Both the position numbers and the translations under genes were made by a program. DNA of 64,000 nt from Syntrophaceae bacterium UBA6109. GTDB lineage: Bacteria; Desulfobacterota; Syntrophia; Syntrophales; UBA6109. The notes under the pieces were generated by a model that saw only the letters and a list, made by a program, of their open reading frames with translations, was not told the origin of the DNA and did not search any database. Location: NCBI GenBank assembly GCA_002428445.1, contig DIWJ01000089.1, positions 1 through 64,000 on the forward strand. The letters are read 5' to 3'. Of the stretch, positions 1 to 64,000 are shown piece by piece. Each line of letters opens with the position of its first letter. Position 1 is the stretch's first letter.

Positions 1-82
1 CAATTTTCAATGCCGATTGACAATTTACATCCGCCTGGGGCGTGCAGACCGCATCAGGAAGCGTGTCTAGTGTGCTTCCGAA

Positions 83-964
83 ATGGATGCCCTGGCAGTT
101 GAAACGGAAATGCGCCGGGAATTAGGAAAAGAAGCTCGGACATTATTCACGGTAAAGGCCGTATCCGAAAAATACATTCCGTGGATGGAATTTCACCAAC
201 GGCCCAAGACGGTCCATGATAAACGGCGGATGCTATTTTCTCAAATTCTCCCCTTCTTCGGGACTATGTATCCGGATCGAGTTAATGCTCAGACCATTGA
301 AACATACAAGGCAAAACGGCTTCAGTCTGGCCGCAAGATTTATCGGCAAATCAATCTTGAGCTTCTCTGTCTCTCGGCCATGCTGAAATGGGGATATGAG
401 CAGGGCCTCTGCAATGAACCCATGAAAAAAATGTCTCCCCTCCCCTATTCGTGCAAGCTCCCTGAGATTCCGACTCCAGAAGAAATCGAAAGAATCGTTC
501 AGCATGCCGGAGATCAATTTCACAAGAGCCTTTTCATAGCCCTCTACCATGCTGGACTTCGTTCCGATGAAGCACGAACATTGAAGTGGGCGGACATTGA
601 TTTTACTGGCGGATGCCTCAGGGTGATTGACGGCAAAGGGGGAAAGCAACGGATCGTTCCTTTATCGTCAAGACTCGCAGAATCGCTTCAGGAGCATCGG
701 AAGACCTCGATGAGTATCTTTGTGTGGGACAACATCAAATCGTTCAAAACTGCATGGAAAGGAGCCAAAAGACGGGCAGGAATAACCACCAGGATGACCC
801 CGCATTCTCTGCGCCATGCATTCGCAAGCCATAACCTTGAACATGGAACGGACCTAAAATCACTTCAAGATATGCTTGGACATGAAGACATCCAGACAAC
901 CCAAATTTATCTTCATACAACATTTAGGAAACATCAGGAGCAGGTCAAAAAGGTGTTCGGGTGA
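83..964 (+). CDS. Tyrosine-family site-specific integrase, possibly N-terminally interrupted
   Basis: This 293-residue protein is a tyrosine recombinase that would integrate or excise a mobile element by strand exchange at an att site. It has an N-terminal core-binding (SAM-like) region, residues about 22-115, and a catalytic domain, about 125-290. The catalytic residues are visible: Arg in GLRSDEA, Lys in GKGGK, HSLRH, the second His in LGHEDIQTT, and the nucleophile Tyr in TTQIYLHT. The gene points at the 3' end of tRNA-Lys(CTT) 70 bp away, the usual arrangement for an element integrated in a tRNA gene; the element would lie to the left. Its GC content is clearly lower than that of the rest of the window. 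Upstream, the same frame reads back to base 2 with a basic IYIRLGR...RIRKRV stretch typical of an arm-binding domain, but TAG at 68-70 breaks it. The gene may therefore be decayed or a shortened form. Confidence 0.85.
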   Translation: MDALAVETEMRRELGKEARTLFTVKAVSEKYIPWMEFHQRPKTVHDKRRMLFSQILPFFGTMYPDRVNAQTIETYKAKRLQSGRKIYRQINLELLCLSAMLKWGYEQGLCNEPMKKMSPLPYSCKLPEIPTPEEIERIVQHAGDQFHKSLFIALYHAGLRSDEARTLKWADIDFTGGCLRVIDGKGGKQRIVPLSSRLAESLQEHRKTSMSIFVWDNIKSFKTAWKGAKRRAGITTRMTPHSLRHAFASHNLEHGTDLKSLQDMLGHEDIQTTQIYLHTTFRKHQEQVKKVFG

Positions 965-993
965 TGTGGCCAAATGTGGCCAACAGAAAGGCA

Positions 994-1026
994 TAAAAAA
1001 AGGGGTCAGCAAATCGCTAACCCCTT
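994..1026 (-). terminator. Rho-independent terminator of the tRNA operon
   Basis: On the minus strand, AAGGGGT...AGC pairs with GCT...ACCCCTT around a 5-nt loop, with one mismatch, and is followed by a run of seven T. It lies just past the 3' end of tRNA-Lys. A shorter T-run on the other side (1029-1033) means it may also stop transcription from the convergent integrase gene. Confidence 0.8.
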
Positions 1027-1032
1027 GATTTT

Positions 1033-1108
<76 letters not shown>

Positions 1109-1137
1109 ACATCGTCCAGTAATCGAGCCGTGATGTC

Positions 1138-1214
1138 TGGTGCGCCCGGTAGGACTTGAACCTACGGCCAACAGATTCGAAGTCTGCCACTCTATCCAAC
1201 TGAGCTACGGGCGC
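1138..1214 (-). tRNA. tRNA-Arg (anticodon TCG)
   Basis: A 77-nt cloverleaf with encoded CCA. The acceptor stem GCGCCCG pairs with CGGGCGC. The anticodon arm GCAGA-CTTCGAA-TCTGT gives anticodon TCG, which reads CGA. It is the third gene of the tRNA operon. Confidence 0.97.
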
Positions 1215-1231
1215 ATCACGTGCTGGTATTT

Positions 1232-1309
1232 TGGGGTGAGTGGAGGGACTCGAACCCTCAACCTACGGGGCCACAACCCGGCACTCTAACCACTTGAGCT
1301 ACACCCACC
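1232..1309 (-). tRNA. tRNA-His (anticodon GTG)
   Basis: The acceptor stem GTGGGTG pairs with CACTCAC. The discriminator is C and the preceding encoded G can serve as G-1, the His identity element. The anticodon loop TTGTGGC gives GTG and CCA is encoded. The anticodon stem CCGGG/CCCGT carries a C-U mismatch at its outermost pair (27-43), which is unusual. Confidence 0.95.
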
Positions 1310-1316
1310 GCAGATA

Positions 1317-1393
1317 TGGTACGCCTGCAGGGATTCGAACCCGGGACCGACGGATTAGAAATCCGTTGCTCTATCCAGCTGAGCTACAGGCGC
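1317..1393 (-). tRNA. tRNA-Arg (anticodon TCT)
   Basis: A 77-nt cloverleaf with encoded CCA. The acceptor stem GCGCCTG pairs with CAGGCGT (first pair G-T). The anticodon arm ACGGA-TTTCTAA-TCCGT gives anticodon TCT, which reads AGA. It is the promoter-proximal gene of the operon. Confidence 0.97.
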
Positions 1394-1425
1394 ACACGGT
1401 CGTCCCTGAATTTCAAAGAAAGTGC

Positions 1426-1454
1426 TCCATAACCCCTTTGACTTTGTTTGTCAA
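1426..1454 (-). promoter_or_regulatory. Sigma70-type promoter of the tRNA operon
   Basis: On the minus strand, a consensus -35 TTGACA (1449-1454) is followed by a 17-nt spacer and TATGGA (1426-1431). Transcription would start about 25 nt upstream of tRNA-Arg(TCT). No other promoter-like sequence precedes the four tRNAs. Confidence 0.75.
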
Positions 1455-1485
1455 GACGAAAACGGCTCCCGACGGCAGGATTCTC

Positions 1486-3174
1486 TCACCGCACGAATCC
1501 GGCGATGCCGTCGAACCGGTAACCGCGTTTGACAGTCCCCTCGCCTGAGGGATCGGTCGTGTAAAAGTGCGTCGATGTTCCGGGGTTGAACCAGCGATAC
1601 AGCTCCCTCGTGCCGCTGATTCTCGAGGTGGCAATGGCGCCGATCGGTCCTTCGTAGAGATATCCCTGAAGCGATTTTCCGCCCCCCGCCGCATCATGGG
1701 CGTAGAAGTGATCCCCCCTGCCCGGATGGTACCAGCGATGAAAATCCGTTGTGCCCGGCGTTCCGGACGGGAAAAGCTGGAAGGCCAGACCGTCCTTCCG
1801 GTATCCCTTCGCAGAGATTCTCGCCGCTTCAGCCTGCGGATTGGAGGTATAGAGGTAATCGGCGCCAAGATTGAAACGATACACGTCGATCAGTCTGGGC
1901 GGCGTATCGGCGGCCAGTTCGACGGATACTTCGATCGCGGCTTCCCCGCCGTTGGACGAAAACAGGACACTGTCCGCGTAAAGCCCGGGCTGCATCGACC
2001 GGGCGTTGAGGATGATGCTCACGTAATCCTTTTCCCTGGTCGTCCTTCCCTGGTTGGGAACGACGCCGATCCAGCCCGGCGGACCTTTCTGCATCTCCCG
2101 GCCGAATACCCTTACCCCCTCGACCGCGACCCGCCCCGCTTTGGCGACCACGGTCAGGACATGCGGGCCGTCGGGAAGATCCGCAGCCACGGTGATGTCG
2201 CCCTCTTCCTTCCTGTCGGCGGCCCCTTCCAGCTCAGCCATCCACCGGTCATCGATGTACAGGATCAGATTCCCCCCGCCGGGAACCCTGATGAAGTACA
2301 GAAGAATCCCCGTGCCGGAAAACCGGTAGCGGAGGAGCGGGTTTTCTCCGCTCGCAAGCGGATATCCGTCCTCTTCCGCCCAGCCGCCGCTGAGCTGGAG
2401 AGAATCGCGCAGGTATCCCGGGGCGCTGTACGCGGCCGCCCCGCTGCTCTCTTCGCTTCGGAAGGACACGTATCTTCCCGCCGGACGCGGCGCCGCTTTC
2501 CCGCGGCCGCCGGGAACGGCGGCGATCCACTTCAGGGTTTCCCGCCCCTTGTTCGAAAGACGGATCCGCCGCGAACTGTGCTTCCCCGGCGCAACGACGC
2601 CGAAGTCCACCCGAACGGGCTGGACGTCCAGAACGGGCAGCGATTCCTCGCCGGCGACGCGAAAGCTGAAAAAGACCGTTCGGGATCCTCCGTTGGAGGC
2701 AAGGCGGATGCTCTGGCGATGCGAGCCGGCGGGAAAATTCTTGCGCAGCGTTATGGAATTCGCACCCAGTTCAATGGTGAGTTGAAAGGGAAAGACGGCG
2801 CCGTTCTTCTCCGCACTTTCCACGATGTCCGTAAGCGAACTCAAATGCAGGGTCACCTCCGCGGGCAGCGTCTCCAGTATCCCGGACAGCCTCCGGTTGC
2901 CGAAAAGGCTCCACCCTTCCGGATTGACGAGCGACCACTGGAGCGGACCGGCGCCGAGGTTTCTCAGAAGGTAGACGGCACGAGTCCCCTCCCCGGGACC
3001 GATGGCGCCGAAATCAATCTCGCGCGGCGACACCGACAGTACCGGACGGAGAACTTCTCCGGCATCCGTTCGCGTCACCTCTCCCTGCACGGCCGCGGCA
3101 TCGCCGCAGGCAGGCAGGCAGGCTCCACACAGAAACGCCAGAAAAAGAAAAACCAGGGAAAACCTTCGTTTCAT
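1486..3174 (-). CDS. Exported or lipoprotein with HYDIN-like Ig domains and C-terminal DUF5648 repeats
   Basis: This 562-residue protein begins MKRRFSLVF with a hydrophobic signal segment ending in GACLPACGD; LPAC could be a lipobox, so it is probably exported and perhaps lipid-anchored. Two Ig-like modules of the HYDIN/ASPM type follow, recognised by VSPREIDFGAIGPGEGT and VQPVRVDFGVVAPGKHS. Then comes a beta-rich middle part with a carbohydrate-binding-like look (about 230-370). The last 130 residues carry repeated W/Y-rich units such as FHRWYHPGRGDHFYAHD and YRWFNPGTSTHFYTTD, the hallmark of DUF5648 (lactonohydrolase-like repeat). I chose ATG 3174 because GAGG lies 5 nt upstream; an in-frame ATG at 3189 is the alternative. 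Function unknown; an extracellular adhesion or binding role is inference. It is monocistronic between the tRNA operon and dprA. Confidence 0.75.
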   Translation of the reverse strand: MKRRFSLVFLFLAFLCGACLPACGDAAAVQGEVTRTDAGEVLRPVLSVSPREIDFGAIGPGEGTRAVYLLRNLGAGPLQWSLVNPEGWSLFGNRRLSGILETLPAEVTLHLSSLTDIVESAEKNGAVFPFQLTIELGANSITLRKNFPAGSHRQSIRLASNGGSRTVFFSFRVAGEESLPVLDVQPVRVDFGVVAPGKHSSRRIRLSNKGRETLKWIAAVPGGRGKAAPRPAGRYVSFRSEESSGAAAYSAPGYLRDSLQLSGGWAEEDGYPLASGENPLLRYRFSGTGILLYFIRVPGGGNLILYIDDRWMAELEGAADRKEEGDITVAADLPDGPHVLTVVAKAGRVAVEGVRVFGREMQKGPPGWIGVVPNQGRTTREKDYVSIILNARSMQPGLYADSVLFSSNGGEAAIEVSVELAADTPPRLIDVYRFNLGADYLYTSNPQAEAARISAKGYRKDGLAFQLFPSGTPGTTDFHRWYHPGRGDHFYAHDAAGGGKSLQGYLYEGPIGAIATSRISGTRELYRWFNPGTSTHFYTTDPSGEGTVKRGYRFDGIAGFVR

Positions 3175-3299
3175 TCCTGCCTCGAACATCGTCGGGTCGT
3201 CCCTCCGCCTCAGCCTTGCGGTTCGGCCGGAAGCAGCAACCTCGGGCACTCTTTAGCCCAAAGGCCTCAAGAACGCAACCGCCCCTTCGTCAAAAAAGC

Positions 3300-3328
3300 T
3301 TGACACCTCCCTGCTTCCGAGCTATTTA
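3300..3328 (+). promoter_or_regulatory. Probable sigma70 promoter, likely for dprA-topA-trmFO
   Basis: TTGACA (3300-3305), a 17-nt spacer and TATTTA (3323-3328) form a good housekeeping promoter. It lies about 390 nt upstream of the dprA start, so the transcript would have a long leader containing the palindromic repeat. Confidence 0.55.
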
Positions 3329-3502
3329 ACCGGCCTGTCAGCGGCTTCGCCGCCTCCCGGACCGACGCAAATCATCAGGATCAATAAGGAACCCGCTTTT
3401 GCATCTCGGCACCGGCCGTTATCGGCCCGCGGCAGGTTTGAAAAGAGCGCCCGGACGGTCTTTTCGGCGACGTCTCCTCTTCTCCGGATTCTCCATTCGA
3501 TT

Positions 3503-3616
3503 GAAGCTCTCCGGAGTAAGCTCCGGAGAATCTCGATCCCCAAGGAAGGGATCTTGAGCATCATTCGCTCGCTTACCCCGCTGCAAGCCACGGGGAATGC
3601 GCTCGCTGCCGGATTC
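3503..3616 (+). repeat. Dispersed palindromic repeat, copy A (intergenic)
   Basis: This is one of four copies of an element of about 114 bp. It contains a first near-perfect palindrome (CTCCGGAG-TAAG-CTCCGGAG type), a spacer, and a second GC-rich inverted repeat (CCCCGCTGC AA GCCACGGGG) flanked by CGCTCGC and GCGCTCGCTGCC. Here the second stem carries substitutions. The other copies are at 9258-9337, 14839-14952 and 37295-37409. Confidence 0.85.
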
Positions 3617-3725
3617 ATGACGCCCGCGAAATGATGGTCGTGATCCCGGCATATCCGGAAGGCGTGGGGAATCGACTTCCCCATGGTCTGCAGTCGCGGC
3701 AACTTTTTTCTTGAGAGACGCTGGG

Positions 3726-4841
3726 ATGAATCGGGATTCTTTGACATACTGGACCGCCTTGAGCCGCATCGAAGGCGTCGGCGCCGAATCCTTCAAGGCG
3801 CTGCTTTCCGCCTTTGGCACGCCGGAGCGCGTGTTCGGTGCATCGCCGGGAGAATTGAGGGCGGTTCCGGGGATCGGGCCGAAGACGGCTGCGCGCATCC
3901 GGGGATTCGACGGCTGGCGGGAATGCCAGGCACAGATCGGCCGCGCGCAGGATGCCGGCATCACCCTCCTGCGCTCCGACGAACCTTCCTATCCGCCGGA
4001 ACTGCGGAGCATCTTTGATTCCCCGCCGCTCCTGTACATCAAAGGCGCCCTGCCGGCCGACGAGGTGCGCATCGCGGTGGTCGGCTCGCGCCGCGCCAGC
4101 GCGTATGGCCGCTACGCGACGCAGAAGCTTTGCAGGGAACTTGCGTTGAAGGGGGTTGTCGTGGTAAGCGGCTTGGCGCGGGGCATCGACACGGCCGCCC
4201 ATGAAGGCGCATTGAGCGGGCACGGCAGGACGATCGCCGTTCTCGGCTGCGGCATCGACGTCGTCTATCCTCCGGAAAATCGGAAGCTCTATCCGGCCGT
4301 CGCCGGAAGCGGGGCGCTGGTATCGGAGTACCCGCCGGGAACGGATCCGCACGCCAAACACTTTCCGGCCCGCAACCGGATCATCAGCGGACTGTCCCTG
4401 GGCGTGGTCGTGGTGGAGGCCGGAGAAAAGAGCGGCTCGCTGATCACCGTGCGCTATGCCCTGGATCAGGGCCGCGAGGTCTTCGCCGTACCCGGCGCTA
4501 TCGATACGGCCGGTTCGAAGGGAACGCACCGTCTCATCAAGGAAGGCGCCAAGCTTGTCGAAAGCGTGGAGGATATCCTCGAAGAAATCCGCCCGCGGCT
4601 TGGAAATCTCCGGGGGCCCGCTTCCCCGCCGGAAGCGGACAAGCCGCCCGCACCGCCGGAGGAACCCGGCGACGGGGAGCGAAGGCTTCTCCACCTGCTG
4701 GCCGCCGGCCCCGGGGAATTGGACTGGATCGTCGCCGAGACCGGATGGAACGCACAACGGGTCCTGGAACTGCTTACAGGACTCGAGATCGCCGGGCGCG
4801 TCGTGCAGCTGCCCGGAAAAAGATTTGCAGTGAAGGAGTAA
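3726..4841 (+). CDS. dprA: DNA-processing protein DprA (Smf)
   Basis: DprA binds incoming single-stranded DNA and loads RecA during transformation; in organisms not known to be competent its role is less clear. The 371-residue protein has an N-terminal helix-hairpin-helix region (VPGIGPKTAARI), the Rossmann-like DprA core with VVGSRRASAYGR, SGLARGIDTAAHEGAL, GCGIDVVYPPENRKL and KHFPARNRIISGLS, a proline-rich linker at about 300-325, and a C-terminal winged-helix segment (DML1-like). An in-frame TTG at 3711 is possible, but ATG 3726 has GAGAG at suitable spacing. It is 9 bp upstream of topA, a common pairing (dprA-topA), and presumably co-transcribed. Confidence 0.95.
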   Translation: MNRDSLTYWTALSRIEGVGAESFKALLSAFGTPERVFGASPGELRAVPGIGPKTAARIRGFDGWRECQAQIGRAQDAGITLLRSDEPSYPPELRSIFDSPPLLYIKGALPADEVRIAVVGSRRASAYGRYATQKLCRELALKGVVVVSGLARGIDTAAHEGALSGHGRTIAVLGCGIDVVYPPENRKLYPAVAGSGALVSEYPPGTDPHAKHFPARNRIISGLSLGVVVVEAGEKSGSLITVRYALDQGREVFAVPGAIDTAGSKGTHRLIKEGAKLVESVEDILEEIRPRLGNLRGPASPPEADKPPAPPEEPGDGERRLLHLLAAGPGELDWIVAETGWNAQRVLELLTGLEIAGRVVQLPGKRFAVKE

Positions 4842-4850
4842 AAACTCTCT

Positions 4851-7115
4851 ATGGCCATTCAATCACTTCTCGTCGTGGAATCACCCACGAAAGTGAAAAC
4901 GCTGAAGAAATATCTGGGCGCGGAATTTGACATCCGTGCCTCCGTAGGGCACGTGAGGGATCTTCCGAAGAAAACGCTCGGCATCGATCCGGCAAAGGAC
5001 TTCGAGCCGACCTACGAGGTCATCCCCGAAAAGAAAAAGGTGATCGCGGAGCTGAAAAAGGCGGCCAAGGCGGCCGACCGCATCCTTCTTGCCCCCGACC
5101 CCGACCGCGAAGGCGAAGCGATCGCCTGGCACATCGCCGAGGAAATCAAGGCCAAGGGGAAACCGGTCCAGCGGGTATTGTTCAACGACCTGACGAAGAG
5201 CACCGTGCTGGAGGCCTTGAACCATCCCCGGGACCTGGACCTGAACAAGTTCGACGCTCAGCAGACCCGCCGGATCCTGGACCGGCTGGTGGGCTACCAG
5301 ATCAGCCCCATTCTCTGGGACAAGGTGAAGCGGGGTTTGAGCGCCGGCCGGGTCCAATCCGTCGCCGTGCGGCTTGTCTGCGATCGCGAAGACGAGATCC
5401 GCCGTTTCGTCGCGGAAGAATACTGGCTGATCGCCGCCCGTCTTCAGGGAAAGCTGCCCCCCGCCTTTGAAGCCAAACTGCTCAAGATCGACGGCAAGAA
5501 GGCGAGGATCGAAAACGCGGAAACGGCTTCCGCAGTCGTCGAGACGCTGCGGGCCGCGGAATTCCGCGTCGCCGCTCTCGACCGGAAGGAATTGAAGCGG
5601 TCGCCGCTGCCGCCCTTCACCACAAGCAAGCTCCAGCAGGAGGCGTCCCGCTGGCTGCATTTCTCCGCCAAGAAGACGATGAGCGTCGCCCAGCGCCTTT
5701 ACGAAGGCGTCGAACTGGGCCCCGAGGGACCCGTCGGTCTCATCACCTATATGAGAACGGACTCCGTCCGCATCTCCGACGACGCGCTGCGCGAGGCCCG
5801 GGAATTCATCCGCGACAACTACGACGCCGCCTACCTTCCCCCCAAGCCGAGGGTCTTCAAGGTATCCGGGGCGGCCCAGGACGCCCACGAGGCGATCCGG
5901 CCTTCCTCCATGAAATACCGCCCCCTGGACATCAAGGGCTTCCTGACGCCCGATCAGTTCCGCCTGTATCAGCTGATCTGGAACCGCTTCACGGCCAGCC
6001 AGATGAATCCGGCGGTCTTCGACCAGACGACCCTCGATGTGGCGGCGGCAAATTGCCTGCTTCGCGCCCAGGGTTCCATCCTCAAGTTCCCCGGCTTCAC
6101 CATCGTCTACACAGAGGGAAAGGAAGACAACGGCGCGGCCGATGACGAGCTCGGACACATCCTGCCCGAGCTTGCGCCGGGGGATCCCGTGGACCTCCTG
6201 GAAGTGAAGTCCGAGCAGAAATTCACCCAGCCGCCGCCGCGCTTTTCGGAGGCGTCGCTGGTGCGCGAACTCGAAGAAAAAGGGATCGGCAGGCCGAGCA
6301 CCTACGCGTCCATCCTGAGCACGATCCAGGACCGGGGCTATGTGCGCCTCGAAACCGCCCGCTTCCACCCGACCGATCTGGGCGCCGTGGTCAACGAACT
6401 GCTGGTCAAGAACTTCCCCCGCATCCTCGATGTGGAGTTCACCGCCGGACTGGAAAAGCAGCTGGACGGGATCGAGGAAGGCAATCAGAACCGCCTGGAA
6501 ACGCTGCGGAGCTTCTACGGCGCCTTCGAGGAAGAACTGAAGAAGGCAAAGAGCGAGATGCGCAACATCAAGCGGGAGGAAACGCCGACCGATCTCCTCT
6601 GCGAGAAGTGCGGCAGCCCGATGGTCATCAAGTGGGGGAGAAACGGCCGCTTCGTCGCCTGTTCCAATTACCCCGACTGCAAGAACACCCGCAATCTCCA
6701 GCCCAACGGCGATCCGGGCCCGGCGGTTTCCAAAGAGGAAGAGGCCACCGGGAAGACCTGCGAAAAATGCGGCAAGCCCATGCTGTACAAGCAGGGCCGT
6801 TTCGGGCGCTTTCTCGGGTGCTCCGGTTATCCGGAATGCCGCAGCACGATGCCGCTCGATCTCGGCGTCGCCTGCCCCGAGGAGGGCTGTACGGGAAAGC
6901 TGTCCGAGAAAAGAACCAAGAAGGGAAAAACCTTCTTCAGCTGCACGAATTACCCGAACTGCAAGTTCGCCCTCTGGAACCGCCCGGTGCCCGAGCCCTG
7001 CCCTTCCTGCGGAGCCCCCTTCCTCGTGGAGAAAGCCACCCGGAACGGCGGCTCCTACCGCGCCTGTTTCCGGAAGGAATGCAAGTACAAGAGCACGGCC
7101 GCCCGGAATGAATGA
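4851..7115 (+). CDS. topA: DNA topoisomerase I (type IA)
   Basis: This enzyme relaxes negative supercoils by a transient 5'-phosphotyrosine link. The 754 residues comprise an N-terminal TOPRIM domain (VVESPTKVKT with Glu10; APDPDREGEAIAWH), the toroidal core with active-site Tyr300 in GLITYMRTDS, and the RPSTYASIL motif near residue 480. Four C-terminal zinc-ribbon modules follow: CEKCGSPM...CSNYPDC, CEKCGKPM...CSGYPEC, CPEEGC...CTNYPNC and CPSCGAPF...CFRKEC. Length and architecture match full-length family members. The last 8 bases overlap the start of trmFO, so translation is probably coupled. Confidence 0.97.
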   Translation: MAIQSLLVVESPTKVKTLKKYLGAEFDIRASVGHVRDLPKKTLGIDPAKDFEPTYEVIPEKKKVIAELKKAAKAADRILLAPDPDREGEAIAWHIAEEIKAKGKPVQRVLFNDLTKSTVLEALNHPRDLDLNKFDAQQTRRILDRLVGYQISPILWDKVKRGLSAGRVQSVAVRLVCDREDEIRRFVAEEYWLIAARLQGKLPPAFEAKLLKIDGKKARIENAETASAVVETLRAAEFRVAALDRKELKRSPLPPFTTSKLQQEASRWLHFSAKKTMSVAQRLYEGVELGPEGPVGLITYMRTDSVRISDDALREAREFIRDNYDAAYLPPKPRVFKVSGAAQDAHEAIRPSSMKYRPLDIKGFLTPDQFRLYQLIWNRFTASQMNPAVFDQTTLDVAAANCLLRAQGSILKFPGFTIVYTEGKEDNGAADDELGHILPELAPGDPVDLLEVKSEQKFTQPPPRFSEASLVRELEEKGIGRPSTYASILSTIQDRGYVRLETARFHPTDLGAVVNELLVKNFPRILDVEFTAGLEKQLDGIEEGNQNRLETLRSFYGAFEEELKKAKSEMRNIKREETPTDLLCEKCGSPMVIKWGRNGRFVACSNYPDCKNTRNLQPNGDPGPAVSKEEEATGKTCEKCGKPMLYKQGRFGRFLGCSGYPECRSTMPLDLGVACPEEGCTGKLSEKRTKKGKTFFSCTNYPNCKFALWNRPVPEPCPSCGAPFLVEKATRNGGSYRACFRKECKYKSTAARNE

Positions 7116-8472
7116 ACCCCGGCCCGTAATCGTGATCGGCGGAGGCCTGGCGGGATGCGAAGCCGCCTGGCAGCTGTCCCGATGCGGCCTTCCGGTTCAG
7201 CTGTTCGAGATGAAACCGGCGCGTTTTTCCGCCGCCCACCGCTCCCCTCTGCTGGCGGAGCTCGTCTGCAGCAATTCCCTGCGTTCCGATCGCCCCGACT
7301 CCGCGCCGGGCGTCCTGAAAAGAGAGATGCGCGCCCTGGGCTCCCTCCTTCTGGAAGCCGCTGACGCGGCCGCCGTTCCGGCCGACAGGGCGCTTGCCGT
7401 GGACAGGAGCGCATTTTCCAGGCACATCGAAGATCGCCTGTCCGGCACCGGGAAAATCGAGATCCGCCGCGAGGAAGTGACGGCAATTCCCGGCGGGGAA
7501 TTCGTCCTTATCGCCACGGGACCCCTGACATCGGATGCCCTCGCCAAAGAGATCGCCTCGCTGACGGGAAAGAAACACCTCTTCTTCTACGACGCCATTT
7601 CCCCCATTGTTGAGGCCGGCAGTCTCCGGTACGAACGGATGTTCCGCGCCTCGCGATACGTCGAAGGCGACGGCGATTACTGGAACTGCCCCCTGACGAG
7701 AGAGCAATACGAGGCATTTCGGACGGAAATCCTGGCGGGGAGGACGGTCGAGCCGCGCCCGTTCGAAGAGGCGGCCTATTTCGAAGGCTGCCTGCCGATC
7801 GAGGTACTGGCAACCCGGGGGGTTGACACGCTCCGCTTCGGTCCGATGAAGCCGGTGGGGCTGACCGACCCGCACACGGGGTCGCCGCCCTACGCGGTTG
7901 TGCAGCTGCGGACCGAAAACCGGCAGGGCACCCTGTTCAATCTCGTGGGATTTCAGACGAAACTCGCGTGGCCGGAACAGCAGCGCATCTTTCGAACCAT
8001 CCCGGGTCTCGAAGAGGCCGAATTCGCCCGCTACGGAAGCATCCACCGGAATACCTTCCTGGAGGCGCCGTCCCTGCTGGCCGGCGACCTGTCGCTTCAG
8101 TCGCGGCCGGGTCTTTTTTTTGCGGGACAGATCACGGGAGTGGAGGGGTACGTGGAATCCACGGCGACGGGATTGCTTGCGGGAATCAGCATGGCCTGCC
8201 GGGCACAGGGAAGACGCTTTCTCCCGCCTCCCGCGACAACCGCCCTGGGCGCCCTTCTCCGCCATCTCGGCTCACCCCTGCCGCCGAAACGATCCTTCCA
8301 GCCCATGAACATCGCCTTCGGGCTCTTCGACCCGCTGTTCCGGCGGATTCCCCGCAAGCTGCGCGGGCAGGCCTATGCAGAACGTTCCGGTCGCGACCTG
8401 ATTGCCTGGACGGAGTCGATGGGCATGGCACCGGCATCGGAGAGGCTGTCCGGGAAATCCATCAAGCCTTGA
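7108..8472 (+). CDS. trmFO: Methylenetetrahydrofolate-tRNA-(uracil-5-)-methyltransferase TrmFO
   Basis: TrmFO makes ribothymidine at position 54 of tRNA using methylene-THF and FADH2. The 454-residue protein starts with a dinucleotide-binding motif VIVIGGGLAGCEAA and keeps the family signatures CSNSLRSD and GQITGVEGYVES (GidA-like C-terminal part). The folate-dependent enzyme is typical of deltaproteobacteria and Firmicutes that lack TrmA. It is the third gene of dprA-topA-trmFO. Its 3' end overlaps the convergent transglycosylase gene by 11 bp. Confidence 0.96.
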   Translation: MNEPRPVIVIGGGLAGCEAAWQLSRCGLPVQLFEMKPARFSAAHRSPLLAELVCSNSLRSDRPDSAPGVLKREMRALGSLLLEAADAAAVPADRALAVDRSAFSRHIEDRLSGTGKIEIRREEVTAIPGGEFVLIATGPLTSDALAKEIASLTGKKHLFFYDAISPIVEAGSLRYERMFRASRYVEGDGDYWNCPLTREQYEAFRTEILAGRTVEPRPFEEAAYFEGCLPIEVLATRGVDTLRFGPMKPVGLTDPHTGSPPYAVVQLRTENRQGTLFNLVGFQTKLAWPEQQRIFRTIPGLEEAEFARYGSIHRNTFLEAPSLLAGDLSLQSRPGLFFAGQITGVEGYVESTATGLLAGISMACRAQGRRFLPPPATTALGALLRHLGSPLPPKRSFQPMNIAFGLFDPLFRRIPRKLRGQAYAERSGRDLIAWTESMGMAPASERLSGKSIKP

Positions 8473-9208
8473 GCTCCCGGTAGCGGTGGGAGACTCGCTC
8501 CACGTAGGCAACCGTTTCGGCCGGCATCTTCTCCGGATGCCGCTCCACATTTCCCATGCCCCAGTTATAGGCCGAAAGGGCTGTCCGCACGTCGCCGCCG
8601 TAACGATCGATCAACCCGCGGAGGTAGCGCGTCCCGCCCATGACATTCTGCCGGGGATCGTAGGGGTCCTCGACACCCAGTTCCCGCGCCGTTCCCGGCA
8701 TGAGCTGCATGAGTCCCATCGCCCCCTTCGGGGAGAGGCTGTCGGGCCGGAAACCGCTTTCTACCTCGATGACGCTGCGGATGAGATCGGCATCGACGCC
8801 GCAGGCCCTTGCCGCCTCTTCAATGACCGTCGCCAACGCCTCCCGGCCGGGATCGCCATTTTTCTCCGCCTGGTGCCGGATTTTTGACGCATCGGGCTCC
8901 TCAGGCTGAGGGGGAGACGGCAGGAAGAGGCCGCTGCGTGTGGAAAAATCCCGTTCGACATCTTCATCACCCTCCATCATCCGGAGCCACGATTCGGTCA
9001 TCTGCATCTTGACGAGCTGAGGCAGATTCTCCGCGGGCGCCGGATTTCCCGATCCCGCCGTTTGCGGCTCCGGAGTCGCCTGTCCCAGCAGACGCCGGAA
9101 GGAGGAATCTTCCGCGGCCGGCGGAGTTGCGGCAGCGGCCGATTTGACCGGCGTCCTGATGTTCGCCGCGGCGGCTGGATCCTGAATCGAATACGGACGG
9201 ATGGACAT
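8462..9208 (-). CDS. Lytic transglycosylase, SLT family; possibly flagellum-associated
   Basis: This enzyme cleaves the glycan strands of murein in the periplasm. The C-terminal half (about 130-245) is a Slt70-type catalytic domain: the catalytic Glu lies in SVIEVESGF, followed by PKGAMGLMQLMPGTA and TALSAYNWGMGNV. The N-terminal 120 residues are low-complexity (Ala/Pro) with SFRRLLGQA and no clear signal peptide. The start was taken at ATG 9208, which has a strong GGGGGGAA Shine-Dalgarno; a longer frame would begin inside the palindromic repeat. The window's FlgJ is only the rod-capping half (48854-49198), so this protein may supply the missing muramidase function. That is inference from known split systems. 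Confidence 0.85.
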   Translation of the reverse strand: MSIRPYSIQDPAAAANIRTPVKSAAAATPPAAEDSSFRRLLGQATPEPQTAGSGNPAPAENLPQLVKMQMTESWLRMMEGDEDVERDFSTRSGLFLPSPPQPEEPDASKIRHQAEKNGDPGREALATVIEEAARACGVDADLIRSVIEVESGFRPDSLSPKGAMGLMQLMPGTARELGVEDPYDPRQNVMGGTRYLRGLIDRYGGDVRTALSAYNWGMGNVERHPEKMPAETVAYVERVSHRYRELKA

Positions 9209-9257
9209 GGCTTCCCCCCGCTGGAAAGACAAAACAATATCCATGCCAGATAACTTT

Positions 9258-9337
9258 GAATCCGGCAGCGAGCGCATTCCCCGCGGCTTGCCGCGGAGTA
9301 AGCGAGCGAATGATGTTCAAGATCCCTTCCTTGGGCT
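9258..9337 (-). repeat. Dispersed palindromic repeat, copy B (5'-truncated)
   Basis: Reverse-oriented relative to copies A and D. It keeps the GC-rich inverted repeat (CCCCGCGGC TT GCCGCGG) and the AAGGAAGGGATCTTGAA block, but lacks the first CTCCGGAG palindrome. It lies between the transglycosylase and HD-GYP genes. Confidence 0.8.
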
Positions 9338-9362
9338 GGTCTTTCGGGGGAATACGGCGTCT

Positions 9363-10856
9363 CTACGAAGCGGCGAAGAGAGAAAGGGTTGCCTCGACAA
9401 TCTGCTGATCGAACTGCCGCCCGCCGTTCCGGCGGAGCTCTTCAAGGGCGGTCTCGAGGGGCAGTGCCTTCCGGTAGGGCCGGTTGTTCGTCATGGCGTC
9501 GAAGGCGTCCGCGACGGCGAGGACCCGGGAAAGAAAGGGAATCTCTCTGCCGCCAAGGCCCTGAGGGTAGCCTCCGCCGTCCCATCGCTCGTGGTGATGG
9601 CGGATGACCGTACGAACCCTGTCGAACAGGAGAACGGTGCGCAGGATGTCTTCCCCTGCCTCGGGGTGTCGCTTGATGACGGCATACTCATCATCGCTGA
9701 GGCGCCCCGGCTTGAGCAAGACGCTGTCGGGCACGGAGATCTTTCCGATGTCATGAAGAATCGCCGCGATCCGCAGGGATTCGATGTCTTCTTCAGGGCA
9801 CTTCATCGCCTGGGCGATCCTCACGGCCATTTCGGTCACCCGCTTCGAGTGCTCTTCGGTGTAGAAGTCGCGGATCTGAATGGAAGCGACGAGCGATTTG
9901 AAGGTATCCATCACGTTCGCGTAGATGCTCTCGTAGAGCACCTTGTTTTCGAGGTTGAGCGAAGACCGCTTCGTCAGCGTGAGGATGTACTGAAGATCCT
10001 TCGCATTGAAGATGCCGCGGTTCTGCCGCTTCCGGACGCTGAGAACCCCCAGCACATTTTCCCGTATTTTCAACGGAGCACAAATGAGCGAGGGGCCGAT
10101 CGTCGGATCCCCCTCGGCGTGAATCACCACCGCTTCCTTCTGTTCGACGACCCGTTCGCAGATCTCGCGCAACACGGGTGGAATCGCCTCGGCCACCCTC
10201 CGGCCCTCGCAATTCCTTATAATCTTTGGATGAAAGACCTGTTCCTCGTTGTCATACAGATACAACCCGCAGAAGCCGCCATCGACGATTCGCACCGCCA
10301 GATCGACCATACGCTGGAAGATCTGTTCATTGTCGCCGCCGATGGTTTCGACGGAATCATAGATGAAACTCTGCAGGGACAGGTCCTTCCCCGCCGCGAT
10401 CAGACGGGCACGATCCGTCTCAACAGCGAAAGCCCCCTTCTTGTGGAGAATTTCCTTTTCGCGGAGATAGAGATCCACCTTATAGATCAAGTCGTTGATG
10501 TCGAAAGGCTTGATCAGGAAGTCGACGGCGCCTTTTTTCATCGCCGTGACGGAAAGATCGATGGCGGGAAAGGCCGTGATCATGATGACGCACACGGACG
10601 GGTCAATTTCATGGATATGATGAAGCAGATCCATGCCGCTCATGCCTGGCATCATGATATCGCTGATGACGAGATCGTGGGGATTGTCCTGCAGGACCTT
10701 CAGGGCCTCGATACCGTTTTCGGCTTCGCTGATGTCATAGTTTTCCGACGAGTTCAGGGCGTCAATGATGATTTGCCGGGAGGGCGTGTAGTCATCCACA
10801 ACGAGGATCTTGTTCCGTCTGGATACAGACTTTCCCGCGCGTACCGCCTCGATCAT
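9363..10856 (-). CDS. Response regulator with GAF and HD-GYP domains (c-di-GMP phosphodiesterase)
   Basis: The protein is predicted to hydrolyse c-di-GMP in response to phosphorylation, linking signalling to motility. Its 497 residues comprise a receiver domain (KILVVDD, phospho-acceptor Asp66 in LVISDIMMPG, Lys in FLIKPFD), a GAF domain (about 160-300), and an HD-GYP domain with HDIGK, RHHHERWDGGGYPQGL and DAFDAMTNNRPYR, all catalytic residues being present. I chose ATG 10856 (GGTGGG upstream); GTG 10868 is possible. No partner kinase lies next to it; the kinase-like protein at 56290-57051 is distant. Its position beside flagellar genes suggests control of swimming, which is inference. Confidence 0.9.
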   Translation of the reverse strand: MIEAVRAGKSVSRRNKILVVDDYTPSRQIIIDALNSSENYDISEAENGIEALKVLQDNPHDLVISDIMMPGMSGMDLLHHIHEIDPSVCVIMITAFPAIDLSVTAMKKGAVDFLIKPFDINDLIYKVDLYLREKEILHKKGAFAVETDRARLIAAGKDLSLQSFIYDSVETIGGDNEQIFQRMVDLAVRIVDGGFCGLYLYDNEEQVFHPKIIRNCEGRRVAEAIPPVLREICERVVEQKEAVVIHAEGDPTIGPSLICAPLKIRENVLGVLSVRKRQNRGIFNAKDLQYILTLTKRSSLNLENKVLYESIYANVMDTFKSLVASIQIRDFYTEEHSKRVTEMAVRIAQAMKCPEEDIESLRIAAILHDIGKISVPDSVLLKPGRLSDDEYAVIKRHPEAGEDILRTVLLFDRVRTVIRHHHERWDGGGYPQGLGGREIPFLSRVLAVADAFDAMTNNRPYRKALPLETALEELRRNGGRQFDQQIVEATLSLFAAS

Positions 10857-10980
10857 GAACACACCCACCGGATGGGCAGAGATATCCTTCGCTGAACACT
10901 AGGGAAGGGAAGCCCCGGAGATTCCTGCAAAACAAGCTTTGACGACGTTGACCTCAGGTTCCGGCCCGACCGCCTGCGTC

Positions 10981-11196
10981 CTATCTTCCCTGTTCCTTCA
11001 GGATGACGTCGAGGACGCTGTAAGAGATCTTGTTATAGGCGTCCGCCAATCGCTCATCTTTTCCGGACAGGGAAACCGTGTCGGCATAGCGGTCCGACCG
11101 TGCGGCTTCCTGGGTCAAGGGCTGATAGATCTTGACTTTACTCTGCTTATTGTAGGCCTTGATGACACTGTCTACTTGATAAGCGGAAATCGTCAT
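10981..11196 (-). CDS. Small conserved flagellar-regulon protein of unknown function
   Basis: This 71-residue protein begins MTISAYQVDSVIKAYNKQ and ends NKISYSVLDVILKEQGR. It has no signal peptide or membrane segment and is probably helical. The start has a GAGGAG Shine-Dalgarno. A near-consensus sigma28 promoter lies just upstream (11247-11274), so it should be expressed with late flagellar genes. The middle segment DTVSLSGKDERLADA faintly recalls the DKVSLS part of FlgM, but a clear FlgM exists at 48484-48789. A resemblance to small hypothetical proteins beside flagellar genes in other deltaproteobacteria is recalled, not checked. Confidence 0.7.
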   Translation of the reverse strand: MTISAYQVDSVIKAYNKQSKVKIYQPLTQEAARSDRYADTVSLSGKDERLADAYNKISYSVLDVILKEQGR

Positions 11197-11246
11197 GATG
11201 CCACTCCTCACAACCAAGGCGCGGAACTTGCACTCTTGCATCCATA

Positions 11247-11274
11247 CTATCGGAAGGATCGGGACAAAACTTTA
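11247..11274 (-). promoter_or_regulatory. Sigma28 (FliA) promoter
   Basis: Minus strand: TAAAGTTT (11267-11274), 12-nt spacer, TCCGATAG (11247-11254). It is upstream of the 71-residue protein and has the same architecture as the flagellin and fliD promoters. Confidence 0.85.
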
Positions 11275-11400
11275 GGGAAAAAGATGCCAGATCGCATGTA
11301 ATGCCCGATCCACTCATTTTTGTTGACGTTTTTCCGCTGCTTGCGGAGGAACCTCTCTCTTCGGCCGGAATATGTCCGGCGCTGGAGCAAAGGAGGGCAG

Positions 11401-12141
11401 ATGTCGGAAGTCATCAACAGAGACATACCTGCGGCCATCCTGAAGAAGCTGAACGACTGCCAGACACACCTTCAGAAGGGAAACGTCTACGCCTGCATTC
11501 TCCGTCTCAAGGACCTTCTGGAGAAGCTGATTTCCACCCCCATGATCCCGGCTGACCGGCGGGATGTGACGGATGCCGTCAATGCATTTCAGAAAAGGAT
11601 GAGTGAATCCAAGGCGTTCCTTGATATTTACGGGCCCGTGACCTTCCGCGACGGAGAGATCGACACCCTGTACGATTTCGTCAAACAGCTCATCAACATC
11701 AAGGAAGAGGAGATCCTTGCGGTCGTCAAGGAAGAGAGTCAAAAGAATGACGCTCTTGCCGCCGCTGCGGCCGCCCGCACTGAAGAACGCGAACGCCTGC
11801 TGGCGGAGATCCGCCGGCTGCTGGACGAGGGGCAGCACGGTGAGGCCACGGCGCTCATCGGAGACAGCGACGAGGTCATCACACTGCTTGTGAAGGAATA
11901 CAACGGCGCAGGCATCGCCTGCCGCCGGCAAAAGAACTACGCCGACGCCATTCTCGCCTTCAAGAAGGCCATCGCCGTCTACGGCAAGGATGAAGGGCTG
12001 CACTACAACCTCGCCCGCGCCTATGTCGAGCAGGACAACTGGCCCCTTGCCCGGGACGCGATCGGCGAGGCGTTAAAGCTCAATCCCAACTTTCAGGAAG
12101 GCCGCAAGCTCTTCCGCTTCATCGAGGAGCGAAAGAAATGA
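11401..12141 (+). CDS. Tetratricopeptide-repeat protein, function unknown
   Basis: This is a 246-residue cytoplasmic-looking protein. The N-terminal half is helical without a recognised domain. A charged Ala/Glu/Arg-rich helix sits at about 115-145. The C-terminal part (about 165-240) contains TPR-type units: GAGIACRRQKNYADAILAF, then GLHYNLARAYVEQDNWPLA, then a final degenerate unit. ATG 11401 is preceded by AAAGGAGG at good spacing, which overrides the longer open frame. It heads a plus-strand group with two glycosyltransferases (94 bp to the next gene), so a scaffold role in glycan transfer or flagellar regulation is conceivable but unproven. Confidence 0.8.
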   Translation: MSEVINRDIPAAILKKLNDCQTHLQKGNVYACILRLKDLLEKLISTPMIPADRRDVTDAVNAFQKRMSESKAFLDIYGPVTFRDGEIDTLYDFVKQLINIKEEEILAVVKEESQKNDALAAAAAARTEERERLLAEIRRLLDEGQHGEATALIGDSDEVITLLVKEYNGAGIACRRQKNYADAILAFKKAIAVYGKDEGLHYNLARAYVEQDNWPLARDAIGEALKLNPNFQEGRKLFRFIEERKK

Positions 12142-12235
12142 CGCCCTGCCTTCCCGGGAATATCGCCCTTCCCTGCGTTCCGTGCGCCATATGCCGGGCC
12201 CGGAGAATTCGACAGGCGGATTGCGGAGCCCTGCC

Positions 12236-13270
12236 ATGCGCATCCTGATCGTCGGCGCTCTTCAGGGCGGCACGGTCGCGATCGGCGAGGCCCTCGCTGC
12301 CGCCATGCCCGATGCCGGCGCGCAAGCGCTGCATCTGGACTACAGCGGCTTCGCCGACGGGTTCGCGCGAGTACGCGCATCCTCTGACCCGCAAGACGCC
12401 GGCAGGTTTTATCTTGCCCTCAAGACGCGCCTGCTCGAGACCGTTCTTGCCTTCCGGCCCGAGGCGATCCTGGGAATCGCCCAATCGCCGCTTCAGGATC
12501 CGCAGATCCTGGCGCAGCTCCGTCGGGCGGGCATCGTCATGGCCTATTGGTTCACCGAAGACTATCGACTCTTCCCCTACTGGAAGACGCTGGCACCGCA
12601 CTTCGACATTTTTTTCGCGATTCAGAGGGAGCCCTTCCGTCGCGAGCTCGAAGCCGCCGGGTGCCGGAATTTCTGCTATCTCCCGGCCGCCTTCGACAGA
12701 CGCCTGCTCCCCCGGTCCCCCGGAGATCCGACACCGCTCCCCTTCTCCTTCGTAGGGGCCCCTTATCCGAACCGCGTCCACTACCTGTCCCTTTTGGATA
12801 AAGACGCCATCCGCATCTATGGAGAAGAATGGGACCGCTGCAATCATCCCGGCACGATCGTGGGCAACCGGCGCATAACGGATCGGGAGGCGCAGGCGGT
12901 CTATCGCGAATCCGCCGTCAACCTGAACCTGCACTCTTCCATGGCCGCAAAGGACTTCGGCGCCGGCGATTTCGTGAACCCGCGCACGTTCGAGCTCGCC
13001 GGTCTGGGCTGCTTCCAGATCACCGACATGCGGTCGCTCCTCCCCCTGCACTTTCATCCCGCCGACGAGGTGGTCGGCGTCCGAAGCTGGCCCGACATGA
13101 TGGAGGCCGTCGCCTACTACCGGTCCGCGGCTGCCGAAAGAGAGGCCGTCGCCGCCAGGGCCCGCCGCCGCGTCCTCGCCGAGCACACCTATCAGCATCG
13201 GGCCTTCCAGATACTCGAGGCCATCGCGGCAGCGCGCGCCGGCACGCCCGCCGAAAGGGACAAGACATGA
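12236..13270 (+). CDS. CgeB-like glycosyltransferase family protein
   Basis: A 344-residue protein that begins MRILIVGALQGG with a GT-B-like first Rossmann strand. The C-terminal third has the CgeB/Glyco_trans_1_2 signature: NLNLHSSM, VNPRTFELAGLGCFQITD and DEVVGVRSW, ending in a helical tail with RARRRVLAEHTYQHR. Such proteins often sit in polysaccharide or flagellin-modification clusters. Substrate unknown. GGAG precedes the chosen ATG. The stop codon overlaps the start of the following GT9 gene (ATGA), indicating translational coupling. Confidence 0.8.
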   Translation: MRILIVGALQGGTVAIGEALAAAMPDAGAQALHLDYSGFADGFARVRASSDPQDAGRFYLALKTRLLETVLAFRPEAILGIAQSPLQDPQILAQLRRAGIVMAYWFTEDYRLFPYWKTLAPHFDIFFAIQREPFRRELEAAGCRNFCYLPAAFDRRLLPRSPGDPTPLPFSFVGAPYPNRVHYLSLLDKDAIRIYGEEWDRCNHPGTIVGNRRITDREAQAVYRESAVNLNLHSSMAAKDFGAGDFVNPRTFELAGLGCFQITDMRSLLPLHFHPADEVVGVRSWPDMMEAVAYYRSAAAEREAVAARARRRVLAEHTYQHRAFQILEAIAAARAGTPAERDKT

Positions 13271-14895
13271 AGCTCCAGCCGGATGCACGCATCCTCATTC
13301 TCCACCTGAGCCGCCTCGGCGACATGATTCAGTGTCTGCCGGCCGTGAAGCTGCTCCGGGAAGCGTGTCCGCTTGGATCGATCACTTTTTTCGGCATCGA
13401 GGACTTCCTGCCGTTGCTGGACGGCATTCCCTGGATCGACCGCATCGTCGCCTTGCCCGCCTCCGAAATCGGCGTCTTGCACGAAGAAGAGCGCGCCGCG
13501 GCATCGGCGGATCGAATCCGGCAGAAATTTCCTCCGCTTCGGGAAGAATATGATCTTGTCCTCAACTGGACGCACAATGCCCTCAGCGCTCATCTTTGCC
13601 GGAAGATACGGGCCGACAGGAAAAGCGGGCGCGTCTCCTCGCAGGAAGGAGAGATCGTCATCCGGGGGGATTACGGCAAGTACCTCTTCGCCGTATCCCG
13701 CTGCCGCAAGGAGAACTGCCTGAACCTCGTCGACCTCTACGTCGGGATGGCGGGATTGAAGCCGCAGCCGGTCAGGGGTTATCTTCCCGTGGAAACGCCG
13801 CCGGCGGGCGCCGCCGAAGGACCGTCCGTCGGTTTCCAGCTGGGTGCAAGCAATGCCAGGCGCACCTGGCCGATCGAGTCTTTCCTGACCCTTGGATCGC
13901 GGCTTTACCGCGACCTCGGCGCATCCGTTGTCCTCTTCGGCTCCGCCGCCGATCGGCGGCTCGCCGATGCGTTTGTTGCCGCCGCCGGCTACCCCGTCAC
14001 CGATCTCGTCGGACGATTTCCCATCCGGGAACTGCCCGCCCGACTGAAAGCGCTCGATCTGCTGGTGACCAACGATACGGGACCCATGCACATCGCCGCG
14101 GCCGTGGAAACCAGAGTGGTCGGAATATTCAACGCCACGGCCCATTTTCGGATTACCGGGCCCTATGGAGAGGGACACATCTGCCTCCAGAACAACCTGC
14201 CCTGCTGTCCGTGCCTGCCGTCCCACGCCTGCGCTGCGCCCGTCTGCAGGGAACGCATCTCCGTCTCTACGGTTCTCGCCGCCGCAAAGAGCGCCCTCGG
14301 CCTCGGCGATGCCGGCCTGGCTTCCGTGGAGGATGCCGGGGTCTACCGGTCGCGCTTCCTGAAGACCGGCATCCTCGCCTGGGACAGGGTTGGCGGAAAC
14401 GGGGGAGGCTTCCCTTGCCGGCTCGACGCCGCAAGCGACCTCCGGGCAACCGTCAACCAGCGGATGTGGAACCGGTGGCTCGATATTCCCGATGATCCTG
14501 ACGAAGCGCACGTACCGTCGCCCTCATCGGAGGAGATCAGGATCAGCCTTCAAGCTGCCTGCCGCGCCTACCGCGAGAGTTGCGGGCTTGCCGCAGCCCT
14601 CTGCCGTCAAATTCTCGGCGATTTCCGGTCGGGCAGACCCAAAACGGCATCGATCGAAAAACGGATCGCCTCATTGAAATCTCTGGAGGACGGGTTTCGT
14701 CTGTCCGAAGGCCCTCTCGGGATTCTCCGGGAGATTCATGAACTCGCCATGGCCGAAATTCATCCCTGCACCTTCCCGGATCTGGCCCGCGAATTTCTCA
14801 AGGTCTATGGGGGGCTTACCAGAATCGCCGTCCGGCTCGAATCCGGCAGCGAGCGCATTCCCCGCGGCTTGCCGCGCGGGGATGCGAGCGAATGA
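13267..14895 (+). CDS. GT9 (heptosyltransferase-like) glycosyltransferase, C-terminus supplied by a repeat
   Basis: Members of this family transfer ADP-heptose or related sugars; here flagellin or surface glycan is the likely target. The 542-residue protein opens with ILILHLSRLGDMIQCLPAV, the GT9 N-terminal signature. The nucleotide-sugar half has VGFQLGASNARRTWP and the diagnostic TNDTGPMHIAAAV near residue 275. After residue about 370 comes an extra helical region of about 170 residues not found in plain heptosyltransferases. The last 18 residues (ESGSERIPRGLPRGDASE) and the stop codon come from repeat copy C, so the original C-terminus may have been replaced. A second GT9 gene at 36120 also has an extra C-terminal region and a repeat inside it. 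Confidence 0.85.
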   Translation: MKLQPDARILILHLSRLGDMIQCLPAVKLLREACPLGSITFFGIEDFLPLLDGIPWIDRIVALPASEIGVLHEEERAAASADRIRQKFPPLREEYDLVLNWTHNALSAHLCRKIRADRKSGRVSSQEGEIVIRGDYGKYLFAVSRCRKENCLNLVDLYVGMAGLKPQPVRGYLPVETPPAGAAEGPSVGFQLGASNARRTWPIESFLTLGSRLYRDLGASVVLFGSAADRRLADAFVAAAGYPVTDLVGRFPIRELPARLKALDLLVTNDTGPMHIAAAVETRVVGIFNATAHFRITGPYGEGHICLQNNLPCCPCLPSHACAAPVCRERISVSTVLAAAKSALGLGDAGLASVEDAGVYRSRFLKTGILAWDRVGGNGGGFPCRLDAASDLRATVNQRMWNRWLDIPDDPDEAHVPSPSSEEIRISLQAACRAYRESCGLAAALCRQILGDFRSGRPKTASIEKRIASLKSLEDGFRLSEGPLGILREIHELAMAEIHPCTFPDLAREFLKVYGGLTRIAVRLESGSERIPRGLPRGDASE

Positions 14896-14952
14896 TGTTC
14901 AAGATCTCTCCCTGGGGATTGAAGTTCTCCGGAGCTTGCTCCGGAGAACTTC
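14839..14952 (-). repeat. Dispersed palindromic repeat, copy C (at the 3' end of a GT9 gene)
   Basis: A full-length reverse-oriented copy of 114 bp with both inverted repeats (CCCCGCGGC/GCCGCG and TTCTCCGGAGC TT GCTCCGGAGAA). The first half is translated as the C-terminus of the upstream GT9 protein, and its TGA (14893-14895) ends that gene. Confidence 0.9.
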
Positions 14953-15247
14953 AATCGGAATTCAGAGGAGACGAATTCGCCGCCGGCGGGAAAGGCTGAA
15001 GCCGGCCGGAAAATTTTTCCCATCCGGCGCCGCAGTTTTTGTCCTTTTTTCTAACACCCCGAACTTGCTGAAAAAATAAATGGCGACGACACTGGCACAT
15101 CGTTTGCAATTCTTAAGTTCACCTGAAAGTTGAATTCAAGTTTCCTGCCGCGGAAACCGAAAGAGCAGGCAAAGACACGAGGTGCGGTTCCGACGTTCGC
15201 GAACCATGCGGAATCGGAAAAAATCGACCGACCACAAGGAGCAGGAC
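14953..15247. other. Intergenic leader of the glycosylation island
   Basis: AT-richer than its surroundings, with T-runs at about 15040-15055, and holding a consensus sigma54 promoter at 15093-15108. About 140 nt separate the -12 element from the PseB-fusion start. No other gene is visible. Confidence 0.6.
15093..15108 (+). promoter_or_regulatory. Sigma54 (RpoN) promoter of the glycosylation operon
   Basis: TGGCACATCGTTTGCA matches the sigma54 consensus TGGCAC-N5-TTGCA exactly at the -24 GG and -12 GC, 10 nt apart. It is the only strong promoter-like site I see before the run of overlapping genes from 15248 to 37799, and it would place the operon under an activator such as a FlrC/FleQ-type protein (not in this window). 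Confidence 0.85.
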
Positions 15248-16603
15248 ATGGAGACCAGCGCAGAGTCGAAGATCCAGGAAGTCAGCCAGAATCTGGGAGT
15301 TCCTCCCTCCACCATTCGTTTCTGGGAAAGCGAGTTTCCCGAGTTCGTGAGGCCCAGGCGGACGGCCGGCGGGCAAAGGCGCTATTCGGAACGGGACGTG
15401 ATGAATCTCTCGCAGATCAAGGAACTGCTCCATATCAACAACCGCACCATCGACCAGGCCAGGCGAATCCTCAGGAAGGGGAATGCGGACATGGATACGA
15501 TCAACTGGGGAAAACAGTCCATCCTGATTACCGGGGGTACCGGTTCCTTCGGAAAACATTTCTGCAAGGTCATGATGGAACGCTACCACCCCCAGGTTCT
15601 CCGCGTCTACAGCCGCGACGAGCTGAAGCAGCACGAGATGCGGCAGGTCTTCGGGGAAGAACTGGTCCGTTACTTTATCGGGGACGTCCGCGATGCCGAA
15701 CGCCTGAGGCGGGCGATGGAAGGTTGCGACCTGGTCGTGCACGCCGCCGCCCTCAAGCAGGTCCCCTCCTGTGAGTACAACCCTTTCGAGGCCGTCAAGA
15801 CGAACATTCACGGCGCCGAGAACATCATTGATGCCGCCATCGACGTCGGGGTGAAGAAGGTCGTCGCCCTCAGCACGGACAAGGCCGTCAATCCCGTGAA
15901 CCTCTACGGGGCCACGAAGCTCTGCGCAGACAAGCTCTTCATCCAGGGCAATTCCTACTCCGGCGCCCGCGGCACCCGCTTCAGCTGCGTCCGTTATGGA
16001 AATGTCATCGGCAGCCGCGGGAGCGTCATCCCGCTGTTCAAGGAACAGAAGAAGACCGGCAGGATCACGATCACCGACGAGCGGATGACGCGCTTCTGGA
16101 TCACGCTCGACCATGCCGTCGATCTCGTCGTCCGCGCCTTCTGCCACATGCAGGGTGGAGAGATCTTCGTCCCGCGGATCCCCAGCATGAAGATTACGGA
16201 TCTGGCGGAGGCGGTCGCCCCCGATTGCGAGGTCGTGAACACCGGCATTCGTCCCGGCGAAAAGCTCCACGAGGTGCTGATCACGGAGGAAGAAGGACGC
16301 CATGCGGTGTCGTACGAGGGGATGTACGTCATCCTCCCCAATTATCCCTGGTGGGAACGCCAGAACTACAAGAGCGGGGGCCAGCTCCCGGAAGACTTCT
16401 CCTACGAAAGCGACAGCAACGATCAATGGCTCTCCGTAAGCGACCTGCGCAGGATGATCTACGATTTTTCCGCGGAAAAGGATCCGGCGGCGCAGTTCCT
16501 TTCCACCCTGCACAGGCTCAATGAAAAGGTCGTATTGAACATGGTCAATGCCGAGGAAGGCTTCGCGGAGCTTCCCTTGGCGGAAGGAGCCGGAGCGAGA
16601 TGA
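15248..16603 (+). CDS. pseB: MerR-type DNA-binding domain fused to PseB (UDP-GlcNAc 4,6-dehydratase, inverting)
   Basis: The C-terminal part (about 82-451) is PseB, first enzyme of pseudaminic-acid synthesis: it converts UDP-GlcNAc to the 4-keto-6-deoxy-L-arabino product. It shows the nucleotide motif ILITGGTGSFGKHF, HAAALKQVPSCEYNP, ALSTDKAVNPVNLYGATKL (which replaces the usual YxxxK by a family-specific Met/Tyr-Lys pattern) and RYGNVIGSRGSVIPLF. Residues 1-78 form a MerR-type winged helix: SKIQEVSQNLGVPPSTIRFW, then ESEFPEF, PRRTAGGQRRYSERDV and IKELLHINNRTIDQARRIL. There is no stop between the two parts. ATG 15248 has AAGGAG 6 nt upstream; an internal ATG at 15491 with AGGAAGGGG upstream could yield PseB alone. 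A DNA-binding head on this enzyme is unusual and could give product-responsive autoregulation (inference). Confidence 0.9.
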   Translation: METSAESKIQEVSQNLGVPPSTIRFWESEFPEFVRPRRTAGGQRRYSERDVMNLSQIKELLHINNRTIDQARRILRKGNADMDTINWGKQSILITGGTGSFGKHFCKVMMERYHPQVLRVYSRDELKQHEMRQVFGEELVRYFIGDVRDAERLRRAMEGCDLVVHAAALKQVPSCEYNPFEAVKTNIHGAENIIDAAIDVGVKKVVALSTDKAVNPVNLYGATKLCADKLFIQGNSYSGARGTRFSCVRYGNVIGSRGSVIPLFKEQKKTGRITITDERMTRFWITLDHAVDLVVRAFCHMQGGEIFVPRIPSMKITDLAEAVAPDCEVVNTGIRPGEKLHEVLITEEEGRHAVSYEGMYVILPNYPWWERQNYKSGGQLPEDFSYESDSNDQWLSVSDLRRMIYDFSAEKDPAAQFLSTLHRLNEKVVLNMVNAEEGFAELPLAEGAGAR

Positions 16604-17823
16604 TGACGATCCCTTTGAGAATCCCCAGACGGTCGAGATGGAATGATGCCCGCGGCCACAGCCCCGTTCTTCCCTACGGACGGCAAAGCATCAAGGCGGA
16701 TGACATCGAAGCAGTCATACAGGTTCTGAAATCGGACTGGCTGACGACGGGACCCGCCGTCGAAGAGTTCGAAAACGCTTTTGCCGCCTTCGTCGGAGCC
16801 CGATACGCCGTAGCCGTCTCGAGCGGCACGGCCGCACTGCATGCCGCCATGCATGCGGCCGGGATCGGCGCCGGCGACCAGGTGATCGTCCCGCCCCTGA
16901 CATTCGCCGCTACGGCCAATGCCGTAATCTATCAGGGCGGACATCCTATTTTCGCGGACATCGACCCAAAAACGCTGCTGCTGGATCCCGAGGCGGCGGA
17001 GGAGTGCGTCTCGGAGCGCGCCCGCGCCGTGGTCGCCGTCGATTACGCGGGGCAGCCCTGCGACTACGACGCCCTTCGCAACCTTGCCGACCGCTGCGGG
17101 CTCGCGCTCATCGCCGATGCCTGCCACTCCCTCGGCGCGGAGTACAAGGGGAAAAAGACGGGAACCATCGCCGACCTCAGCGTCTTCAGCTTTCATCCCG
17201 TAAAGCACATCACGACCGGCGAGGGCGGCATGATCACCACGGACAACTCCGAACTCGCGGCCCGGATGCGCCGTTTCCGCAATCACGGCATCGACACCGA
17301 CCACCGGCAGAGGGCCGGGAACGGAACCTGGCACTACGAGATGCTGGATCTGGGCTACAATTATCGTTTGAGCGACATCTCCTGCGCGCTGGGGACGAGC
17401 CAGCTCCGCAGGCTTCCGGAGACGCTCGCGCGGCGGCGCGAACTCGCCTCGGCATACGACCGCGCCTTCTCCGGCTGGAGCTCTCTAGACATCCCGGAGA
17501 CATCGCCCTCCGTACGCCACGCCTATCATCTCTATCCGGTGCGCTACCGGGCGGACCGCACGGGCGGGGACCGGGGCAATTTTTTCCGTCTCCTGCGGGA
17601 GCAGAGAATCGGGGCCAATGTCCATTACCTCCCCGTCCACCTCCATCCTTATTACTCGAAACGCTACGGCTACCGGCGCGGCGACTACCCCGTGGCGGAG
17701 GCCGCCTATGACGAGTTGATCAGCCTCCCCCTCTTTCCGGCCATGACCGACGGGGACCAGAATCGGGTGATCGAGGGCGTCCGGCAGGCGATCGCCCTCG
17801 ACTCGCGCAAGGACCGAGTATGA
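16600..17823 (+). CDS. pseC: UDP-4-keto sugar aminotransferase PseC
   Basis: This PLP enzyme (DegT/DnrJ/EryC1 family) transfers the amino group from glutamate to C4 of the PseB product, giving UDP-4-amino-4,6-dideoxy-beta-L-AltNAc. The 407 residues include LPYGRQSIKADDIEAV, SGTAALHAAMHAAG, the PLP-contacting DACHSLGAEYKG, and Lys202 in FHPVKHITTGEGG as the Schiff-base lysine. The start overlaps the pseB stop by 4 bp (or ATG 16603 is used), so the pair is co-translated. Confidence 0.93.
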   Translation: MMTIPLRIPRRSRWNDARGHSPVLPYGRQSIKADDIEAVIQVLKSDWLTTGPAVEEFENAFAAFVGARYAVAVSSGTAALHAAMHAAGIGAGDQVIVPPLTFAATANAVIYQGGHPIFADIDPKTLLLDPEAAEECVSERARAVVAVDYAGQPCDYDALRNLADRCGLALIADACHSLGAEYKGKKTGTIADLSVFSFHPVKHITTGEGGMITTDNSELAARMRRFRNHGIDTDHRQRAGNGTWHYEMLDLGYNYRLSDISCALGTSQLRRLPETLARRRELASAYDRAFSGWSSLDIPETSPSVRHAYHLYPVRYRADRTGGDRGNFFRLLREQRIGANVHYLPVHLHPYYSKRYGYRRGDYPVAEAAYDELISLPLFPAMTDGDQNRVIEGVRQAIALDSRKDRV

Positions 17824-18857
17824 GCAGCCGGTCCGGACGGGAGAAAGTCCCGCAAAAGCCGCGCATCCTCGTGATCGGGTGCGGCTCCATCGGAAAGCGC
17901 CACATCTCGAACCTGATCGCCCTGCGTGCCGGCGACATACGCGCCTGCGACGGGGCACCCGAACGGGCTCAAGAAACGGGAACGCGTTTCGGGATCGAGA
18001 CCGGAACCAGCCTTGCGGCGGCCTGGAAATGGAAACCGGACGTTGTCCTCATCGCGACGCCTCCGTCCTCCCACGTGGAACTGGCTCTCGAGGCGGCCCG
18101 GCGCGGCTGCGATCTCTTCATCGAAAAGCCGCTCTCCAACCGCACACGCGGCATCCGGGAGCTGTCCGGCCTGGTGCGGGGAAAAGACCTCGTCAGCATG
18201 GTGGGCTGCAATCTGAGATTCCACCCGGGGCTCGTGCGCGTGAAACAGCTTCTCGAGGAGAGGCAAATCGGACGGGTGGTATCGGCCAACGTCGAATTCG
18301 GCCAGTACCTGCCGGACTGGCATCCGGCCGAAGACTACCGGAACGGCTACAGCGCGCGTGTCGACCTCGGCGGCGGCATCATTCTCGACGCCATTCACGA
18401 GATCGATTACATCCGCTGGCTGATCGGCGAGGTCAAGGCCGTCGCCTGCATGGCAGGCATCTTCAGCAGCCTCGAGCTTCGGACCGAGGATACGGCGGCG
18501 ATGCTCCTGTACTTCACCCGCGGTGCTGTGGGGGAGGTCCACCTCGATTATGTCCAGCGCGCCTACAGCCGCCGCTGCAAAGTCGTCGGAGAGGACGGCA
18601 CGATCGCCTGGGACTTCACGGCAGGGACCGTCCGCTGGTTCGCAGCCGACGACGGCTGCTGGCGCACCTTCCGCACCCCCCGGGCCTGGGACGTCAATCG
18701 CATGTATATCGACGAAATGCGTCATTTCCTCGCTTCGCGGGCAGGCCGGACGCGGACCTGTCTTGATGTCGCCGAAGCCTCGCGCGTGCTGGAGATCGCC
18801 TTCGCAGCGAAACGCTCGGCAAGATCCGGCACATTCGTTCAGATGGAAGGTCGTTGA
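17820..18857 (+). CDS. Gfo/Idh/MocA-family NAD(P)-dependent oxidoreductase
   Basis: A 345-residue sugar oxidoreductase of unknown substrate. The N-terminal Rossmann domain has ILVIGCGSIGKRHISNL; the catalytic EKP motif is present (IEKPLSN, about residue 102), and the C-terminal GFO/IDH beta-sheet domain has DLGGGIILDAIHEIDY with the conserved His. It is not one of the six classical Pse enzymes, so it may adjust an oxidation state or epimer of the sugar, giving a variant nonulosonate. It overlaps pseC and is followed 20 bp later by the next gene. Confidence 0.88.
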   Translation: MSSRSGREKVPQKPRILVIGCGSIGKRHISNLIALRAGDIRACDGAPERAQETGTRFGIETGTSLAAAWKWKPDVVLIATPPSSHVELALEAARRGCDLFIEKPLSNRTRGIRELSGLVRGKDLVSMVGCNLRFHPGLVRVKQLLEERQIGRVVSANVEFGQYLPDWHPAEDYRNGYSARVDLGGGIILDAIHEIDYIRWLIGEVKAVACMAGIFSSLELRTEDTAAMLLYFTRGAVGEVHLDYVQRAYSRRCKVVGEDGTIAWDFTAGTVRWFAADDGCWRTFRTPRAWDVNRMYIDEMRHFLASRAGRTRTCLDVAEASRVLEIAFAAKRSARSGTFVQMEGR

Positions 18858-18877
18858 GAATGGAGAGGAGAAACCCT

Positions 18878-20947
18878 TTGAATAATAAACCGAACGTCGT
18901 CGCCGTTGTTCAGGCCCGAATGGGTTCCAGCCGACTGCCAAACAAGGTCCTGGAGCCGATCCTCGACAAACCGATGCTGCAGCACGTCGTCGAGCGTGTC
19001 CGGCGGGCACAGGCTGTGGACAAGGTTGTCGTCGCCACGACGGACCGCCCCGCGGACGATGCCGTCGAAGCATTCTGCCGTGCCCACCGCATCAATCTCT
19101 TCCGCGGCAGCGAAGAGGATGTCCTGGATCGCTTCTATCGCGCCTCGTCGGCGTTCGGCGCCGACATCGTGGTGCGGATCACCGCCGACTGCCCGCTGAT
19201 CGATCCGGTTGTCGTGGACAAGGTCATTCTCCGCGCGCTCGCCGGGGATGATGTCGACTACGTGACGAACCGCCTGCGCTACACCTATCCGGACGGACTG
19301 GACGTCGAGACGTTTTCTTTCGCCGCCCTCGAAAGGGCCTGGAAGGAGGCTCATCTGCCCGCGGACCGCGAACACGTAACGAGTTACATCCGCAACCCCG
19401 AACGCTTCCGGATCGCCGGCGTGGAGAACGAAACCGATCTGTCGCTGCGCAACCTGCGCTGGACCGTCGACGAGCCGTCGGACCTGCAATTCGTCCGTAC
19501 CGTCTACCAGCGTCTGGGAGGCAACGGGAATCCTTTCGGCCTCCCGGAAGTCCTCGCCCTCCTGGACCGCGAGCCCGACATTGCACGGATCAATGCGGGC
19601 GGAATCCGCAATCAAGGATTCTATCGCTCGCTGGCCCGCGAAGCGGCGCCGCCGGCGCGTTCGCGGAGCATCGTGCAGTCGCTGGCCCTTCTGGCGCGCG
19701 CACGGCGGGTCATCCCCTCCTGCACGCAGACGATGAGCAAGGGACCGACCCAGTTCGTCCAGGGAGTGGCGCCCGTATTCCTGGCGCGAGGGAAGGGCTG
19801 CCGCGTCTGGGACGTCGACGGAAACGAATACATCGACTACCCTCTGGCCCTGGGACCCGTGATCCTCGGTCACGACTATCCCGCCGTGACGGAGGCGGCC
19901 ACCCGGCAGATGGCGGACGGCACTTCTTTCTCCCTGCCCCATCCCCTGGAGGTGGAGGTGGCGGAGATTCTGACCGAGGCCATCCCCTGCGCGGAGATGG
20001 TCCGATTCGGCAAGAACGGCTCCGATGCAACCGCCGGCGCGGTCCGCGCCGCACGCGCCTTTACGGGCCGGGAAGTGATCGCCTGCTGCGGATACCACGG
20101 CTGGCAGGACTGGTACATCGCCTCAACGACAAGGAATCGCGGCGTACCGAAGAGCTGCCGCGAGCTTATCCTCCCCTTCCCGTACAATGACCTCTCCTCT
20201 GTGGAGCGGATCTTCCGGGAGCATCCGGGCCGCGTAGCTGCGGTTATCCTGGAACCCGCGGGCGCCGTCGAGCCCCGGAACGGCTTCCTCGAGAAACTCC
20301 GCGAGCTTACGACCCGGGAGGGAAGCGTCCTCATCTTCGATGAAGTCATCACCGGTTTCCGTCTGGCCCTCGGCGGCGCCCAGGAATATTTCGGCGTAAC
20401 GCCCGACCTGGGCTGTTTCGGCAAGGCCATGGCCAACGGATATCCGCTTTCCGCGGTCGTCGGCAAACGAGAAATCATGTCGCTCTTCGACGAGGTCTTC
20501 TTTTCGTTCACCTTCGGCGGCGAGGCCCTTTCCCTGGCCGCGGCCAAGGCGACGATTGCGGAAATGAAACGCTGCAATGTCATCGGGCATCTCTGGGAAC
20601 AGGGGCAGAAGCTCAAGGATGGCTTTAACGTCCTGGCGGAAGAGTTCGGCGTTGCCGCCCACGCCTCCTGCCGCGGATACGCGCCGCGGACGGTGATCAG
20701 CTTTCTGGACGAGGCGGGCGGCGAATCGCTTCTGTATAAGAGCCTTTTCCAGCAGGAGTGCCTCAAGCGCGGCATCCTCTTCATGGGCTTCCATAACTTG
20801 TGCTTCTCCCATGCCGACTCCGATATCGACGAAACGTTGCGCGTCTACCGCGCCGCCTTCGAGATCTTCGCCGAGGCGATCCGCTGCGGCGACGCCGCGG
20901 CGCGGCTGGAGGGCGAACCGCTGCAGCCGGTTTTCCGGAAGGCGTGA
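18878..20947 (+). CDS. SpsF/PseF-like cytidylyltransferase fused to a class-III aminotransferase
   Basis: Residues about 3-235 form an SpsF-type nucleotidyltransferase (VVAVVQARMGSSRLPNKVL, RITADCPLIDP), a relative of CMP-sugar synthetases and the likely CMP-nonulosonate activator here. Residues about 270-680 form a class-III PLP aminotransferase of the glutamate-1-semialdehyde-aminomutase branch: CTQTMSKGPTQFVQGV, GNEYIDY, FGKNGSDATAGAVR, FDEVITGFR and the Schiff-base Lys in GCFGKAMANGYPLSAV. The start is taken at TTG 18878 because GGAGAGGAG sits 6-7 nt upstream; in-frame ATG 18860 is the alternative. SpsF and such aminotransferases are often neighbouring genes, and here one chain carries both. 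Confidence 0.88.
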   Translation: MNNKPNVVAVVQARMGSSRLPNKVLEPILDKPMLQHVVERVRRAQAVDKVVVATTDRPADDAVEAFCRAHRINLFRGSEEDVLDRFYRASSAFGADIVVRITADCPLIDPVVVDKVILRALAGDDVDYVTNRLRYTYPDGLDVETFSFAALERAWKEAHLPADREHVTSYIRNPERFRIAGVENETDLSLRNLRWTVDEPSDLQFVRTVYQRLGGNGNPFGLPEVLALLDREPDIARINAGGIRNQGFYRSLAREAAPPARSRSIVQSLALLARARRVIPSCTQTMSKGPTQFVQGVAPVFLARGKGCRVWDVDGNEYIDYPLALGPVILGHDYPAVTEAATRQMADGTSFSLPHPLEVEVAEILTEAIPCAEMVRFGKNGSDATAGAVRAARAFTGREVIACCGYHGWQDWYIASTTRNRGVPKSCRELILPFPYNDLSSVERIFREHPGRVAAVILEPAGAVEPRNGFLEKLRELTTREGSVLIFDEVITGFRLALGGAQEYFGVTPDLGCFGKAMANGYPLSAVVGKREIMSLFDEVFFSFTFGGEALSLAAAKATIAEMKRCNVIGHLWEQGQKLKDGFNVLAEEFGVAAHASCRGYAPRTVISFLDEAGGESLLYKSLFQQECLKRGILFMGFHNLCFSHADSDIDETLRVYRAAFEIFAEAIRCGDAAARLEGEPLQPVFRKA

Positions 20948-20949
20948 CC

Positions 20950-22005
20950 ATGAAGGGAACCCTCCTCATACGCGCCGACGGCAACAAAGGGATCGGCGCC
21001 GGCCACGTGATGCGCTGCCTCGCGCTGGCCCAGGCGTGGCAGGACGGAGGCGGGATGGCCGTCTTCGCGTTCGCTTCCGCGTCTCCGGCCCTGAAAAAAA
21101 GACTGAAGAGCGAGGGAATGAAAACGGCGGCGGTTAAGGCGACAGCGGGAGGAAACAGGGATGCAAGGAAGACGGCGGCGATTGCCCTCAGGCTCGGCGC
21201 TTCCTGGGTCGTCGTCGACGGATACGCCTTCGGCGCCGACTATCTCGCACGCCTGCGTGTCGACGGACTCCGCCTGGCGCTGATCGACGACAACGGCATT
21301 GTCGAACGCCATGAGGCCGAGATTGTGATCAACCAAAATCTCTACGCCCGGGAGGATCGCTACCGAAGGCAGGGAAAGAACACAGGTCTCCTGTTGGGGA
21401 GTCGCTACGCGCTGATCCGCCGCGAGTTTCTCGGGCAACGCACCAACCGGAGAAGGTTCAGGGAAAAGGGGTACCGGGTTCTGGTGACTTTGGGCGGCGC
21501 CGATCCCCTCGGGCTCAGCCCGGCAGCCATCCGCGCCCTGGGGAAACTCGCGCCGGCGGAACTCGAAGTCCGCGTTGTTGTCGGTCCGGCCAACCCGAAC
21601 GGGAATCGCTGCCGGGAGGAGATGCGCGCGGCGTCCCTGCGGGGCGAAGTGATATCGGCAGCGGAGAATATGGCGGAGCATATGGTCTGGGCGGATGTCG
21701 CCGTCGCCGCGGCGGGGAGCACCTGCTGGGAGATGGCCTGCCTGGGCCTGCCTGCGATCCTGGTCGTCACGGCGGACAACCAGGCCCCGATCGCCGCGTC
21801 CCTGCACGAGGCCGGGATCGCACGGAGCCTGGGCCGTCCGGGCCTTACGCTGGAATCGCGGATCGCAGCGGCGGCAAAGGGGCTCCTGGCCGATGCCGCT
21901 GCACGCCGGGAAATGTGCCGGCGGGGACGGAAACTGATCGATGGGCGCGGCGCAGAACGGGTCGCCCGCGTCTTGATGAAACGTCAGGAAGGAAGACAAC
22001 CGTGA
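20950..22005 (+). CDS. pseG: UDP-2,4-diacetamido-2,4,6-trideoxy-altropyranose hydrolase PseG
   Basis: This enzyme removes UDP from the 2,4-diamino-trideoxy hexose before condensation with PEP. The 351-residue protein has the GT-B-like PseG fold with DGNKGIGAGHVMRCLALAQ (catalytic His), VVVDGYAFGADYL, LALIDDNG, VLVTLGGADPLGLS and AAAGSTCWEMACLGLPA. The start is ATG 20950, 2 bp after the previous stop. The stop overlaps the GTG start of the formyltransferase. Confidence 0.92.
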   Translation: MKGTLLIRADGNKGIGAGHVMRCLALAQAWQDGGGMAVFAFASASPALKKRLKSEGMKTAAVKATAGGNRDARKTAAIALRLGASWVVVDGYAFGADYLARLRVDGLRLALIDDNGIVERHEAEIVINQNLYAREDRYRRQGKNTGLLLGSRYALIRREFLGQRTNRRRFREKGYRVLVTLGGADPLGLSPAAIRALGKLAPAELEVRVVVGPANPNGNRCREEMRAASLRGEVISAAENMAEHMVWADVAVAAAGSTCWEMACLGLPAILVVTADNQAPIAASLHEAGIARSLGRPGLTLESRIAAAAKGLLADAAARREMCRRGRKLIDGRGAERVARVLMKRQEGRQP

Positions 22006-22799
22006 GGATCGTTTTCTTCGGCAACAACCGCGTCGGCTGGCAGGTTCTCAAAACCCTCCGGGAATCCGGCGAGGAGATCGCCGGAATCGCGCTTCACCCG
22101 CCGGGGCGGCGCCAGTTCGGCGGGGAAATCCTCGCGGCCGCCAACCTGGCGCCCGAGTCCGTCCTTGACGGTTCACGACTCTCCGATCCGGCTGTTATCG
22201 GGCGTCTCCGCGAGTTGCAGCCGGAGATAGGGATCAGCGCCTTCTTCGGATATCTCCTCCGGAAAGAGGTCCTGGCTCTCTTTCCCCGGGGCGTGATCAA
22301 TCTCCACCCCGCCCTGCTGCCCTACAATCGCGGCGCATACCCCAACGCCTGGAGCATCCTCGACGGGACGCCGGCGGGCGCAACGATCCACGCCGTCGAC
22401 GAGGGCATCGACACGGGCGACATCCTGGCCCGCCGGGAAGTCCCGGCGGAGCCGATCGACACGGCGGAGACGCTGTATCGAAAGCTGGAAAAGGCCTGCG
22501 TCGAACTCTTCGCCGATTCCTGGCCTGCAATCCGCGACGGGGCGGCCGTGCGCCAGCCCCAGCCGTCGGCTGCCGGGACTTTCCACCGGGTGCGGGACAT
22601 CGAAGAACTGGCGGAGATCGATCCCGAGCAATCGTATCCCGCGGGACGCCTCCTCGACCTGATCCGGGCGCAGACCTTCCCGCCCTACCGCGGCGCCTTC
22701 ATCCGGCGGAACGGACGGAAGATCTACCTGCGGATGGAACTTTTGTACGAAGAATCGCTGAAAGGACCTGTCCATGGAAACAGGCATCCGGATCGGTAA
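22002..22799 (+). CDS. Formyltransferase-family protein (sugar N-formyltransferase candidate)
   Basis: A 265-residue protein with the Formyl_trans_N fold of methionyl-tRNA and sugar formyltransferases. The catalytic Asn-His-Asp triad is intact: INLHPALLPYNRGAYPNAW followed by DEGIDTGDILARRE. It could use N10-formyl-THF to N-formylate an amino sugar of the pathway instead of acetylating it. It begins with GTG overlapping the PseG stop (GTGA), with AGGAAGGA upstream. The 3' end overlaps pseI by 26 bp. Confidence 0.87.
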   Translation: MRIVFFGNNRVGWQVLKTLRESGEEIAGIALHPPGRRQFGGEILAAANLAPESVLDGSRLSDPAVIGRLRELQPEIGISAFFGYLLRKEVLALFPRGVINLHPALLPYNRGAYPNAWSILDGTPAGATIHAVDEGIDTGDILARREVPAEPIDTAETLYRKLEKACVELFADSWPAIRDGAAVRQPQPSAAGTFHRVRDIEELAEIDPEQSYPAGRLLDLIRAQTFPPYRGAFIRRNGRKIYLRMELLYEESLKGPVHGNRHPDR

Positions 22800-23919
22800 C
22801 TGCATCGTCGGTGGCGGCCGGCCGGCCTATATCGTCGCGGAGATGTCGGCGAACCACCACAACGACTTCCGCGAAGCCGTGCGCATCCTCGAAGCGGCCA
22901 GAGAAGCGGGCGCCGACGCGGTGAAGATCCAGACCTACCGGGCGGATTCGCTGACGATTGATTGCGACCGCGAGGCCTTCCGGATCAAGGATACGCTCTG
23001 GGGCGGGCGAACCCTCTACGACCTGTACGCCGAGGCCGCCACCCCGTGGGAGTGGCAGCCGGAATTGAAGCAGATCGCCGGCCGTCTCGGCATGGACCTC
23101 TTCTCCTCGCCCTTCGACGGGGAAGCCGTCGATTTTCTGGAACGGATGGAGGTGCCGGCCTACAAGGTCGCGTCCTTCGAGATTGTGGATATCGGATTGA
23201 TCGAAAAGATGGCCGCGACGGGCAAGCCGCTGATCCTTTCGACGGGGATGGCCTCCGAGGCGGAAATCGGCGAGGCTCTTGAGGCGGCGCGCCGCGCCGG
23301 ATCGACGCAACAGATCCTTCTCAAGTGCACGAGCGCCTATCCCGCGCCGCCGGAATCGATGAACCTCCGGACACTCCCCGCCATGGCCGCGGCTTTCGGA
23401 GTGCCCGCGGGTATTTCCGATCACACCCTGGGAATCGCCGTTCCCGTTGCAGCCGTCGCTCTGGGCGCCTGCCTCGTGGAAAAGCACTTCACGCTTTCGC
23501 GGAGCATCGCCGGCCCGGACAGCGCCTTTTCCCTGGAGCCGCAGGAATTCCAGGCGATGGTCGACGCCGTGCGGACCGCCGAGAAGGCCCTGGGCGGGAT
23601 CCGCTACGGCATCGGCCCTGCGGAGGACAAGAGCCTCGTTTTCCGCCGTTCGCTGTTTGTCGTGGCGGACGTAAAGGCCGGCGAGAGGTTCAGCGGGCGC
23701 AACCTCCGTTCCATCCGCCCCGGCTACGGCCTGCCCCCCAGGCATCTGCCGCAGATCCTGGGCCGGCGGGCCCGGATCGATATCGAGCGGGGCACGCCGC
23801 TCGGCTGGCACATGATCGACGAAACGCATCATCACGCAGGCGCAAGCCTGGAGAGAGGAGACAAAGTTCATGAAGGATCTCAAGCGCTGCAGCCGTTGCC
23901 TCCTGCCGGAAACCCATGA
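22774..23919 (+). CDS. pseI: Pseudaminic-acid-type nonulosonate synthase PseI (NeuB family)
   Basis: PseI condenses the 6-deoxy diamino hexose with phosphoenolpyruvate to form the nine-carbon acid. Of 381 residues, about 1-270 form the NeuB TIM barrel (AYIVAEMSANHHNDF, DAVKIQTY, FSSPFDGEAVDFL, YKVASFEI, STGMASEAEI, LLKCTSAYPAPP, GISDHTLG, VEKHFTLSRS), and about 285-345 form the SAF antifreeze-like domain (RRSLFVVADVKAGE). The C-terminal 30 residues look non-conserved and overlap the next gene by 50 bp. NeuB relatives for legionaminate and sialate are close, but the PseB/C/G context favours PseI. Confidence 0.92.
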   Translation: METGIRIGNCIVGGGRPAYIVAEMSANHHNDFREAVRILEAAREAGADAVKIQTYRADSLTIDCDREAFRIKDTLWGGRTLYDLYAEAATPWEWQPELKQIAGRLGMDLFSSPFDGEAVDFLERMEVPAYKVASFEIVDIGLIEKMAATGKPLILSTGMASEAEIGEALEAARRAGSTQQILLKCTSAYPAPPESMNLRTLPAMAAAFGVPAGISDHTLGIAVPVAAVALGACLVEKHFTLSRSIAGPDSAFSLEPQEFQAMVDAVRTAEKALGGIRYGIGPAEDKSLVFRRSLFVVADVKAGERFSGRNLRSIRPGYGLPPRHLPQILGRRARIDIERGTPLGWHMIDETHHHAGASLERGDKVHEGSQALQPLPPAGNP

Positions 23920-25093
23920 AACGATCGTCTTCGACGACGCGGGGCTCTGCAACATCTGCCGCCAGCAGGAATTCAAGCAGAAGGCCATCGACTGGAATGT
24001 GAAGAAACGGGAACTCGATCAGCTGATCGAAACCTATCGGGGAAAGTCCGACTACGACTGCATTGTGCCCTTCAGCGGCGGCAAGGACAGTACCTGGACC
24101 CTCTACTACCTGGTCAAGGAATACAGACTGAAACCCCTGGTGGTCCGCTTCGACCACGGCTTCCTGAGGCCGACCGTCAGCGAAAACACGCTGCGGACCG
24201 CCCGGGCACTAGGCGTCGACGTGCATCATTTCACTCCGAACTGGTGCGTCGTCCAGAAGCTGATGCTCCAGAGCTTCCTCGAGAAGGGCGATTTCTGCTG
24301 GCACTGCCATACGGGGATCTTCGCCTACCCCATGCGGGTGGCGATCAATTACCGCGTGCCGCTCGTGATCTGGGGAGAGCCGTCCTCGGAATACACCGCC
24401 TATTACAGCTACGACCAGCCTGAAGAGGTCGACGAAAAACGCTTCAACCGCTACATCAACCTGGGCATCGGCGCCGACGACATGTTCGTGCGCCTGGAGG
24501 GAATGGTGGACAGCCGCGATCTCGACCCCTTCCGTTACCCGCCGCTCAAGGAGTTGCGGAACCTCAACTACCGGTCCGTCTGCCTGGGATCCTTCATCCC
24601 CTGGGACGTCAGGAGACAGTCGGCGATCATCCGGGACGAACTGGGCTGGAAGGGCGACGAGGTGGAAAACGTTCCGCCCGGCTACGACTACGAGAAGATC
24701 GAATGCTGCCTGCAGGGAGTGCGGGATTACATCAAGTTTGTCAAGCGGGGCTACAGCCGTCCCACCCACCTGGCCTCCATCGATATCCGCAACAACCGCC
24801 TCTCCCGCAGAGGGGGTCTGGACATGATCGAACGGTACGAGGGCCGAAGGCCGCCGAGCCTGGACCTCTTCCTGAAATTCGTCGGCCTCACGGAGGCGGA
24901 GTTCATGGACATCGCCAGGAGCCACATGGTCTCACCCTACCGGCATGACGGGCGGCCGGCGAAACAGGGGGAGAAGGTCCACGATTTCGGCGTCTGGCCC
25001 CGGTACGGCGAGATGCCCCGCGAAGAGGCCCTGGTCCAGTTGGAACGCTTTCTCCGTCGCGACCGCGCCCGCGTAACGGCGGCGGCAGGATGA
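23870..25093 (+). CDS. pseA: N-acetyl sugar amidotransferase (PseA/WbpG family)
   Basis: Homologues (PseA in Campylobacter, WbpG in Pseudomonas) convert an N-acetyl group on a sugar to acetamidino, using ammonia. The 407 residues include an N-terminal zinc-binding-like CSRCLLPETHE...CNICRQ, the ATP-pyrophosphatase PP-loop VPFSGGKDSTW, FCWHCHTG, and a conserved GYSRPTHLASIDIRN segment. It is followed directly by HisH- and HisF-like genes, the same trio seen in O-antigen clusters making acetamidino sugars. It overlaps both neighbours. Confidence 0.9.
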   Translation: MKDLKRCSRCLLPETHETIVFDDAGLCNICRQQEFKQKAIDWNVKKRELDQLIETYRGKSDYDCIVPFSGGKDSTWTLYYLVKEYRLKPLVVRFDHGFLRPTVSENTLRTARALGVDVHHFTPNWCVVQKLMLQSFLEKGDFCWHCHTGIFAYPMRVAINYRVPLVIWGEPSSEYTAYYSYDQPEEVDEKRFNRYINLGIGADDMFVRLEGMVDSRDLDPFRYPPLKELRNLNYRSVCLGSFIPWDVRRQSAIIRDELGWKGDEVENVPPGYDYEKIECCLQGVRDYIKFVKRGYSRPTHLASIDIRNNRLSRRGGLDMIERYEGRRPPSLDLFLKFVGLTEAEFMDIARSHMVSPYRHDGRPAKQGEKVHDFGVWPRYGEMPREEALVQLERFLRRDRARVTAAAG

Positions 25094-25716
25094 ACATCGT
25101 GGTGGGCATCGTTGATTACGGCATGGGCAACCTCCTCTCCGTTCAGCACGCCCTGGAGTTTCTGGGCGCGGACACGGCGATCCTCGGGAACCCGCGAGAG
25201 CTGGAGCGGGCGGACCGTCTGGTCCTGCCCGGCGTCGGCGCCTTTGCAGAAGGGATCCGCCGGCTCCGCGAAACCGGCCTCGCCGATGCGCTCGGCGAGG
25301 CGGCCACGGGCCGTCTCGTCCCCATCCTCGGCATCTGCCTGGGCATGCAGCTCATGGCCCGGCGCGGTTTCGAAGGCGGCGCCCGTGACGGCCTCGGCTG
25401 GTTCGACGGCGATGTCGTCCGGCTCCCCCGGGAAGCGCAGTCCGTCCGCCTGCCGCACGTCGGATGGAACGAGGTTTCCTGGCGCAAGGAAAGCGTTCTT
25501 TTCCGCGATCTGCCGCCGCTCGCCGACTTTTACTTCGTTCACTCCTATCACCTGGAGTGCAAAGACAATCGGGATGTCGAGGCCGTTTGCGAATACGGCA
25601 TCCCCTTCACCGCCGCCGTGCGAAAGGACAACATCTTCGCAACGCAGTTTCACCCTGAAAAGAGTCAGGACTACGGCATCAGGGTCCTGGAAAATTTCCT
25701 GAAATGGAGGCCGTGA
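25090..25716 (+). CDS. hisH: HisH-like glutamine amidotransferase (ammonia donor)
   Basis: A class-I glutaminase subunit that supplies ammonia to its HisF-like partner. In 208 residues it shows GIVDYGMGNL, the oxyanion/PGVGAF motif, the nucleophile Cys in GICLGMQLMA, and the His-Glu pair in TQFHPEKSQD. Its place after the sugar amidotransferase and before HisF, with no other his genes, points to acetamidino-sugar synthesis rather than histidine biosynthesis. Confidence 0.92.
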   Translation: MNIVVGIVDYGMGNLLSVQHALEFLGADTAILGNPRELERADRLVLPGVGAFAEGIRRLRETGLADALGEAATGRLVPILGICLGMQLMARRGFEGGARDGLGWFDGDVVRLPREAQSVRLPHVGWNEVSWRKESVLFRDLPPLADFYFVHSYHLECKDNRDVEAVCEYGIPFTAAVRKDNIFATQFHPEKSQDYGIRVLENFLKWRP

Positions 25717-25720
25717 ACCG

Positions 25721-26509
25721 GTGCTGAAGAGGAGGCTGATCCCGAAACTCCAGATGAAGGCAAGCCGCTTCGGATCGACCGTGCGGATGGTGCTCGTCAC
25801 CACGATCCGGTTCGACCAGGTGATCGAAATCGGCGATCCCGTCTCGCAGGCGAAGATCTACGAGGCGCAGGCCGCGGACGAACTGATCTTTCTGGATCTC
25901 GACGCGTCCGCGGAACACCGCGACACCCTGATGGACGTCGTGCGCCGCTCCGCCGAGGAGATCTTCATGCCCTTCACCGTGGGCGGAGGAGTCCGCAGCA
26001 TCGGCGATTTCCGCAGGCTGCTTGCCGGAGGCGCGGACAAGGTGAGCATCAATACGGCGGCTGTGCAGAGGCCGGGGTTGATTACGGAGGCGGCGGATAC
26101 GTTCGGTGTCCAATGTGTGGTCCTCTCCATTGACTATCGACGGAACGCTGACGGAACCGGCCGCGTCTGGATCAACGGCGGCCGCGGGGAGACGCCGCTC
26201 GATCCCGTTGGCTGGGCGGAAGAAGGAGAGCGCCGGGGCGCCGGGGAGATTCTCCTCACCGCCGTCGACCGCGACGGAACCAGGCAGGGACTGGACCTCG
26301 AAACCACGCGCCGGGTCGCCGAGCGCGTATCGATCCCCGTCATCGCGTCGGGCGGCTGCGGCCTCGCCGTCCATTTCGTCGACGGCTTTCTCGAGGGAAA
26401 GGCGGACGCGGTTTCGGCCGGGACCTATTTCTGCTTCAAGGACGAAAATCCGATGCAGACGCGCTCGCGGATCAAGAACGCGGGCATCCCCGTCCGCCTG
26501 CATACCTAG
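25721..26509 (+). CDS. hisF: HisF-like cyclase subunit partnering the sugar amidotransferase
   Basis: A 262-residue (beta-alpha)8 barrel of the HisF family: RLIPKL, ELIFLDLDAS, FTVGGGVRSIGDF, GADKVSINTAAV, AVDRDGTRQGLDLE and PVIASGGCG. True HisF has catalytic Asp11 in CLDV; here the first strand reads RLIPKLQMKASRF without that Asp, consistent with a barrel that channels ammonia instead of making IGP. It starts with GTG 4 bp after hisH. Confidence 0.9.
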   Translation: MLKRRLIPKLQMKASRFGSTVRMVLVTTIRFDQVIEIGDPVSQAKIYEAQAADELIFLDLDASAEHRDTLMDVVRRSAEEIFMPFTVGGGVRSIGDFRRLLAGGADKVSINTAAVQRPGLITEAADTFGVQCVVLSIDYRRNADGTGRVWINGGRGETPLDPVGWAEEGERRGAGEILLTAVDRDGTRQGLDLETTRRVAERVSIPVIASGGCGLAVHFVDGFLEGKADAVSAGTYFCFKDENPMQTRSRIKNAGIPVRLHT

Positions 26510-26525
26510 CCGGAAAGAGGGAATG

Positions 26526-27341
26526 ATGAGCCGGGAAGACAAAGAGATGATCGACAAATTGCTCGACGGCTGGACGCTCAAGACGCTCATGGAGCCGGAC
26601 GACGCCATCGCCAGCAACGGAGGCTTCCATCTGGAGAACCTCTCGCTGAAGGCGGTCATCGTAAAGGGAGATATCTTCTGGGGTTATACGCTCCATCAGC
26701 ATCTGGGCATCTCGAGCCGGGACTATTTCCTCAACGGGCCGCCGCTGATTTATTCCTTCCTGTACACGAATTTTTCCCGGAAGCGCTTCTTCTCCTTCCT
26801 GACGACCGACCTGGCCGGCCGCGGAAGCGGACAGAGGCTGGCGCCGATTTCCCGCTACCGGTCCCACCGGTGGGTGATGGTGCGCGATTACGAAAAGATC
26901 TTCGACAGCGGCGAAGACACCGGTAAGGACGGTGTGGTTGCGGCCGTCGCCGGGAACGACGACCTGAAGTGCGCCTTCCGAGACGCGGACGGATACTGGC
27001 ATATCGGCAACATCCACATCCCCTATCATGTTTATGACACGCGGAAGATCTATCTCCAGACCGAACCCTTCAAGATGCAGCCGCTCCTCCTCTCGGATGA
27101 ATGGATTCGAATGATGGAAGACAGGGGAGACGACTTCTCGGCTGCAATGACCGGCGGCGCCGCCTCCGAACAGAAGGTTATGGTGCTGGAGGGCCCCGTG
27201 ACCCATGCCCAGTACGTGATTGATGTGGACGGCTGCTTTACGGATCTGGAAAGCCAGACGCGGCGGGTCTGGCATGAAGCGCCGCAAATCAGGATCTTCA
27301 AGCGGCGCATGCCCGCCGATACGGAAAAGACCGTCGTATGA
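26526..27341 (+). CDS. Unrecognised protein, tandem paralogue 1
   Basis: A 271-residue protein that I cannot place in a family. It is soluble, without signal peptide or membrane segment. It is clearly homologous to the next gene product along its whole length: shared blocks are GWTLKTLMEPD, SRYRSHRWV, DDLKCAF, DADGYWHI, KIYLQTEPFKMQPLLLSD and VTHAQYVIDVDG. The many conserved aromatic, His, Arg and Asp residues suggest a ligand-binding or enzymatic fold. AGAGG precedes ATG 26526 (an ATG 3 nt upstream is possible). It sits inside the nonulosonate operon between hisF and a formyltransferase-like gene, so a role in sugar modification or transfer is inferred from position only. Confidence 0.75.
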   Translation: MSREDKEMIDKLLDGWTLKTLMEPDDAIASNGGFHLENLSLKAVIVKGDIFWGYTLHQHLGISSRDYFLNGPPLIYSFLYTNFSRKRFFSFLTTDLAGRGSGQRLAPISRYRSHRWVMVRDYEKIFDSGEDTGKDGVVAAVAGNDDLKCAFRDADGYWHIGNIHIPYHVYDTRKIYLQTEPFKMQPLLLSDEWIRMMEDRGDDFSAAMTGGAASEQKVMVLEGPVTHAQYVIDVDGCFTDLESQTRRVWHEAPQIRIFKRRMPADTEKTVV

Positions 27342-27393
27342 CGGAAGTGAGATGCGCTCCTGTCCGCATCTCCGATAGGAAAAGGGCGAACTG

Positions 27394-28194
27394 ATGGGCC
27401 AGGAAGACAAAGAGATGATCGACAAATTGCTCCACGGCTGGACGCTCAAGACGCTGATGGAACCGGACTCGCAGATACCGAGCAACGGAGAGGCCCATCT
27501 GGAGACCATGGCGCTGCGCGGCATCATCATCAAGGACGACACGTTCTGGGCTTACAGTCTTCATCATCATCTGGCCATCTCCAGCACCGATTACTTTCAC
27601 GTGGAAGGTCCGCCTACCGCGATCACCTTCCTGTACACCAATCTCGGGCAGAAGAAGATCTTCTCGCTCATCATGGAAGACATCGCTCAGCATCGGTGGG
27701 CCCAACGCATCTTCCCGACCAGCCGCTATCGACAACACCGCTGGGTGCTGGCCAATGACTTCGAGGAAATCTTCGCCTCCTCGAACTCCCCTGATAAGGA
27801 AGAAGTCTACAGGAGGATCAGCGAATGCCGTGACCTCAAGTGCGCCTTTCTTGACCCCGACGGATACTGGCATGTTGCGGAGGTTCACCTGCCGTACGTC
27901 CTTTGCGGGCATCACAAGGTCTATCTCCAGACGATCCCTTTCAAGATGCAGCCCGCATTGCTCTCCGACGATTTTGTTCGCGCGATGGGGAAAAATGCCG
28001 GTGCATTTGCAGCAACGCTTCAGGGCGGCCAGGCAACGATCGAGGGAACGGTTACACACGCCCAGTACGTCCTCGATCTGGATGGTTTCTACACGGATCT
28101 TTCCAGTTCGATGAAACGGCAGTGGCTGCGTGCGGAATCCATCAGGATTTTCTGCAGGAAGGATGCGGCGGATATCGAGCGAGCCGTGTTTTGA
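27394..28194 (+). CDS. Unrecognised protein, tandem paralogue 2
   Basis: A 266-residue paralogue of the preceding gene, sharing roughly half its positions by eye, including GWTLKTLMEPD, ISSTDYF, SRYRQHRWV, RDLKCAF, DPDGYWHV, KVYLQTIPFKMQP and THAQYVLDLDGFYTDL. No known domain is recognised. The 52-bp gap from the first copy and the near-identical start (DKEMIDKLL) show a local duplication followed by divergence. Retention of both copies suggests two related substrates or a heteromer, which is inference. Confidence 0.75.
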   Translation: MGQEDKEMIDKLLHGWTLKTLMEPDSQIPSNGEAHLETMALRGIIIKDDTFWAYSLHHHLAISSTDYFHVEGPPTAITFLYTNLGQKKIFSLIMEDIAQHRWAQRIFPTSRYRQHRWVLANDFEEIFASSNSPDKEEVYRRISECRDLKCAFLDPDGYWHVAEVHLPYVLCGHHKVYLQTIPFKMQPALLSDDFVRAMGKNAGAFAATLQGGQATIEGTVTHAQYVLDLDGFYTDLSSSMKRQWLRAESIRIFCRKDAADIERAVF

Positions 28195-28210
28195 AAAGGG
28201 GGCGCTGTTC

Positions 28211-29257
28211 ATGAAATTCGGTCCTATCGATCACATCATTCTGTTCGGCGGCGCGCCTTTGCTGGCGGCCCTTGCCCGGGATCTGGCCGAGGAGGGAAAG
28301 TTCGCTGTGACGGTCTTCAGCAGCAGCCGGCATCTCGGGGAGATCATTGCCGCCGGGGGAAAATCGCTGCGGCAGCTTCTGGAAGACGCGCAGATCTCCT
28401 GGTTCGACACCCCCGACGTCAACGCGGATCCGAACATCTGCGGCCTGATCACCCCCGCGACATTCGGTCTTGGACTGGGCGAGGCATGGAGTTTCTCGCC
28501 GGATCTCATCGCGCGCTTCGGCGGGCGCCTCCTGGATTTCATGGGCATCCGCCTGCCCCAGTACCGCGGCGGCGCCCACTACTCCTGGCAGATCCTGCGC
28601 CGCAACCGGATCGGCTGCTGCAACCTCCAGATCGTCAACGAGCAGATGATCCAGGGCGTTTTCGACTCCGGAGAGATCGTCAAGTCCAGGGAATACCTGT
28701 TTCCGCCGGGTGTCCGCATCCCGCGGGACTATTTCGACTTTGCCGTCGGCGAGGAGATCTCTTTTCTGAAGGAATTTCTGCAGGAAGTTGAAGCGGGCAA
28801 AGACTTTCCCCTCACCCGCCTGCAGGAGAATTTCAGCCTCTACTTTCCCCGCCTCCACACGCTGAAGCACGGCTTCATCGACTGGGGCTGGAGCGGCGAG
28901 GAGATCGAGCGCTTTGTCTGCGCCTTCGACGACCCGTATGCCGGCGCTTCGACGTTCTGCGGCGAGGACCGGGTCTTTCTCAAGGATGTGCGCCTCGAAA
29001 CGAACGACGGGCCGTTCCATCCCTTTCAGAGCGGACTCGTCTACAGGAAAATGAACCGTTCGCTCTTTGTCTGCGCCCGCGAGGGCAGCCTGATCATCCG
29101 GAAAGTGTCGGACGAAAAGGGCTGTGACCGGCTGAACGATATCGCCGTCGGCGACCGCTTTCACACGCCGGGCCGGCTACTGGAAGAGGCGCTTCGCTGC
29201 CGCGTCGACTATGACGCAACGGGACTGGCAGCGTCACCGCGGAGAGGAGCATCATGA
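28211..29257 (+). CDS. Formyltransferase-fold protein with an altered active site
   Basis: The 348-residue protein resembles the Formyl_trans_N family: a Rossmann-like start (IILFGGAPLLAALARDL), MGIRLPQYRGGAHYSWQIL in place of the usual NxHPSLLPxxRG block, and QGVFDSGEIV in place of the DTGxI block. The Asp is kept but the catalytic Asn-His pair is missing. It may have lost formylation activity or act on a different acyl group. ATG 28211 was chosen over an upstream frame because AAGGGGG precedes it. It overlaps the following acetyltransferase gene by 4 bp. Confidence 0.75.
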   Translation: MKFGPIDHIILFGGAPLLAALARDLAEEGKFAVTVFSSSRHLGEIIAAGGKSLRQLLEDAQISWFDTPDVNADPNICGLITPATFGLGLGEAWSFSPDLIARFGGRLLDFMGIRLPQYRGGAHYSWQILRRNRIGCCNLQIVNEQMIQGVFDSGEIVKSREYLFPPGVRIPRDYFDFAVGEEISFLKEFLQEVEAGKDFPLTRLQENFSLYFPRLHTLKHGFIDWGWSGEEIERFVCAFDDPYAGASTFCGEDRVFLKDVRLETNDGPFHPFQSGLVYRKMNRSLFVCAREGSLIIRKVSDEKGCDRLNDIAVGDRFHTPGRLLEEALRCRVDYDATGLAASPRRGAS

Positions 29258-29820
29258 ACGAACCTTCGCGCCGCAGCGGGCATTTTCTGGAAAGCGAAAG
29301 AATCCATCTGCGGGAAGTGCGTCTGTCCGATGTGAATGAACGGTACCGCGCATGGCTGAACGATCCGGTCGTCACGGAATTCCTCGAAATCCGCTACACG
29401 CCTCACTCCCTGGAGGACATCCGGACATTTGTGGAAGCCATGGACGGCAAAGCCGACGAGATCTTCCTGGCCATCTGCCTGAACGACGGCGGCCGGCACA
29501 TCGGCAACATCAAGCTTGGGCCGATCAACCGGATCCACCGTTTCGCGGATGTCAGCCTGCTGATCGGAGAACGGGATTGCTGGAGGGCGGGCTATGCGAC
29601 GGAGGCGATCCGCGCCCTGACCGCTTTCGCCTTCAATGTGCTGAACCTCAACAAGCTGCGCGCCGGCTGTTATTCCGCAAACCGCGGTTCCGAAAAGGCT
29701 TTTCTCAAGGCGGGTTTCCGGCGCGAAGGACTCCTGAAGAACCATTGGATCGTCGGCGGCGCTTTTCAGGACGAGGTGCTGATGGGGCTCTGGCAAGCCG
29801 ACTGGAGGTCTCATGCTTAA
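29254..29820 (+). CDS. GNAT acetyltransferase, PseH candidate
   Basis: A 188-residue RimJ/RimL-type GNAT protein (ERIHLREVRLSDV, HIGNIKLGPIN, LLIGERDCWRAGYATEAIRA, NRGSEKAFLKAGFRREG). In Pse pathways PseH acetylates the 4-amino group made by PseC, and this is the only GNAT protein in the island, so it is the best PseH candidate. Acetyl-CoA binding is suggested by the RxGYAT segment. It overlaps the next gene by 8 bp. Confidence 0.8.
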   Translation: MNEPSRRSGHFLESERIHLREVRLSDVNERYRAWLNDPVVTEFLEIRYTPHSLEDIRTFVEAMDGKADEIFLAICLNDGGRHIGNIKLGPINRIHRFADVSLLIGERDCWRAGYATEAIRALTAFAFNVLNLNKLRAGCYSANRGSEKAFLKAGFRREGLLKNHWIVGGAFQDEVLMGLWQADWRSHA

Positions 29821-31141
29821 GCTTCTGAAGACGCTCTATCCTCTGCGCCTGGCGCCCAATTCGCCGGATACGGACCGCGCCGTGGAAATCCTCTGCCGTG
29901 AACTGCCTTTTGCCGTCCATGAGTTTCACCCCGGTGACGAGATCAACGGCTGGCAAGTCCCCCGCAGCTGGCATGTGGAGAAAGCCTCGATCCGAAAGGA
30001 CGGACACGCGATCTTCGACGGCCTCTGTCACCCGCTCGCCGTCATGGGATATGCGAAATCGTTCCACGGCTGCGTAGACCTCGAAACGCTCCGGCAACAT
30101 CTCACAACGCGTCCGGACTGGCCGTCCGCCATCGGGTATCACTGCGATTTCTACTACAAGCCATGGCTGGCGGACTGGGGATTCAGCATTCCTTACAGGC
30201 TGTACAGAAATCTCGAGCCGGGTTCGTACGAAGTGGAACTCGAAACGGTCTTCGGAAACGGGACCATGAAAGTCTGCGACTTCTTTCTCCCGGGGGAAAC
30301 TGCGGAAACGATTGTTCTCAACGCCCACGACTGCCATGCGGCTCAGGCGAACGACGACATCTCCGGGATCGTCGTCGGCATCGAAATGATGAAACGGCTC
30401 CGCGGAAAGAAGAACCGCTTCAGCTACCGCCTGATCGTCTGCCCGGAGCACCTCGGGACGGTATTCTACCTGGCGCATCTTCCGGATCATGCCGTCGGTA
30501 CGTTCAAGTACTGCTTCTTCCTCGAGGCCCTTGGCAACAACCGTCCCCTGGCTCTGCAGAAGTCCTTTACCGGGGACACGCTTCTCGACCGGGCCTGTCA
30601 AAGCCATCTGTCCGCCGTTTCTTCCGATGTCCGCGTCGAGAATTTCCGGAAGATCATCGGCAACGATGAGACGGTCTGGGAATCCCCCGGCTACGAGATC
30701 CCGACCGTCTCGCTGTCGCGTTTTCCTTTTCCCGAGTATCACACGAGCCGCGACAACGAAGACATCATCCTCGAATCCGGGCTTGCCGACGCGGCGGACG
30801 CGCTGTCGGAAATTCTCTTCATCCTCGAGACGAACGGTCCCGTGCAGCGGAAATTCAAGGGACTGATCGCGCTGGGCAACCCCCGCTACGATCTGTACAT
30901 CGCGCCGGGCACCGATCCTTCCGTCGACAGCCCGCGGATCAACGACCGCCGCAAATGGAACTACCTCATGGATTGCCTGCCGCGCTACTTCGACGGACGG
31001 ACCACTGTTCTGCAGATAGCCGACCGCCACCAATTGCCTTACCGTCAGGTATATCAGTACATGAAACGATTCGAAGAAAAGGGGCTCGTCGCGTTCGTTC
31101 AGGACGCCGTCCCGGAAGGCTTCAGGAAGGAGCAGACATGA
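29813..31141 (+). CDS. DUF4910 aminopeptidase-like protein
   Basis: A 442-residue protein with the DUF4910 (M28-like) fold and likely zinc ligands: NAHDCHAAQANDD, CPEHLGT and PEYHTSRDNED. The C-terminal part from about 380 is a winged helix (YFDGRTTVLQIADRHQLPYR). Similar proteins occur in polysaccharide and nonulosonate clusters, where their substrate is unclear; hydrolysis of an amide bond on an intermediate is one possibility. It is translationally coupled at both ends. Confidence 0.8.
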   Translation: MLKLLKTLYPLRLAPNSPDTDRAVEILCRELPFAVHEFHPGDEINGWQVPRSWHVEKASIRKDGHAIFDGLCHPLAVMGYAKSFHGCVDLETLRQHLTTRPDWPSAIGYHCDFYYKPWLADWGFSIPYRLYRNLEPGSYEVELETVFGNGTMKVCDFFLPGETAETIVLNAHDCHAAQANDDISGIVVGIEMMKRLRGKKNRFSYRLIVCPEHLGTVFYLAHLPDHAVGTFKYCFFLEALGNNRPLALQKSFTGDTLLDRACQSHLSAVSSDVRVENFRKIIGNDETVWESPGYEIPTVSLSRFPFPEYHTSRDNEDIILESGLADAADALSEILFILETNGPVQRKFKGLIALGNPRYDLYIAPGTDPSVDSPRINDRRKWNYLMDCLPRYFDGRTTVLQIADRHQLPYRQVYQYMKRFEEKGLVAFVQDAVPEGFRKEQT

Positions 31142-33564
31142 AACCGCCGTTGAGCATCTGGATTGTCGGCAGGGACCGCGGAACCGCTCTTGCCGACTGC
31201 ATCGCGAGCTGCCGTCATTTGTCGGCGGACATCACCTATGTGGATACAGGCTCGGAGGACGCAAGCCTGCGCCAGGCCGGGGAACTCGGCGTCCGCGTAT
31301 TTTCCGTCGACGGTCCTCTATCGGACTTTCTCGAAGGGATGGAAAAAGCCCTTGCGACTCCGTGGGCGCTCTTCCTCCGCCCGGACGAGGAACTGCGGAT
31401 CGATCCGCAGTTCCGACTCGGGCAGATCCCGGCAAACGGGAACATCCGCTGTTTCAGCCTGATCGTCGAAGAGCCGGTGCACCCCGAGGAACTGGAGAGC
31501 TGCCGGTGGACAAAGAACATCGGGAGTTGCGGGACCGGATTGCCCGCGGCCTGTATTCCGGCCGTCGAAGTCCGCCTGGTCCGCCAGCCCCTTTTCGCCA
31601 GGCTTCTGCGTCTGATGATCAGCCGATCCGAAGAGGATGCCTTTCCCTTCGAGAGCAATGTCCTGCCGCCGCTGAGAATCCTCCCGGCCCTCTGCGGCAG
31701 GAAACCGGAAATCAGCAAAGAACAGCGTCGGGAGTTGCAGCTCCAGCTGCTCCGCGGGGAATTGTCCTGCGATCCCGCCGCGGAAGACAATCTGGACGAG
31801 TTCAGCGATTCCTACCTTATTTTCAGCGTCCTGACCCGGGAAGATCTTCTGCGCTACCACCGGGGGGTCGAACAGGGCCTCGGCAACGAACGCATGTACC
31901 TGACCATGCTGCAATACCTCAGCCGTTTCGGACGATTCCACGAGGCCAAAGAATTCCTCGAGAAGTGGGAACGCAGCTGGGGATTCTTCGACACCTGCGA
32001 GCCTTATCGCGCCGCCGGCATCGTTCATCTGAATCTGCTGGAAATCGATGCGGCCATCGCCTGCTTTCGAAAATATCTCGATGCGCCCCATCCGGACTAT
32101 CGCGACGAGGTGCTGTCGTTTCTGGCCAAAGGCCTCCTGCTCAAGGGAAGCAAAGACGAGCTGGTCGCCGTTCTCGAATCGCTGGTGAAAGCGAAAAATG
32201 ATCCCTTCGACGCGCGCATCCTCCGGATCGTCCGCGACCCGGATTGGCGGCCCGCAAAGCTCTCGGCATGCCTCATTGCCCGCGACGAAGAAACCGCGCT
32301 GCCCCGCGCCCTTCAGTCCCTGTCAGGAATCTCCGACGAGACGATTCTCGTCGACACCGGTTCCACCGACGGTACGCGTGAAGCGGCCGCGCGCTTCGGC
32401 TGCCGGACTCTCGACGTCCCCTGGCGGGACGATTTCTCCCGGGCCCGCAACGCGGGCATCCGCGAAGCGACGGGGGACTACATCCTCTGCATGGATGCGG
32501 ACGAGTATTTCGACCCGCGCGAACGTCTGAAGCTCGCCCTGTTCAAGCAACTCCTCCCGGCGAATCGCGATATCGCCTTCCGGACCAGGATCGAGACGGA
32601 AGAGCCGGAGGAAGAGATGCTCGTCATGCTCCGCCTTCCCCAGCAGTCTCAAAAAGATCACCCGGTGAGGATATTTCCCGCCCGGCGGGGCGTCTATTTC
32701 GAAGGACCGGCCTTCGAAACCGTGGAACGCTCCCTCGAAAGACTGGGCATCGCCGTCGTCTGGAACGACCTTTTTAAACTTTCCCATGCCCGGGCGGACC
32801 GTGCGGCACGGGAAAAAAGGAAACGGCGCGCCGCGGAAGGCGCTTTTGCCTTTATCGACGTCTTTGACATCGCCTGGAAAGGATTTGCCTATTTCCTCGC
32901 GATCGGAGATCTGAAAGCGGCGCTTCCCTGGCTGGGAAAAATCGAGCCGGCCGATGAACGCCTGGCCGCCAGCATCATCAGCCTGTATGCCCTGCACGGA
33001 ATCGGCGGTCTGGAATCTTTCCTCGGGCAGGCGCTGGTCCGCTTTCCGTCGTCGCCCGCGATCGCCGTCGCCGCCGCCGATTACCGCGCGTCCGAGCGGC
33101 GCTTCGCCGACGTCCTCCCGCTGTTGAAGCGTTTCATCGATACTCCCGGTGCGATCACGGACAGGACATTGAAGGCCCGCTCCCGGTACCTGTTCGGCCT
33201 GGCGCTGCTCGAACAGGACGATCTTGACGAGGGCATCCGCCACATCGCCGACGCGCGGGACGCGGATCCCTGGAATACGCGCTACAAGGCCGGCGGCATC
33301 TACGCCATGGCCAGGGTGAGCCACTGGGAAGGCGTTATCGGTGCGCTGGATGACGTGTTGCGCGCAGAGAACATTGCGATCTCCGCTGCACTGCACGATG
33401 TCTCCGATCTCGGCATGGCGCTTCTTGAAACGAGCAGGCACTTCCAGGAGACCGGGCGGCGCGATGAGGCGGATCTCCTGCGGCGCGCGGTCGAGGGAAT
33501 GATCGGGACCGTTTCGGACACCGGGGCGATGCCGAATTCCCCTTTGACCGGACGAGCAAACTGA
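31138..33564 (+). CDS. Large glycosyltransferase with two GT2 domains and a helical repeat tail
   Basis: 808 residues. A first GT2-like domain (about 3-230; LSIWIVGRDRGTALADCI, TYVDTGSEDASL) has RPDEE where the metal-binding DxD should be, so it is probably inactive. A helical repeat segment (about 240-365) follows. A second, intact GT2 domain (about 374-590) of the SunS-like type has LSACLIARDEETALPRAL, LVDTGSTDGTREAA and CMDADEYF. The tail (about 600-800) is TPR-like. It likely adds sugars to flagellin or a lipid carrier. It overlaps the previous gene by 4 bp, with AGGAAGGAG before ATG 31138. Confidence 0.85.
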   Translation: MKPPLSIWIVGRDRGTALADCIASCRHLSADITYVDTGSEDASLRQAGELGVRVFSVDGPLSDFLEGMEKALATPWALFLRPDEELRIDPQFRLGQIPANGNIRCFSLIVEEPVHPEELESCRWTKNIGSCGTGLPAACIPAVEVRLVRQPLFARLLRLMISRSEEDAFPFESNVLPPLRILPALCGRKPEISKEQRRELQLQLLRGELSCDPAAEDNLDEFSDSYLIFSVLTREDLLRYHRGVEQGLGNERMYLTMLQYLSRFGRFHEAKEFLEKWERSWGFFDTCEPYRAAGIVHLNLLEIDAAIACFRKYLDAPHPDYRDEVLSFLAKGLLLKGSKDELVAVLESLVKAKNDPFDARILRIVRDPDWRPAKLSACLIARDEETALPRALQSLSGISDETILVDTGSTDGTREAAARFGCRTLDVPWRDDFSRARNAGIREATGDYILCMDADEYFDPRERLKLALFKQLLPANRDIAFRTRIETEEPEEEMLVMLRLPQQSQKDHPVRIFPARRGVYFEGPAFETVERSLERLGIAVVWNDLFKLSHARADRAAREKRKRRAAEGAFAFIDVFDIAWKGFAYFLAIGDLKAALPWLGKIEPADERLAASIISLYALHGIGGLESFLGQALVRFPSSPAIAVAAADYRASERRFADVLPLLKRFIDTPGAITDRTLKARSRYLFGLALLEQDDLDEGIRHIADARDADPWNTRYKAGGIYAMARVSHWEGVIGALDDVLRAENIAISAALHDVSDLGMALLETSRHFQETGRRDEADLLRRAVEGMIGTVSDTGAMPNSPLTGRAN

Positions 33565-33584
33565 GGATGGAAAGGAGCACCGGC

Positions 33585-35507
33585 ATGCCCGAAGCGGCGT
33601 TTGTCGAAAAGAATATGGCGGCGCTGAGAACGCGCTACCCCGGAATCGCGAAACGTCTGGCGGATCGATCCTGCAGGGATGGACGTCTCCGCGTCGTCCG
33701 TTCCGCCAATGGCGAGCCGAATCTGATCGCCGCACAGGAAGGGCGTTTCAAGATGCTCTATGATTTCGACGCGCCGATTGTCCGATGCCGCGACTATCTC
33801 AACGGCCTGCAGATGAGATCCGCGCCCATCGTCGTTTTCCTCGGGATGGGACTGGGATATCACCTCTCCATGTTTGTGCGGCACTACGCGGAGCGTTTGG
33901 GCACAAAAAAAGTCATTGTCTTCGAAGAAGACATCGACATGCTGCTTCTGGCGCTGCGCCACATCGATCTGCACGAGATCATCGCCCATCCGGACGTACA
34001 GCTTTTCATCGGGGAAGACATCGAAAGCGCCCATCTGACGCTGCGCCAGGAAGTCGCCATGGACAAGGGCACGCAGAACTTCATGAGGGGTACAAGGGTC
34101 ATTCCGCTGCCCGTTCACTTAAGGCTGAGTCCGGACTACTACCGCCGGGCGGTTCAGGCCACGAAACGCGCCTTCGCCCAGATGATGATCCTGGCCGGCA
34201 ATGATCCGATTGATTCGTTCCTGGGCATGGACAATCTGCTCATGAACATCCCGCACATCGTTTCCAATCCCGGCATCAGCCTCCTCTTCAAGCGTTTCAG
34301 CGGGAAACCGGCCGTGACGGTCGCCTCGGGGCCTTCCCTGAACAGGAATATCCATCTGCTCAAGGAACTTCGCGAACGGGCGCTGATCGTCTGCTGCGAT
34401 GCAAGCTTTCTTCCGCTGATGAAGAGGGGAATCCGCCCGCACCTGGTGGTCGGATTCGAACGCACCGACGGATCCGAATTCTTCTACGAGGGGATACCGG
34501 ATTTCGACGGCATCTATCTGGCCATCTGCCCGCTTGTCCGCCCCCGCACATTCGACAGCTTCAAGGGGAAGAAGATCATCGCCCAGCGCGCCTTTTCCCA
34601 CTTCGATTGGCTCCGCCAGGACAAGGGAACGCTGTCGATCGGGCCCTGTGTCGGCAACATGGCCTACAAGGTCGCAGAAGTCCTGGGCTGCGATCCGATC
34701 ATCATGATCGGCCAGGACCTGGCATTTGCCTCGGACGGGGACACCCATGTCAAGGACATGCCCTTCGGGGAACGGGACGAGTTCTATCACGAGAAGGTCC
34801 TCGAAGTGGAGGGGAACGACGGCCGGCCGATCAAGACTTCCAAGGCCTGGGATGTGTTCCGCATCGCCTTCGAAGAGGATATCCGCGGCAACCAGGGGGT
34901 CACCGTCAATGCAACGGAGGGGGGCGCAAAAATCCGGGGGGCGATGGTCATGACTTTCCGGGAGGCCATCGATACCTACTGCCGGGAGGATTTCTTCCCC
35001 CTGTCGATCATCGATAAGGCCCTGGCGGGCTTTGAAGATTCGCTCGACATCCCGGCGGAACTCGAGAAGTTTCATGTTCGCATCGACGGCACGTACGGAA
35101 AACTTGCCTCCCTGCTGGGACAGCTCAAAGAGCTGATGACCGAAGCGAGGAAAGTGCAGCAGGACTTTCTCCTGCCCTTCATCCGGGAGGGAAAGGCCTT
35201 CGACCGGGCGCCCCTCGAGGAACTTACGAAGAAGTTCCTGGGGCTGCTTGACGGGTACCTGAATGACCGGGATGTGCACGACATCATGCTTCATACCGTC
35301 CAGCCGCACAGCCTCTGGTTCGCAAACCGATTCAATATCCTGCCCGATCTGTACGACGATCCGGATATCCTTCTGGCGGCCCAGGTCATGATGATCAAGG
35401 ATTGGCTCGGCGTGGTGGGACAGCTCTTCGTCTCGACGATGGATGCCCTGGCAAAGGCGGGACCGATGCTGACGAAAGAACTTGAAAGGCAGGCCCATGC
35501 TTCCTGA
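33585..35507 (+). CDS. maf: Motility accessory factor (Maf) flagellin glycosyltransferase, DUF115
   Basis: Maf proteins transfer CMP-nonulosonates to Ser/Thr of flagellin before export. The 640 residues have a Maf N-terminal domain (about 40-210, VVFLGMGLGYHLSMF), the MAF_flag10/DUF115 catalytic domain (about 235-450: AVTVASGPSLNRN, VCCDASFLPLMKRGIRPHLV, PCVGNMAYKVAEVLGCDPII, GQDLAFA) and a helical C-terminal domain. ATG 33585 with AAAGGAG at 8-9 nt is preferred to ATG 33567. It sits between the sugar-synthesis genes and the flagellin gene, which supports the role. Confidence 0.92.
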   Translation: MPEAAFVEKNMAALRTRYPGIAKRLADRSCRDGRLRVVRSANGEPNLIAAQEGRFKMLYDFDAPIVRCRDYLNGLQMRSAPIVVFLGMGLGYHLSMFVRHYAERLGTKKVIVFEEDIDMLLLALRHIDLHEIIAHPDVQLFIGEDIESAHLTLRQEVAMDKGTQNFMRGTRVIPLPVHLRLSPDYYRRAVQATKRAFAQMMILAGNDPIDSFLGMDNLLMNIPHIVSNPGISLLFKRFSGKPAVTVASGPSLNRNIHLLKELRERALIVCCDASFLPLMKRGIRPHLVVGFERTDGSEFFYEGIPDFDGIYLAICPLVRPRTFDSFKGKKIIAQRAFSHFDWLRQDKGTLSIGPCVGNMAYKVAEVLGCDPIIMIGQDLAFASDGDTHVKDMPFGERDEFYHEKVLEVEGNDGRPIKTSKAWDVFRIAFEEDIRGNQGVTVNATEGGAKIRGAMVMTFREAIDTYCREDFFPLSIIDKALAGFEDSLDIPAELEKFHVRIDGTYGKLASLLGQLKELMTEARKVQQDFLLPFIREGKAFDRAPLEELTKKFLGLLDGYLNDRDVHDIMLHTVQPHSLWFANRFNILPDLYDDPDILLAAQVMMIKDWLGVVGQLFVSTMDALAKAGPMLTKELERQAHAS

Positions 35508-36123
35508 TGCCGCCCCTGCGGAACCGGCGCCCATGAACGTTTTGCCGTCCGGAGACCCGTCTGCCGCCAGCGCGTCAGCGCGCATCTCTTTCTTCCCCTC
35601 CGCCTCGGGAACAATGACCGCCGCCGTCGCCGGAGAAGACGGCGGAGAACGGCTTGTCCACAGCCGGATCGACCCGCTCGCGGAGGCCGCCGAATGGGCG
35701 CGCGTGCAGAGCGCATCCTGCCGCTGCGCTGTCCTCGTCGGCGCCGGCATGGGATACACGGCGGCGGCGCTCCTGGAGATGCACCGGGTCATCGGTGAAT
35801 TGTGGCTTCTGGAGGCGGAGCCCCTTCTCCTGAATGCGGCCGCGGCGAATCTGCGGCTTGCAGGAACCGCCCGCGCGCTCCGCTTCCTGCCGGTCGACGA
35901 CGCCGCCCTGCTCCTTTCGATCCTGCTGCCCCGCCTTCAGGACCCCTTCTCCATCCACCTGTCGCCATCGGCCCTTTCCCTGGCGCCGCAGCGCTACCTC
36001 CCCGTCGTGAAGGCTTTGGAGGGAAGGCTGCGCGCGATCCTGCTCGAACCGCCGAAGCCGCCGGACGGGTTTTCCCCGGCGGCCGCGCTCGTCGAACGGA
36101 TGATTGCGGAGATCGGCGCATGA
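35497..36123 (+). CDS. Stand-alone protein resembling the Maf N-terminal domain
   Basis: A 208-residue protein that is Ala-rich for the first 45 residues. Then it contains VLVGAGMGYTAAALLEM, WLLEAEPLLLNAAAANL and LSPSALSLAPQRYLPVVKAL, which align by eye with VVFLGMGLGYHLSMF, IVFEEDIDMLLLALRHI and HLRLSPDYYRRAVQAT in the Maf encoded just upstream. The DUF115 catalytic half is absent. It may be a truncated paralogue or a domain that works in trans with Maf or the next glycosyltransferase. It overlaps both neighbours (11 bp and 4 bp). Confidence 0.65.
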   Translation: MLPDAAPAEPAPMNVLPSGDPSAASASARISFFPSASGTMTAAVAGEDGGERLVHSRIDPLAEAAEWARVQSASCRCAVLVGAGMGYTAAALLEMHRVIGELWLLEAEPLLLNAAAANLRLAGTARALRFLPVDDAALLLSILLPRLQDPFSIHLSPSALSLAPQRYLPVVKALEGRLRAILLEPPKPPDGFSPAAALVERMIAEIGA

Positions 36124-37799
36124 AGATCCTCGTCATCCGCCTGCACCGCCTCGGGGACGTCCTGCAACTGACGCCGATGCTGGAAGGAATCAAGAAGCGC
36201 TATCCCGGGGCTTCCACCACCTTTCTCACATCCGGCGGACTGTCCGACGCGCTGTCGGGAAATCCCTTCCTGGATCGGATCATCACGGTTCCCGAATTGC
36301 GATGGCGACGCCTTGCCAGGGGCGGTCCCGATGACCGTGCCAAGGTCTTCCATGCGGCATACGGCCTTTCAGAGGACCTGCGGCAGGAGCGTTTCGATCT
36401 CGTCGTGAACCGCCAGTATGAAGAAGGGGCCATCCTGGCCGCCCTGACGGGCGCCCCGCGGATCGGCGGCGGAGTCTTTTCCCTGCAGCACGGCCACGTC
36501 TTTGCCGATGAACCGTCGCGCGAACTTTTTGAAGTCGTCAAATCCGACCGCAGACGGAACCGCAGAAATCTTGCCGACTGGTCTCTTTGCATCGCCGGTG
36601 TGCCGCCGGGAACCGGGCGGATGCTCCTGAATATCCCGCCGGCGAATGCCCGCGAGGCCGACCATCTCCTGGATTCCATCCGCGGAGAACGATCCCCCGT
36701 CGCCGTCCAGCTCGGGGCGGCGCGGTCCTTCCGCTGCTGGGGAACCGACAGGTTCCTGCCGGTGATCCGCCATCTGGCGGCCTCCCGGGAAAGGCCGGTC
36801 ATCCTGCTGGGCAGTCCCGATGAGCGCGGTCTTGCCGAACGCATTCTCGCCGGCTGCGGCCCGGTCTCCGGCCGGATCGTCGATCTCGTCGGCAAGACAA
36901 GCCTCAAGACCCTGGGTGCGGTCCTGCAGCGCTGTGAAGGACTGGTCAGCGGCGATACCGGCACGGCCCACGTGGCCGCCGCCGTCGGCACACCGGTGCT
37001 CAGCCTTTTCTTCGGTACCGCCTACCCCTGGGAAACGGCACCCTACGGAACGGGGAACCTCGTCCTCTTTCCCGACCTGCCCTGCGCCCCCTGCCTGGAC
37101 CCTTCATCGTGCCGGCACGGTCGAAAGTGCCGGGAGGCCATACGGCCCGAGCATGTTTGCCGCGCCTGGGAAATGCTTGACCTTCTGTTGAGCGGCGCAG
37201 AGCATGCCGGTCGCTGGCAGGACGACGGCGTCCGCCTTCTCGTCAGCCGCGTCGACCACGGCCGAGGTATGACGCTGGGCGATTTCAACGAATGGAAGCT
37301 CTCCGGAGCAAGCTCCGGAGAATCTTCGATCCCCAAGGAAGAGAGCTTGAACATCATCCGCTCGCTTACCCCGCGGCAAGCCGCGGGGAATGCACTCGCT
37401 GCCGGATTCGAGACCGGCGACCTTGCCCGCCTGCTTCACTCCCGGAAAGAAAAGGCGCCTTCGCGTTCCGAAGAATCAGGAAAAGACTTTCAGCTCCTGG
37501 AGGAAAGGGAATCCCGGCTGTGCGGGGCCCTGTACCTCCATGAAGAGCCGTGGGAGGACGCCTTTGCCGACTATCTGGACGCCTGGCGGCATTTCATCGC
37601 CTTCGGATGCGCGAAGCAGGAATATCCGGAGGGTCTGCGGATTCTGATGAAGAACCTTCCCCCGCTCTTCAGCGAGGCTTCTTCGGCCCTCTCATCCGGC
37701 GATCCCGTGGCTCTTGCCGACCTCCTTCGCTCCGGCTTCCGCCCCCTGAGGGAATCCATCCGGGCGTCGATCGACCAACGTACCCGCGCCGCGAATTAA
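36120..37799 (+). CDS. GT9 (heptosyltransferase-like) glycosyltransferase with an in-frame repeat insertion
   Basis: The 559-residue protein starts MKILVIRLHRLGDVLQLTPM, the GT9 signature, and has VAVQLGAARSFRCWG and VSGDTGTAHVAAAVGTPVLSLF in the sugar-nucleotide half, followed by a Cys-rich PCAPCLDPSSCRHGRKC loop. After residue about 385 a linker contains 38-39 residues (about 392-430, starting KLSGASSGESS and ending NALAAGF) encoded entirely by repeat copy D. The frame is open through the repeat into a C-terminal helical domain (about 430-559). The family normally ends near 350 residues. Last gene of the island. Confidence 0.87.
   Translation: MKILVIRLHRLGDVLQLTPMLEGIKKRYPGASTTFLTSGGLSDALSGNPFLDRIITVPELRWRRLARGGPDDRAKVFHAAYGLSEDLRQERFDLVVNRQYEEGAILAALTGAPRIGGGVFSLQHGHVFADEPSRELFEVVKSDRRRNRRNLADWSLCIAGVPPGTGRMLLNIPPANAREADHLLDSIRGERSPVAVQLGAARSFRCWGTDRFLPVIRHLAASRERPVILLGSPDERGLAERILAGCGPVSGRIVDLVGKTSLKTLGAVLQRCEGLVSGDTGTAHVAAAVGTPVLSLFFGTAYPWETAPYGTGNLVLFPDLPCAPCLDPSSCRHGRKCREAIRPEHVCRAWEMLDLLLSGAEHAGRWQDDGVRLLVSRVDHGRGMTLGDFNEWKLSGASSGESSIPKEESLNIIRSLTPRQAAGNALAAGFETGDLARLLHSRKEKAPSRSEESGKDFQLLEERESRLCGALYLHEEPWEDAFADYLDAWRHFIAFGCAKQEYPEGLRILMKNLPPLFSEASSALSSGDPVALADLLRSGFRPLRESIRASIDQRTRAAN
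37295..37409 (+). repeat. Dispersed palindromic repeat, copy D (in frame inside a GT9 gene)
   Basis: A full-length 115-bp copy with both inverted repeats (CTCCGGAGC AA GCTCCGGAG; CCCCGCGGC AA GCCGCGGGG). It lies wholly within an open reading frame and adds about 38 residues between two domains without a stop or frameshift. Confidence 0.92.
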
Positions 37800-37840
37800 T
37801 CCCGCACCGCAACCCCTCAGGCGGCGCCGCCACAATCCCC

Positions 37841-37868
37841 TAAAGTTGAATTCCCATTGTTCCGATAC
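37841..37868 (+). promoter_or_regulatory. Sigma28 (FliA) promoter of the flagellin gene
   Basis: TAAAGTTG (37841-37848), a 12-nt spacer and TCCGATAC (37861-37868). It gives a leader of about 165 nt before the flagellin start. Confidence 0.9.
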
Positions 37869-38039
37869 TTCTTTCGGACGCGGTTAGCGTACCATCCAGA
37901 CTTCGCAGGAAAGGAGGGAAACGCCGACCAAGGTCCGGATCCCCCGAGGGATCCGGAAAACGAAACCGGCAAGGATGCCGGAAAAACCCGGACGCCGGAT
38001 AGGCGGCGGGTCAACACACATCAAGGAGGATAAAAGAGT
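37869..38039 (+). promoter_or_regulatory. Flagellin mRNA leader rich in GGA motifs, likely CsrA target
   Basis: I count about 13 GGA trinucleotides in this leader, far more than expected. Two are in the ribosome-binding site AAGGAGGAT just before the start. A perfect 9-bp hairpin CCGGATCCC-CCGA-GGGATCCGG (37935-37956) displays further GGA motifs. CsrA binds GGA in hairpin loops and over Shine-Dalgarno sites, and csrA and fliW lie 5 kb away. Direct binding is inference. Confidence 0.65.
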
Positions 38040-39467
38040 ATGGGTCTTCGAATTCAGAACAACATCGCCGCGCTGAACGCGCATCGCCAGTTGGGAATCT
38101 CCGATGCGGGCATGTCCAAGTCGCTGGAGAGACTCTCGTCCGGTTATCGTATCAACAGGGCCGCCGATGATGCGGCGGGATTGGCCATTTCTTCGGGTTT
38201 CCGCGCCAACATCGCGAGCTTCAAGGTTGCCTCGCGCAACACGTCGGAAGCCAACGCTCTGTTGCAGGTCGCCGAAGGCGGTATGGAACAGGTTGAAAAC
38301 ATGCTGACCCGGTTGAAGGAACTGGCCACCCAGGCCTCGTCCGCCAACGTCGGAACCAGCGAGCGCGTCAAGCTGAACGCGGAAGGAAACGCGCTGATCT
38401 CCGAAATCGACCGGATCGCCAACGCGACCAAGTACGGCAGCACGAACCTCCTGGACGGCACCTTCGGCGCCTCCAAGAGCGCCGGCACGTACGCCATCGC
38501 CACCAACGCGAAGGTCTACGGCGACATGGCCTTTGCCTATTCCGTCGCCGTCGGCACGGCCAACACGGGAATCCTCGACATGGGAATGACGATTACGACC
38601 ATGGCGGCGGATATGGTCGAAGGCAACTGGACCTTCAGTGCGACGGACGCCACCCATGTCAAGATCATCGGCAACGGTGTTTCGGAAACCGTGACAGCGG
38701 CAATCGCCGGCGCAGTTTCCGGTTCGCAGACGCTCAGTTTCGTCAATCTCGGACTCACCATCACGGTCAACTGCAGCACCACAAGCGCGGCGTGGACCGG
38801 TGCGATTCTCTCCGTGAGAGACACGGGCGTCAGCAGCCTCAACGTTACGGGCGCTGCCACCGGAACCTGGACCTTTGCGACGGCGGGCACCGGCGCAGTC
38901 ACGCTGGGCAACGGGACGGTGTCGCAGACGATCTCCGACATCAACCCGGGCACGGCCGCAGCGTTGAATTTCGACACGCTGGGCATCACCTTCAGCCTGG
39001 GTGCGAACTACGACGAGAACGATCTCGAGGGCATCAACTTCCTGGTTTCCTCAACGGGCAGCGGTTCGACCTTCCAGATCGGGGCGGACAACGACAGCAA
39101 CAACCGCATCTCTCTGAGCGTCGGCAACGTCATCGGTTCTTCTTCGAGCGGTTTGGCGTTGAGCTTCGATTACCTCGATTCCTCGACGGAAGCACAGAGC
39201 ATGCTCGACATGGTGGACAGCGCCATGAGTACGCTGGCCTCCCGCCGAGCCGACATCGGCGCCTCCATGAACCGGTTGTCCTATGCCGCAGCGAACCTCT
39301 CGACGACCATCGAGAATACCCAGGCTGCGGACTCGGTCATCCGTGACGTCGACATGGCGGCGGAAATGACAACCTTCACCAAGAACCAGATCCTGATGCA
39401 GGCCGGCATGGCGATGCTGGCCCAGGCGAACCAGGCCCCGCAGCTCATTCTGTCGCTGCTCCAGTAG
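38040..39467 (+). CDS. fliC: Flagellin
   Basis: The filament subunit, exported by the flagellar type III system. The 475 residues have conserved N-terminal D0/D1 (MGLRIQNNIAALNAHRQL, LSSGYRINRAADDAAGLAIS) and C-terminal D1/D0 (ASRRADIGASMNRL, QAGMAMLAQANQAPQLILSLLQ). The central variable region (about 150-375) is rich in Ser/Thr/Gly and holds two degenerate copies of a module of about 70 residues (NWTFSATDATHVKIIGNG... and TWTFATAGTGAVTLGNG...), candidate sites for the O-linked sugars made by the adjacent island. A sigma28 promoter and GGA-rich leader precede it, and a terminator follows. Confidence 0.97.
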   Translation: MGLRIQNNIAALNAHRQLGISDAGMSKSLERLSSGYRINRAADDAAGLAISSGFRANIASFKVASRNTSEANALLQVAEGGMEQVENMLTRLKELATQASSANVGTSERVKLNAEGNALISEIDRIANATKYGSTNLLDGTFGASKSAGTYAIATNAKVYGDMAFAYSVAVGTANTGILDMGMTITTMAADMVEGNWTFSATDATHVKIIGNGVSETVTAAIAGAVSGSQTLSFVNLGLTITVNCSTTSAAWTGAILSVRDTGVSSLNVTGAATGTWTFATAGTGAVTLGNGTVSQTISDINPGTAAALNFDTLGITFSLGANYDENDLEGINFLVSSTGSGSTFQIGADNDSNNRISLSVGNVIGSSSSGLALSFDYLDSSTEAQSMLDMVDSAMSTLASRRADIGASMNRLSYAAANLSTTIENTQAADSVIRDVDMAAEMTTFTKNQILMQAGMAMLAQANQAPQLILSLLQ

Positions 39468-39505
39468 GCCAAGGGATCTTCATCGTTCCTGGTGATTTTG
39501 ACCGC

Positions 39506-39549
39506 GGCGGTCCCGCCTCCCCGGAAAGGGGGCGGGGCCGCCCTTTTTT
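39506..39549 (+). terminator. Rho-independent terminator after flagellin
   Basis: A GC-rich stem (GGCGG-CCCGCC-CCC against GGG-GGCGGG-CCGCC, loop CGGAAA) is followed by TTTTTT. It lies 38 bp past the flagellin stop. Confidence 0.85.
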
Positions 39550-39598
39550 CTCCCCCTCTCTCATCCTGGCTGGTTTCTTGCTTTCCCAGGGAAATAAC

Positions 39599-39626
39599 TA
39601 AAGTTTCCGGCATTTTTTTCCGATAG
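39599..39626 (+). promoter_or_regulatory. Sigma28 (FliA) promoter of fliD
   Basis: TAAAGTTT (39599-39606), a 12-nt spacer and TCCGATAG (39619-39626), 95 bp upstream of the fliD start. Confidence 0.88.
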
Positions 39627-39721
39627 GAACAGCAGGAGACCGCCGGCGAAACGGCCGGAAACAGCGATCCGGAGAGCCGCGCTCAGGGCCGGCTGCAAAA
39701 CACCAGTCGGGAGGGAGTTTC

Positions 39722-42721
39722 ATGGCCGTCAGCACCAACCTCATCAGCGGTTTGTCCAGCGGTTTCGACTGGAGGAGCATGATCGACCAACTGATTGCGC
39801 TCGATCATGAACGCGTCGATCTCATCTCCGACAGGAAAACCGAATACGAAAGCAAGCTGGCCGAGTGGCAGGGCGTGAATACGAAGCTGCTCACCCTCAA
39901 GACGTCCGCCGAAACGCTCTCCGATTCCGCGGCCTTCGATCTTTTCCGCACCACGCTCAGCTCCGACACGACCACGGCCGCAGCGGATCTCCTCGCCGTC
40001 TCGACCGATTCCACGGCCGCCTCCGGCACCTTCAGCCTCAAAATTCATCAGCTGGCCCGCGCAGAAAAAATTTCCTCCGGCGCCTTCGCGGCAACCGACA
40101 CGGCCCTCTCGATTGCGGGCGATATCCTGATATCGGGCAAGGTGGTCAATATCGTCGGAACGGATACTCTGGCCGACATCAAGAACAAGATCAACGCCGT
40201 CAATACGGGAAGCGATCCCTCGGGCGTGACGGCCAGCATCGTCAGCCATTCATCCACGGATTACCACCTGGTGCTGACGAGCGACGAAACCGGGGCAGCG
40301 GGCATCAGCCTTCTGGAGGCCTCTTCCGGCGGCGTGCTCGACAATCTCGGACTGATCTCGGCGGGCACAGCCATCAAGAACACGACGAGTGACGGGGCCA
40401 TGAGCGACCTCTTCGCCGATTCGAATACCGCCGTCGGCTCGCTTCTCGGACTGACGAGCCCGCCGGGGGACGTCTCCGTGACCATCGGCGGACAGGCGGT
40501 GACGGTCAATCTCGCCACGCAGTCGATTACGACGATCGCGGCGAACATCGACGCCCTCGCGGGGGTTTCCGCTTCCGTGATCGCGGACACGGCCGACGGC
40601 GAAACGAAATACCGCATCGATATCAGCGGCACGACGTCGTTCGTTGACGATACCAATGTTCTCCAGAGCCTCGGAGTTCTCAGAGGGACCTACGGCACCA
40701 TCGCCGAAGTCCTGACGGGGAACACCGCCAATACGACCGACGGAACGACCGCCATTGCCTCGACGACGCAGTGGGATCAGATTTTTGGAGCGAACGTCCA
40801 GGCCGGAACTTCCTTCACCATGACGGGCCGTAAACACGACGGCACGGCCGTCTCCGGATCCTTCACGATCTCATCGACCTCCGCTCAGGTCAGCGAACTC
40901 CTGACCTGCATTGAGGACACGCTCTTTTCGGGAACGGTCACCGCCGCGATCGACGCCGCAGGCAAGATCCAGATCACCGATGGCGCAACGGGCGACAGCC
41001 GGCTGGAACTCGACCTCATCACAAACAACCCGGCCGGAGGCAGTCTCGACTTCGGGACCGTCTCCACCAGCACGGAAGGCAGGAACATGCAGCTTGCGGC
41101 AGGCGCCGATGCCGAGATCGAGCTCGACAACGTTGTCCTGACCTCTGCCTCGAATACCCTTGCCGATGCCATCGCGGGAGTGACGATTGACCTCAGAGGC
41201 GCCAGCGATTCGACGACGGTCACCCTGAAGATCGAACGGGATATCGATTCCATCCGCACCAAGATCCAGGGACTGGTCAGCTCCTACAACGCCATCATGA
41301 CGTACATCGGCACGCAGTTCAGCTACGACGAAGACGCCGAAACGACCGGCGGCATACTCTTCGGCGACGGAACGCTGTCTTCCGTGAAGTCGGACCTGAT
41401 CGGCATCGTGACCGGGAGCGTCACGGGGCTGTCAGGCGATTTCAGCCGCTTGTCGCTCGTTGGAATCGCTTTCGACGATCAGGCAAAACTCGCCATCGAT
41501 ACGACGGTTCTGACGAACGCACTGAAGACGAATTTCGACGAGGTGAAAAAGCTCTTCGTCGCGACGGGCTCGGCCCCCAACTCCCTTTTTCAGTATGTGA
41601 GCCACACCTCGGCGACGGAGGGGGGAGCTTATGCCGTTTCGGTCACGCAGGCCGCCACCCGTACGACGGTGACGGGTTCGGCAGCTCTCGCCGGCGTTCT
41701 GTCCGCGCCGGAAACGATATCGATCGCCGATTACGCGTCCGGACGGGAGGCCCAGGTCTCGCTGACGGCGGGCATGGACCTGGACGACATCGTCAATGCG
41801 GTCAACTCCGAACTGGCAAAATCCTATCTGGAGATTCTCGAGGGCAGCGTCGAGACCGGTTATGCCGCCTCCACGAGCTTCTCCGAAGTCTCCGGTGCCG
41901 ACGACGGCGACGTCATCACCTTCACCGGCAAGCGGCCCAACGGCCTGGGTTTCTCCGGAAGCTACACCGTCGGCACGGGCGACACGATCCAGGATCTGCT
42001 CTCGGCCGTCGAGGACGCTTTCGAGGAAGAGGCTACAGTGACACTCAGTGCCGCGGGTCAACTGGTCGTCACGGACCGGACCGCGGGCGACAGCCTGCTG
42101 GAACTGACCATGAATACCTCGTCCGTCTCCGGCCTCGACTTCGGCACGATCGCCGCTTCAACGGAAGGCCGGAACGCCATGACCATCACGGCCTCCAAGA
42201 CGGGCGACAACCGCCTGCTTCTCACCCACAACAATTATGGTACCGGGTATCCCATCATCGTCTCCGAGACCGGAGGAGCGGAACTGGGGCTCAACGACGC
42301 ATCCCTGGTCTACGGTGTCAACGTGGCCGGAACGATCAACGGTGCAGCGGCGACCGGAAGCGGACAGTCCCTGACGCTGGCCGCCGACGGCAACGGCGCC
42401 GACGGTTTGTCCATTTTCTACACGGGAACAAACCCATCCTCCACCACCTTCAACCTCACACTGGGCATCGCGGACCTTCTGGAGAGACAGCTTTCGATCA
42501 TCACCGACGCCAATGAAGGCTATGTCGGCTTCAAGCAGACATCTCTCCAGGATCGGATCGATGCTTTTGAAACCCAGATTTCCCAGATGGAGGCACTCCT
42601 GGAGCGCAAAACGGAAGCCATGATCAACCGTTTTGTCCGGATGGAGACGGCCTTGAGCAAGATCCAGAACCAGGGGAGCTGGCTGTCAAGCCAGCTGGAA
42701 GCGCTGAGCAGCGGTTCATAA
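39722..42721 (+). CDS. fliD: Flagellar filament cap protein FliD (HAP2), unusually long
   Basis: FliD caps the filament tip and helps flagellin to polymerise. The N-terminal FliD_N domain (VSTNLISGLSSGFDWRSMID) and C-terminal FliD_C region (about 480-640 and 850-999, ending in a coiled coil with QTSLQDRIDAFETQISQME) are clear. At 999 residues it is about twice the usual length. The extra length is largely in the middle and includes a duplicated module: SFTMTGRKHDGTAVSGSFTI...LDFGTVSTSTEGRN at about 360-465, and VITFTGKRPNGLGFSGSYTV...LDFGTIAASTEGRN at about 730-820. The added domains probably decorate the cap. GGAGG precedes the start. Confidence 0.93.
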   Translation: MAVSTNLISGLSSGFDWRSMIDQLIALDHERVDLISDRKTEYESKLAEWQGVNTKLLTLKTSAETLSDSAAFDLFRTTLSSDTTTAAADLLAVSTDSTAASGTFSLKIHQLARAEKISSGAFAATDTALSIAGDILISGKVVNIVGTDTLADIKNKINAVNTGSDPSGVTASIVSHSSTDYHLVLTSDETGAAGISLLEASSGGVLDNLGLISAGTAIKNTTSDGAMSDLFADSNTAVGSLLGLTSPPGDVSVTIGGQAVTVNLATQSITTIAANIDALAGVSASVIADTADGETKYRIDISGTTSFVDDTNVLQSLGVLRGTYGTIAEVLTGNTANTTDGTTAIASTTQWDQIFGANVQAGTSFTMTGRKHDGTAVSGSFTISSTSAQVSELLTCIEDTLFSGTVTAAIDAAGKIQITDGATGDSRLELDLITNNPAGGSLDFGTVSTSTEGRNMQLAAGADAEIELDNVVLTSASNTLADAIAGVTIDLRGASDSTTVTLKIERDIDSIRTKIQGLVSSYNAIMTYIGTQFSYDEDAETTGGILFGDGTLSSVKSDLIGIVTGSVTGLSGDFSRLSLVGIAFDDQAKLAIDTTVLTNALKTNFDEVKKLFVATGSAPNSLFQYVSHTSATEGGAYAVSVTQAATRTTVTGSAALAGVLSAPETISIADYASGREAQVSLTAGMDLDDIVNAVNSELAKSYLEILEGSVETGYAASTSFSEVSGADDGDVITFTGKRPNGLGFSGSYTVGTGDTIQDLLSAVEDAFEEEATVTLSAAGQLVVTDRTAGDSLLELTMNTSSVSGLDFGTIAASTEGRNAMTITASKTGDNRLLLTHNNYGTGYPIIVSETGGAELGLNDASLVYGVNVAGTINGAAATGSGQSLTLAADGNGADGLSIFYTGTNPSSTTFNLTLGIADLLERQLSIITDANEGYVGFKQTSLQDRIDAFETQISQMEALLERKTEAMINRFVRMETALSKIQNQGSWLSSQLEALSSGS

Positions 42722-42776
42722 ACAACCGATCGGGAAGCACCCGGCCGAATTTTTTTTCGAAGAAGGAGAAGAGCCC

Positions 42777-43223
42777 ATGTTTGGAAACGGCGCGAAAGAC
42801 TACAAACGGATGGAAGTGGTGACGGCAGACCCCAAGCGGCTGGTGATTTTGTGCTACGAGAGCGTTCTCGGCAACCTCAGGCTCGCGCGATCCTGCTATG
42901 CATCGGACGAATTTGAGGTAAAGGCCAACGCCCTTCAGAAGGCCCTCGACGTGATCTGCGAGTTGCGCAACGCCCTGGATTTCGAAAGAGGCGGCGAGAT
43001 CGCGCGGAATCTCGATGCCCTCTACGCTTACATGAATCGCCGTCTTCTGGAAGCGGACCTCCGCAAAGATCTCCAGGGAATCGACGAGGTGATCGCAATG
43101 CTGGAAGACCTGGAATCCGCCTGGAAGGAGATCTTCTACGGCCGTGGCGAAGCCACGGTCGATGAAGCAAGCGCCGACCTCGCCCGCATGGCCTACCCGG
43201 CACAGGCAGCGATGAGCGCCTGA
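42777..43223 (+). CDS. fliS: Flagellin export chaperone FliS
   Basis: FliS binds the C-terminus of flagellin in the cytoplasm and prevents premature assembly. The 148-residue helical protein has the family pattern DYKRMEVVTADPKRLVILCY and a central KALDVICELRNALDFERGGE segment, with LDALYAYMNRRLLEAD. It is 55 bp downstream of fliD with AAGGAG upstream. Confidence 0.93.
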   Translation: MFGNGAKDYKRMEVVTADPKRLVILCYESVLGNLRLARSCYASDEFEVKANALQKALDVICELRNALDFERGGEIARNLDALYAYMNRRLLEADLRKDLQGIDEVIAMLEDLESAWKEIFYGRGEATVDEASADLARMAYPAQAAMSA

Positions 43224-43240
43224 CTGCCTTCGGAGGAACG

Positions 43241-43693
43241 ATGGAAAAGGACCGGACGGTAAGCGCAAACAGGAATCCCTCCGAACGGAAAGCCGACGCC
43301 TTTCGAAAGGTGCTGGAGCTTACGGAACGCATCGAAGCATGCCTGCGCAAGGATGAAATCGATGAAGCGGCAGGCCTCTTGAACGAGCGCCAGCTGTGGA
43401 TGGACCGGATTGACAGCCTCGCCAGGTTCCGCCCCGCTCGCACGGAAGAAAAGACGCAGAAGCCCGTCAAGGACGACCCCTCGCAAGCCGCAATCGACAA
43501 TGCCGAGCGAAGCCGGATTGCCCGGCTTATCCGCGCCTGTATCGACAAGAACGTCCAATGTGAGGATCTCCTGCAGTCGGCCTGCGGAAAGGCGCGTTCG
43601 GCGCTGTCCGCAATGCGTCCTTCCAAGCCAGCTTTTGTCAACTATCCGGATGCCCGGAACAGCGTGCCGCGCTTCGTGGATGTTCGATCGTGA
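43241..43693 (+). CDS. FliT-like small helical flagellar protein
   Basis: A 150-residue, strongly charged, helical protein directly after fliS, where FliT-type chaperones of FliD are usually encoded. Sequence match to FliT is weak; recognisable features are the RKVLELTERIEACLRKDEID helix and RQLWMDRID. The call rests mostly on position and size. A glycine/acid-poor tail (FVNYPDARNSVPRFVDVRS) ends the protein. Confidence 0.6.
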   Translation: MEKDRTVSANRNPSERKADAFRKVLELTERIEACLRKDEIDEAAGLLNERQLWMDRIDSLARFRPARTEEKTQKPVKDDPSQAAIDNAERSRIARLIRACIDKNVQCEDLLQSACGKARSALSAMRPSKPAFVNYPDARNSVPRFVDVRS

Positions 43694-43721
43694 AGGCGGC
43701 TTCAGGAGGTCTTTCGATCCC

Positions 43722-43749
43722 TAAAGTTTATCGCGAAAGGAGCCGATGA
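43722..43749 (+). promoter_or_regulatory. Sigma28 (FliA) promoter of flaG
   Basis: TAAAGTTT (43722-43729), a 12-nt spacer and GCCGATGA (43742-43749), about 50 bp before flaG. Confidence 0.82.
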
Positions 43750-43800
43750 TAAAAGTGAAGGAAAGGAGAGGTCCTCCTTGAAAGGAGAGGGTTCCAGACC

Positions 43801-44160
43801 ATGAACGTCAACAGTGCAACAGCGGCGCCCGCGAGCGCCGTCGAGTTTTCTCCGCCGAGCCAGGTTGAGCGGGAACCGGCGCCGGTGCAGGAGGTAAAGC
43901 CATCCGCCCCTCCCCCGGTTCAAGTCGAGCCTGACAATGAGGCCATCCGGCAAATGGTCGAAGAAATTCGGAACCAGTTCAACACCATGAATCTGAGCCT
44001 GAATTTCTCCACCTACGGGGAGCATAACGAGCGGATCGCAATCGCAGTGGTGGATAAGGAAACAGGCAGGGTCGTCCGCGAGATTCCACCGAAGGAGCTT
44101 CAGCATCTGTCGATGAAGTTCGACGAACTGATCGGCCTTCTCTTCAACGCGTCCGCCTGA
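43801..44160 (+). CDS. flaG: FlaG family protein
   Basis: A 119-residue protein, Pro/Ala/Val-rich for the first 45 residues, then the FlaG domain: LNFSTYGEHNERIAIAVVDK, then GRVVREIPPKE and LSMKFDELIGLLF. FlaG affects filament length in several bacteria. It is alone behind its own sigma28 promoter and convergent with fliW. Confidence 0.9.
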   Translation: MNVNSATAAPASAVEFSPPSQVEREPAPVQEVKPSAPPPVQVEPDNEAIRQMVEEIRNQFNTMNLSLNFSTYGEHNERIAIAVVDKETGRVVREIPPKELQHLSMKFDELIGLLFNASA

Positions 44161-44362
44161 AAAAAACTCCGGCGCATTTCAATCGCCATGCCGGCCTCTT
44201 CCCTTCGACATCTTCCCTTCTTCAGAATACCGGCGCACCGTCTTCCCATCCTGTCCTTGAAACGCTTTCGGCTGTGCGGCCGGACAGGCAAGCGCACAAC
44301 CACAAAATACGACCTTGTATTCAATAGATAGAAGATAACGCTGAAGTTGTGCTTTGAGGCGG

Positions 44363-44866
44363 CTACTTTCCGGAGGCCGCCGCTTTGCGGCTTTCATCCG
44401 GCCGGTGGGAACCATGAGCCATTCTTACTCCTGCCCGGGAGGATTCTCCCGCAAGGGCATATTGAACCGGATAGGCATCATTTTCCAGGACGATCTGCTT
44501 GGCGATCCGTTTGGCCGCATGGACGATGAGCGGGGCACGGAGATTGACCGTCGCCGCAAAAGGTTCCTTGCGGATCGTCACGATCGCCAGCACGAGGACG
44601 TCGGCCGGAGCGCCGATCTCGAGAAGCCGGATATCCTCATCCCCGATGGCGGGCTCGTAATCCGATCTGACCATGAAGGGATCGACCACGACAAAGGCGA
44701 CGGCGCCGTCTTCCGCTGATTGGAGCCACCAGAACGGGCTTTGATTGTCGTGCTGAATCAAGGCGAATTTTCGCAGATGCTCGAATCCGAGAATCGGCCC
44801 TTTCATCTCGACGACCCTGGAAGAGTCCAGTTCGATCGTCCCGAAACGGCTTGTCGATATCTTCAC
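44363..44866 (-). CDS. fliW: Flagellar assembly factor FliW
   Basis: FliW binds flagellin and, when free, binds and inhibits CsrA, so that flagellin translation follows secretion. The 167-residue protein has the FliW beta-barrel signature ([58 protein letters not shown]) and a longer-than-usual C-terminal tail of about 20 residues. It overlaps csrA by 4 bp, the conserved csrA-fliW pair. Confidence 0.95.
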
Positions 44867-45129
44867 CGCCCAACCTCCCTGATGCCCTTTTTCCCACCGA
44901 CGATCCGGTGCAGTCTGTCCATCATATCCGGCACGTCGCTGGCGTTGAGCAATGCGGCGTTCCGGTTCTGGTCCTGAATGACCCGGTAGACCTCTTCGCG
45001 GTGCACCGTCACTGAGCCAGGCGCCTCGACGCCCACCTTGACCTGCTTGCTCTTCACTTCCAGAAACGATATCTTGATGTCGTCTCCGATCTGAATCGAT
45101 TCCCCCAACTTCCTTGTCAGGATCAGCAT
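44863..45129 (-). CDS. csrA: Carbon storage / translational regulator CsrA
   Basis: An RNA-binding dimer that blocks ribosome access at GGA-containing leaders. In 88 residues, [16 protein letters not shown] and [19 protein letters not shown] are canonical, including Arg44-type GxxAP..VxVHREE contacts. The tail after residue 62 ([20 protein letters not shown]) is longer than in enteric CsrA. Its most obvious local target is the GGA-rich flagellin leader. Confidence 0.96.
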
Positions 45130-45181
45130 ACCAGTCTCCGCAAGTTCTCCGCCGAACGGATCGCCGCCGTCCGCTGCGGTA

Positions 45182-46381
45182 CTATTTCAAAAACTGAATG
45201 ATCGAATTGTTCCCGATTTGAGCAGCCATCGAATAGCACGCCTCAAGGGCGATCTCATGGGACTTGTATTCGATCAGCAACTGGGAAACGTCCGTATCCT
45301 CCGCATTGGACATCAATTCCGTAAGTTGCAGGTCCAGAGCGGAATAGCTGTTCCTGGCCGCCTCCAATATCTCCATCCGGCTGCCGCATCGGGAAACCTG
45401 CCGGGTGGTCTGGTCGTAGCCCTCCTGCAAGAGATCGATTTGAGACGAGATCCCGGTCGCGTTGTTCGTCTCCAGGGCCGTCTTCAGATCGTCCAGCACC
45501 GCAAAGACGTCCACGGAACCGCCGTTCGCATCGGTGAATACGCTCTCGCCCGTGATCCCGTAACGGAACGTGTTCCCCTTCCCGATTTCCACGGCCGCTT
45601 CTTCGCCATTGCCCTGATAATATCCGGCCGCAAGGGTCTGCACGCTGAACAGATCGCCGCCCGTCAACTGCTCGGTCCCCGTCTCCTGGAAGCGGATGTT
45701 CACTCCGTCGCCGATGGCGACATCTCCGACCAGGCCCGTCTTCACCGCCCCCCACGTCTTCCCGCCGTCGCTGGAAACCTGGTAAGTGGTTGCGGCAAGC
45801 GCCCCGCCGGCGGCGATGCGGACGACATACGTCTTGTTCCGGTCCGCCGTGTACGCGCCTGAGGCAGTGACAGTGCCGTCGAAGACGTTGGCATCGGAAG
45901 CGACGGCCGCACCGATGGAAGCTAGACCGGGAGCGGTGGAAAAAGGCTCGGCATCCGCGCGCGAGCCGGCGAAGAGATAACGGCCGCCGAATTTCGAATT
46001 GGCAATCGCGCGGAGTTCGTCGATGAGGGAGGAAATGGACGTGGCGGCGCTTTTTCGCGAGTCTTCCGAAGCCGTTGCGCTCGATTGCGACAGGCTGAGC
46101 CCCTTCGCCTCGATCAGTATGTCCGCCGCCGATGAGAGCTTGGATTCCGTCACGGACAGCCAGGATTCGGCATTTTCGATGTTCCTTCCATAGTTTTCAA
46201 GGGAGGTGCGGGTCGTTCGCAAGTCCAGGACGGTGCTTGTCCCCAGCGGGTCGTCCGAAGGGCGGTTGATCCTTTTCTGCGATGCCATCTGTTCCATGAG
46301 CTGGCCGTTCTTGTTCTGCACCTTGAACAGGTTCTCGGTCATGAGGAAATATTTCATCTGTTCCGTGACCCGCGTAATCAT
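45182..46381 (-). CDS. flgL: Hook-filament junction protein FlgL (HAP3)
   Basis: The 399-residue protein has flagellin-like ends: [14 protein letters not shown] and [20 protein letters not shown] at the N-terminus, and [22 protein letters not shown] at the C-terminus. The middle is Gly/Ala/Thr-rich. It joins hook to filament together with FlgK, encoded just upstream in the same operon (38 bp gap). Confidence 0.95.
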
Positions 46382-46419
46382 CGCCCGCTCCCCCTATGGC
46401 CTCCGCCCTATCGTGCCTG

Positions 46420-47805
46420 TTATTTCCCGAGAGTCATCAGCGTATCCAGCATCTCGTTGACCACGCCGCACAGTTTTCCGGCCGCGTTGTAACCGGCCTG
46501 ATACTTGATCAGATTGAGCATCTCCTCATCCAGGGAAACGCCGGCGACGGACTCCCGCTGGCTCAGGAGCTGCGAGGAGATCATTCCCTGCCGCTCCGCC
46601 GCGCGCGCCGCCTCCACGGCGTCCTGACCCACTGACGCCAGGAACGAGGAATAGTAGCTCGCGATCGTGACCCGTCCCCCGCTCATCAGGAGTTCATCCT
46701 GAAGAGTGGCAATGCTCCTGGCTTTATCGCCGTCGCCGTTGACCGTCGCCGATGCGGCGATCTTTCCGGAATCGGCCTCAATCACCGGATTGAGCACCAT
46801 GCCTTCGGCGGTCGTCGCCGGAAGAAAAAAGGCAACCCCGGCATTGCCGTCGACGTCGTACCCGCCCTGGTGCGCATTGTTGACCGCCGCGATCAGGGCG
46901 GAGGCTACGGCATCGAGTTCCTTAAGGTATTCCGGAATTCTGACGTCGCGGATTTCGAGAAAGCCCCCGATCTTGCCTCCGTCGATGGCGTTGTTCAAAG
47001 AGACATCGGGCTCGCTGACGGCAACGACGTTGTACAGGTTGCTGTTGTCTGGATTGTCCTTCACGGTGAGCGGAAAGGTTGTCGCGCCCTGAACGAGCGG
47101 CGTTCCGTTGGACAGAAAGATGTTGACGCCGCCGTCGGCATCCTCAAAGTACTGGATATCGGCCAAGGCGCCGATGGTGTTCATCAGCTCGGCCCGCTGG
47201 TCCTTGAGGTTGTCGGCGGACATCCCGCCCGTCTCGCTCTGCACGACCTGCTGGTTCAATACCGCCATGTCCGCAAGATAGGCATTCAATTGGGACACCT
47301 GATCGGAGACCCCTTCATTGGCGTCACTCTGCAGCGATTCCAGCGCGCCGGCGTACTGGCGGAAAGCGGAAGCGAGACTGCCGGCGACGGAGGCAAGAAC
47401 GTCCCGTTCCCCCTTGCCCGAGGGATCGGCCGACAGATCCGACCATGCGCCCCAGAACTGGTTCATGAGGGCGTTCAGGCCGTCAACGGAGCTCTCGTTG
47501 AATACCTCCTCCACCCGGCCCAGGAGATCCTCGCGGATATTGTTGTAGCCCACTTCCTGTTGCTGCTGGACAAGCTGCTCCTCCAGATACCGGTCGTAGA
47601 TCCGTTCGACATTCGTGATCTTGACGCCCACCTGGAGCGAATCGACCCCTGCGGCGGCCTGCCGTACGGAGCCGAATATCGGCCTCAGCCGGGAGTAGCC
47701 GGAGGTGTTGACATTGGCGATATTGGAACTCGTGATGTTGATTGCGGTGAGATTGCTGAGCAACGTCTCTTTCGCCGTATTGAAGACTCTGCTGATGTCC
47801 GACAT
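46420..47805 (-). CDS. flgK: Hook-filament junction protein FlgK (HAP1)
   Basis: The 461 residues include the rod/hook N-terminal motif (LLSNLTAINITSSNIANVNT followed by SGYSRLRP), the FlgK family segment YLEEQLVQQQQEVGY, and a C-terminal MLNLIKYQAGYNAAGKLCGV. It lies 4 bp downstream of flgN, its chaperone gene. Confidence 0.95.
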   Translation of the reverse strand: MSDISRVFNTAKETLLSNLTAINITSSNIANVNTSGYSRLRPIFGSVRQAAAGVDSLQVGVKITNVERIYDRYLEEQLVQQQQEVGYNNIREDLLGRVEEVFNESSVDGLNALMNQFWGAWSDLSADPSGKGERDVLASVAGSLASAFRQYAGALESLQSDANEGVSDQVSQLNAYLADMAVLNQQVVQSETGGMSADNLKDQRAELMNTIGALADIQYFEDADGGVNIFLSNGTPLVQGATTFPLTVKDNPDNSNLYNVVAVSEPDVSLNNAIDGGKIGGFLEIRDVRIPEYLKELDAVASALIAAVNNAHQGGYDVDGNAGVAFFLPATTAEGMVLNPVIEADSGKIAASATVNGDGDKARSIATLQDELLMSGGRVTIASYYSSFLASVGQDAVEAARAAERQGMISSQLLSQRESVAGVSLDEEMLNLIKYQAGYNAAGKLCGVVNEMLDTLMTLGK

Positions 47806-47809
47806 TTCG

Positions 47810-48364
47810 TCACCCTTCCGCTTCGACGATTCGGCCGTTGCGGCCGGCGCGCATCAATCGCCCGCTCTGCTGATAGACGGGATTTCTCATCCCCAGTTCC
47901 TGGATGAAATCGATCGCGCCCCGGAGAAGTGAAACGGACACATCCAGGAGATCCTGGTTGCCCCGGTTCAGTTCGTGGATCTCGCGGAGCAGAGACCTCA
48001 AGTTCTGCCGACAGGACTGGAGATCCGCCCTTACGTCGCCGTCGACCGCGTCGGCAAGGGAGGTCAAATTGACCTCGCCTTCCGGCATCCCCATCGCCCT
48101 GCCGATCTTCCTGATGTACCCGGCACGGACCTCCTCCAGCATTTTCAGCTTCCAGATAACGGTCTCTTTCTTCGCCTGGAGACTGCGCAGATCTTCGATC
48201 GAAGAGGGCCGTTTGATCGTTTCCCGTTCGTCTGCGATAAGCCCCCGCAGCTCGCGCCATACGCCCGTTTCCGTTGCGAGGGCCGTCAGCAGCGACCTGC
48301 AAAGGTCACCGGGATTTCGGGAACTTACCAGATCCTGTTTCAGCCGGAATTCTTCCTGCGTCAT
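47810..48364 (-). CDS. flgN: FlgK/FlgL export chaperone FlgN
   Basis: A 184-residue all-helical protein of the FlgN family, with a central heptad-rich segment (SLQAKKETVIWKLKMLEEVR) and a C-terminal LLREIHELNRGNQDLLD followed by a variable basic tail. Its position directly before flgK supports the call. A short perfect palindrome GCTTTCGCGAAAGC lies in the gap between it and flgM (48423-48436). Confidence 0.87.
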   Translation of the reverse strand: MTQEEFRLKQDLVSSRNPGDLCRSLLTALATETGVWRELRGLIADERETIKRPSSIEDLRSLQAKKETVIWKLKMLEEVRAGYIRKIGRAMGMPEGEVNLTSLADAVDGDVRADLQSCRQNLRSLLREIHELNRGNQDLLDVSVSLLRGAIDFIQELGMRNPVYQQSGRLMRAGRNGRIVEAEG

Positions 48365-48483
48365 GGCCCTTTCCTTGAGAGCTTCGGAAGCGCAATACCC
48401 GTAGATCGAAAGTCCACGGTGTGCTTTCGCGAAAGCCGATAATCCTGGCCCGGCACGGGAAAAGAGGAGGTCGGATGGGAAAA

Positions 48484-48789
48484 TCAGGCAAAAAGGTCGA
48501 TGATCGACTCTCCCACCATCTTCTCGGCAATCTTCTCCCCGCTCACATCGTAGGCGCCTTTTTCGATCCGCTCCTGGAGGTCCTTCACCTTCTCTTCACG
48601 AACCTCCGGGAGTTCGGACACCGCGTCCTTGAGCTGCTGGATATCCTTTGCCTTGGTGGAAAGATCGACCTTCTCTTCGGGAGACTTGAAACCGTTCACC
48701 TGCTTTTCGGCTTCCTGGCGCGTCCCGTCAGCACGCTTGTACTGCTGGACCAACTGGGCCGCCATATCCTTGACATCTGTCACCTTCAT
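48484..48789 (-). CDS. flgM: Anti-sigma28 factor FlgM
   Basis: FlgM holds FliA inactive until it is secreted through the completed hook. The 101-residue protein has a disordered N-terminal half and the FlgM core EKVDLSTKAKDIQQLKDAV, VREEKVKDLQERIEKGAYDV and SGEKIAEKMV. A sigma28 promoter directly upstream (48823-48850) gives negative feedback on FliA. Confidence 0.95.
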   Translation of the reverse strand: MKVTDVKDMAAQLVQQYKRADGTRQEAEKQVNGFKSPEEKVDLSTKAKDIQQLKDAVSELPEVREEKVKDLQERIEKGAYDVSGEKIAEKMVGESIIDLFA

Positions 48790-48822
48790 GTCTTCGTCTC
48801 CTTGCGCGTGATCTTAACACAC

Positions 48823-48850
48823 CTATCGGCAAGTTCGCACCAATACTTTA
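48823..48850 (-). promoter_or_regulatory. Sigma28 (FliA) promoter of flgM-flgN-flgK-flgL
   Basis: Minus strand: TAAAGTAT (48843-48850), a 12-nt spacer, GCCGATAG (48823-48830). It lies in the 64-bp gap between flgJ and flgM. Confidence 0.88.
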
Positions 48851-48853
48851 ACT

Positions 48854-49198
48854 TTATTTTTCCCGACCGTCATTTTCGCGGCCCCGGCTCATCTGTTCGA
48901 AGAGGATTTTCTGGAGACCCAGGCCGTTTGCCCTGTTTGCCGCCTCCTCGGAGATCTTCTGGTCCATCAGCATCTCGTAGGTGTCCTTCCCCGCTACCTG
49001 CCCTATTGCCCCCCCTGCGGGAACCGTCCGCCGCATGGTCTTGAGCAGGGTATATGTGAACATCGCTTCGAAATCCTTGCAGGCCTTCTTCAGCTGCCGC
49101 TCCTTCTTCAGATCTTCCGCCGATTTTGCGGCTTCTCTGCCCTTGCCTTCCGCCGCGGCGGAAATCGCCGCTGTCGAAATCTTGTGTATTTCATTCAT
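48854..49198 (-). CDS. flgJ: Rod-binding protein, FlgJ N-terminal type
   Basis: A 114-residue protein equivalent to the rod-capping half of FlgJ only: LKKACKDFEAMFTYTLLKTM and MLMDQKISEEAANRANGLGL are diagnostic. The muramidase half found in enteric FlgJ is absent, so a separate enzyme must open the murein; the transglycosylase at 8462-9208 is a candidate. Confidence 0.92.
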   Translation of the reverse strand: MNEIHKISTAAISAAAEGKGREAAKSAEDLKKERQLKKACKDFEAMFTYTLLKTMRRTVPAGGAIGQVAGKDTYEMLMDQKISEEAANRANGLGLQKILFEQMSRGRENDGREK

Positions 49199-49211
49199 TC
49201 CCGGCCCCTCA

Positions 49212-50375
49212 TCAGATCAGCCGAAGATCCGCCTGCAGGGCGCCGGCCGCCTTGATGGTCTGCAGGATCGTGATGAGATCGCGCGGCGTCACGCCGATGG
49301 CGTTGAGCGCCTTGACAACATCCTGAATGGTGACCCCCCTGGGAACGACCATCAGCTGCTTCTGCTCTTCCCCGACCCCGACCGTCCTGTCCGTAGTCAC
49401 GACGGTCTGACCGCCGGGTGCGACAATGGTGCCGCTCTTGTCGGCCGTCACCGGCGCGCTGCCGGCCGGCGGCGCGGGCGCAAAGGGCAGCGGCTGGGAC
49501 ACCTTCTGCTCCTCCTTGATCTGGATGCTGAGATTCCCGTGGGCGATTGCCACGGTGGAGATGCGCACGTTTTCACCCATCACCACGGTGCCCGTTTTTT
49601 CGTTCATGACGACGACAGCCGTTGAATCGACCGGGATATCGAGGGTTTCGATCTGCGGGATCAGGTCGATCATCGTGCCTGCAAAGGCGGACTTGAGCTT
49701 CAGGGCCACGGTCCGGGAATCGACCTGCCTGGCATCCACATGGGGATTGTTCTGTGCGACGATTTCCGTCAGCCGTTTGGCGGTCGTGAAATCCGGGGCA
49801 TGGAGGTTCAGGGTGAATGTTCTGGTCCTGTCCAGTTCAAGTTTCACTTCGCGCTCGACGGACGCCCCGTTGGCAATGAATCCCACACTCGTGTGATTCT
49901 TCGTCACGCTTCCCCCGGCGCCGCCGGCGGAAAAACCTCCGAGCGTCAGCGGCCCCTGGGCGACGGCGTAGATCTCCCCGTCCGCTCCGCGAAGCGGCGT
50001 CATCAGCAGGGTCCCTCCCTGGAGACTCTTCGCATCGCCGATGGAAGAAACGCTCACGTCGATCCTGGTTCCGATCCTGGAAAATGGAGGAAGACTCGCG
50101 GTAACCATCGCCGCCGCGACATTGTCAGCCTTGAGAATCTTGTCTTTCGTCGAAAGTCCCTGGCGGCTCAACAGATTCGCCAGTGTCTCCTTGGTGAAAC
50201 CGTTCTTGACGTCGTCTCCCGTCCCCGCCAGTCCGACGACGAGTCCGTATCCGATCAGCTGGTTGTCGCGAACGCCGCCGATTTCCGCAATGTCCTTGAC
50301 CCTCGCCGCCTCGGCGCCCGTGCCGATCAGGAATGCGGCCAGCAGGAAGATGGAAAGTCCGATTTTGATCTTCAT
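49212..50375 (-). CDS. flgI: Flagellar P-ring protein FlgI
   Basis: The 387-residue protein forms the periplasmic P-ring around the rod. It has a signal peptide (MKIKIGLSIFLLAAFLIG, cleavage near GAEA-A), then RVKDIAEIGGVRDNQLIGYG and GLVVGLAGTGDDVKNG, and the conserved SLQGGTLLMTPL and GDAKSL. ATG 50375 fits the signal peptide and a GGTGA site better than the longer frame. It is 13 bp upstream of flgJ. Confidence 0.96.
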   Translation of the reverse strand: MKIKIGLSIFLLAAFLIGTGAEAARVKDIAEIGGVRDNQLIGYGLVVGLAGTGDDVKNGFTKETLANLLSRQGLSTKDKILKADNVAAAMVTASLPPFSRIGTRIDVSVSSIGDAKSLQGGTLLMTPLRGADGEIYAVAQGPLTLGGFSAGGAGGSVTKNHTSVGFIANGASVEREVKLELDRTRTFTLNLHAPDFTTAKRLTEIVAQNNPHVDARQVDSRTVALKLKSAFAGTMIDLIPQIETLDIPVDSTAVVVMNEKTGTVVMGENVRISTVAIAHGNLSIQIKEEQKVSQPLPFAPAPPAGSAPVTADKSGTIVAPGGQTVVTTDRTVGVGEEQKQLMVVPRGVTIQDVVKALNAIGVTPRDLITILQTIKAAGALQADLRLI

Positions 50376-50422
50376 GATTTCACCGTTTCCAGCCGCATTT
50401 GATCCATAACTCACTTTTCCCA

Positions 50423-50543
50423 GGACTGTTCAAAAATGCCTGGCTGCAAGGCTCCGAAATCCTGAGGAGTGAGGCGTACTGTATGTACGCCGCAGCGACC
50501 GAGGGATGAGGAAACGCCGCAGACGGGCGTTTTTCAACAGTCC
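50423..50543. repeat. 121-bp MITE-like interspersed repeat between flgH and flgI
   Basis: Terminal inverted repeats GGACTGTTCAAAAATGCC and, at the other end, GGGCGTTTTTCAACAGTCC, with an internal hairpin GGCGTAC-TGTAT-GTACGCC. The ends and length resemble a non-coding repeat I recall from many deltaproteobacterial genomes (not checked here). It contains no coding frame. Confidence 0.8.
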
Positions 50544-50545
50544 GG

Positions 50546-51232
50546 CTAGAATGGCCATACCCAGTCCACCACCCTCGTCAGCCAGCCGGGCCGCATCTTG
50601 TCGTTGATCACCCCTTCGCCCGTGTAGATGATCCTGGCGTCGGCGATGTAGCGCGAGGTGATCGTGTTTTCAGTCGTGATGTCCTCGGGCCGGATAACCC
50701 CCGTGATAACGAGGTACTGGTCTTCGGCGTTGACCGTCAGCTGCCGCTTCCCTTCAATGAGAAGGTTCCCGTTGTCCGTGACATTCACGACGCGGGCGGA
50801 CAGGCGCGCATCGAGCTTTCCGCCTCGTTTCGTGTCGCCGGTTCCCTTGAGCGAGTTGGTCGAGGATCCCCCGACACTGATCTTGCCCCCCATATTGGCG
50901 TTGCGGTTCAGTATGGACTGATCCAGTCCCAGCAGGGCGGATATGCCCGTTGTCGTCGAGGTGTCCCGGCCCGTATTCGTGCTCGCGGTATTTCCGCCTT
51001 CCGCATCCTCTTCGATGATGATCGTCACGATGTCGTTGACGTACCGTGCCTTCGTATCGGCGAAGAGGGAATTCTTCGCATTTTCACCCGGCCAGATCGA
51101 ACCGGCCTGAGGCTGCGGCCGCACGACCCGGGGCGTCGGTGCGAGCGGCTTCACCTTGAGCATCTCCGCCTGAGGGGCGCAGCCGATTATCAAGACGGCA
51201 CAAAAGGCTCCCAGGAATCCCGTTCTTCTCAT
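50546..51232 (-). CDS. flgH: Flagellar L-ring lipoprotein FlgH
   Basis: FlgH forms the outer-membrane ring. The 228 residues have a signal peptide ending in VLIIGCAP (lipobox Cys), [35 protein letters not shown] and [20 protein letters not shown], all family hallmarks. Its presence shows that the cell has an outer membrane. The stop is 2 bp from the MITE-like repeat. Confidence 0.96.
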
Positions 51233-51243
51233 GTCCTCCCCCC

Positions 51244-51966
51244 TCAGAACTCCACCCGTACGACGGATGCGCTTTCCACACGGGCATAGACGACTTTTTT
51301 CGAAGAGATGTTCTGTACGCGGATCATCTGACCGTTTGCCCCGTCTTCTTCGGTCAAGCCGACCGTGTTGACATTCATGGACTTGTTTTCAAGCACGATC
51401 CGTACCAGCCTCCCCTTCTTCACGGTGGGAATCTCTCTCACCATGGAACGCCGGATCTCCATGTTCTGCCAGAGGTCCGCGCAGAGCTTCTTCCCGACGA
51501 CATCCGCGGGATCCGTGAAGACCTGATAGGGCGTGCCCCGCATCCACTTCTTTCCGATTCCAACGTCTTCCGGGGAAAGAATTTCGTCGCGGCTTAAGGT
51601 ACGCCTGGCTACGACGATATCCATCAGAACCTCGATCTTCGCCGTGACGTGCTTCTGCCGCACCGGGAGGCCGTTCACGAAGAATTTCACCGCGTACGTG
51701 CTGTCGCCGAGAAAGCGGTCATCGGTGCGGCCCGAAATCGAATAGGAAAATTTTTCCGCCGGCAGCAGGACGTCGTCGAGCCTTCCCATGATCTCGAACC
51801 GCGCGCAGCCGGGCGCCCACGGCATATGGGCGTCGAGATACTCGCCGACCATGGCCCGGAGCCGCTCTGCATCCACCCGATAAGAAGCGGACGGCGCAGC
51901 AGAGGCAGCCGCCGCGGTCAGAACCATCGCCAGTGCGATGCACCAAAGGAGTCTTCCTCGCCTCAT
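51244..51966 (-). CDS. flgA: P-ring assembly chaperone FlgA
   Basis: A 240-residue periplasmic protein with a signal peptide ([19 protein letters not shown]), a variable N-terminal part, and the SAF/FlgA C-terminal domain ([46 protein letters not shown]). It assists FlgI polymerisation. It sits between flgG and flgH, 6 bp after flgG. Confidence 0.93.
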
Positions 51967-51972
51967 CTCGAT

Positions 51973-52755
51973 TTACCTCTTCAGGTTATTGATCATCTGC
52001 AGCATGGCGTCTGCCGACTGAATCGCCTTGGAGTTGATCTCGTAGGCGCGCTGCCCGACGATCATCTTCACCATTTCCTCGATGACGCTGACGTTGGACA
52101 TCTCCAGGTAGCGCTGTGTAATCGTACCCATCCCATCCACGCTGGGATTCGCCAGGACCGGGTCACCGGAGGCCTGCGTCTTGTCGTAGAGATTCCGCCC
52201 CAGGCTGGTGAGACCCGCCGGATTCATGAACTTCGCGAGCTCGATGCGGCCCGTCGCCAGTGAATTGCCGGCATTGTCCGTGGCCGACCAGGTCCCGCCG
52301 CTGTCGATCGTGAAGACCGTGGCGTTCGCGGGAACCGTGATATTCGGAACCAGTTTCAGACCTTCGGAATTGCAGACCGCCCCGTCCTTGTTGACCTTCA
52401 GGCTTCCGGCCCGCGAATAGAGCGTTTTCCCGTTGTCGTCGAACTGGAAAAAGCCGTCTCCCTCGATCGCCCAATCGAAGGTGTTGCCCGTCTGCTGGTA
52501 ATCCCCCTGGGTGAAGATCTTCTGTGTCGCGACGGGCTTGACGCCCATGCCGATCTCGATCCCGGCCGGCAGCTGGTTTCCCCCCGACGTCTCCGCGCCG
52601 GATTTCGAGGTGATCTGGTACATGAGATCCTGAAAATCCGCCCGCGACTTCTTGAAGCCCGGGGTGTTGACATTGGCGAGGTTGTTCGCAACGACATCCT
52701 GGTCCAGCTGCTGGGCAACCATGCCGGTTGCCGCCGTGTACAGTGATCGAATCAT
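51973..52755 (-). CDS. flgG: Distal rod protein FlgG
   Basis: The 260 residues are the standard length. MIRSLYTAATGMVAQQLDQD is followed by NNLANVNTPGFKKSRADFQD, the rod signature; WAIEGDGFFQF and the C-terminal EEMVKMIVGQRAYEINSKAI are conserved. It is exported by the flagellar type III apparatus. Confidence 0.97.
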   Translation of the reverse strand: MIRSLYTAATGMVAQQLDQDVVANNLANVNTPGFKKSRADFQDLMYQITSKSGAETSGGNQLPAGIEIGMGVKPVATQKIFTQGDYQQTGNTFDWAIEGDGFFQFDDNGKTLYSRAGSLKVNKDGAVCNSEGLKLVPNITVPANATVFTIDSGGTWSATDNAGNSLATGRIELAKFMNPAGLTSLGRNLYDKTQASGDPVLANPSVDGMGTITQRYLEMSNVSVIEEMVKMIVGQRAYEINSKAIQSADAMLQMINNLKR

Positions 52756-52770
52756 TTCCTTCCTCCTCTT

Positions 52771-53463
52771 TTATACGAGCTTTCCGACCCTGTTCGTAGA
52801 AAGGCGGTCCAGGTCCGAAAGGTTCTGGATGAGTTTTGTGTACGTCTCGAACACTCTCTGAACTTCGATCATGGCCACCATCTGTTCCACGACGCTGGTA
52901 TTGGAGCGTTCGAGGTGGCCCGGTGCGATTCGGACATCTTCCGCCTTCCTAGGCAAAGCTCCTCCCGCGTCGACAAAGAGTCCGTCACCCCGTTTTTTCA
53001 GGTCCGCGATCCTGGCGAAGCGCACGACCTTGAGCTTATCCCCGGCAGCTCCGTCCACGACGACAGCGCCGCTGCCGTCGATCCGGACATCCGTACCGCG
53101 GGCGGTAATCCGTCCGCCTTCTCCCAGCACAGGCATCCCCTGATCCGTCACCAGTTCCTGCCTTGCGTTGAGCAGGAAGTTGCCTCTGCGCGTGTAGGCA
53201 ACGCCGTCCTTCGTCCGGACGGCAAAAAACCCGTCCCCCTGAAGGGCAACGTCCAGCGCGTTGCCAGTGTGCTCAAGCGAGCCCTGGGAGAAATCGATAT
53301 TCTGCAGGACATCGACGAAACGCGACGGCTCGGCAGCCCGGATATGAAGATGCTGGGCCTTGAATCCCGGTGTCGCCGCATTGGCCACGTTATGGGCGAT
53401 GGAATCCAGCTGATTGATCTTTTCTTTGCTGAGATTTGCCAGATCCTGAATCGTGTAATTCAT
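52771..53463 (-). CDS. flgF: Proximal rod protein FlgF
   Basis: The 230-residue rod protein has QLDSIAHNVANAATPGFKAQ, ALQGDGFFAVRTKDGVAYTR and a C-terminal VEQMVAMIEVQRVFETYTKL. FlgF and FlgG are paralogues; order and length make this FlgF. ATG 53463 is chosen over the longer frame since GGAGG lies upstream. It heads the flgF-flgG-flgA-flgH-flgI-flgJ group behind a sigma54 promoter. Confidence 0.93.
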   Translation of the reverse strand: MNYTIQDLANLSKEKINQLDSIAHNVANAATPGFKAQHLHIRAAEPSRFVDVLQNIDFSQGSLEHTGNALDVALQGDGFFAVRTKDGVAYTRRGNFLLNARQELVTDQGMPVLGEGGRITARGTDVRIDGSGAVVVDGAAGDKLKVVRFARIADLKKRGDGLFVDAGGALPRKAEDVRIAPGHLERSNTSVVEQMVAMIEVQRVFETYTKLIQNLSDLDRLSTNRVGKLV

Positions 53464-53497
53464 GAAACGTCTGCCTCCCGGCTTTTGCGAACAGATT

Positions 53498-53513
53498 TGC
53501 AACAGGCATGCCA
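53498..53513 (-). promoter_or_regulatory. Sigma54 (RpoN) promoter of the flgF operon
   Basis: Minus strand TGGCATGCCTGTTGCA has the -24 GG and -12 GC exactly 10 nt apart. The -12 element is about 35 nt before the flgF ATG. Confidence 0.8.
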
Positions 53514-53687
53514 CCGGGAAGGGCCTTCTCTTCTCAGCCCGCCTGTTTTGGCATTACGAATGGATCTTATGGATATTGCTAATGTTTATTTTTGATGATC
53601 CCGGTGCAAAAAGAGCCCTGACATCTTCCCGCCGATGGCCCGGACCTTCGCGGAAGTTGGTGCGGCATTTTTTTCCGGGTCGTCTTC

Positions 53688-54032
53688 TCAGGCGCCCTTC
53701 TGTTCTCTCCAGGCGGCGTTGAGCGAATATACAAAGGCGAGAATTTCGGCGACGGCCCGGTACAGTTCCACCGGAATCTGCTCGTCCAGATCGAGCTTCG
53801 CCAGGATCTGCGCCAGGGCGGGATCGGTCGTGATGGGAATGCCGTGCCTGCGGGCTGCCTCCAGAATCTTCTCGGCGACGATGCCCCGTCCTTTGGCCGT
53901 GAGGATCGGCGCCTCGTCCTTCGAACCGTCATATTTCAGGGCGGCGGCAAGCAGCGGCGCCGCGCCGTGTTTCCGACCCGTTTTCTTCTTCCCGGCATCC
54001 TTCGTCGTCACGGCGATCGCCCCCTTCGTCAC
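53688..54032 (-). CDS. Stand-alone FlhB C-terminal-like protein (FlhX type)
   Basis: A 114-residue protein like the cytoplasmic domain of FlhB/YscU: AALKYDGSKDEAPILTAKGR, GIVAEKILEAARRHGIPI and PVELYRAVAEILAFVY. The NPTH autocleavage site is lacking and the chain starts after it. In other bacteria such proteins can substitute for the cleaved FlhB fragment in substrate switching. It overlaps fliK by 4 bp, consistent with a joint role in hook-length control. Confidence 0.85.
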   Translation of the reverse strand: MTKGAIAVTTKDAGKKKTGRKHGAAPLLAAALKYDGSKDEAPILTAKGRGIVAEKILEAARRHGIPITTDPALAQILAKLDLDEQIPVELYRAVAEILAFVYSLNAAWREQKGA

Positions 54033-55189
54033 GCGAATAGATTGACGGAATCCGTGCAGTAAAGGGACAGGGATCCCATAAATTCCCTGCGGTCTTCCAT
54101 CAGATCAGGTTTGGCGGTACAGTCGAGGAGCCTCACATCATATCCCGCGTCCGCCAGCCCCTGCTCGAGATCGCCGATCCGCGCGGCGACAAATTCCCGG
54201 ACGGCTTCTTCAACACACTTGATCCGGCATTCGAGCCCCTTTCCCGCAAGCTTCACATCGATCATCATCTCTCCCACGGCGTCGAGGTTCAGCATGAACA
54301 CGAGGCGGCTTTGCCCCTCTCCAGTCCTGTTCCTCTCGGCATCGCGATCGACCTGGATGTAGATGTCCTGAATGCGGATCCCGTCCGCCGACTGAAAGGG
54401 AATTTGCAGAAAATACGTTGCGTCGGATTGACCGGCGGCGTTCATCACCTGCTGGGTCTCGATGGACTTTACGGACGCATCCAGCAAAGAGAGCACCCTC
54501 GCGAGCGGATCCGCAGTCGACCGGTCGGCCGTTTCAACCGCGATTTGCGATTGCAATTGTTCCGCGAGCTTGAGCAGCAGGCCCTTCAGGCTCTCTCCCG
54601 TCTTCCGAGCCGCACCCGTCTTCGCGTCCTTATCGCCGCCCGGCAGGCTCTTCAGGAGCCCCGATTCCAGCAGCAGCCCCAGCTGACCGGGATAGTTCTT
54701 GACGAAGAGCGGGTTTTTCAGGGTTCCCCGCGTGACCACGAGTCTGTCGATGATCCGGAGGATCTCTCCGATCAGCTTCTTTGTCGATGCCTGGCTCAGG
54801 AGGGGCAGGGCCTCGGTGCGCAACGTCTCCGGCAGAAATCCGAACAGTTGCGCCAGGGATTGCGGCTGGGACCGCTGCAGACGGAGATAGCCGCCGACCT
54901 TCTCCACATCGGATATCTCCGCGCTCAGGACCTGCAGAAGGATTTTCGGTTCGACCTCTTCCACACGAACGACCAGGCGGTCGCCGGCGCGGAGCACGGC
55001 TGAGGATTCCGCCGCCACGGTGCCGCCCTTGATCGCGAGCAGCACGCGGCGGGAGTCGAGAATATCGGTGACGAAGGCTTCCAATGTATCGCCGACAAGG
55101 AGGCCGGCGGAGGAAGGCGACAGAGCGCTGACCGGAGAGGGATTCTGGACCGGCTGCGGGACAATGCCGGTGACGTTCTGAACGGACAT
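54029..55189 (-). CDS. fliK: Flagellar hook-length control protein FliK
   Basis: A 386-residue secreted ruler/switch protein. The N-terminal two thirds are variable, with a long middle of helices and Gln/Pro-poor sequence. The C-terminal Flg_hook domain (about 255-370) has FLQIPFQSADGIRIQDIYI, SRLVFMLNLDAVGEMMIDVK, then LECRIKC. Context (before the FlhB-like gene) supports FliK although overall conservation is low. Confidence 0.83.
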   Translation of the reverse strand: MSVQNVTGIVPQPVQNPSPVSALSPSSAGLLVGDTLEAFVTDILDSRRVLLAIKGGTVAAESSAVLRAGDRLVVRVEEVEPKILLQVLSAEISDVEKVGGYLRLQRSQPQSLAQLFGFLPETLRTEALPLLSQASTKKLIGEILRIIDRLVVTRGTLKNPLFVKNYPGQLGLLLESGLLKSLPGGDKDAKTGAARKTGESLKGLLLKLAEQLQSQIAVETADRSTADPLARVLSLLDASVKSIETQQVMNAAGQSDATYFLQIPFQSADGIRIQDIYIQVDRDAERNRTGEGQSRLVFMLNLDAVGEMMIDVKLAGKGLECRIKCVEEAVREFVAARIGDLEQGLADAGYDVRLLDCTAKPDLMEDRREFMGSLSLYCTDSVNLFA

Positions 55190-55342
55190 CAGCTTTTCTC
55201 ATCTTCGACGGGTTCGCGAGACGTCCGCATGCCCTTTTGCGTCTCCCCCTCCCCCGGTGAGCTCGGGACGGGCCGGGTTCCCGTTATGGTGAGCTTCCCG
55301 AACCGTGCGGGCCGCGGCGCTGCAATCCCGGCCGCCGGACTC

Positions 55343-55849
55343 TCAGGATCTCATGCTTTTCTGATTCTGTGCCAGGCTGTCTCCCCTGGCGCGTTCCAGA
55401 TCCAGGATCAGGCTGATCTCCCCTTCCGGTATCCCCGACTGCCGGGCGATATCGCTTCCGCTCATCCCTTTTCTATACAGGGCAATCACCTCCCCGTAGC
55501 GGTCTGAAGCGTTTGCCGCGGTTTCGCCGTCCGCCTTTGCAGGAGGGCCTCCGGCGGCCGGGACGAATGCTCCCGTCTGCAGGAGTTCCTTCATTTTTCT
55601 TTCCTTTTCCTCGAGTTGGAAGAAGAGTCCCTTCAACGACCTGCGGCTCTCTTCAACGCTCTCCAGAAAACGGGCCGCCGCCTGCTGAGACTCGTCGAGC
55701 ATGTCCCGCAATTGCTTCAGATTCTGCTCGACGGCGCCGGCGCCGTGTTCCTTCATCCCGGCTGTCGTTCGACGCAACAGGACGATGATGGCCGCGCACA
55801 GCACGATATCGGCAACAATCTGAATTCCTGACAATATCTGGATGTCCAT
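55343..55849 (-). CDS. DUF2802 flagellar-operon membrane protein
   Basis: A 168-residue protein with one N-terminal membrane helix (GIQIVADIVLCAAIIVLLRR), a coiled coil (about 45-90, KQLRDMLDESQQAAARFLES) and a C-terminal DUF2802 helix-turn-helix-like motif (GEVIALYRKGMSGSDIARQS). DUF2802 genes recur in flagellar clusters, with unknown function. The start was set at ATG 55849 just before the membrane helix. Confidence 0.8.
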   Translation of the reverse strand: MDIQILSGIQIVADIVLCAAIIVLLRRTTAGMKEHGAGAVEQNLKQLRDMLDESQQAAARFLESVEESRRSLKGLFFQLEEKERKMKELLQTGAFVPAAGGPPAKADGETAANASDRYGEVIALYRKGMSGSDIARQSGIPEGEISLILDLERARGDSLAQNQKSMRS

Positions 55850-55850
55850 C

Positions 55851-56165
55851 TCAAACCCGAATGTTGATGTGACGGCCTTCTTCGTCCTCTTCTGTCGCGG
55901 CAGCGGGCTGGTCGGTCTTCGGCTTCCCCTCGGAATCCTCTTCCCGGGCATCGCGGCGACCCTCCCGTTCTTGACGCTCGCGGATGGCCGCCCTCTCCAC
56001 TTCTTCAGAATCCTTGACCTTTTCCTTCAGCAGCTTCTTTTCTTCCTGCAAGTGCAGTTCGAAATACCGCTGCTGCCTGTCGGGGTGCTGCTGCAGGGTT
56101 TGCTGCACCTTCTCCGAGGTATGGGACTGGAGCAGGACCTGCTGCATGTCTACCGCCCGTACCAT
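55851..56165 (-). CDS. Small charged flagellar-operon protein, function unknown
   Basis: A 104-residue, highly charged, probably coiled-coil protein (VQQTLQQHPDRQQRYFELHL, then EEKKLLKEKVKDSEEVERA), with an acidic low-complexity tail ending HINIRV. GGAGGTG precedes the start. First gene of a sigma28-controlled group with the DUF2802 protein, fliK and the FlhB-like gene; the next gene starts 1 bp after its stop. Confidence 0.75.
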   Translation of the reverse strand: MVRAVDMQQVLLQSHTSEKVQQTLQQHPDRQQRYFELHLQEEKKLLKEKVKDSEEVERAAIRERQEREGRRDAREEDSEGKPKTDQPAAATEEDEEGRHINIRV

Positions 56166-56231
56166 GGTCTTTCACCTCCCTCTCAAAAAGAAGGATGGGG
56201 ACTGCGAGGAGAACACTCCTTCCCTTGGTTT

Positions 56232-56259
56232 GTATCGTCAGACCAGCGGTAAATCTTTA
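56232..56259 (-). promoter_or_regulatory. Probable sigma28 promoter of the fliK group
   Basis: Minus strand: TAAAGATT (56252-56259), a 12-nt spacer, GACGATAC (56232-56239). It differs from the best consensus at two positions but keeps the 12-nt spacing seen in the other five. Confidence 0.65.
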
Positions 56260-56289
56260 ATAGAACAGGAAAACTGTCCAATCACCCCG

Positions 56290-57051
56290 TCAATCCCTGC
56301 CGGAGGTTCCGCAGCCGGCGCAGGGTATCCGCAACGAGATCCTGTCGAATCCGTCCTGGGTGGAGAGGTCGATCCGGGCGCCGCAGCTTTTCATGATCAC
56401 CAGCGCCTGAAACAACCGCTTCTCCGAACCGAGCCCCGCTCCGGTCTCCGACAAATTTTCGAGACCATCGAGAAGCATGCGAATCTTCTGCTCGGACAGG
56501 ACGCCGCCGCTGTGTTCGGCGGACAGAAGCACGCACCCGTCATCATATTCCGTCGAAATGGAGAATTCCTTGACCGGTTTTCCCCTCAGGGAATCCATCA
56601 CGTAACGAAGAAGGGCCGTCAGGAAAAGCGAGAAATCGGATACCTGGCCGTTTATCTCGGGCAGCTCGCTCTTCAATTGGATTCGTTTGGTCACCTCGTG
56701 CTTGAAATCAAGATAGAAATCCGCAAACGCAATTTCCGACTCGATGAGGCGCGACAGATGGAACAGGCGATCCGATTCCTGCGCAATGGCGTCGATGTCC
56801 CGGACTGCTTTTTGACAGCCCTCCGCAAGATCCTCCGCAGCGGAAGGGGGCTGCGCCTGCACGCGGCGAACGTGGTCGGCCATCCGCTTCTGAAGCAGCC
56901 TTGTCCGGCCCATGATGCCGTTGAGCGGATTGGCGAGATTGTGGAGAATGCCGGGAATCAGCTCCTCCGCGATCGTCGCCGTGAAATCCGTTTTCAGTTC
57001 TTCGCGAATCGCTTCGATATCTTTCACCTGTTCCCAGCCTCCGGCGGTCAT
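56290..57051 (-). CDS. Histidine-kinase-like protein of the flagellar operon
   Basis: A 253-residue soluble protein with an H-box-like motif (GILHNLANPLNGIMG, near residue 35), a dimerisation-helix-like stretch, and a degenerate HATPase region (VLLSAEHSGGVLSEQ; GAGLGSEKRLFQALVIMKSC; DLSTQDGF). The N-box is not convincing, so ATP binding is doubtful. No sensor domain or membrane segment is present. It may act as a phosphotransfer or checkpoint protein feeding the flagellar sigma54 activator. Confidence 0.7.
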   Translation of the reverse strand: MTAGGWEQVKDIEAIREELKTDFTATIAEELIPGILHNLANPLNGIMGRTRLLQKRMADHVRRVQAQPPSAAEDLAEGCQKAVRDIDAIAQESDRLFHLSRLIESEIAFADFYLDFKHEVTKRIQLKSELPEINGQVSDFSLFLTALLRYVMDSLRGKPVKEFSISTEYDDGCVLLSAEHSGGVLSEQKIRMLLDGLENLSETGAGLGSEKRLFQALVIMKSCGARIDLSTQDGFDRISLRIPCAGCGTSGRD

Positions 57052-57101
57052 GATCTGTCAGTCGCTGAAATGGATCGTTTTGCAGGCTGTTCAAAAGCTT
57101 G

Positions 57102-57674
57102 TCACAGTACAACAAATTTCGTAAAATATACATCCCGGATCTCGGGAGTGCCGGGCCTTTTCATCAGCAGCTCCCGGATCTCTTTTTTCACGGCGTTCCT
57201 CCCCTCGGATGTCATCAGGCTCTCGACCGGCCGGCTGCGCAGCGTTTCGTAGATGATGCGGCGACACTCCATGTCGCGGTCGAGGAGCGATGCCTGCTGC
57301 CCGTCCGTATCCAGGGCAAGGCCGCACAGGACGATGCGGGAGGTGCCCTTCTCGTCCGTCATATCGACAACGAATCCCTCCATCTCCGTTGCGCGGATCG
57401 GCACAGCCGATACCGGGACGCTTGCCCCCGTTTCCCCCGCGGCCTCAGGCATCGACGCCGTTTCAACGGCGGCCGTCGGAACGGAGAGATTCGTCCACAG
57501 GACGTATCCCCCGGCTGAAAAGATAAGGGCCGTGAAGAAACCGGCGACCAGGAGTTTGCCTGTTTGGCATGTTCCGCCGCCCTGAATCGCTTCCTCTTCC
57601 GGCGGTGTTCCCTCTTCCGAAAGGGAAGGCGGCACGTCGATATCCAGAATGTCTACGGCAACTTTTTCGGGCAT
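57102..57674 (-). CDS. FliL-like basal-body-associated protein
   Basis: A 190-residue inner-membrane protein with an acidic cytoplasmic N-terminus, one membrane helix (LLVAGFFTALIFSAGGYVLW) and a periplasmic domain whose end EIRDVYFTKFVVL is typical of FliL. ATG 57674 with AAGGA upstream is preferred to TTG 57680. FliL supports stator function at high torque. The middle is divergent. Confidence 0.78.
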   Translation of the reverse strand: MPEKVAVDILDIDVPPSLSEEGTPPEEEAIQGGGTCQTGKLLVAGFFTALIFSAGGYVLWTNLSVPTAAVETASMPEAAGETGASVPVSAVPIRATEMEGFVVDMTDEKGTSRIVLCGLALDTDGQQASLLDRDMECRRIIYETLRSRPVESLMTSEGRNAVKKEIRELLMKRPGTPEIRDVYFTKFVVL

Positions 57675-57683
57675 ATTCAATCC

Positions 57684-58394
57684 TTAGCGCAGATCCTTCA
57701 CGGCTCCCCGTAGGCGCAGCGTGGCCTGGGAATGAAGCTGGCAGACACGGGACTCCGTCAGCTTCAGGACCTTCCCGATTTCCTTCATGGTCAGTTCTTC
57801 GTAATAGTACAGGGAGAGCACCAGCCTCTCCTTGTCCGGCAGATCGTCGATGGCCTCCTTCAGGCGTTCCCGAATTTCACAGTTTGCAAGGAGTTGCAGC
57901 GGGTTTCCGCGGTCAACCTCCTCGATCACATCCTGCCGACTGAAGTGCTCCAGAAAATCGGGTGGAAGGTCCTCGGCGCTGACGATGGTGACGAATTTCG
58001 CCTCGTCAAGCATTTTGTAGTACTCTTCCACTGCGACGCCGAGGTATTCCGCGACCTCCCCGTCCTCGGGCGCCCTTCCCAGATCCTTCCGCAGCCGCGA
58101 AAAGGCCTCTTCGATCCGATCATCCTTGTTCCGGACGGACCTCGGCACCCAATCGCGTGCGCGCAGTTCGTCCAGTACGGCCCCGCGGATGCGGAAGCGC
58201 GCGTACGTCTCAAACTGAACGTTGCGCGCCGGGTCGAATTTCTCGAGAGCGGAGATCAGCCCGATGATCCCGACATGAACCAGATCCTCCCGGTCCGCCG
58301 CCGGGATGGGCAGTTTTGCCGTGATCCGGCCGACCGTGTACTTTACGAGGGGCGCGTATTTCAGGATCAGTTGATCTCGCCTTGCCTTGTCCAT
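57684..58394 (-). CDS. fliA: Flagellar sigma factor FliA (sigma28)
   Basis: The 236 residues cover regions 2-4: region 2 (KYAPLVKYTVGRITAKLPIP, VGIIGLISALEKFDP, FETYARFRIRGAVLDELRAR), region 3 (IEEAFSRLRKDLGRAPEDGE) and region 4 (PDKERLVLSLYYYEELTMKE, IGKVLKLTESRVCQLHSQA). It recognises the six TAAAG-N15-CGATA-type promoters in this window. It starts directly after the flhG stop. Confidence 0.97.
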   Translation of the reverse strand: MDKARRDQLILKYAPLVKYTVGRITAKLPIPAADREDLVHVGIIGLISALEKFDPARNVQFETYARFRIRGAVLDELRARDWVPRSVRNKDDRIEEAFSRLRKDLGRAPEDGEVAEYLGVAVEEYYKMLDEAKFVTIVSAEDLPPDFLEHFSRQDVIEEVDRGNPLQLLANCEIRERLKEAIDDLPDKERLVLSLYYYEELTMKEIGKVLKLTESRVCQLHSQATLRLRGAVKDLR

Positions 58395-59309
58395 TCAGAA
58401 GTTCTCACTGTCGAGGGTTTTTTTCGAAAGAAATCGCAAGCCGCCCGCGTCCTCCTGGGGAGGCTTCTCGCGGCAGAGACGATCCGCCACGGCGCGCAGA
58501 CAGACCGCTGCCGGCGACTCCGGATAGAGCTCCGCAAATATCTGCTGTCGCCTCACGGCATCCGTAAAGTGCTCGTCCTGCAGGATATGACCCAGGTGAG
58601 AAATCTGCAGATTGAGGAAGTATCCCACGGCATGGTTCAGACGCTGAAAGACCTCGCGGCCCTCCGCCGCCGACCGGACCATGTTGACGAGCAGGAAAAA
58701 CCGTTTCTTCGCGTGTCGCTGATAGAGGATTTTGATGAGCGCATAGGCGTCCGTCATGGCCGTCGGCTCCGGGGACGTGACGACGATGATCTCTCCCGCG
58801 GCCATGTTGAAATACATGACATTTCCCGAAATCCCCGCGCCCGTATCGATCAGCATGAAATCGAGTTCCTGTTCGAGGGAGTCCAATTCATCCAGCAGCA
58901 GCAGCTTCTGTCCCTGCGACAATTCGGACATTTCCTGGATACCGGAAACCGACGGCAGGATGCGGATGCCTCCGGGCCCCTGGATCATCGCCTCCGACAG
59001 GTTCCTGTCTCCATTCAGTACGTGCTGGAGATTGTACCGCGGGGTCAGCCCAAGGATCACGTCGATGTTCGCCAGGCCGAGGTCCGCATCCAGGATGAGG
59101 GTCTTCCGCTTCTTCTTCGCAAGCAGATAGGCGAGATTCGCGGTGATGTTCGTCTTGCCCACGCCGCCTTTCCCGCTGGTGATGGCGATGACCCGCACGG
59201 GGGAGGCCGCGCAATGGAGTGCGCACTGCCCGCGGTCGAGCACCGCCCCCTTCCTGCGCAGCCCTTCCGCTTCTTTCGTCATTTCCCGCAAGGCCTCGGC
59301 CTGATCCAT
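58395..59309 (-). CDS. flhG: MinD-like ATPase FlhG (FleN/YlxH), flagellar number regulator
   Basis: The 304 residues have the deviant Walker A VIAITSGKGGVGKTNI, LILDADLGLANIDVILGL, and DFMLIDTGAGIS as Walker B. An N-terminal extension of about 35 residues (MDQAEALREMTKEAEGLR) resembles the DQAxxLR activator helix that stimulates the FlhF GTPase. The start at ATG 59309 follows GAGG. FlhG limits flagellar number with FlhF. Confidence 0.95.
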   Translation of the reverse strand: MDQAEALREMTKEAEGLRRKGAVLDRGQCALHCAASPVRVIAITSGKGGVGKTNITANLAYLLAKKKRKTLILDADLGLANIDVILGLTPRYNLQHVLNGDRNLSEAMIQGPGGIRILPSVSGIQEMSELSQGQKLLLLDELDSLEQELDFMLIDTGAGISGNVMYFNMAAGEIIVVTSPEPTAMTDAYALIKILYQRHAKKRFFLLVNMVRSAAEGREVFQRLNHAVGYFLNLQISHLGHILQDEHFTDAVRRQQIFAELYPESPAAVCLRAVADRLCREKPPQEDAGGLRFLSKKTLDSENF

Positions 59310-59356
59310 TGCACACCTCATCTCCCGACTGTCAAACTTCTTCCGCCCGCCGCGCC

Positions 59357-60520
59357 TCAGTGCGCGCATCCCCGCACGATCAGGTTCGCCAGCTTTTCCG
59401 GATCGGCCTTTTCGATATCCTGGGGAACGGCCTGCCCGTTCGTTACAAACGAAACGGGCTTGGCGATCCTTTCGATCACGTCAAACAAGGAACCGAAATT
59501 GCGGCATTCATCGGCTTTCGTCAGGATCAGGGAATCATACGAGAACGTCCCGAACCGGGACGCGGCGTCCAGGGACGCCTCCCGGCTCGACGTGAGGCTC
59601 AGCAGCAGGTGCTTCTCCGGTGCCGCTTCCCCTTTCAGGGCGTCCTGCAGCTTTTCCATGTATTCCATGTCCGATCGATTCTTCCCGGGTGTATCCACGA
59701 GGAGAAGATCAAAGCTCTCAAAGCGGTTCATGGCTTTTTTCAAGGCGTTTTTTTCGGAAGCGACGGCCATGGGGATGCCCATGATGTCCGCATAGATCTT
59801 CAGCTGCTCCGCGGCGGCGATCCGGTAAGTGTCCATCGTCACCAGCGCCACTTTCTTCTTCTTCTGCAGGGCATAATAGGCCGCCAGTTTTGCAGCCGTC
59901 GTCGTCTTCCCCACCCCCGTCGGACCGATAAGAACCTGGACCCTCGCCTTCCTGTCCTGCAAGGCCGGAACACGGATCGCCCGCCGGACTACTGCTGCCG
60001 CGGCGGAAATCCCCCCCTCGAGATGTTCCATCCGCCCCCCGGTTTCCTGACGGGCCGCCTGGAGAATCTTCCACGCCTTCGCGCGCGGAAGACCGCCCGC
60101 GATCAACCGCCGGTAAATCTTCAGCCACGGTCCGTCCGGCCGTCCCTCCAGACGGTAACCGGCGGCGGACAGGAGTTCCTCCAGGGTATCTTTCAGTTCC
60201 GCGAATTCCTCGTACAGGAGGCGCGAATCCCGGAATCCGGCCAGGAGCCCCTTGATCTCGGCGATCTCCTGCCTGATGCCGGCAAGTCCGTCATGGCGGC
60301 CGGATGTTTCCGGAAGCCCTTCCTTCGTCTCCGCCATCCGCATCTTCCCGCCTGCGGGGGGCAAAGCGGCATGGTCTCTGGCTGCCGTGAGCTCGAAGAT
60401 CGCTTTCCTCCCTTTTCCGATCCGGTTCGTCGAAAGGACGACGGCCTCCGGGCCCAGATCGCTCTTGATCTTCATCATGGCTTCCTGAAGTGTCGCCGCT
60501 TCGTATCGCTTGATTTGCAT
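59357..60520 (-). CDS. flhF: SRP-type GTPase FlhF, flagellar placement
   Basis: A 387-residue protein with an N-terminal B domain (MQIKRYEAATLQEAMMKIKS, LGPEAVVLSTNRI), an N domain (about 90-190) and a G domain with LIGPTGVGKTTTAAKLA, DTYRIAAAEQLKIYADIMGI, LVDTPGKNRSD and LILTKADE. It directs the site of flagellar assembly, usually polar. Adjacent to flhA (2 bp gap). Confidence 0.96.
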   Translation of the reverse strand: MQIKRYEAATLQEAMMKIKSDLGPEAVVLSTNRIGKGRKAIFELTAARDHAALPPAGGKMRMAETKEGLPETSGRHDGLAGIRQEIAEIKGLLAGFRDSRLLYEEFAELKDTLEELLSAAGYRLEGRPDGPWLKIYRRLIAGGLPRAKAWKILQAARQETGGRMEHLEGGISAAAAVVRRAIRVPALQDRKARVQVLIGPTGVGKTTTAAKLAAYYALQKKKKVALVTMDTYRIAAAEQLKIYADIMGIPMAVASEKNALKKAMNRFESFDLLLVDTPGKNRSDMEYMEKLQDALKGEAAPEKHLLLSLTSSREASLDAASRFGTFSYDSLILTKADECRNFGSLFDVIERIAKPVSFVTNGQAVPQDIEKADPEKLANLIVRGCAH

Positions 60521-60521
60521 G

Positions 60522-62603
60522 TCAGATCTCCACCACGCCGAGGGACTTGATGAGCGCCTCCCGGGTCACTTCGTTGTGCGATATCACGACAAGGTTCGGG
60601 AAGAATTTTTCCAGAATCTTCCGCAGATGAATGCGCACATTGGGGGAGCACAGCAGAATCGGCTGCAGGCCCTTCGCCGTAAACCCGCTGATGAACTTCT
60701 GCAGGCCGGCCGCCAGGCGCTTGACCAGGTTCGGATCGGGAGAGGCGAAGGATTCATATTCCATGTGCTGGATCGATCCGGAAAGGGCCTCTTCGATCTC
60801 GGGAGACACCATGATGACGGTGATGTTCCCGCCGGCGTCCTGGCACTGCCGCGTGATCGTTCTCGACAGGCTCTGACGGACGTATCCCGTGAGAATATCC
60901 ACATTCTTCGTCATGGCGACGTAATCCGCCAGCGTTTCGACGATGCTGGACAGGTCCCGGATCGAGACGCGTTCCCGGAGGAGCCGCTGGAGGACTTTCT
61001 GCAGGACACCGATCGGCAGGACTTTGGGCACGAGTTCCTCGACGAGCTTCGGGTACGACGCGGCGAGGTTGTCGAGCAGCGCCTGAACTTCCTGCCGTCC
61101 CAGCATTTCATCGGCGTGGGTCTTCACGACCTCCGTGAGGTGGGTCGTAATCACCGTCGCGGGATCAACCACCACATAGCCCTTGGCCTGCGCCATCTCC
61201 TTGTCCCGTTCGGGGATCCAGACCGCCGGAAGACCGAACGCCGGTTCTTTCGTCTCGATCCCCTTGATTTTCCCAAGCCGGTCGTCGGAAGTGATCGCCA
61301 GGGAATGTCCCGTCAGAAGTTCGCCCCGGGCGAGTTCAATGCCCTTCATGAGGACCGAGTATTCGTTGGGCTTGAGATTCAGATTGTCGCGGATGTGGAT
61401 CGCCGGAATGATGAATCCCATCTCGAGACCGATCTGTTTCCGGAGGGACTTGATCCTTTGCAGAAGCTCGCCGCCCTGGGCGGTATCGACCAGCGGTATG
61501 AGACCGTATCCGACTTCGACGCCCAGCAGATCCAGCGGCGAAAGGAGATCCGCAGGCTCCGCCGCCGGGACGGGAGCGGGCGCTTCTTCCACCGGTTCCC
61601 TGGTCTTCGCAGCGCGCCGGATCAGGCTGTAGGCCATCCATCCGACGCAGCCGGAGACGAGGAGGAAAGAAAACTTCGGCATCCCGGGGATGAGGGCAAA
61701 ACTGAACAGCATCACCGCCGCCGTCCCGATTGCGCGGGGCTGCATGAACAGCTGGCTCTTCATCTCCTCCCCGAAGTCGTAAGATGCGGCGCTCCGGGTA
61801 ACGAGCATGCCTGCGGCCGTCGATACGATCAGCGCCGGCACCTGCGTCACGAGACCGTCCCCGACGCTCAGCAGCGTGTAGTTTCGCGCCGCCTCGGTCA
61901 TCGGCATGCCCTGCTGCACGATCCCGACGACAAGACCGCCGATGACATTCACGAGCACAATGATGATGCCGGCGATCGCATCCCCTCTCACGAACTTGCT
62001 GGCGCCGTCCATCGCACCGTAGAAATTGGCCTCCATCTCGATTTCCCGGCGGCGTTTGCGCGCCTCGGCGTCCGAGAGAAGTCCCGCGTTCAGATCGGCA
62101 TCGATGCTCATCTGTTTTCCGGGCATGGCGTCGAGGGTGAAGCGCGCGGCAACTTCGGCGATGCGCGTCGCGCCTTTGGTGATGACGACGAAATTGATCA
62201 AGACCAGCACGGCAAAGACGATGAAGCCGACAACGTAGTTCCCTCCGACGACAAAGGTCCCGAAGGCCTTGATGACCTGCCCGGCGGCGGACGTCCCCTC
62301 GCTTCCGTGGAGGAGGATCAGGCGCGTCGACGCCACGTTCAGGGAGAGGCGAAGCAGAGTCACCGTCAGGAGCACCGATGGAAAAACGGAGAAATCGAGC
62401 GGCTTCAGGACGTACATGGACATGAGAAGAATGACGATCGAAATCGTGAGATTCAGCGACAGCAGAATATCCAGAAGGACGGTCGGCAGCGGAATGATCA
62501 TGACGACGAGAATCCCGACCACCGCCGCCGCCATGACGGCGCTGCTGTTCTGGAACAATTCCGCAAGAGGATTTTTTTCGATCGCCGCAGCGGTCGCCAT
62601 CAC
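60522..62603 (-). CDS. flhA: Flagellar export gate protein FlhA
   Basis: The 693 residues have eight predicted membrane helices in the first 310, with the FHIPEP family region (RFTLDAMPGKQMSIDADLNA, RRREIEMEANFYGAMDGASK). The large cytoplasmic domain (about 330-693) with RKQIGLEMGFIIPAIHIRDN, VDPATVITTHLTEVV and QPILLCSPNVR forms the nonameric ring of the export gate. Confidence 0.97.
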   Translation of the reverse strand: MMATAAAIEKNPLAELFQNSSAVMAAAVVGILVVMIIPLPTVLLDILLSLNLTISIVILLMSMYVLKPLDFSVFPSVLLTVTLLRLSLNVASTRLILLHGSEGTSAAGQVIKAFGTFVVGGNYVVGFIVFAVLVLINFVVITKGATRIAEVAARFTLDAMPGKQMSIDADLNAGLLSDAEARKRRREIEMEANFYGAMDGASKFVRGDAIAGIIIVLVNVIGGLVVGIVQQGMPMTEAARNYTLLSVGDGLVTQVPALIVSTAAGMLVTRSAASYDFGEEMKSQLFMQPRAIGTAAVMLFSFALIPGMPKFSFLLVSGCVGWMAYSLIRRAAKTREPVEEAPAPVPAAEPADLLSPLDLLGVEVGYGLIPLVDTAQGGELLQRIKSLRKQIGLEMGFIIPAIHIRDNLNLKPNEYSVLMKGIELARGELLTGHSLAITSDDRLGKIKGIETKEPAFGLPAVWIPERDKEMAQAKGYVVVDPATVITTHLTEVVKTHADEMLGRQEVQALLDNLAASYPKLVEELVPKVLPIGVLQKVLQRLLRERVSIRDLSSIVETLADYVAMTKNVDILTGYVRQSLSRTITRQCQDAGGNITVIMVSPEIEEALSGSIQHMEYESFASPDPNLVKRLAAGLQKFISGFTAKGLQPILLCSPNVRIHLRKILEKFFPNLVVISHNEVTREALIKSLGVVEI

Positions 62604-62615
62604 CTTCTCTCCCTT

Positions 62616-63686
62616 CTACCGCCGTTCCCGGCGCAGCCGGTAAACAAAAGCCAGGATCTCGGCCACGGCGCGGTACAGGTCTTCCGGCACACAGGCATCG
62701 ATGTCCACCATCTTATACAATAGTTGTGCCACAGGTTTGTTTTCGACGATCGGCACTCCGTGCGCCAAGGCCACTTCTTTGATCTTCGCCGCGACGTAGC
62801 CCGCGCCCTTGGCGACAACGGTCGGCGCAATCATCCGCTCCTGTTCATAGACGAGCGCCACCGCCAAGTGCGTCGGGTTGGTGACGACGACCGTCGCCTT
62901 CGGCACGGCCGCCATCATCCGCTTGCGGGCGGCTTCCCTCTGCATCCGCTTGATACGGGCCTTCACGAGCGGATCGCCTTCGGTGTGCTTGTATTCCTCC
63001 TTGATGTCCTGACGGGACATCCTCAGGCCTTTTTCGTATTCCCAGCGCTGGTAGCCGTAGTCGAGAATCGCCAGGAGAACGAGCACCCAGCAGGTCGTAA
63101 ACATGATGCGGAACGACACCTGGCCGATATAGACGAGGATCTGCCAGGCCTCCTTGTCCATCAATGCCGGCAGATCCTGGATCTCGTCGCTGATCGCAAG
63201 ATAGGCGACAACGCTGACGATGGTGATTTTCATAGTGTTCTTCACGAGTTCGACGAAGGCCTTCATGGAGAACAGGCGTTGGAATCCGCGCAGCGGATCG
63301 ATCTTGTCCCATTTCGGCGCCATGGCCTCGGTGGAGAAGAGAAAGCCCACCTGCATGAGGTTTGCCGCAGCGCCCGCCACGGTCACGGCCAGCAGGAACG
63401 GCAGAACGATGATCGCCGAGTCGATGGTCAGATCGACGAACATCGGCACCAGCGCGCCGGTTTCGAGATTCGGATGGGCCGCCTCGCGGAAGATCCTGAT
63501 CATCAGGGACATCATTTTTTTGACGGCGTCCCCCGAGGCGAAATAGAAATAGATGAGGCAGGCCCCCAGAACGGAGACGGAGACGATCTCCTGGCTTCTC
63601 GCCACCTGGCCCTTTTCGCGCGCCTCGTCCTTGCGCCGCGGGGTTGCCTGTTCGGTTTTTTCCTGATCCTGGTCGTGGTCAGCCAT
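62616..63686 (-). CDS. flhB: Flagellar export switch protein FlhB
   Basis: The 356-residue protein has a cytoplasmic N-terminus (DQEKTEQATPRRKDEAREKG), four membrane helices, and the autocleaving C-terminal domain with VVTNPTHLAVALVYE (NPTH intact). It sets export specificity (rod/hook to filament) together with FliK. Confidence 0.97.
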   Translation of the reverse strand: MADHDQDQEKTEQATPRRKDEAREKGQVARSQEIVSVSVLGACLIYFYFASGDAVKKMMSLMIRIFREAAHPNLETGALVPMFVDLTIDSAIIVLPFLLAVTVAGAAANLMQVGFLFSTEAMAPKWDKIDPLRGFQRLFSMKAFVELVKNTMKITIVSVVAYLAISDEIQDLPALMDKEAWQILVYIGQVSFRIMFTTCWVLVLLAILDYGYQRWEYEKGLRMSRQDIKEEYKHTEGDPLVKARIKRMQREAARKRMMAAVPKATVVVTNPTHLAVALVYEQERMIAPTVVAKGAGYVAAKIKEVALAHGVPIVENKPVAQLLYKMVDIDACVPEDLYRAVAEILAFVYRLRRERR

Positions 63687-63741
63687 GTCCTTTTCATCCT
63701 GTCGCTTTCATGGCGCAATCGTCAACAAACCGCCCCGCGGC

Positions 63742-64000
63742 TTACGATCCCGCGGGCCCGATCATCAGCCGCAGCAGCATCTGGATCTGGCCGTCGAGGC
63801 CGCCGTACAGCCGCTCCAGCACGAAGGCGAATACGGGCATGCACAAACCGAGGAAAAGCAGTCCCACCGCGATCTGGAGGGGAAACCCGACGATGAAGAT
63901 GTTGATCTGGGGAACGGTGCGCGCCACGATGCCCAGTCCGATCTGCAGGAAGAACATCACGGCGACAAGCGGCGCGCTCAGCTTTGCCGCGACCACAAAG
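63742..64000 (-). CDS. fliR: Flagellar export protein FliR, C-terminal part (cut by window end)
   Basis: About 86 residues of the C-terminus are in the window and the start lies beyond base 64000. KLSAPLVAVMFFLQIGLGIV, ARTVPQINIFIVGFPLQIAV and a final hydrophobic helix match FliR. It is upstream of flhB, the conserved fliR-flhB-flhA order. Confidence 0.93.
   Translation of the reverse strand, partial: FVVAAKLSAPLVAVMFFLQIGLGIVARTVPQINIFIVGFPLQIAVGLLFLGLCMPVFAFVLERLYGGLDGQIQMLLRLMIGPAGS

Follow-up and report, generated by a model that had tools for sequence, protein, structure and literature searches.

The first gene of a nonulosonate cluster in the 64,000-nucleotide stretch of DNA analysed here (the window) encodes what is, on its profile matches and open frame, a MerR-type DNA-binding head that is followed, after a short linker, by a complete PseB. 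We consider it probable that the protein is a bifunctional enzyme-regulator, in which a PseB enzyme carries a MerR head that acts on an operator of its own operon, and that it is an autorepressor. It is very likely that the enzyme regulates its own production, because in related bacteria the head and a matching DNA site occur together at its own cluster. To our knowledge, it is little understood how bacteria adjust sugar supply to flagellin export, and known examples of enzyme-repressor fusions are few. Self-regulation is directly testable in this family, which offers headless relatives, a catalytically degenerate branch and, besides the predicted operator, a second target operon.

Table 1. 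Coordinates of the fusion gene, its parts, the predicted control sites and associated genes in the window.
Feature	Position	Strand	Basis
Whole fusion gene, MerR-PseB	15248..16603	+	Open-frame reading; Pfam and NCBIfam profiles
MerR-type winged-helix head, residues 1-76	15248..15475	+	Pfam MerR_1; AlphaFold model
Linker, residues 77-88, contains in-frame ATG 15491	15476..15511	+	pLDDT <50 at 78-83
PseB domain, residues 89-403	15512..16456	+	TIGR03589; T210-D211-K212, Y220, K224 intact
Sigma54 -24/-12 promoter TGGCACATCGTTTGCA	15093..15108	+	Exact consensus match
Proposed operator of the MerR head	15115..15143	+	Motif search, 34 fusion upstreams
Candidate second, sigma28-like promoter: -35 TCAAGTTT, -10-like CCGAAA 15157-15162	15136..15162	+	Box statistics
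PseC aminotransferase, next operon gene	16600..17823	+	TIGR03588, 467.4 bits, cut-off 423.5
Remaining nonulosonate genes	17820..26509	+	Profile matches
Maf-type flagellin glycosyltransferase (MptE-like and Maf_flag10_N)	33567..35507	+	Profile matches
Flagellin	38040..39467	+	Flagellin_N and Flagellin_C

Architecture, family and locus of the fusion

The gene is a single uninterrupted open frame of 451 aa with zero internal stops, and a Shine-Dalgarno-like AAGGAG (15236-15241) lies upstream of its ATG. Pfam MerR_1 (PF13411) matches residues 8-76 (E 1.2e-18, 67.4 bits against a cut-off of 21.6), Pfam Polysacc_synt_2 matches residues 92-362 (E 7.9e-104), and the NCBIfam PseB equivalog TIGR03589 scores 508 bits (cut-off 407.75). 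The open frame, Pfam and TIGR03589 agree on what an earlier note on this DNA had claimed, a MerR winged helix fused without a stop to a complete PseB. Proteins of the TIGR03589 class are hexamers with 5-inverting 4,6-dehydratase activity. The catalytic motif of PseB, given as [ST]DK-xn-Y-x3-K in PMC8987622, is present in the window protein as STDK, NLYG and ATK. A structure search with the whole model covered residues 83-433, i.e., the part after the head.

In the AlphaFold model, a monomer prediction, the head has helices at 9-16, 20-29, 48-63 and 68-77 and a wing strand at 44-46, with a mean pLDDT of 88-90 across residues 11-60. Helix 68-77 leads into the low-confidence linker and from there into the Rossmann fold. 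MerR proteins usually have a dimerisation helix at the place of this linker, and no antiparallel MerR dimerisation helix is seen between the head and the PseB fold in the monomer model. S21, T22, R24, W26 and the GGQRRY motif of the head are invariant across 23 aligned proteins; single changes at these otherwise invariant residues occur in L003, L011 and P0024. Head dN is below dS in nine of 11 close pairs (ratio about 0.03-0.2), and the other two pairs are saturated in dS.

A search with the head only (residues 1-88) identified 22 proteins among 36 candidates, and all 22 have MerR and PseB-type Pfam domains, so that the MerR_1 plus Polysacc_synt_2 architecture, for which the earlier note had suggested a search, recurs. 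The nearest relative, P0002, is 99% identical in the head and 96% identical over the full length. A further head search, with P0023 as the query, found two more proteins, the degenerate P0024 and the intact P0025. Of 528 confirmed stretches from a genome scan with the head alignment, the best 80 were kept, and these comprise 33 fusions and 47 free-standing MerR genes of 105-238 aa; the 33 fusion loci and the window form a discovery set of 34. Eleven fusion loci were added later: a phylum sample gave three, the order of G011 (titled as Syntrophaceae) one and two classes seven. This brings the fusion loci examined to 45, mostly from records titled as deltaproteobacteria, with L028 and L034 sharing one genome. 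PseB exceeds the cut-off in 45 of 247 genomes of the phylum sample, where five of the 45 are fused (two already known); strong matches occur in 12 of 155 genomes from the order of G011, with five of the 12 fused, and in 58 of 257 and 68 of 389 genomes of the two classes. With the fusion present at 45 loci and again in the near-identical P0002, an assembly error or frameshift is ruled out as its origin.

Across 32 fusion genomes there are 32 PseB hits over the cut-off, in 31 genomes, and all are fused (G028 has two; G009 has zero because its contig stops inside the gene). Thus, the fusion must also be the enzyme, and normally serves as the cell's PseB. Of 45 sampled PseB-bearing genomes, 44 also encode free-standing MerR proteins (open frames of 97-212 aa), which are a possible source of the fused head.

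An in-frame ATG at codon 82, preceded by a purine-rich stretch, had been proposed to give a second form of the protein. This ATG is present in the window but is not conserved among the 34 loci, where the codon aligned with M82 is ATG in three and GTG in one. If any in-frame ATG or GTG within aligned positions 74-89 is counted, 10 of 34 loci have one, and an internal start as a conserved second form was rejected.

Judged from gene content, the fusion is the first gene of a pseudaminic-acid operon within a flagellar locus. That it heads a nonulosonate operon had been recognised before, and PseC, a cytidylyltransferase, PseG and PseI are indeed found downstream by profile. The genes after PseC are a Gfo/Idh/MocA oxidoreductase, a cytidylyltransferase-aminotransferase, PseG, a formyltransferase, PseI, an N-acetyl sugar amidotransferase, HisH and a HisF/WbuZ-like protein. 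In 28 of the 33 other loci, the first match beyond the fusion is again PseC; in L008, L009, L016 and L031 the contig ends without a further match, and in L025 PseC lies further along. Further on in the same locus are genes for the Maf glycosyltransferase, flagellin, FliD, FlaG, FliW, CsrA and FlgK. The flagellin is the likely acceptor of the sugar.

Also encoded in this operon is a second fusion (18854-20947), in which a CTP_transf_3 cytidylyltransferase and a class-III aminotransferase share one 697-aa frame; the matches to these two domains are similarly spaced in several relatives. The product of 29813-31141 is a DUF4910/DUF2172 peptidase-like protein with weak winged-helix matches at its C terminus (HTH_47, HTH_28 and HTH_23, all below their cut-offs), and may be a further enzyme of the cluster that carries a DNA-binding piece.

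Promoter region and proposed operator

The sigma54 site upstream of the fusion is the sole exact match in 64 kb to TGGCACNNNNNTTGCW, which we take to be the sigma54 consensus; at one mismatch there are three matches in the whole window against 1.06 expected. Sites with at most one mismatch occur in 21 of 34 fusion upstreams versus 32 of 9550 random 400-bp windows from the same loci, and exact sites in 9 of 34 versus 0 of 9573. When two mismatches are allowed, 26 of the 34 upstreams have a site and eight are without one even then.

The proposed operator is a 29-bp element with AAGTT half-sites at 15115, 15127 and 15138. It includes, at 15126-15143, an 18-bp near-dyad, AAAGTTGAATTCAAGTTT, and the dyad is perfect in L021. 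The family form is AAGTT-N6-AAAGTT-N2-ATT-N-AA[CG]TTT, i.e., three half-sites 11-12 bp apart. The window has one match to the operator, and 100 shuffles have none. The element begins 7 bp past the -12 element in the window, so that it roughly covers the transcription start (about -4 to +25, counting the C of the -12 GC as -12). Among 33 scored loci, 25 have its onset 2-15 bp past the -12 element, 18 of them 4-9 bp past it; six of the remaining loci have no candidate in reach, L016 has the operator 27 bp away and the candidate in L028 has three mismatches.

The right arm of the operator overlaps the -35 of a candidate sigma28 promoter. A [CGT]CGA[TA] box begins 9-17 nt past the operator at 26 of 38 loci, versus 467 of 7600 random positions, which suggests a second, sigma28 start that uses the right arm as its -35. 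The upstream region of the flagellin gene carries TAAAGTTG-N12-TCCGATAC. The strict sigma28 pattern, TAAAGTTT-N11-GCCGATAA with up to three mismatches, has zero matches in the window, and for this reason sigma28 remains the weaker claim. Crude consensus scans found no sigma70-type promoter with a 16-18 bp spacer upstream in the window, and none with a 19-20 bp spacer in its 300 bp upstream. The latter result speaks against a classical MerR target (sigma70 with a 19-20 bp spacer) in that region; the same crude scan gave 19-20 bp candidates in 8 of 34 fusion upstreams, at scattered positions.

Co-occurrence of head and operator

The operator is present at 43 of 45 fused pseB genes versus 0 of 58 headless pseB genes, where a call is the best match within about 600 bp upstream with five or fewer mismatches to AAGTTNNNNNNAAAGTTNNATTNAASTTT, a threshold chosen after the discovery set and the first 37 headless genes. 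Fisher p values, which ignore kinship, are 5.0e-27 and, with L007 counted as lacking it (42 of 45), 1.0e-25. The operator was found directly in 33 of the 34 discovery loci, in L007 via an overlapping contig, in two of three loci from the phylum sample, in L130 and in six of seven further loci, i.e., in 9 of 11 fused loci outside the defining set. The fused loci without it are L117 (seven mismatches) and L163 (six), and L117 has AAGTT/AACTT half-sites directly 3' of its sigma54 site. The headless genes comprise 37 of 42 phylum-sample hits, eight from the order of G011 and 13 of 95 rows from the two classes (all six that are at least 65% identical to the window protein, and seven more); the operator is absent from all three groups (0/37, 0/8 and 0/13), where the smallest value is six mismatches. 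The earlier note had suggested that the head binds the promoter of its own operon, and a conserved predicted site that comes and goes with the head, within the interval named there for a binding assay (14953-15247), speaks for this. From this pattern, we would expect with good confidence that the MerR head binds the 29-bp operator.

A tree of PseB domains, built by a quick method on 80 rows that do not include L009, P0010 or the active metagenome proteins, unites the fused rows in a single supported group; headless genes branch within this group or next to it. G818, G981, G236, G449 and G132 are inside the fused clade, G132 being on a long branch and placed differently in two trees, and G846, G1023 and G868 are beside it. 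All eight lack the operator. Their sigma54 sites are exact in G818 and G868, have one mismatch in G981, G846 and G132 and two in G236, and are absent in G449 and G1023. Elsewhere in the eight genomes there is no fused-type head, the MerR frames found being 118-152 aa long (zero of these in G1023), and no operator at one or fewer mismatches, with one 2-mismatch site in G846. Two independent contrasts fall on well-supported branches, both agreeing (sign test p 0.5), and six on the whole tree. As two supported contrasts are too few for significance, the case for co-occurrence is strong, not conclusive, and the pattern could stem in part from shared descent.

Near-perfect operators are rare elsewhere. 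Across 21 fusion genomes, 18 sites have one mismatch or none; 16 of these are at fusions, one is at L122 and one is at L123. The gene at L122 (G005:C326, 966-1625) encodes a MerR head alone, of 74 aa, behind a sigma54-like site and an operator of its own, and there is a further partial head match at 1482-1625; FlaG lies upstream of it and, about 2.4 kb downstream, there is an integrase-core gene, so that it is possibly a decaying duplicate. At L123 (G006, 6481-11235) the operator and a promoter that, by eye, resembles that of the fusion precede a methyltransferase / radical-SAM / MptE-like (Maf-like) operon, in which the MptE-like protein has a Maf N-terminal match of 20.3 bits, below the cut-off of 23.5. 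All 15 sites with at most two mismatches in L001-L080 are at fusion promoters, and the reversed pattern gave 0. At up to three mismatches whole genomes contain 51 sites versus 51 for the reversed-pattern control, which limits the informative sites to near-perfect ones. The 684 kb around 47 loci of free-standing MerR genes contain no operator with two or fewer mismatches, and the window has no near-perfect one at its other flagellar genes. The rarity of near-perfect sites rules out that the element is a general feature of flagellar promoters.

P0018-P0020, P0022 and P0023, and also P0024, have other residues in place of the catalytic D and K, and an R at the position of the SDR lysine; P0010 is divergent as well. 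PseB identity is 57% between the first five and active proteins versus 79% among active proteins, and head identity is 54% versus 55%. The invariant head residues are kept in this catalytically degenerate clade. A conserved head on a diverged PseB is what would be expected of a regulator made from a retired enzyme. The 155-genome order sample of G011 contains none of the degenerate proteins.

Regulatory model, alternatives and comparison with known systems

In the model that we favour, the PseB half would convert UDP-GlcNAc to the first intermediate of a pseudaminic-type acid for flagellin glycosylation, an activity predicted from its intact residues. The MerR head would bind its dedicated operator at the transcription start of the sigma54 promoter and block RNA polymerase. 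Argued from operator position alone, autorepression is most likely, as an operator that covers the start should obstruct the polymerase. Plentiful PseB protein, or a particular ligand or oligomer state, would then shut its own operon. MerR proteins bind operators as dimers, and the fusion site has a dyad shape. Because the model lacks the MerR dimerisation helix, PseB assembly may pair the heads, with the enzyme oligomer in place of that helix. PseB relatives are hexamers of paired chains, and coenzyme was proposed as an assembly switch in WbjB (PMC5774825). A switch of this kind would be a possible route to sensing of metabolic state; by this analogy metabolite sensing by the fusion is plausible, and ligands may tune the action of the head.

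A more specific version, which we regard as possible if doubtful, is that a PseB quaternary switch is itself the sensor: coenzyme and UDP-GlcNAc would set a dimer-hexamer balance, only one state would fit the three half-sites, and the Smithella-type clade would be a dead enzyme and pure regulator. The load of the first enzyme would then throttle the operon, and sigma54 and sigma28 would couple it to flagellar assembly. On the same reading, the Smithella-type clade would represent an enzyme turned transcription factor, built on a sugar-nucleotide fold, with intermediates still extant. If the proposed regulation is real, the fusion would also be a case of a MerR-type head acting at a sigma54 promoter without the usual dimer helix.

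Among the alternatives, the element could be the site of a different flagellar regulator, such as a sigma54 activator that binds just downstream of the start, with the head doing something else. Sigma54 promoters require activators, and here the locus is flagellar and the promoter of sigma54 type. We nevertheless find this explanation unlikely, given that near-perfect sites occur almost solely at the fusion and not at the window's other flagellar genes, that headless relatives have sigma54 sites without the operator, and that the head-only gene also carries the operator. Improbable, too, is that the head binds the operator but activates, for example by bending DNA for sigma28 or by aiding sigma54 open complex formation. 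MerR proteins commonly turn from repressor to activator through DNA distortion (PMC9909328), but the fusion upstream in the window has no sigma70-type promoter with a 16-18 or 19-20 bp spacer, and the operator position 2-15 bp past the -12 element in 25 of 33 loci places it over the start.

A sigma28 promoter with repeated -35-like boxes in one clade, for which the fusion is an unrelated clade marker, is very improbable. This reading draws on the CCGA-type box in 26 of 38 loci and on AAAGTTGAATTC, which is contained in both the flagellin upstream and the operator. Against it, two more half-sites are conserved upstream of any -35, the right arm is often TAAACTTT, which departs from what we take to be the sigma28 -35 consensus, headless members of the same clade lack the element, and the strict sigma28 pattern is absent from the window. 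We give next to no credence to the head as a structural or relic domain (an oligomer contact or folding aid) with no DNA function: headless genes inside the fused clade imply that PseB works without a head, but S21, T22, R24, W26 and GGQRRY are near-invariant, even in the degenerate clade, and the operator is absent where the head is absent.

PutA and BirA have other DNA-binding folds, serve other pathways and use sigma70 promoters, unlike the fusion with its MerR head, sigma54 promoter and sugar-nucleotide dehydratase. Like the predicted autorepressor, they combine a metabolic enzyme with a repressor of the operon of their own pathway (PMC6978683). As in a trigger enzyme, the enzyme (its activity predicted from residues) and the DNA-binding domain are in one chain, at the operon of their own pathway. 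Trigger enzymes also control that operon according to substrate or product, and the operator that accompanies the head supports transcriptional control by the fusion. No description of a MerR-PseB fusion was found in the titles and opening abstract lines of the open-licence papers listed, or in passages of one of them, and nothing was found in the open literature on a trigger enzyme with MerR and a DNA-binding domain. The best reading is that the trigger-enzyme architecture of MerR head, sigma54 promoter and sugar-nucleotide dehydratase is new here.

The winged-helix head is common to the fusion and to the MerR family (GlnR/TnrA, CarH, CadR, MtaN, SoxR), and the best-scoring solved sequences for the head are GlnR, regulatory protein 4ua1 and CarH. 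Unlike these, the fusion has neither a long dimerisation helix nor the usual ligand-binding domain after the head. MerR family operators are inside the -35/-10 spacer, whereas no such spacer was found for the fusion operator in the window; long-spacer promoters are the typical MerR targets (PMC9909328). Like the fusion operator, the SoxR box of E. coli, CCTCAAGTTAACTTGAGG, has AAGTT/AACTT in an 18-bp dyad (PMC4411124), though with half-sites that are closer together. Free-standing MerR genes in similar genomes, unlike the fusion, have no fusion-type operator with two or fewer mismatches nearby at the 47 loci scanned. The PseB half resembles FlaA1 (2gn4) by profile, fold and catalytic motif; FlaA1 aligns from the Rossmann fold onward, and the fusion adds an 85-residue DNA-binding head before it.

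Other features were identified upstream of the fusion. The sequence CACAAGGAGCAGGACATGG at 15233-15251, which spans the start, resembles a CsrA site, judged by a motif that we presume to be the CsrA one, and csrA and fliW are in the same locus; no CsrA-like site is seen in two relatives compared by eye (L001 and L002). A perfect 19-bp inverted repeat (14917-14956) is located directly 3' of the upstream glycosyltransferase gene, and the region 14900-14975 has a folding energy of -43.7 kcal/mol (z -6.6). A T-run is absent 3' of the inverted repeat, which may therefore be an unusual terminator or a barrier. Also present is a repeat pair, 9258-9335 and 14839-14917 (38 nt at 100% and 34 nt at 91%), the second copy of which adjoins the hairpin.
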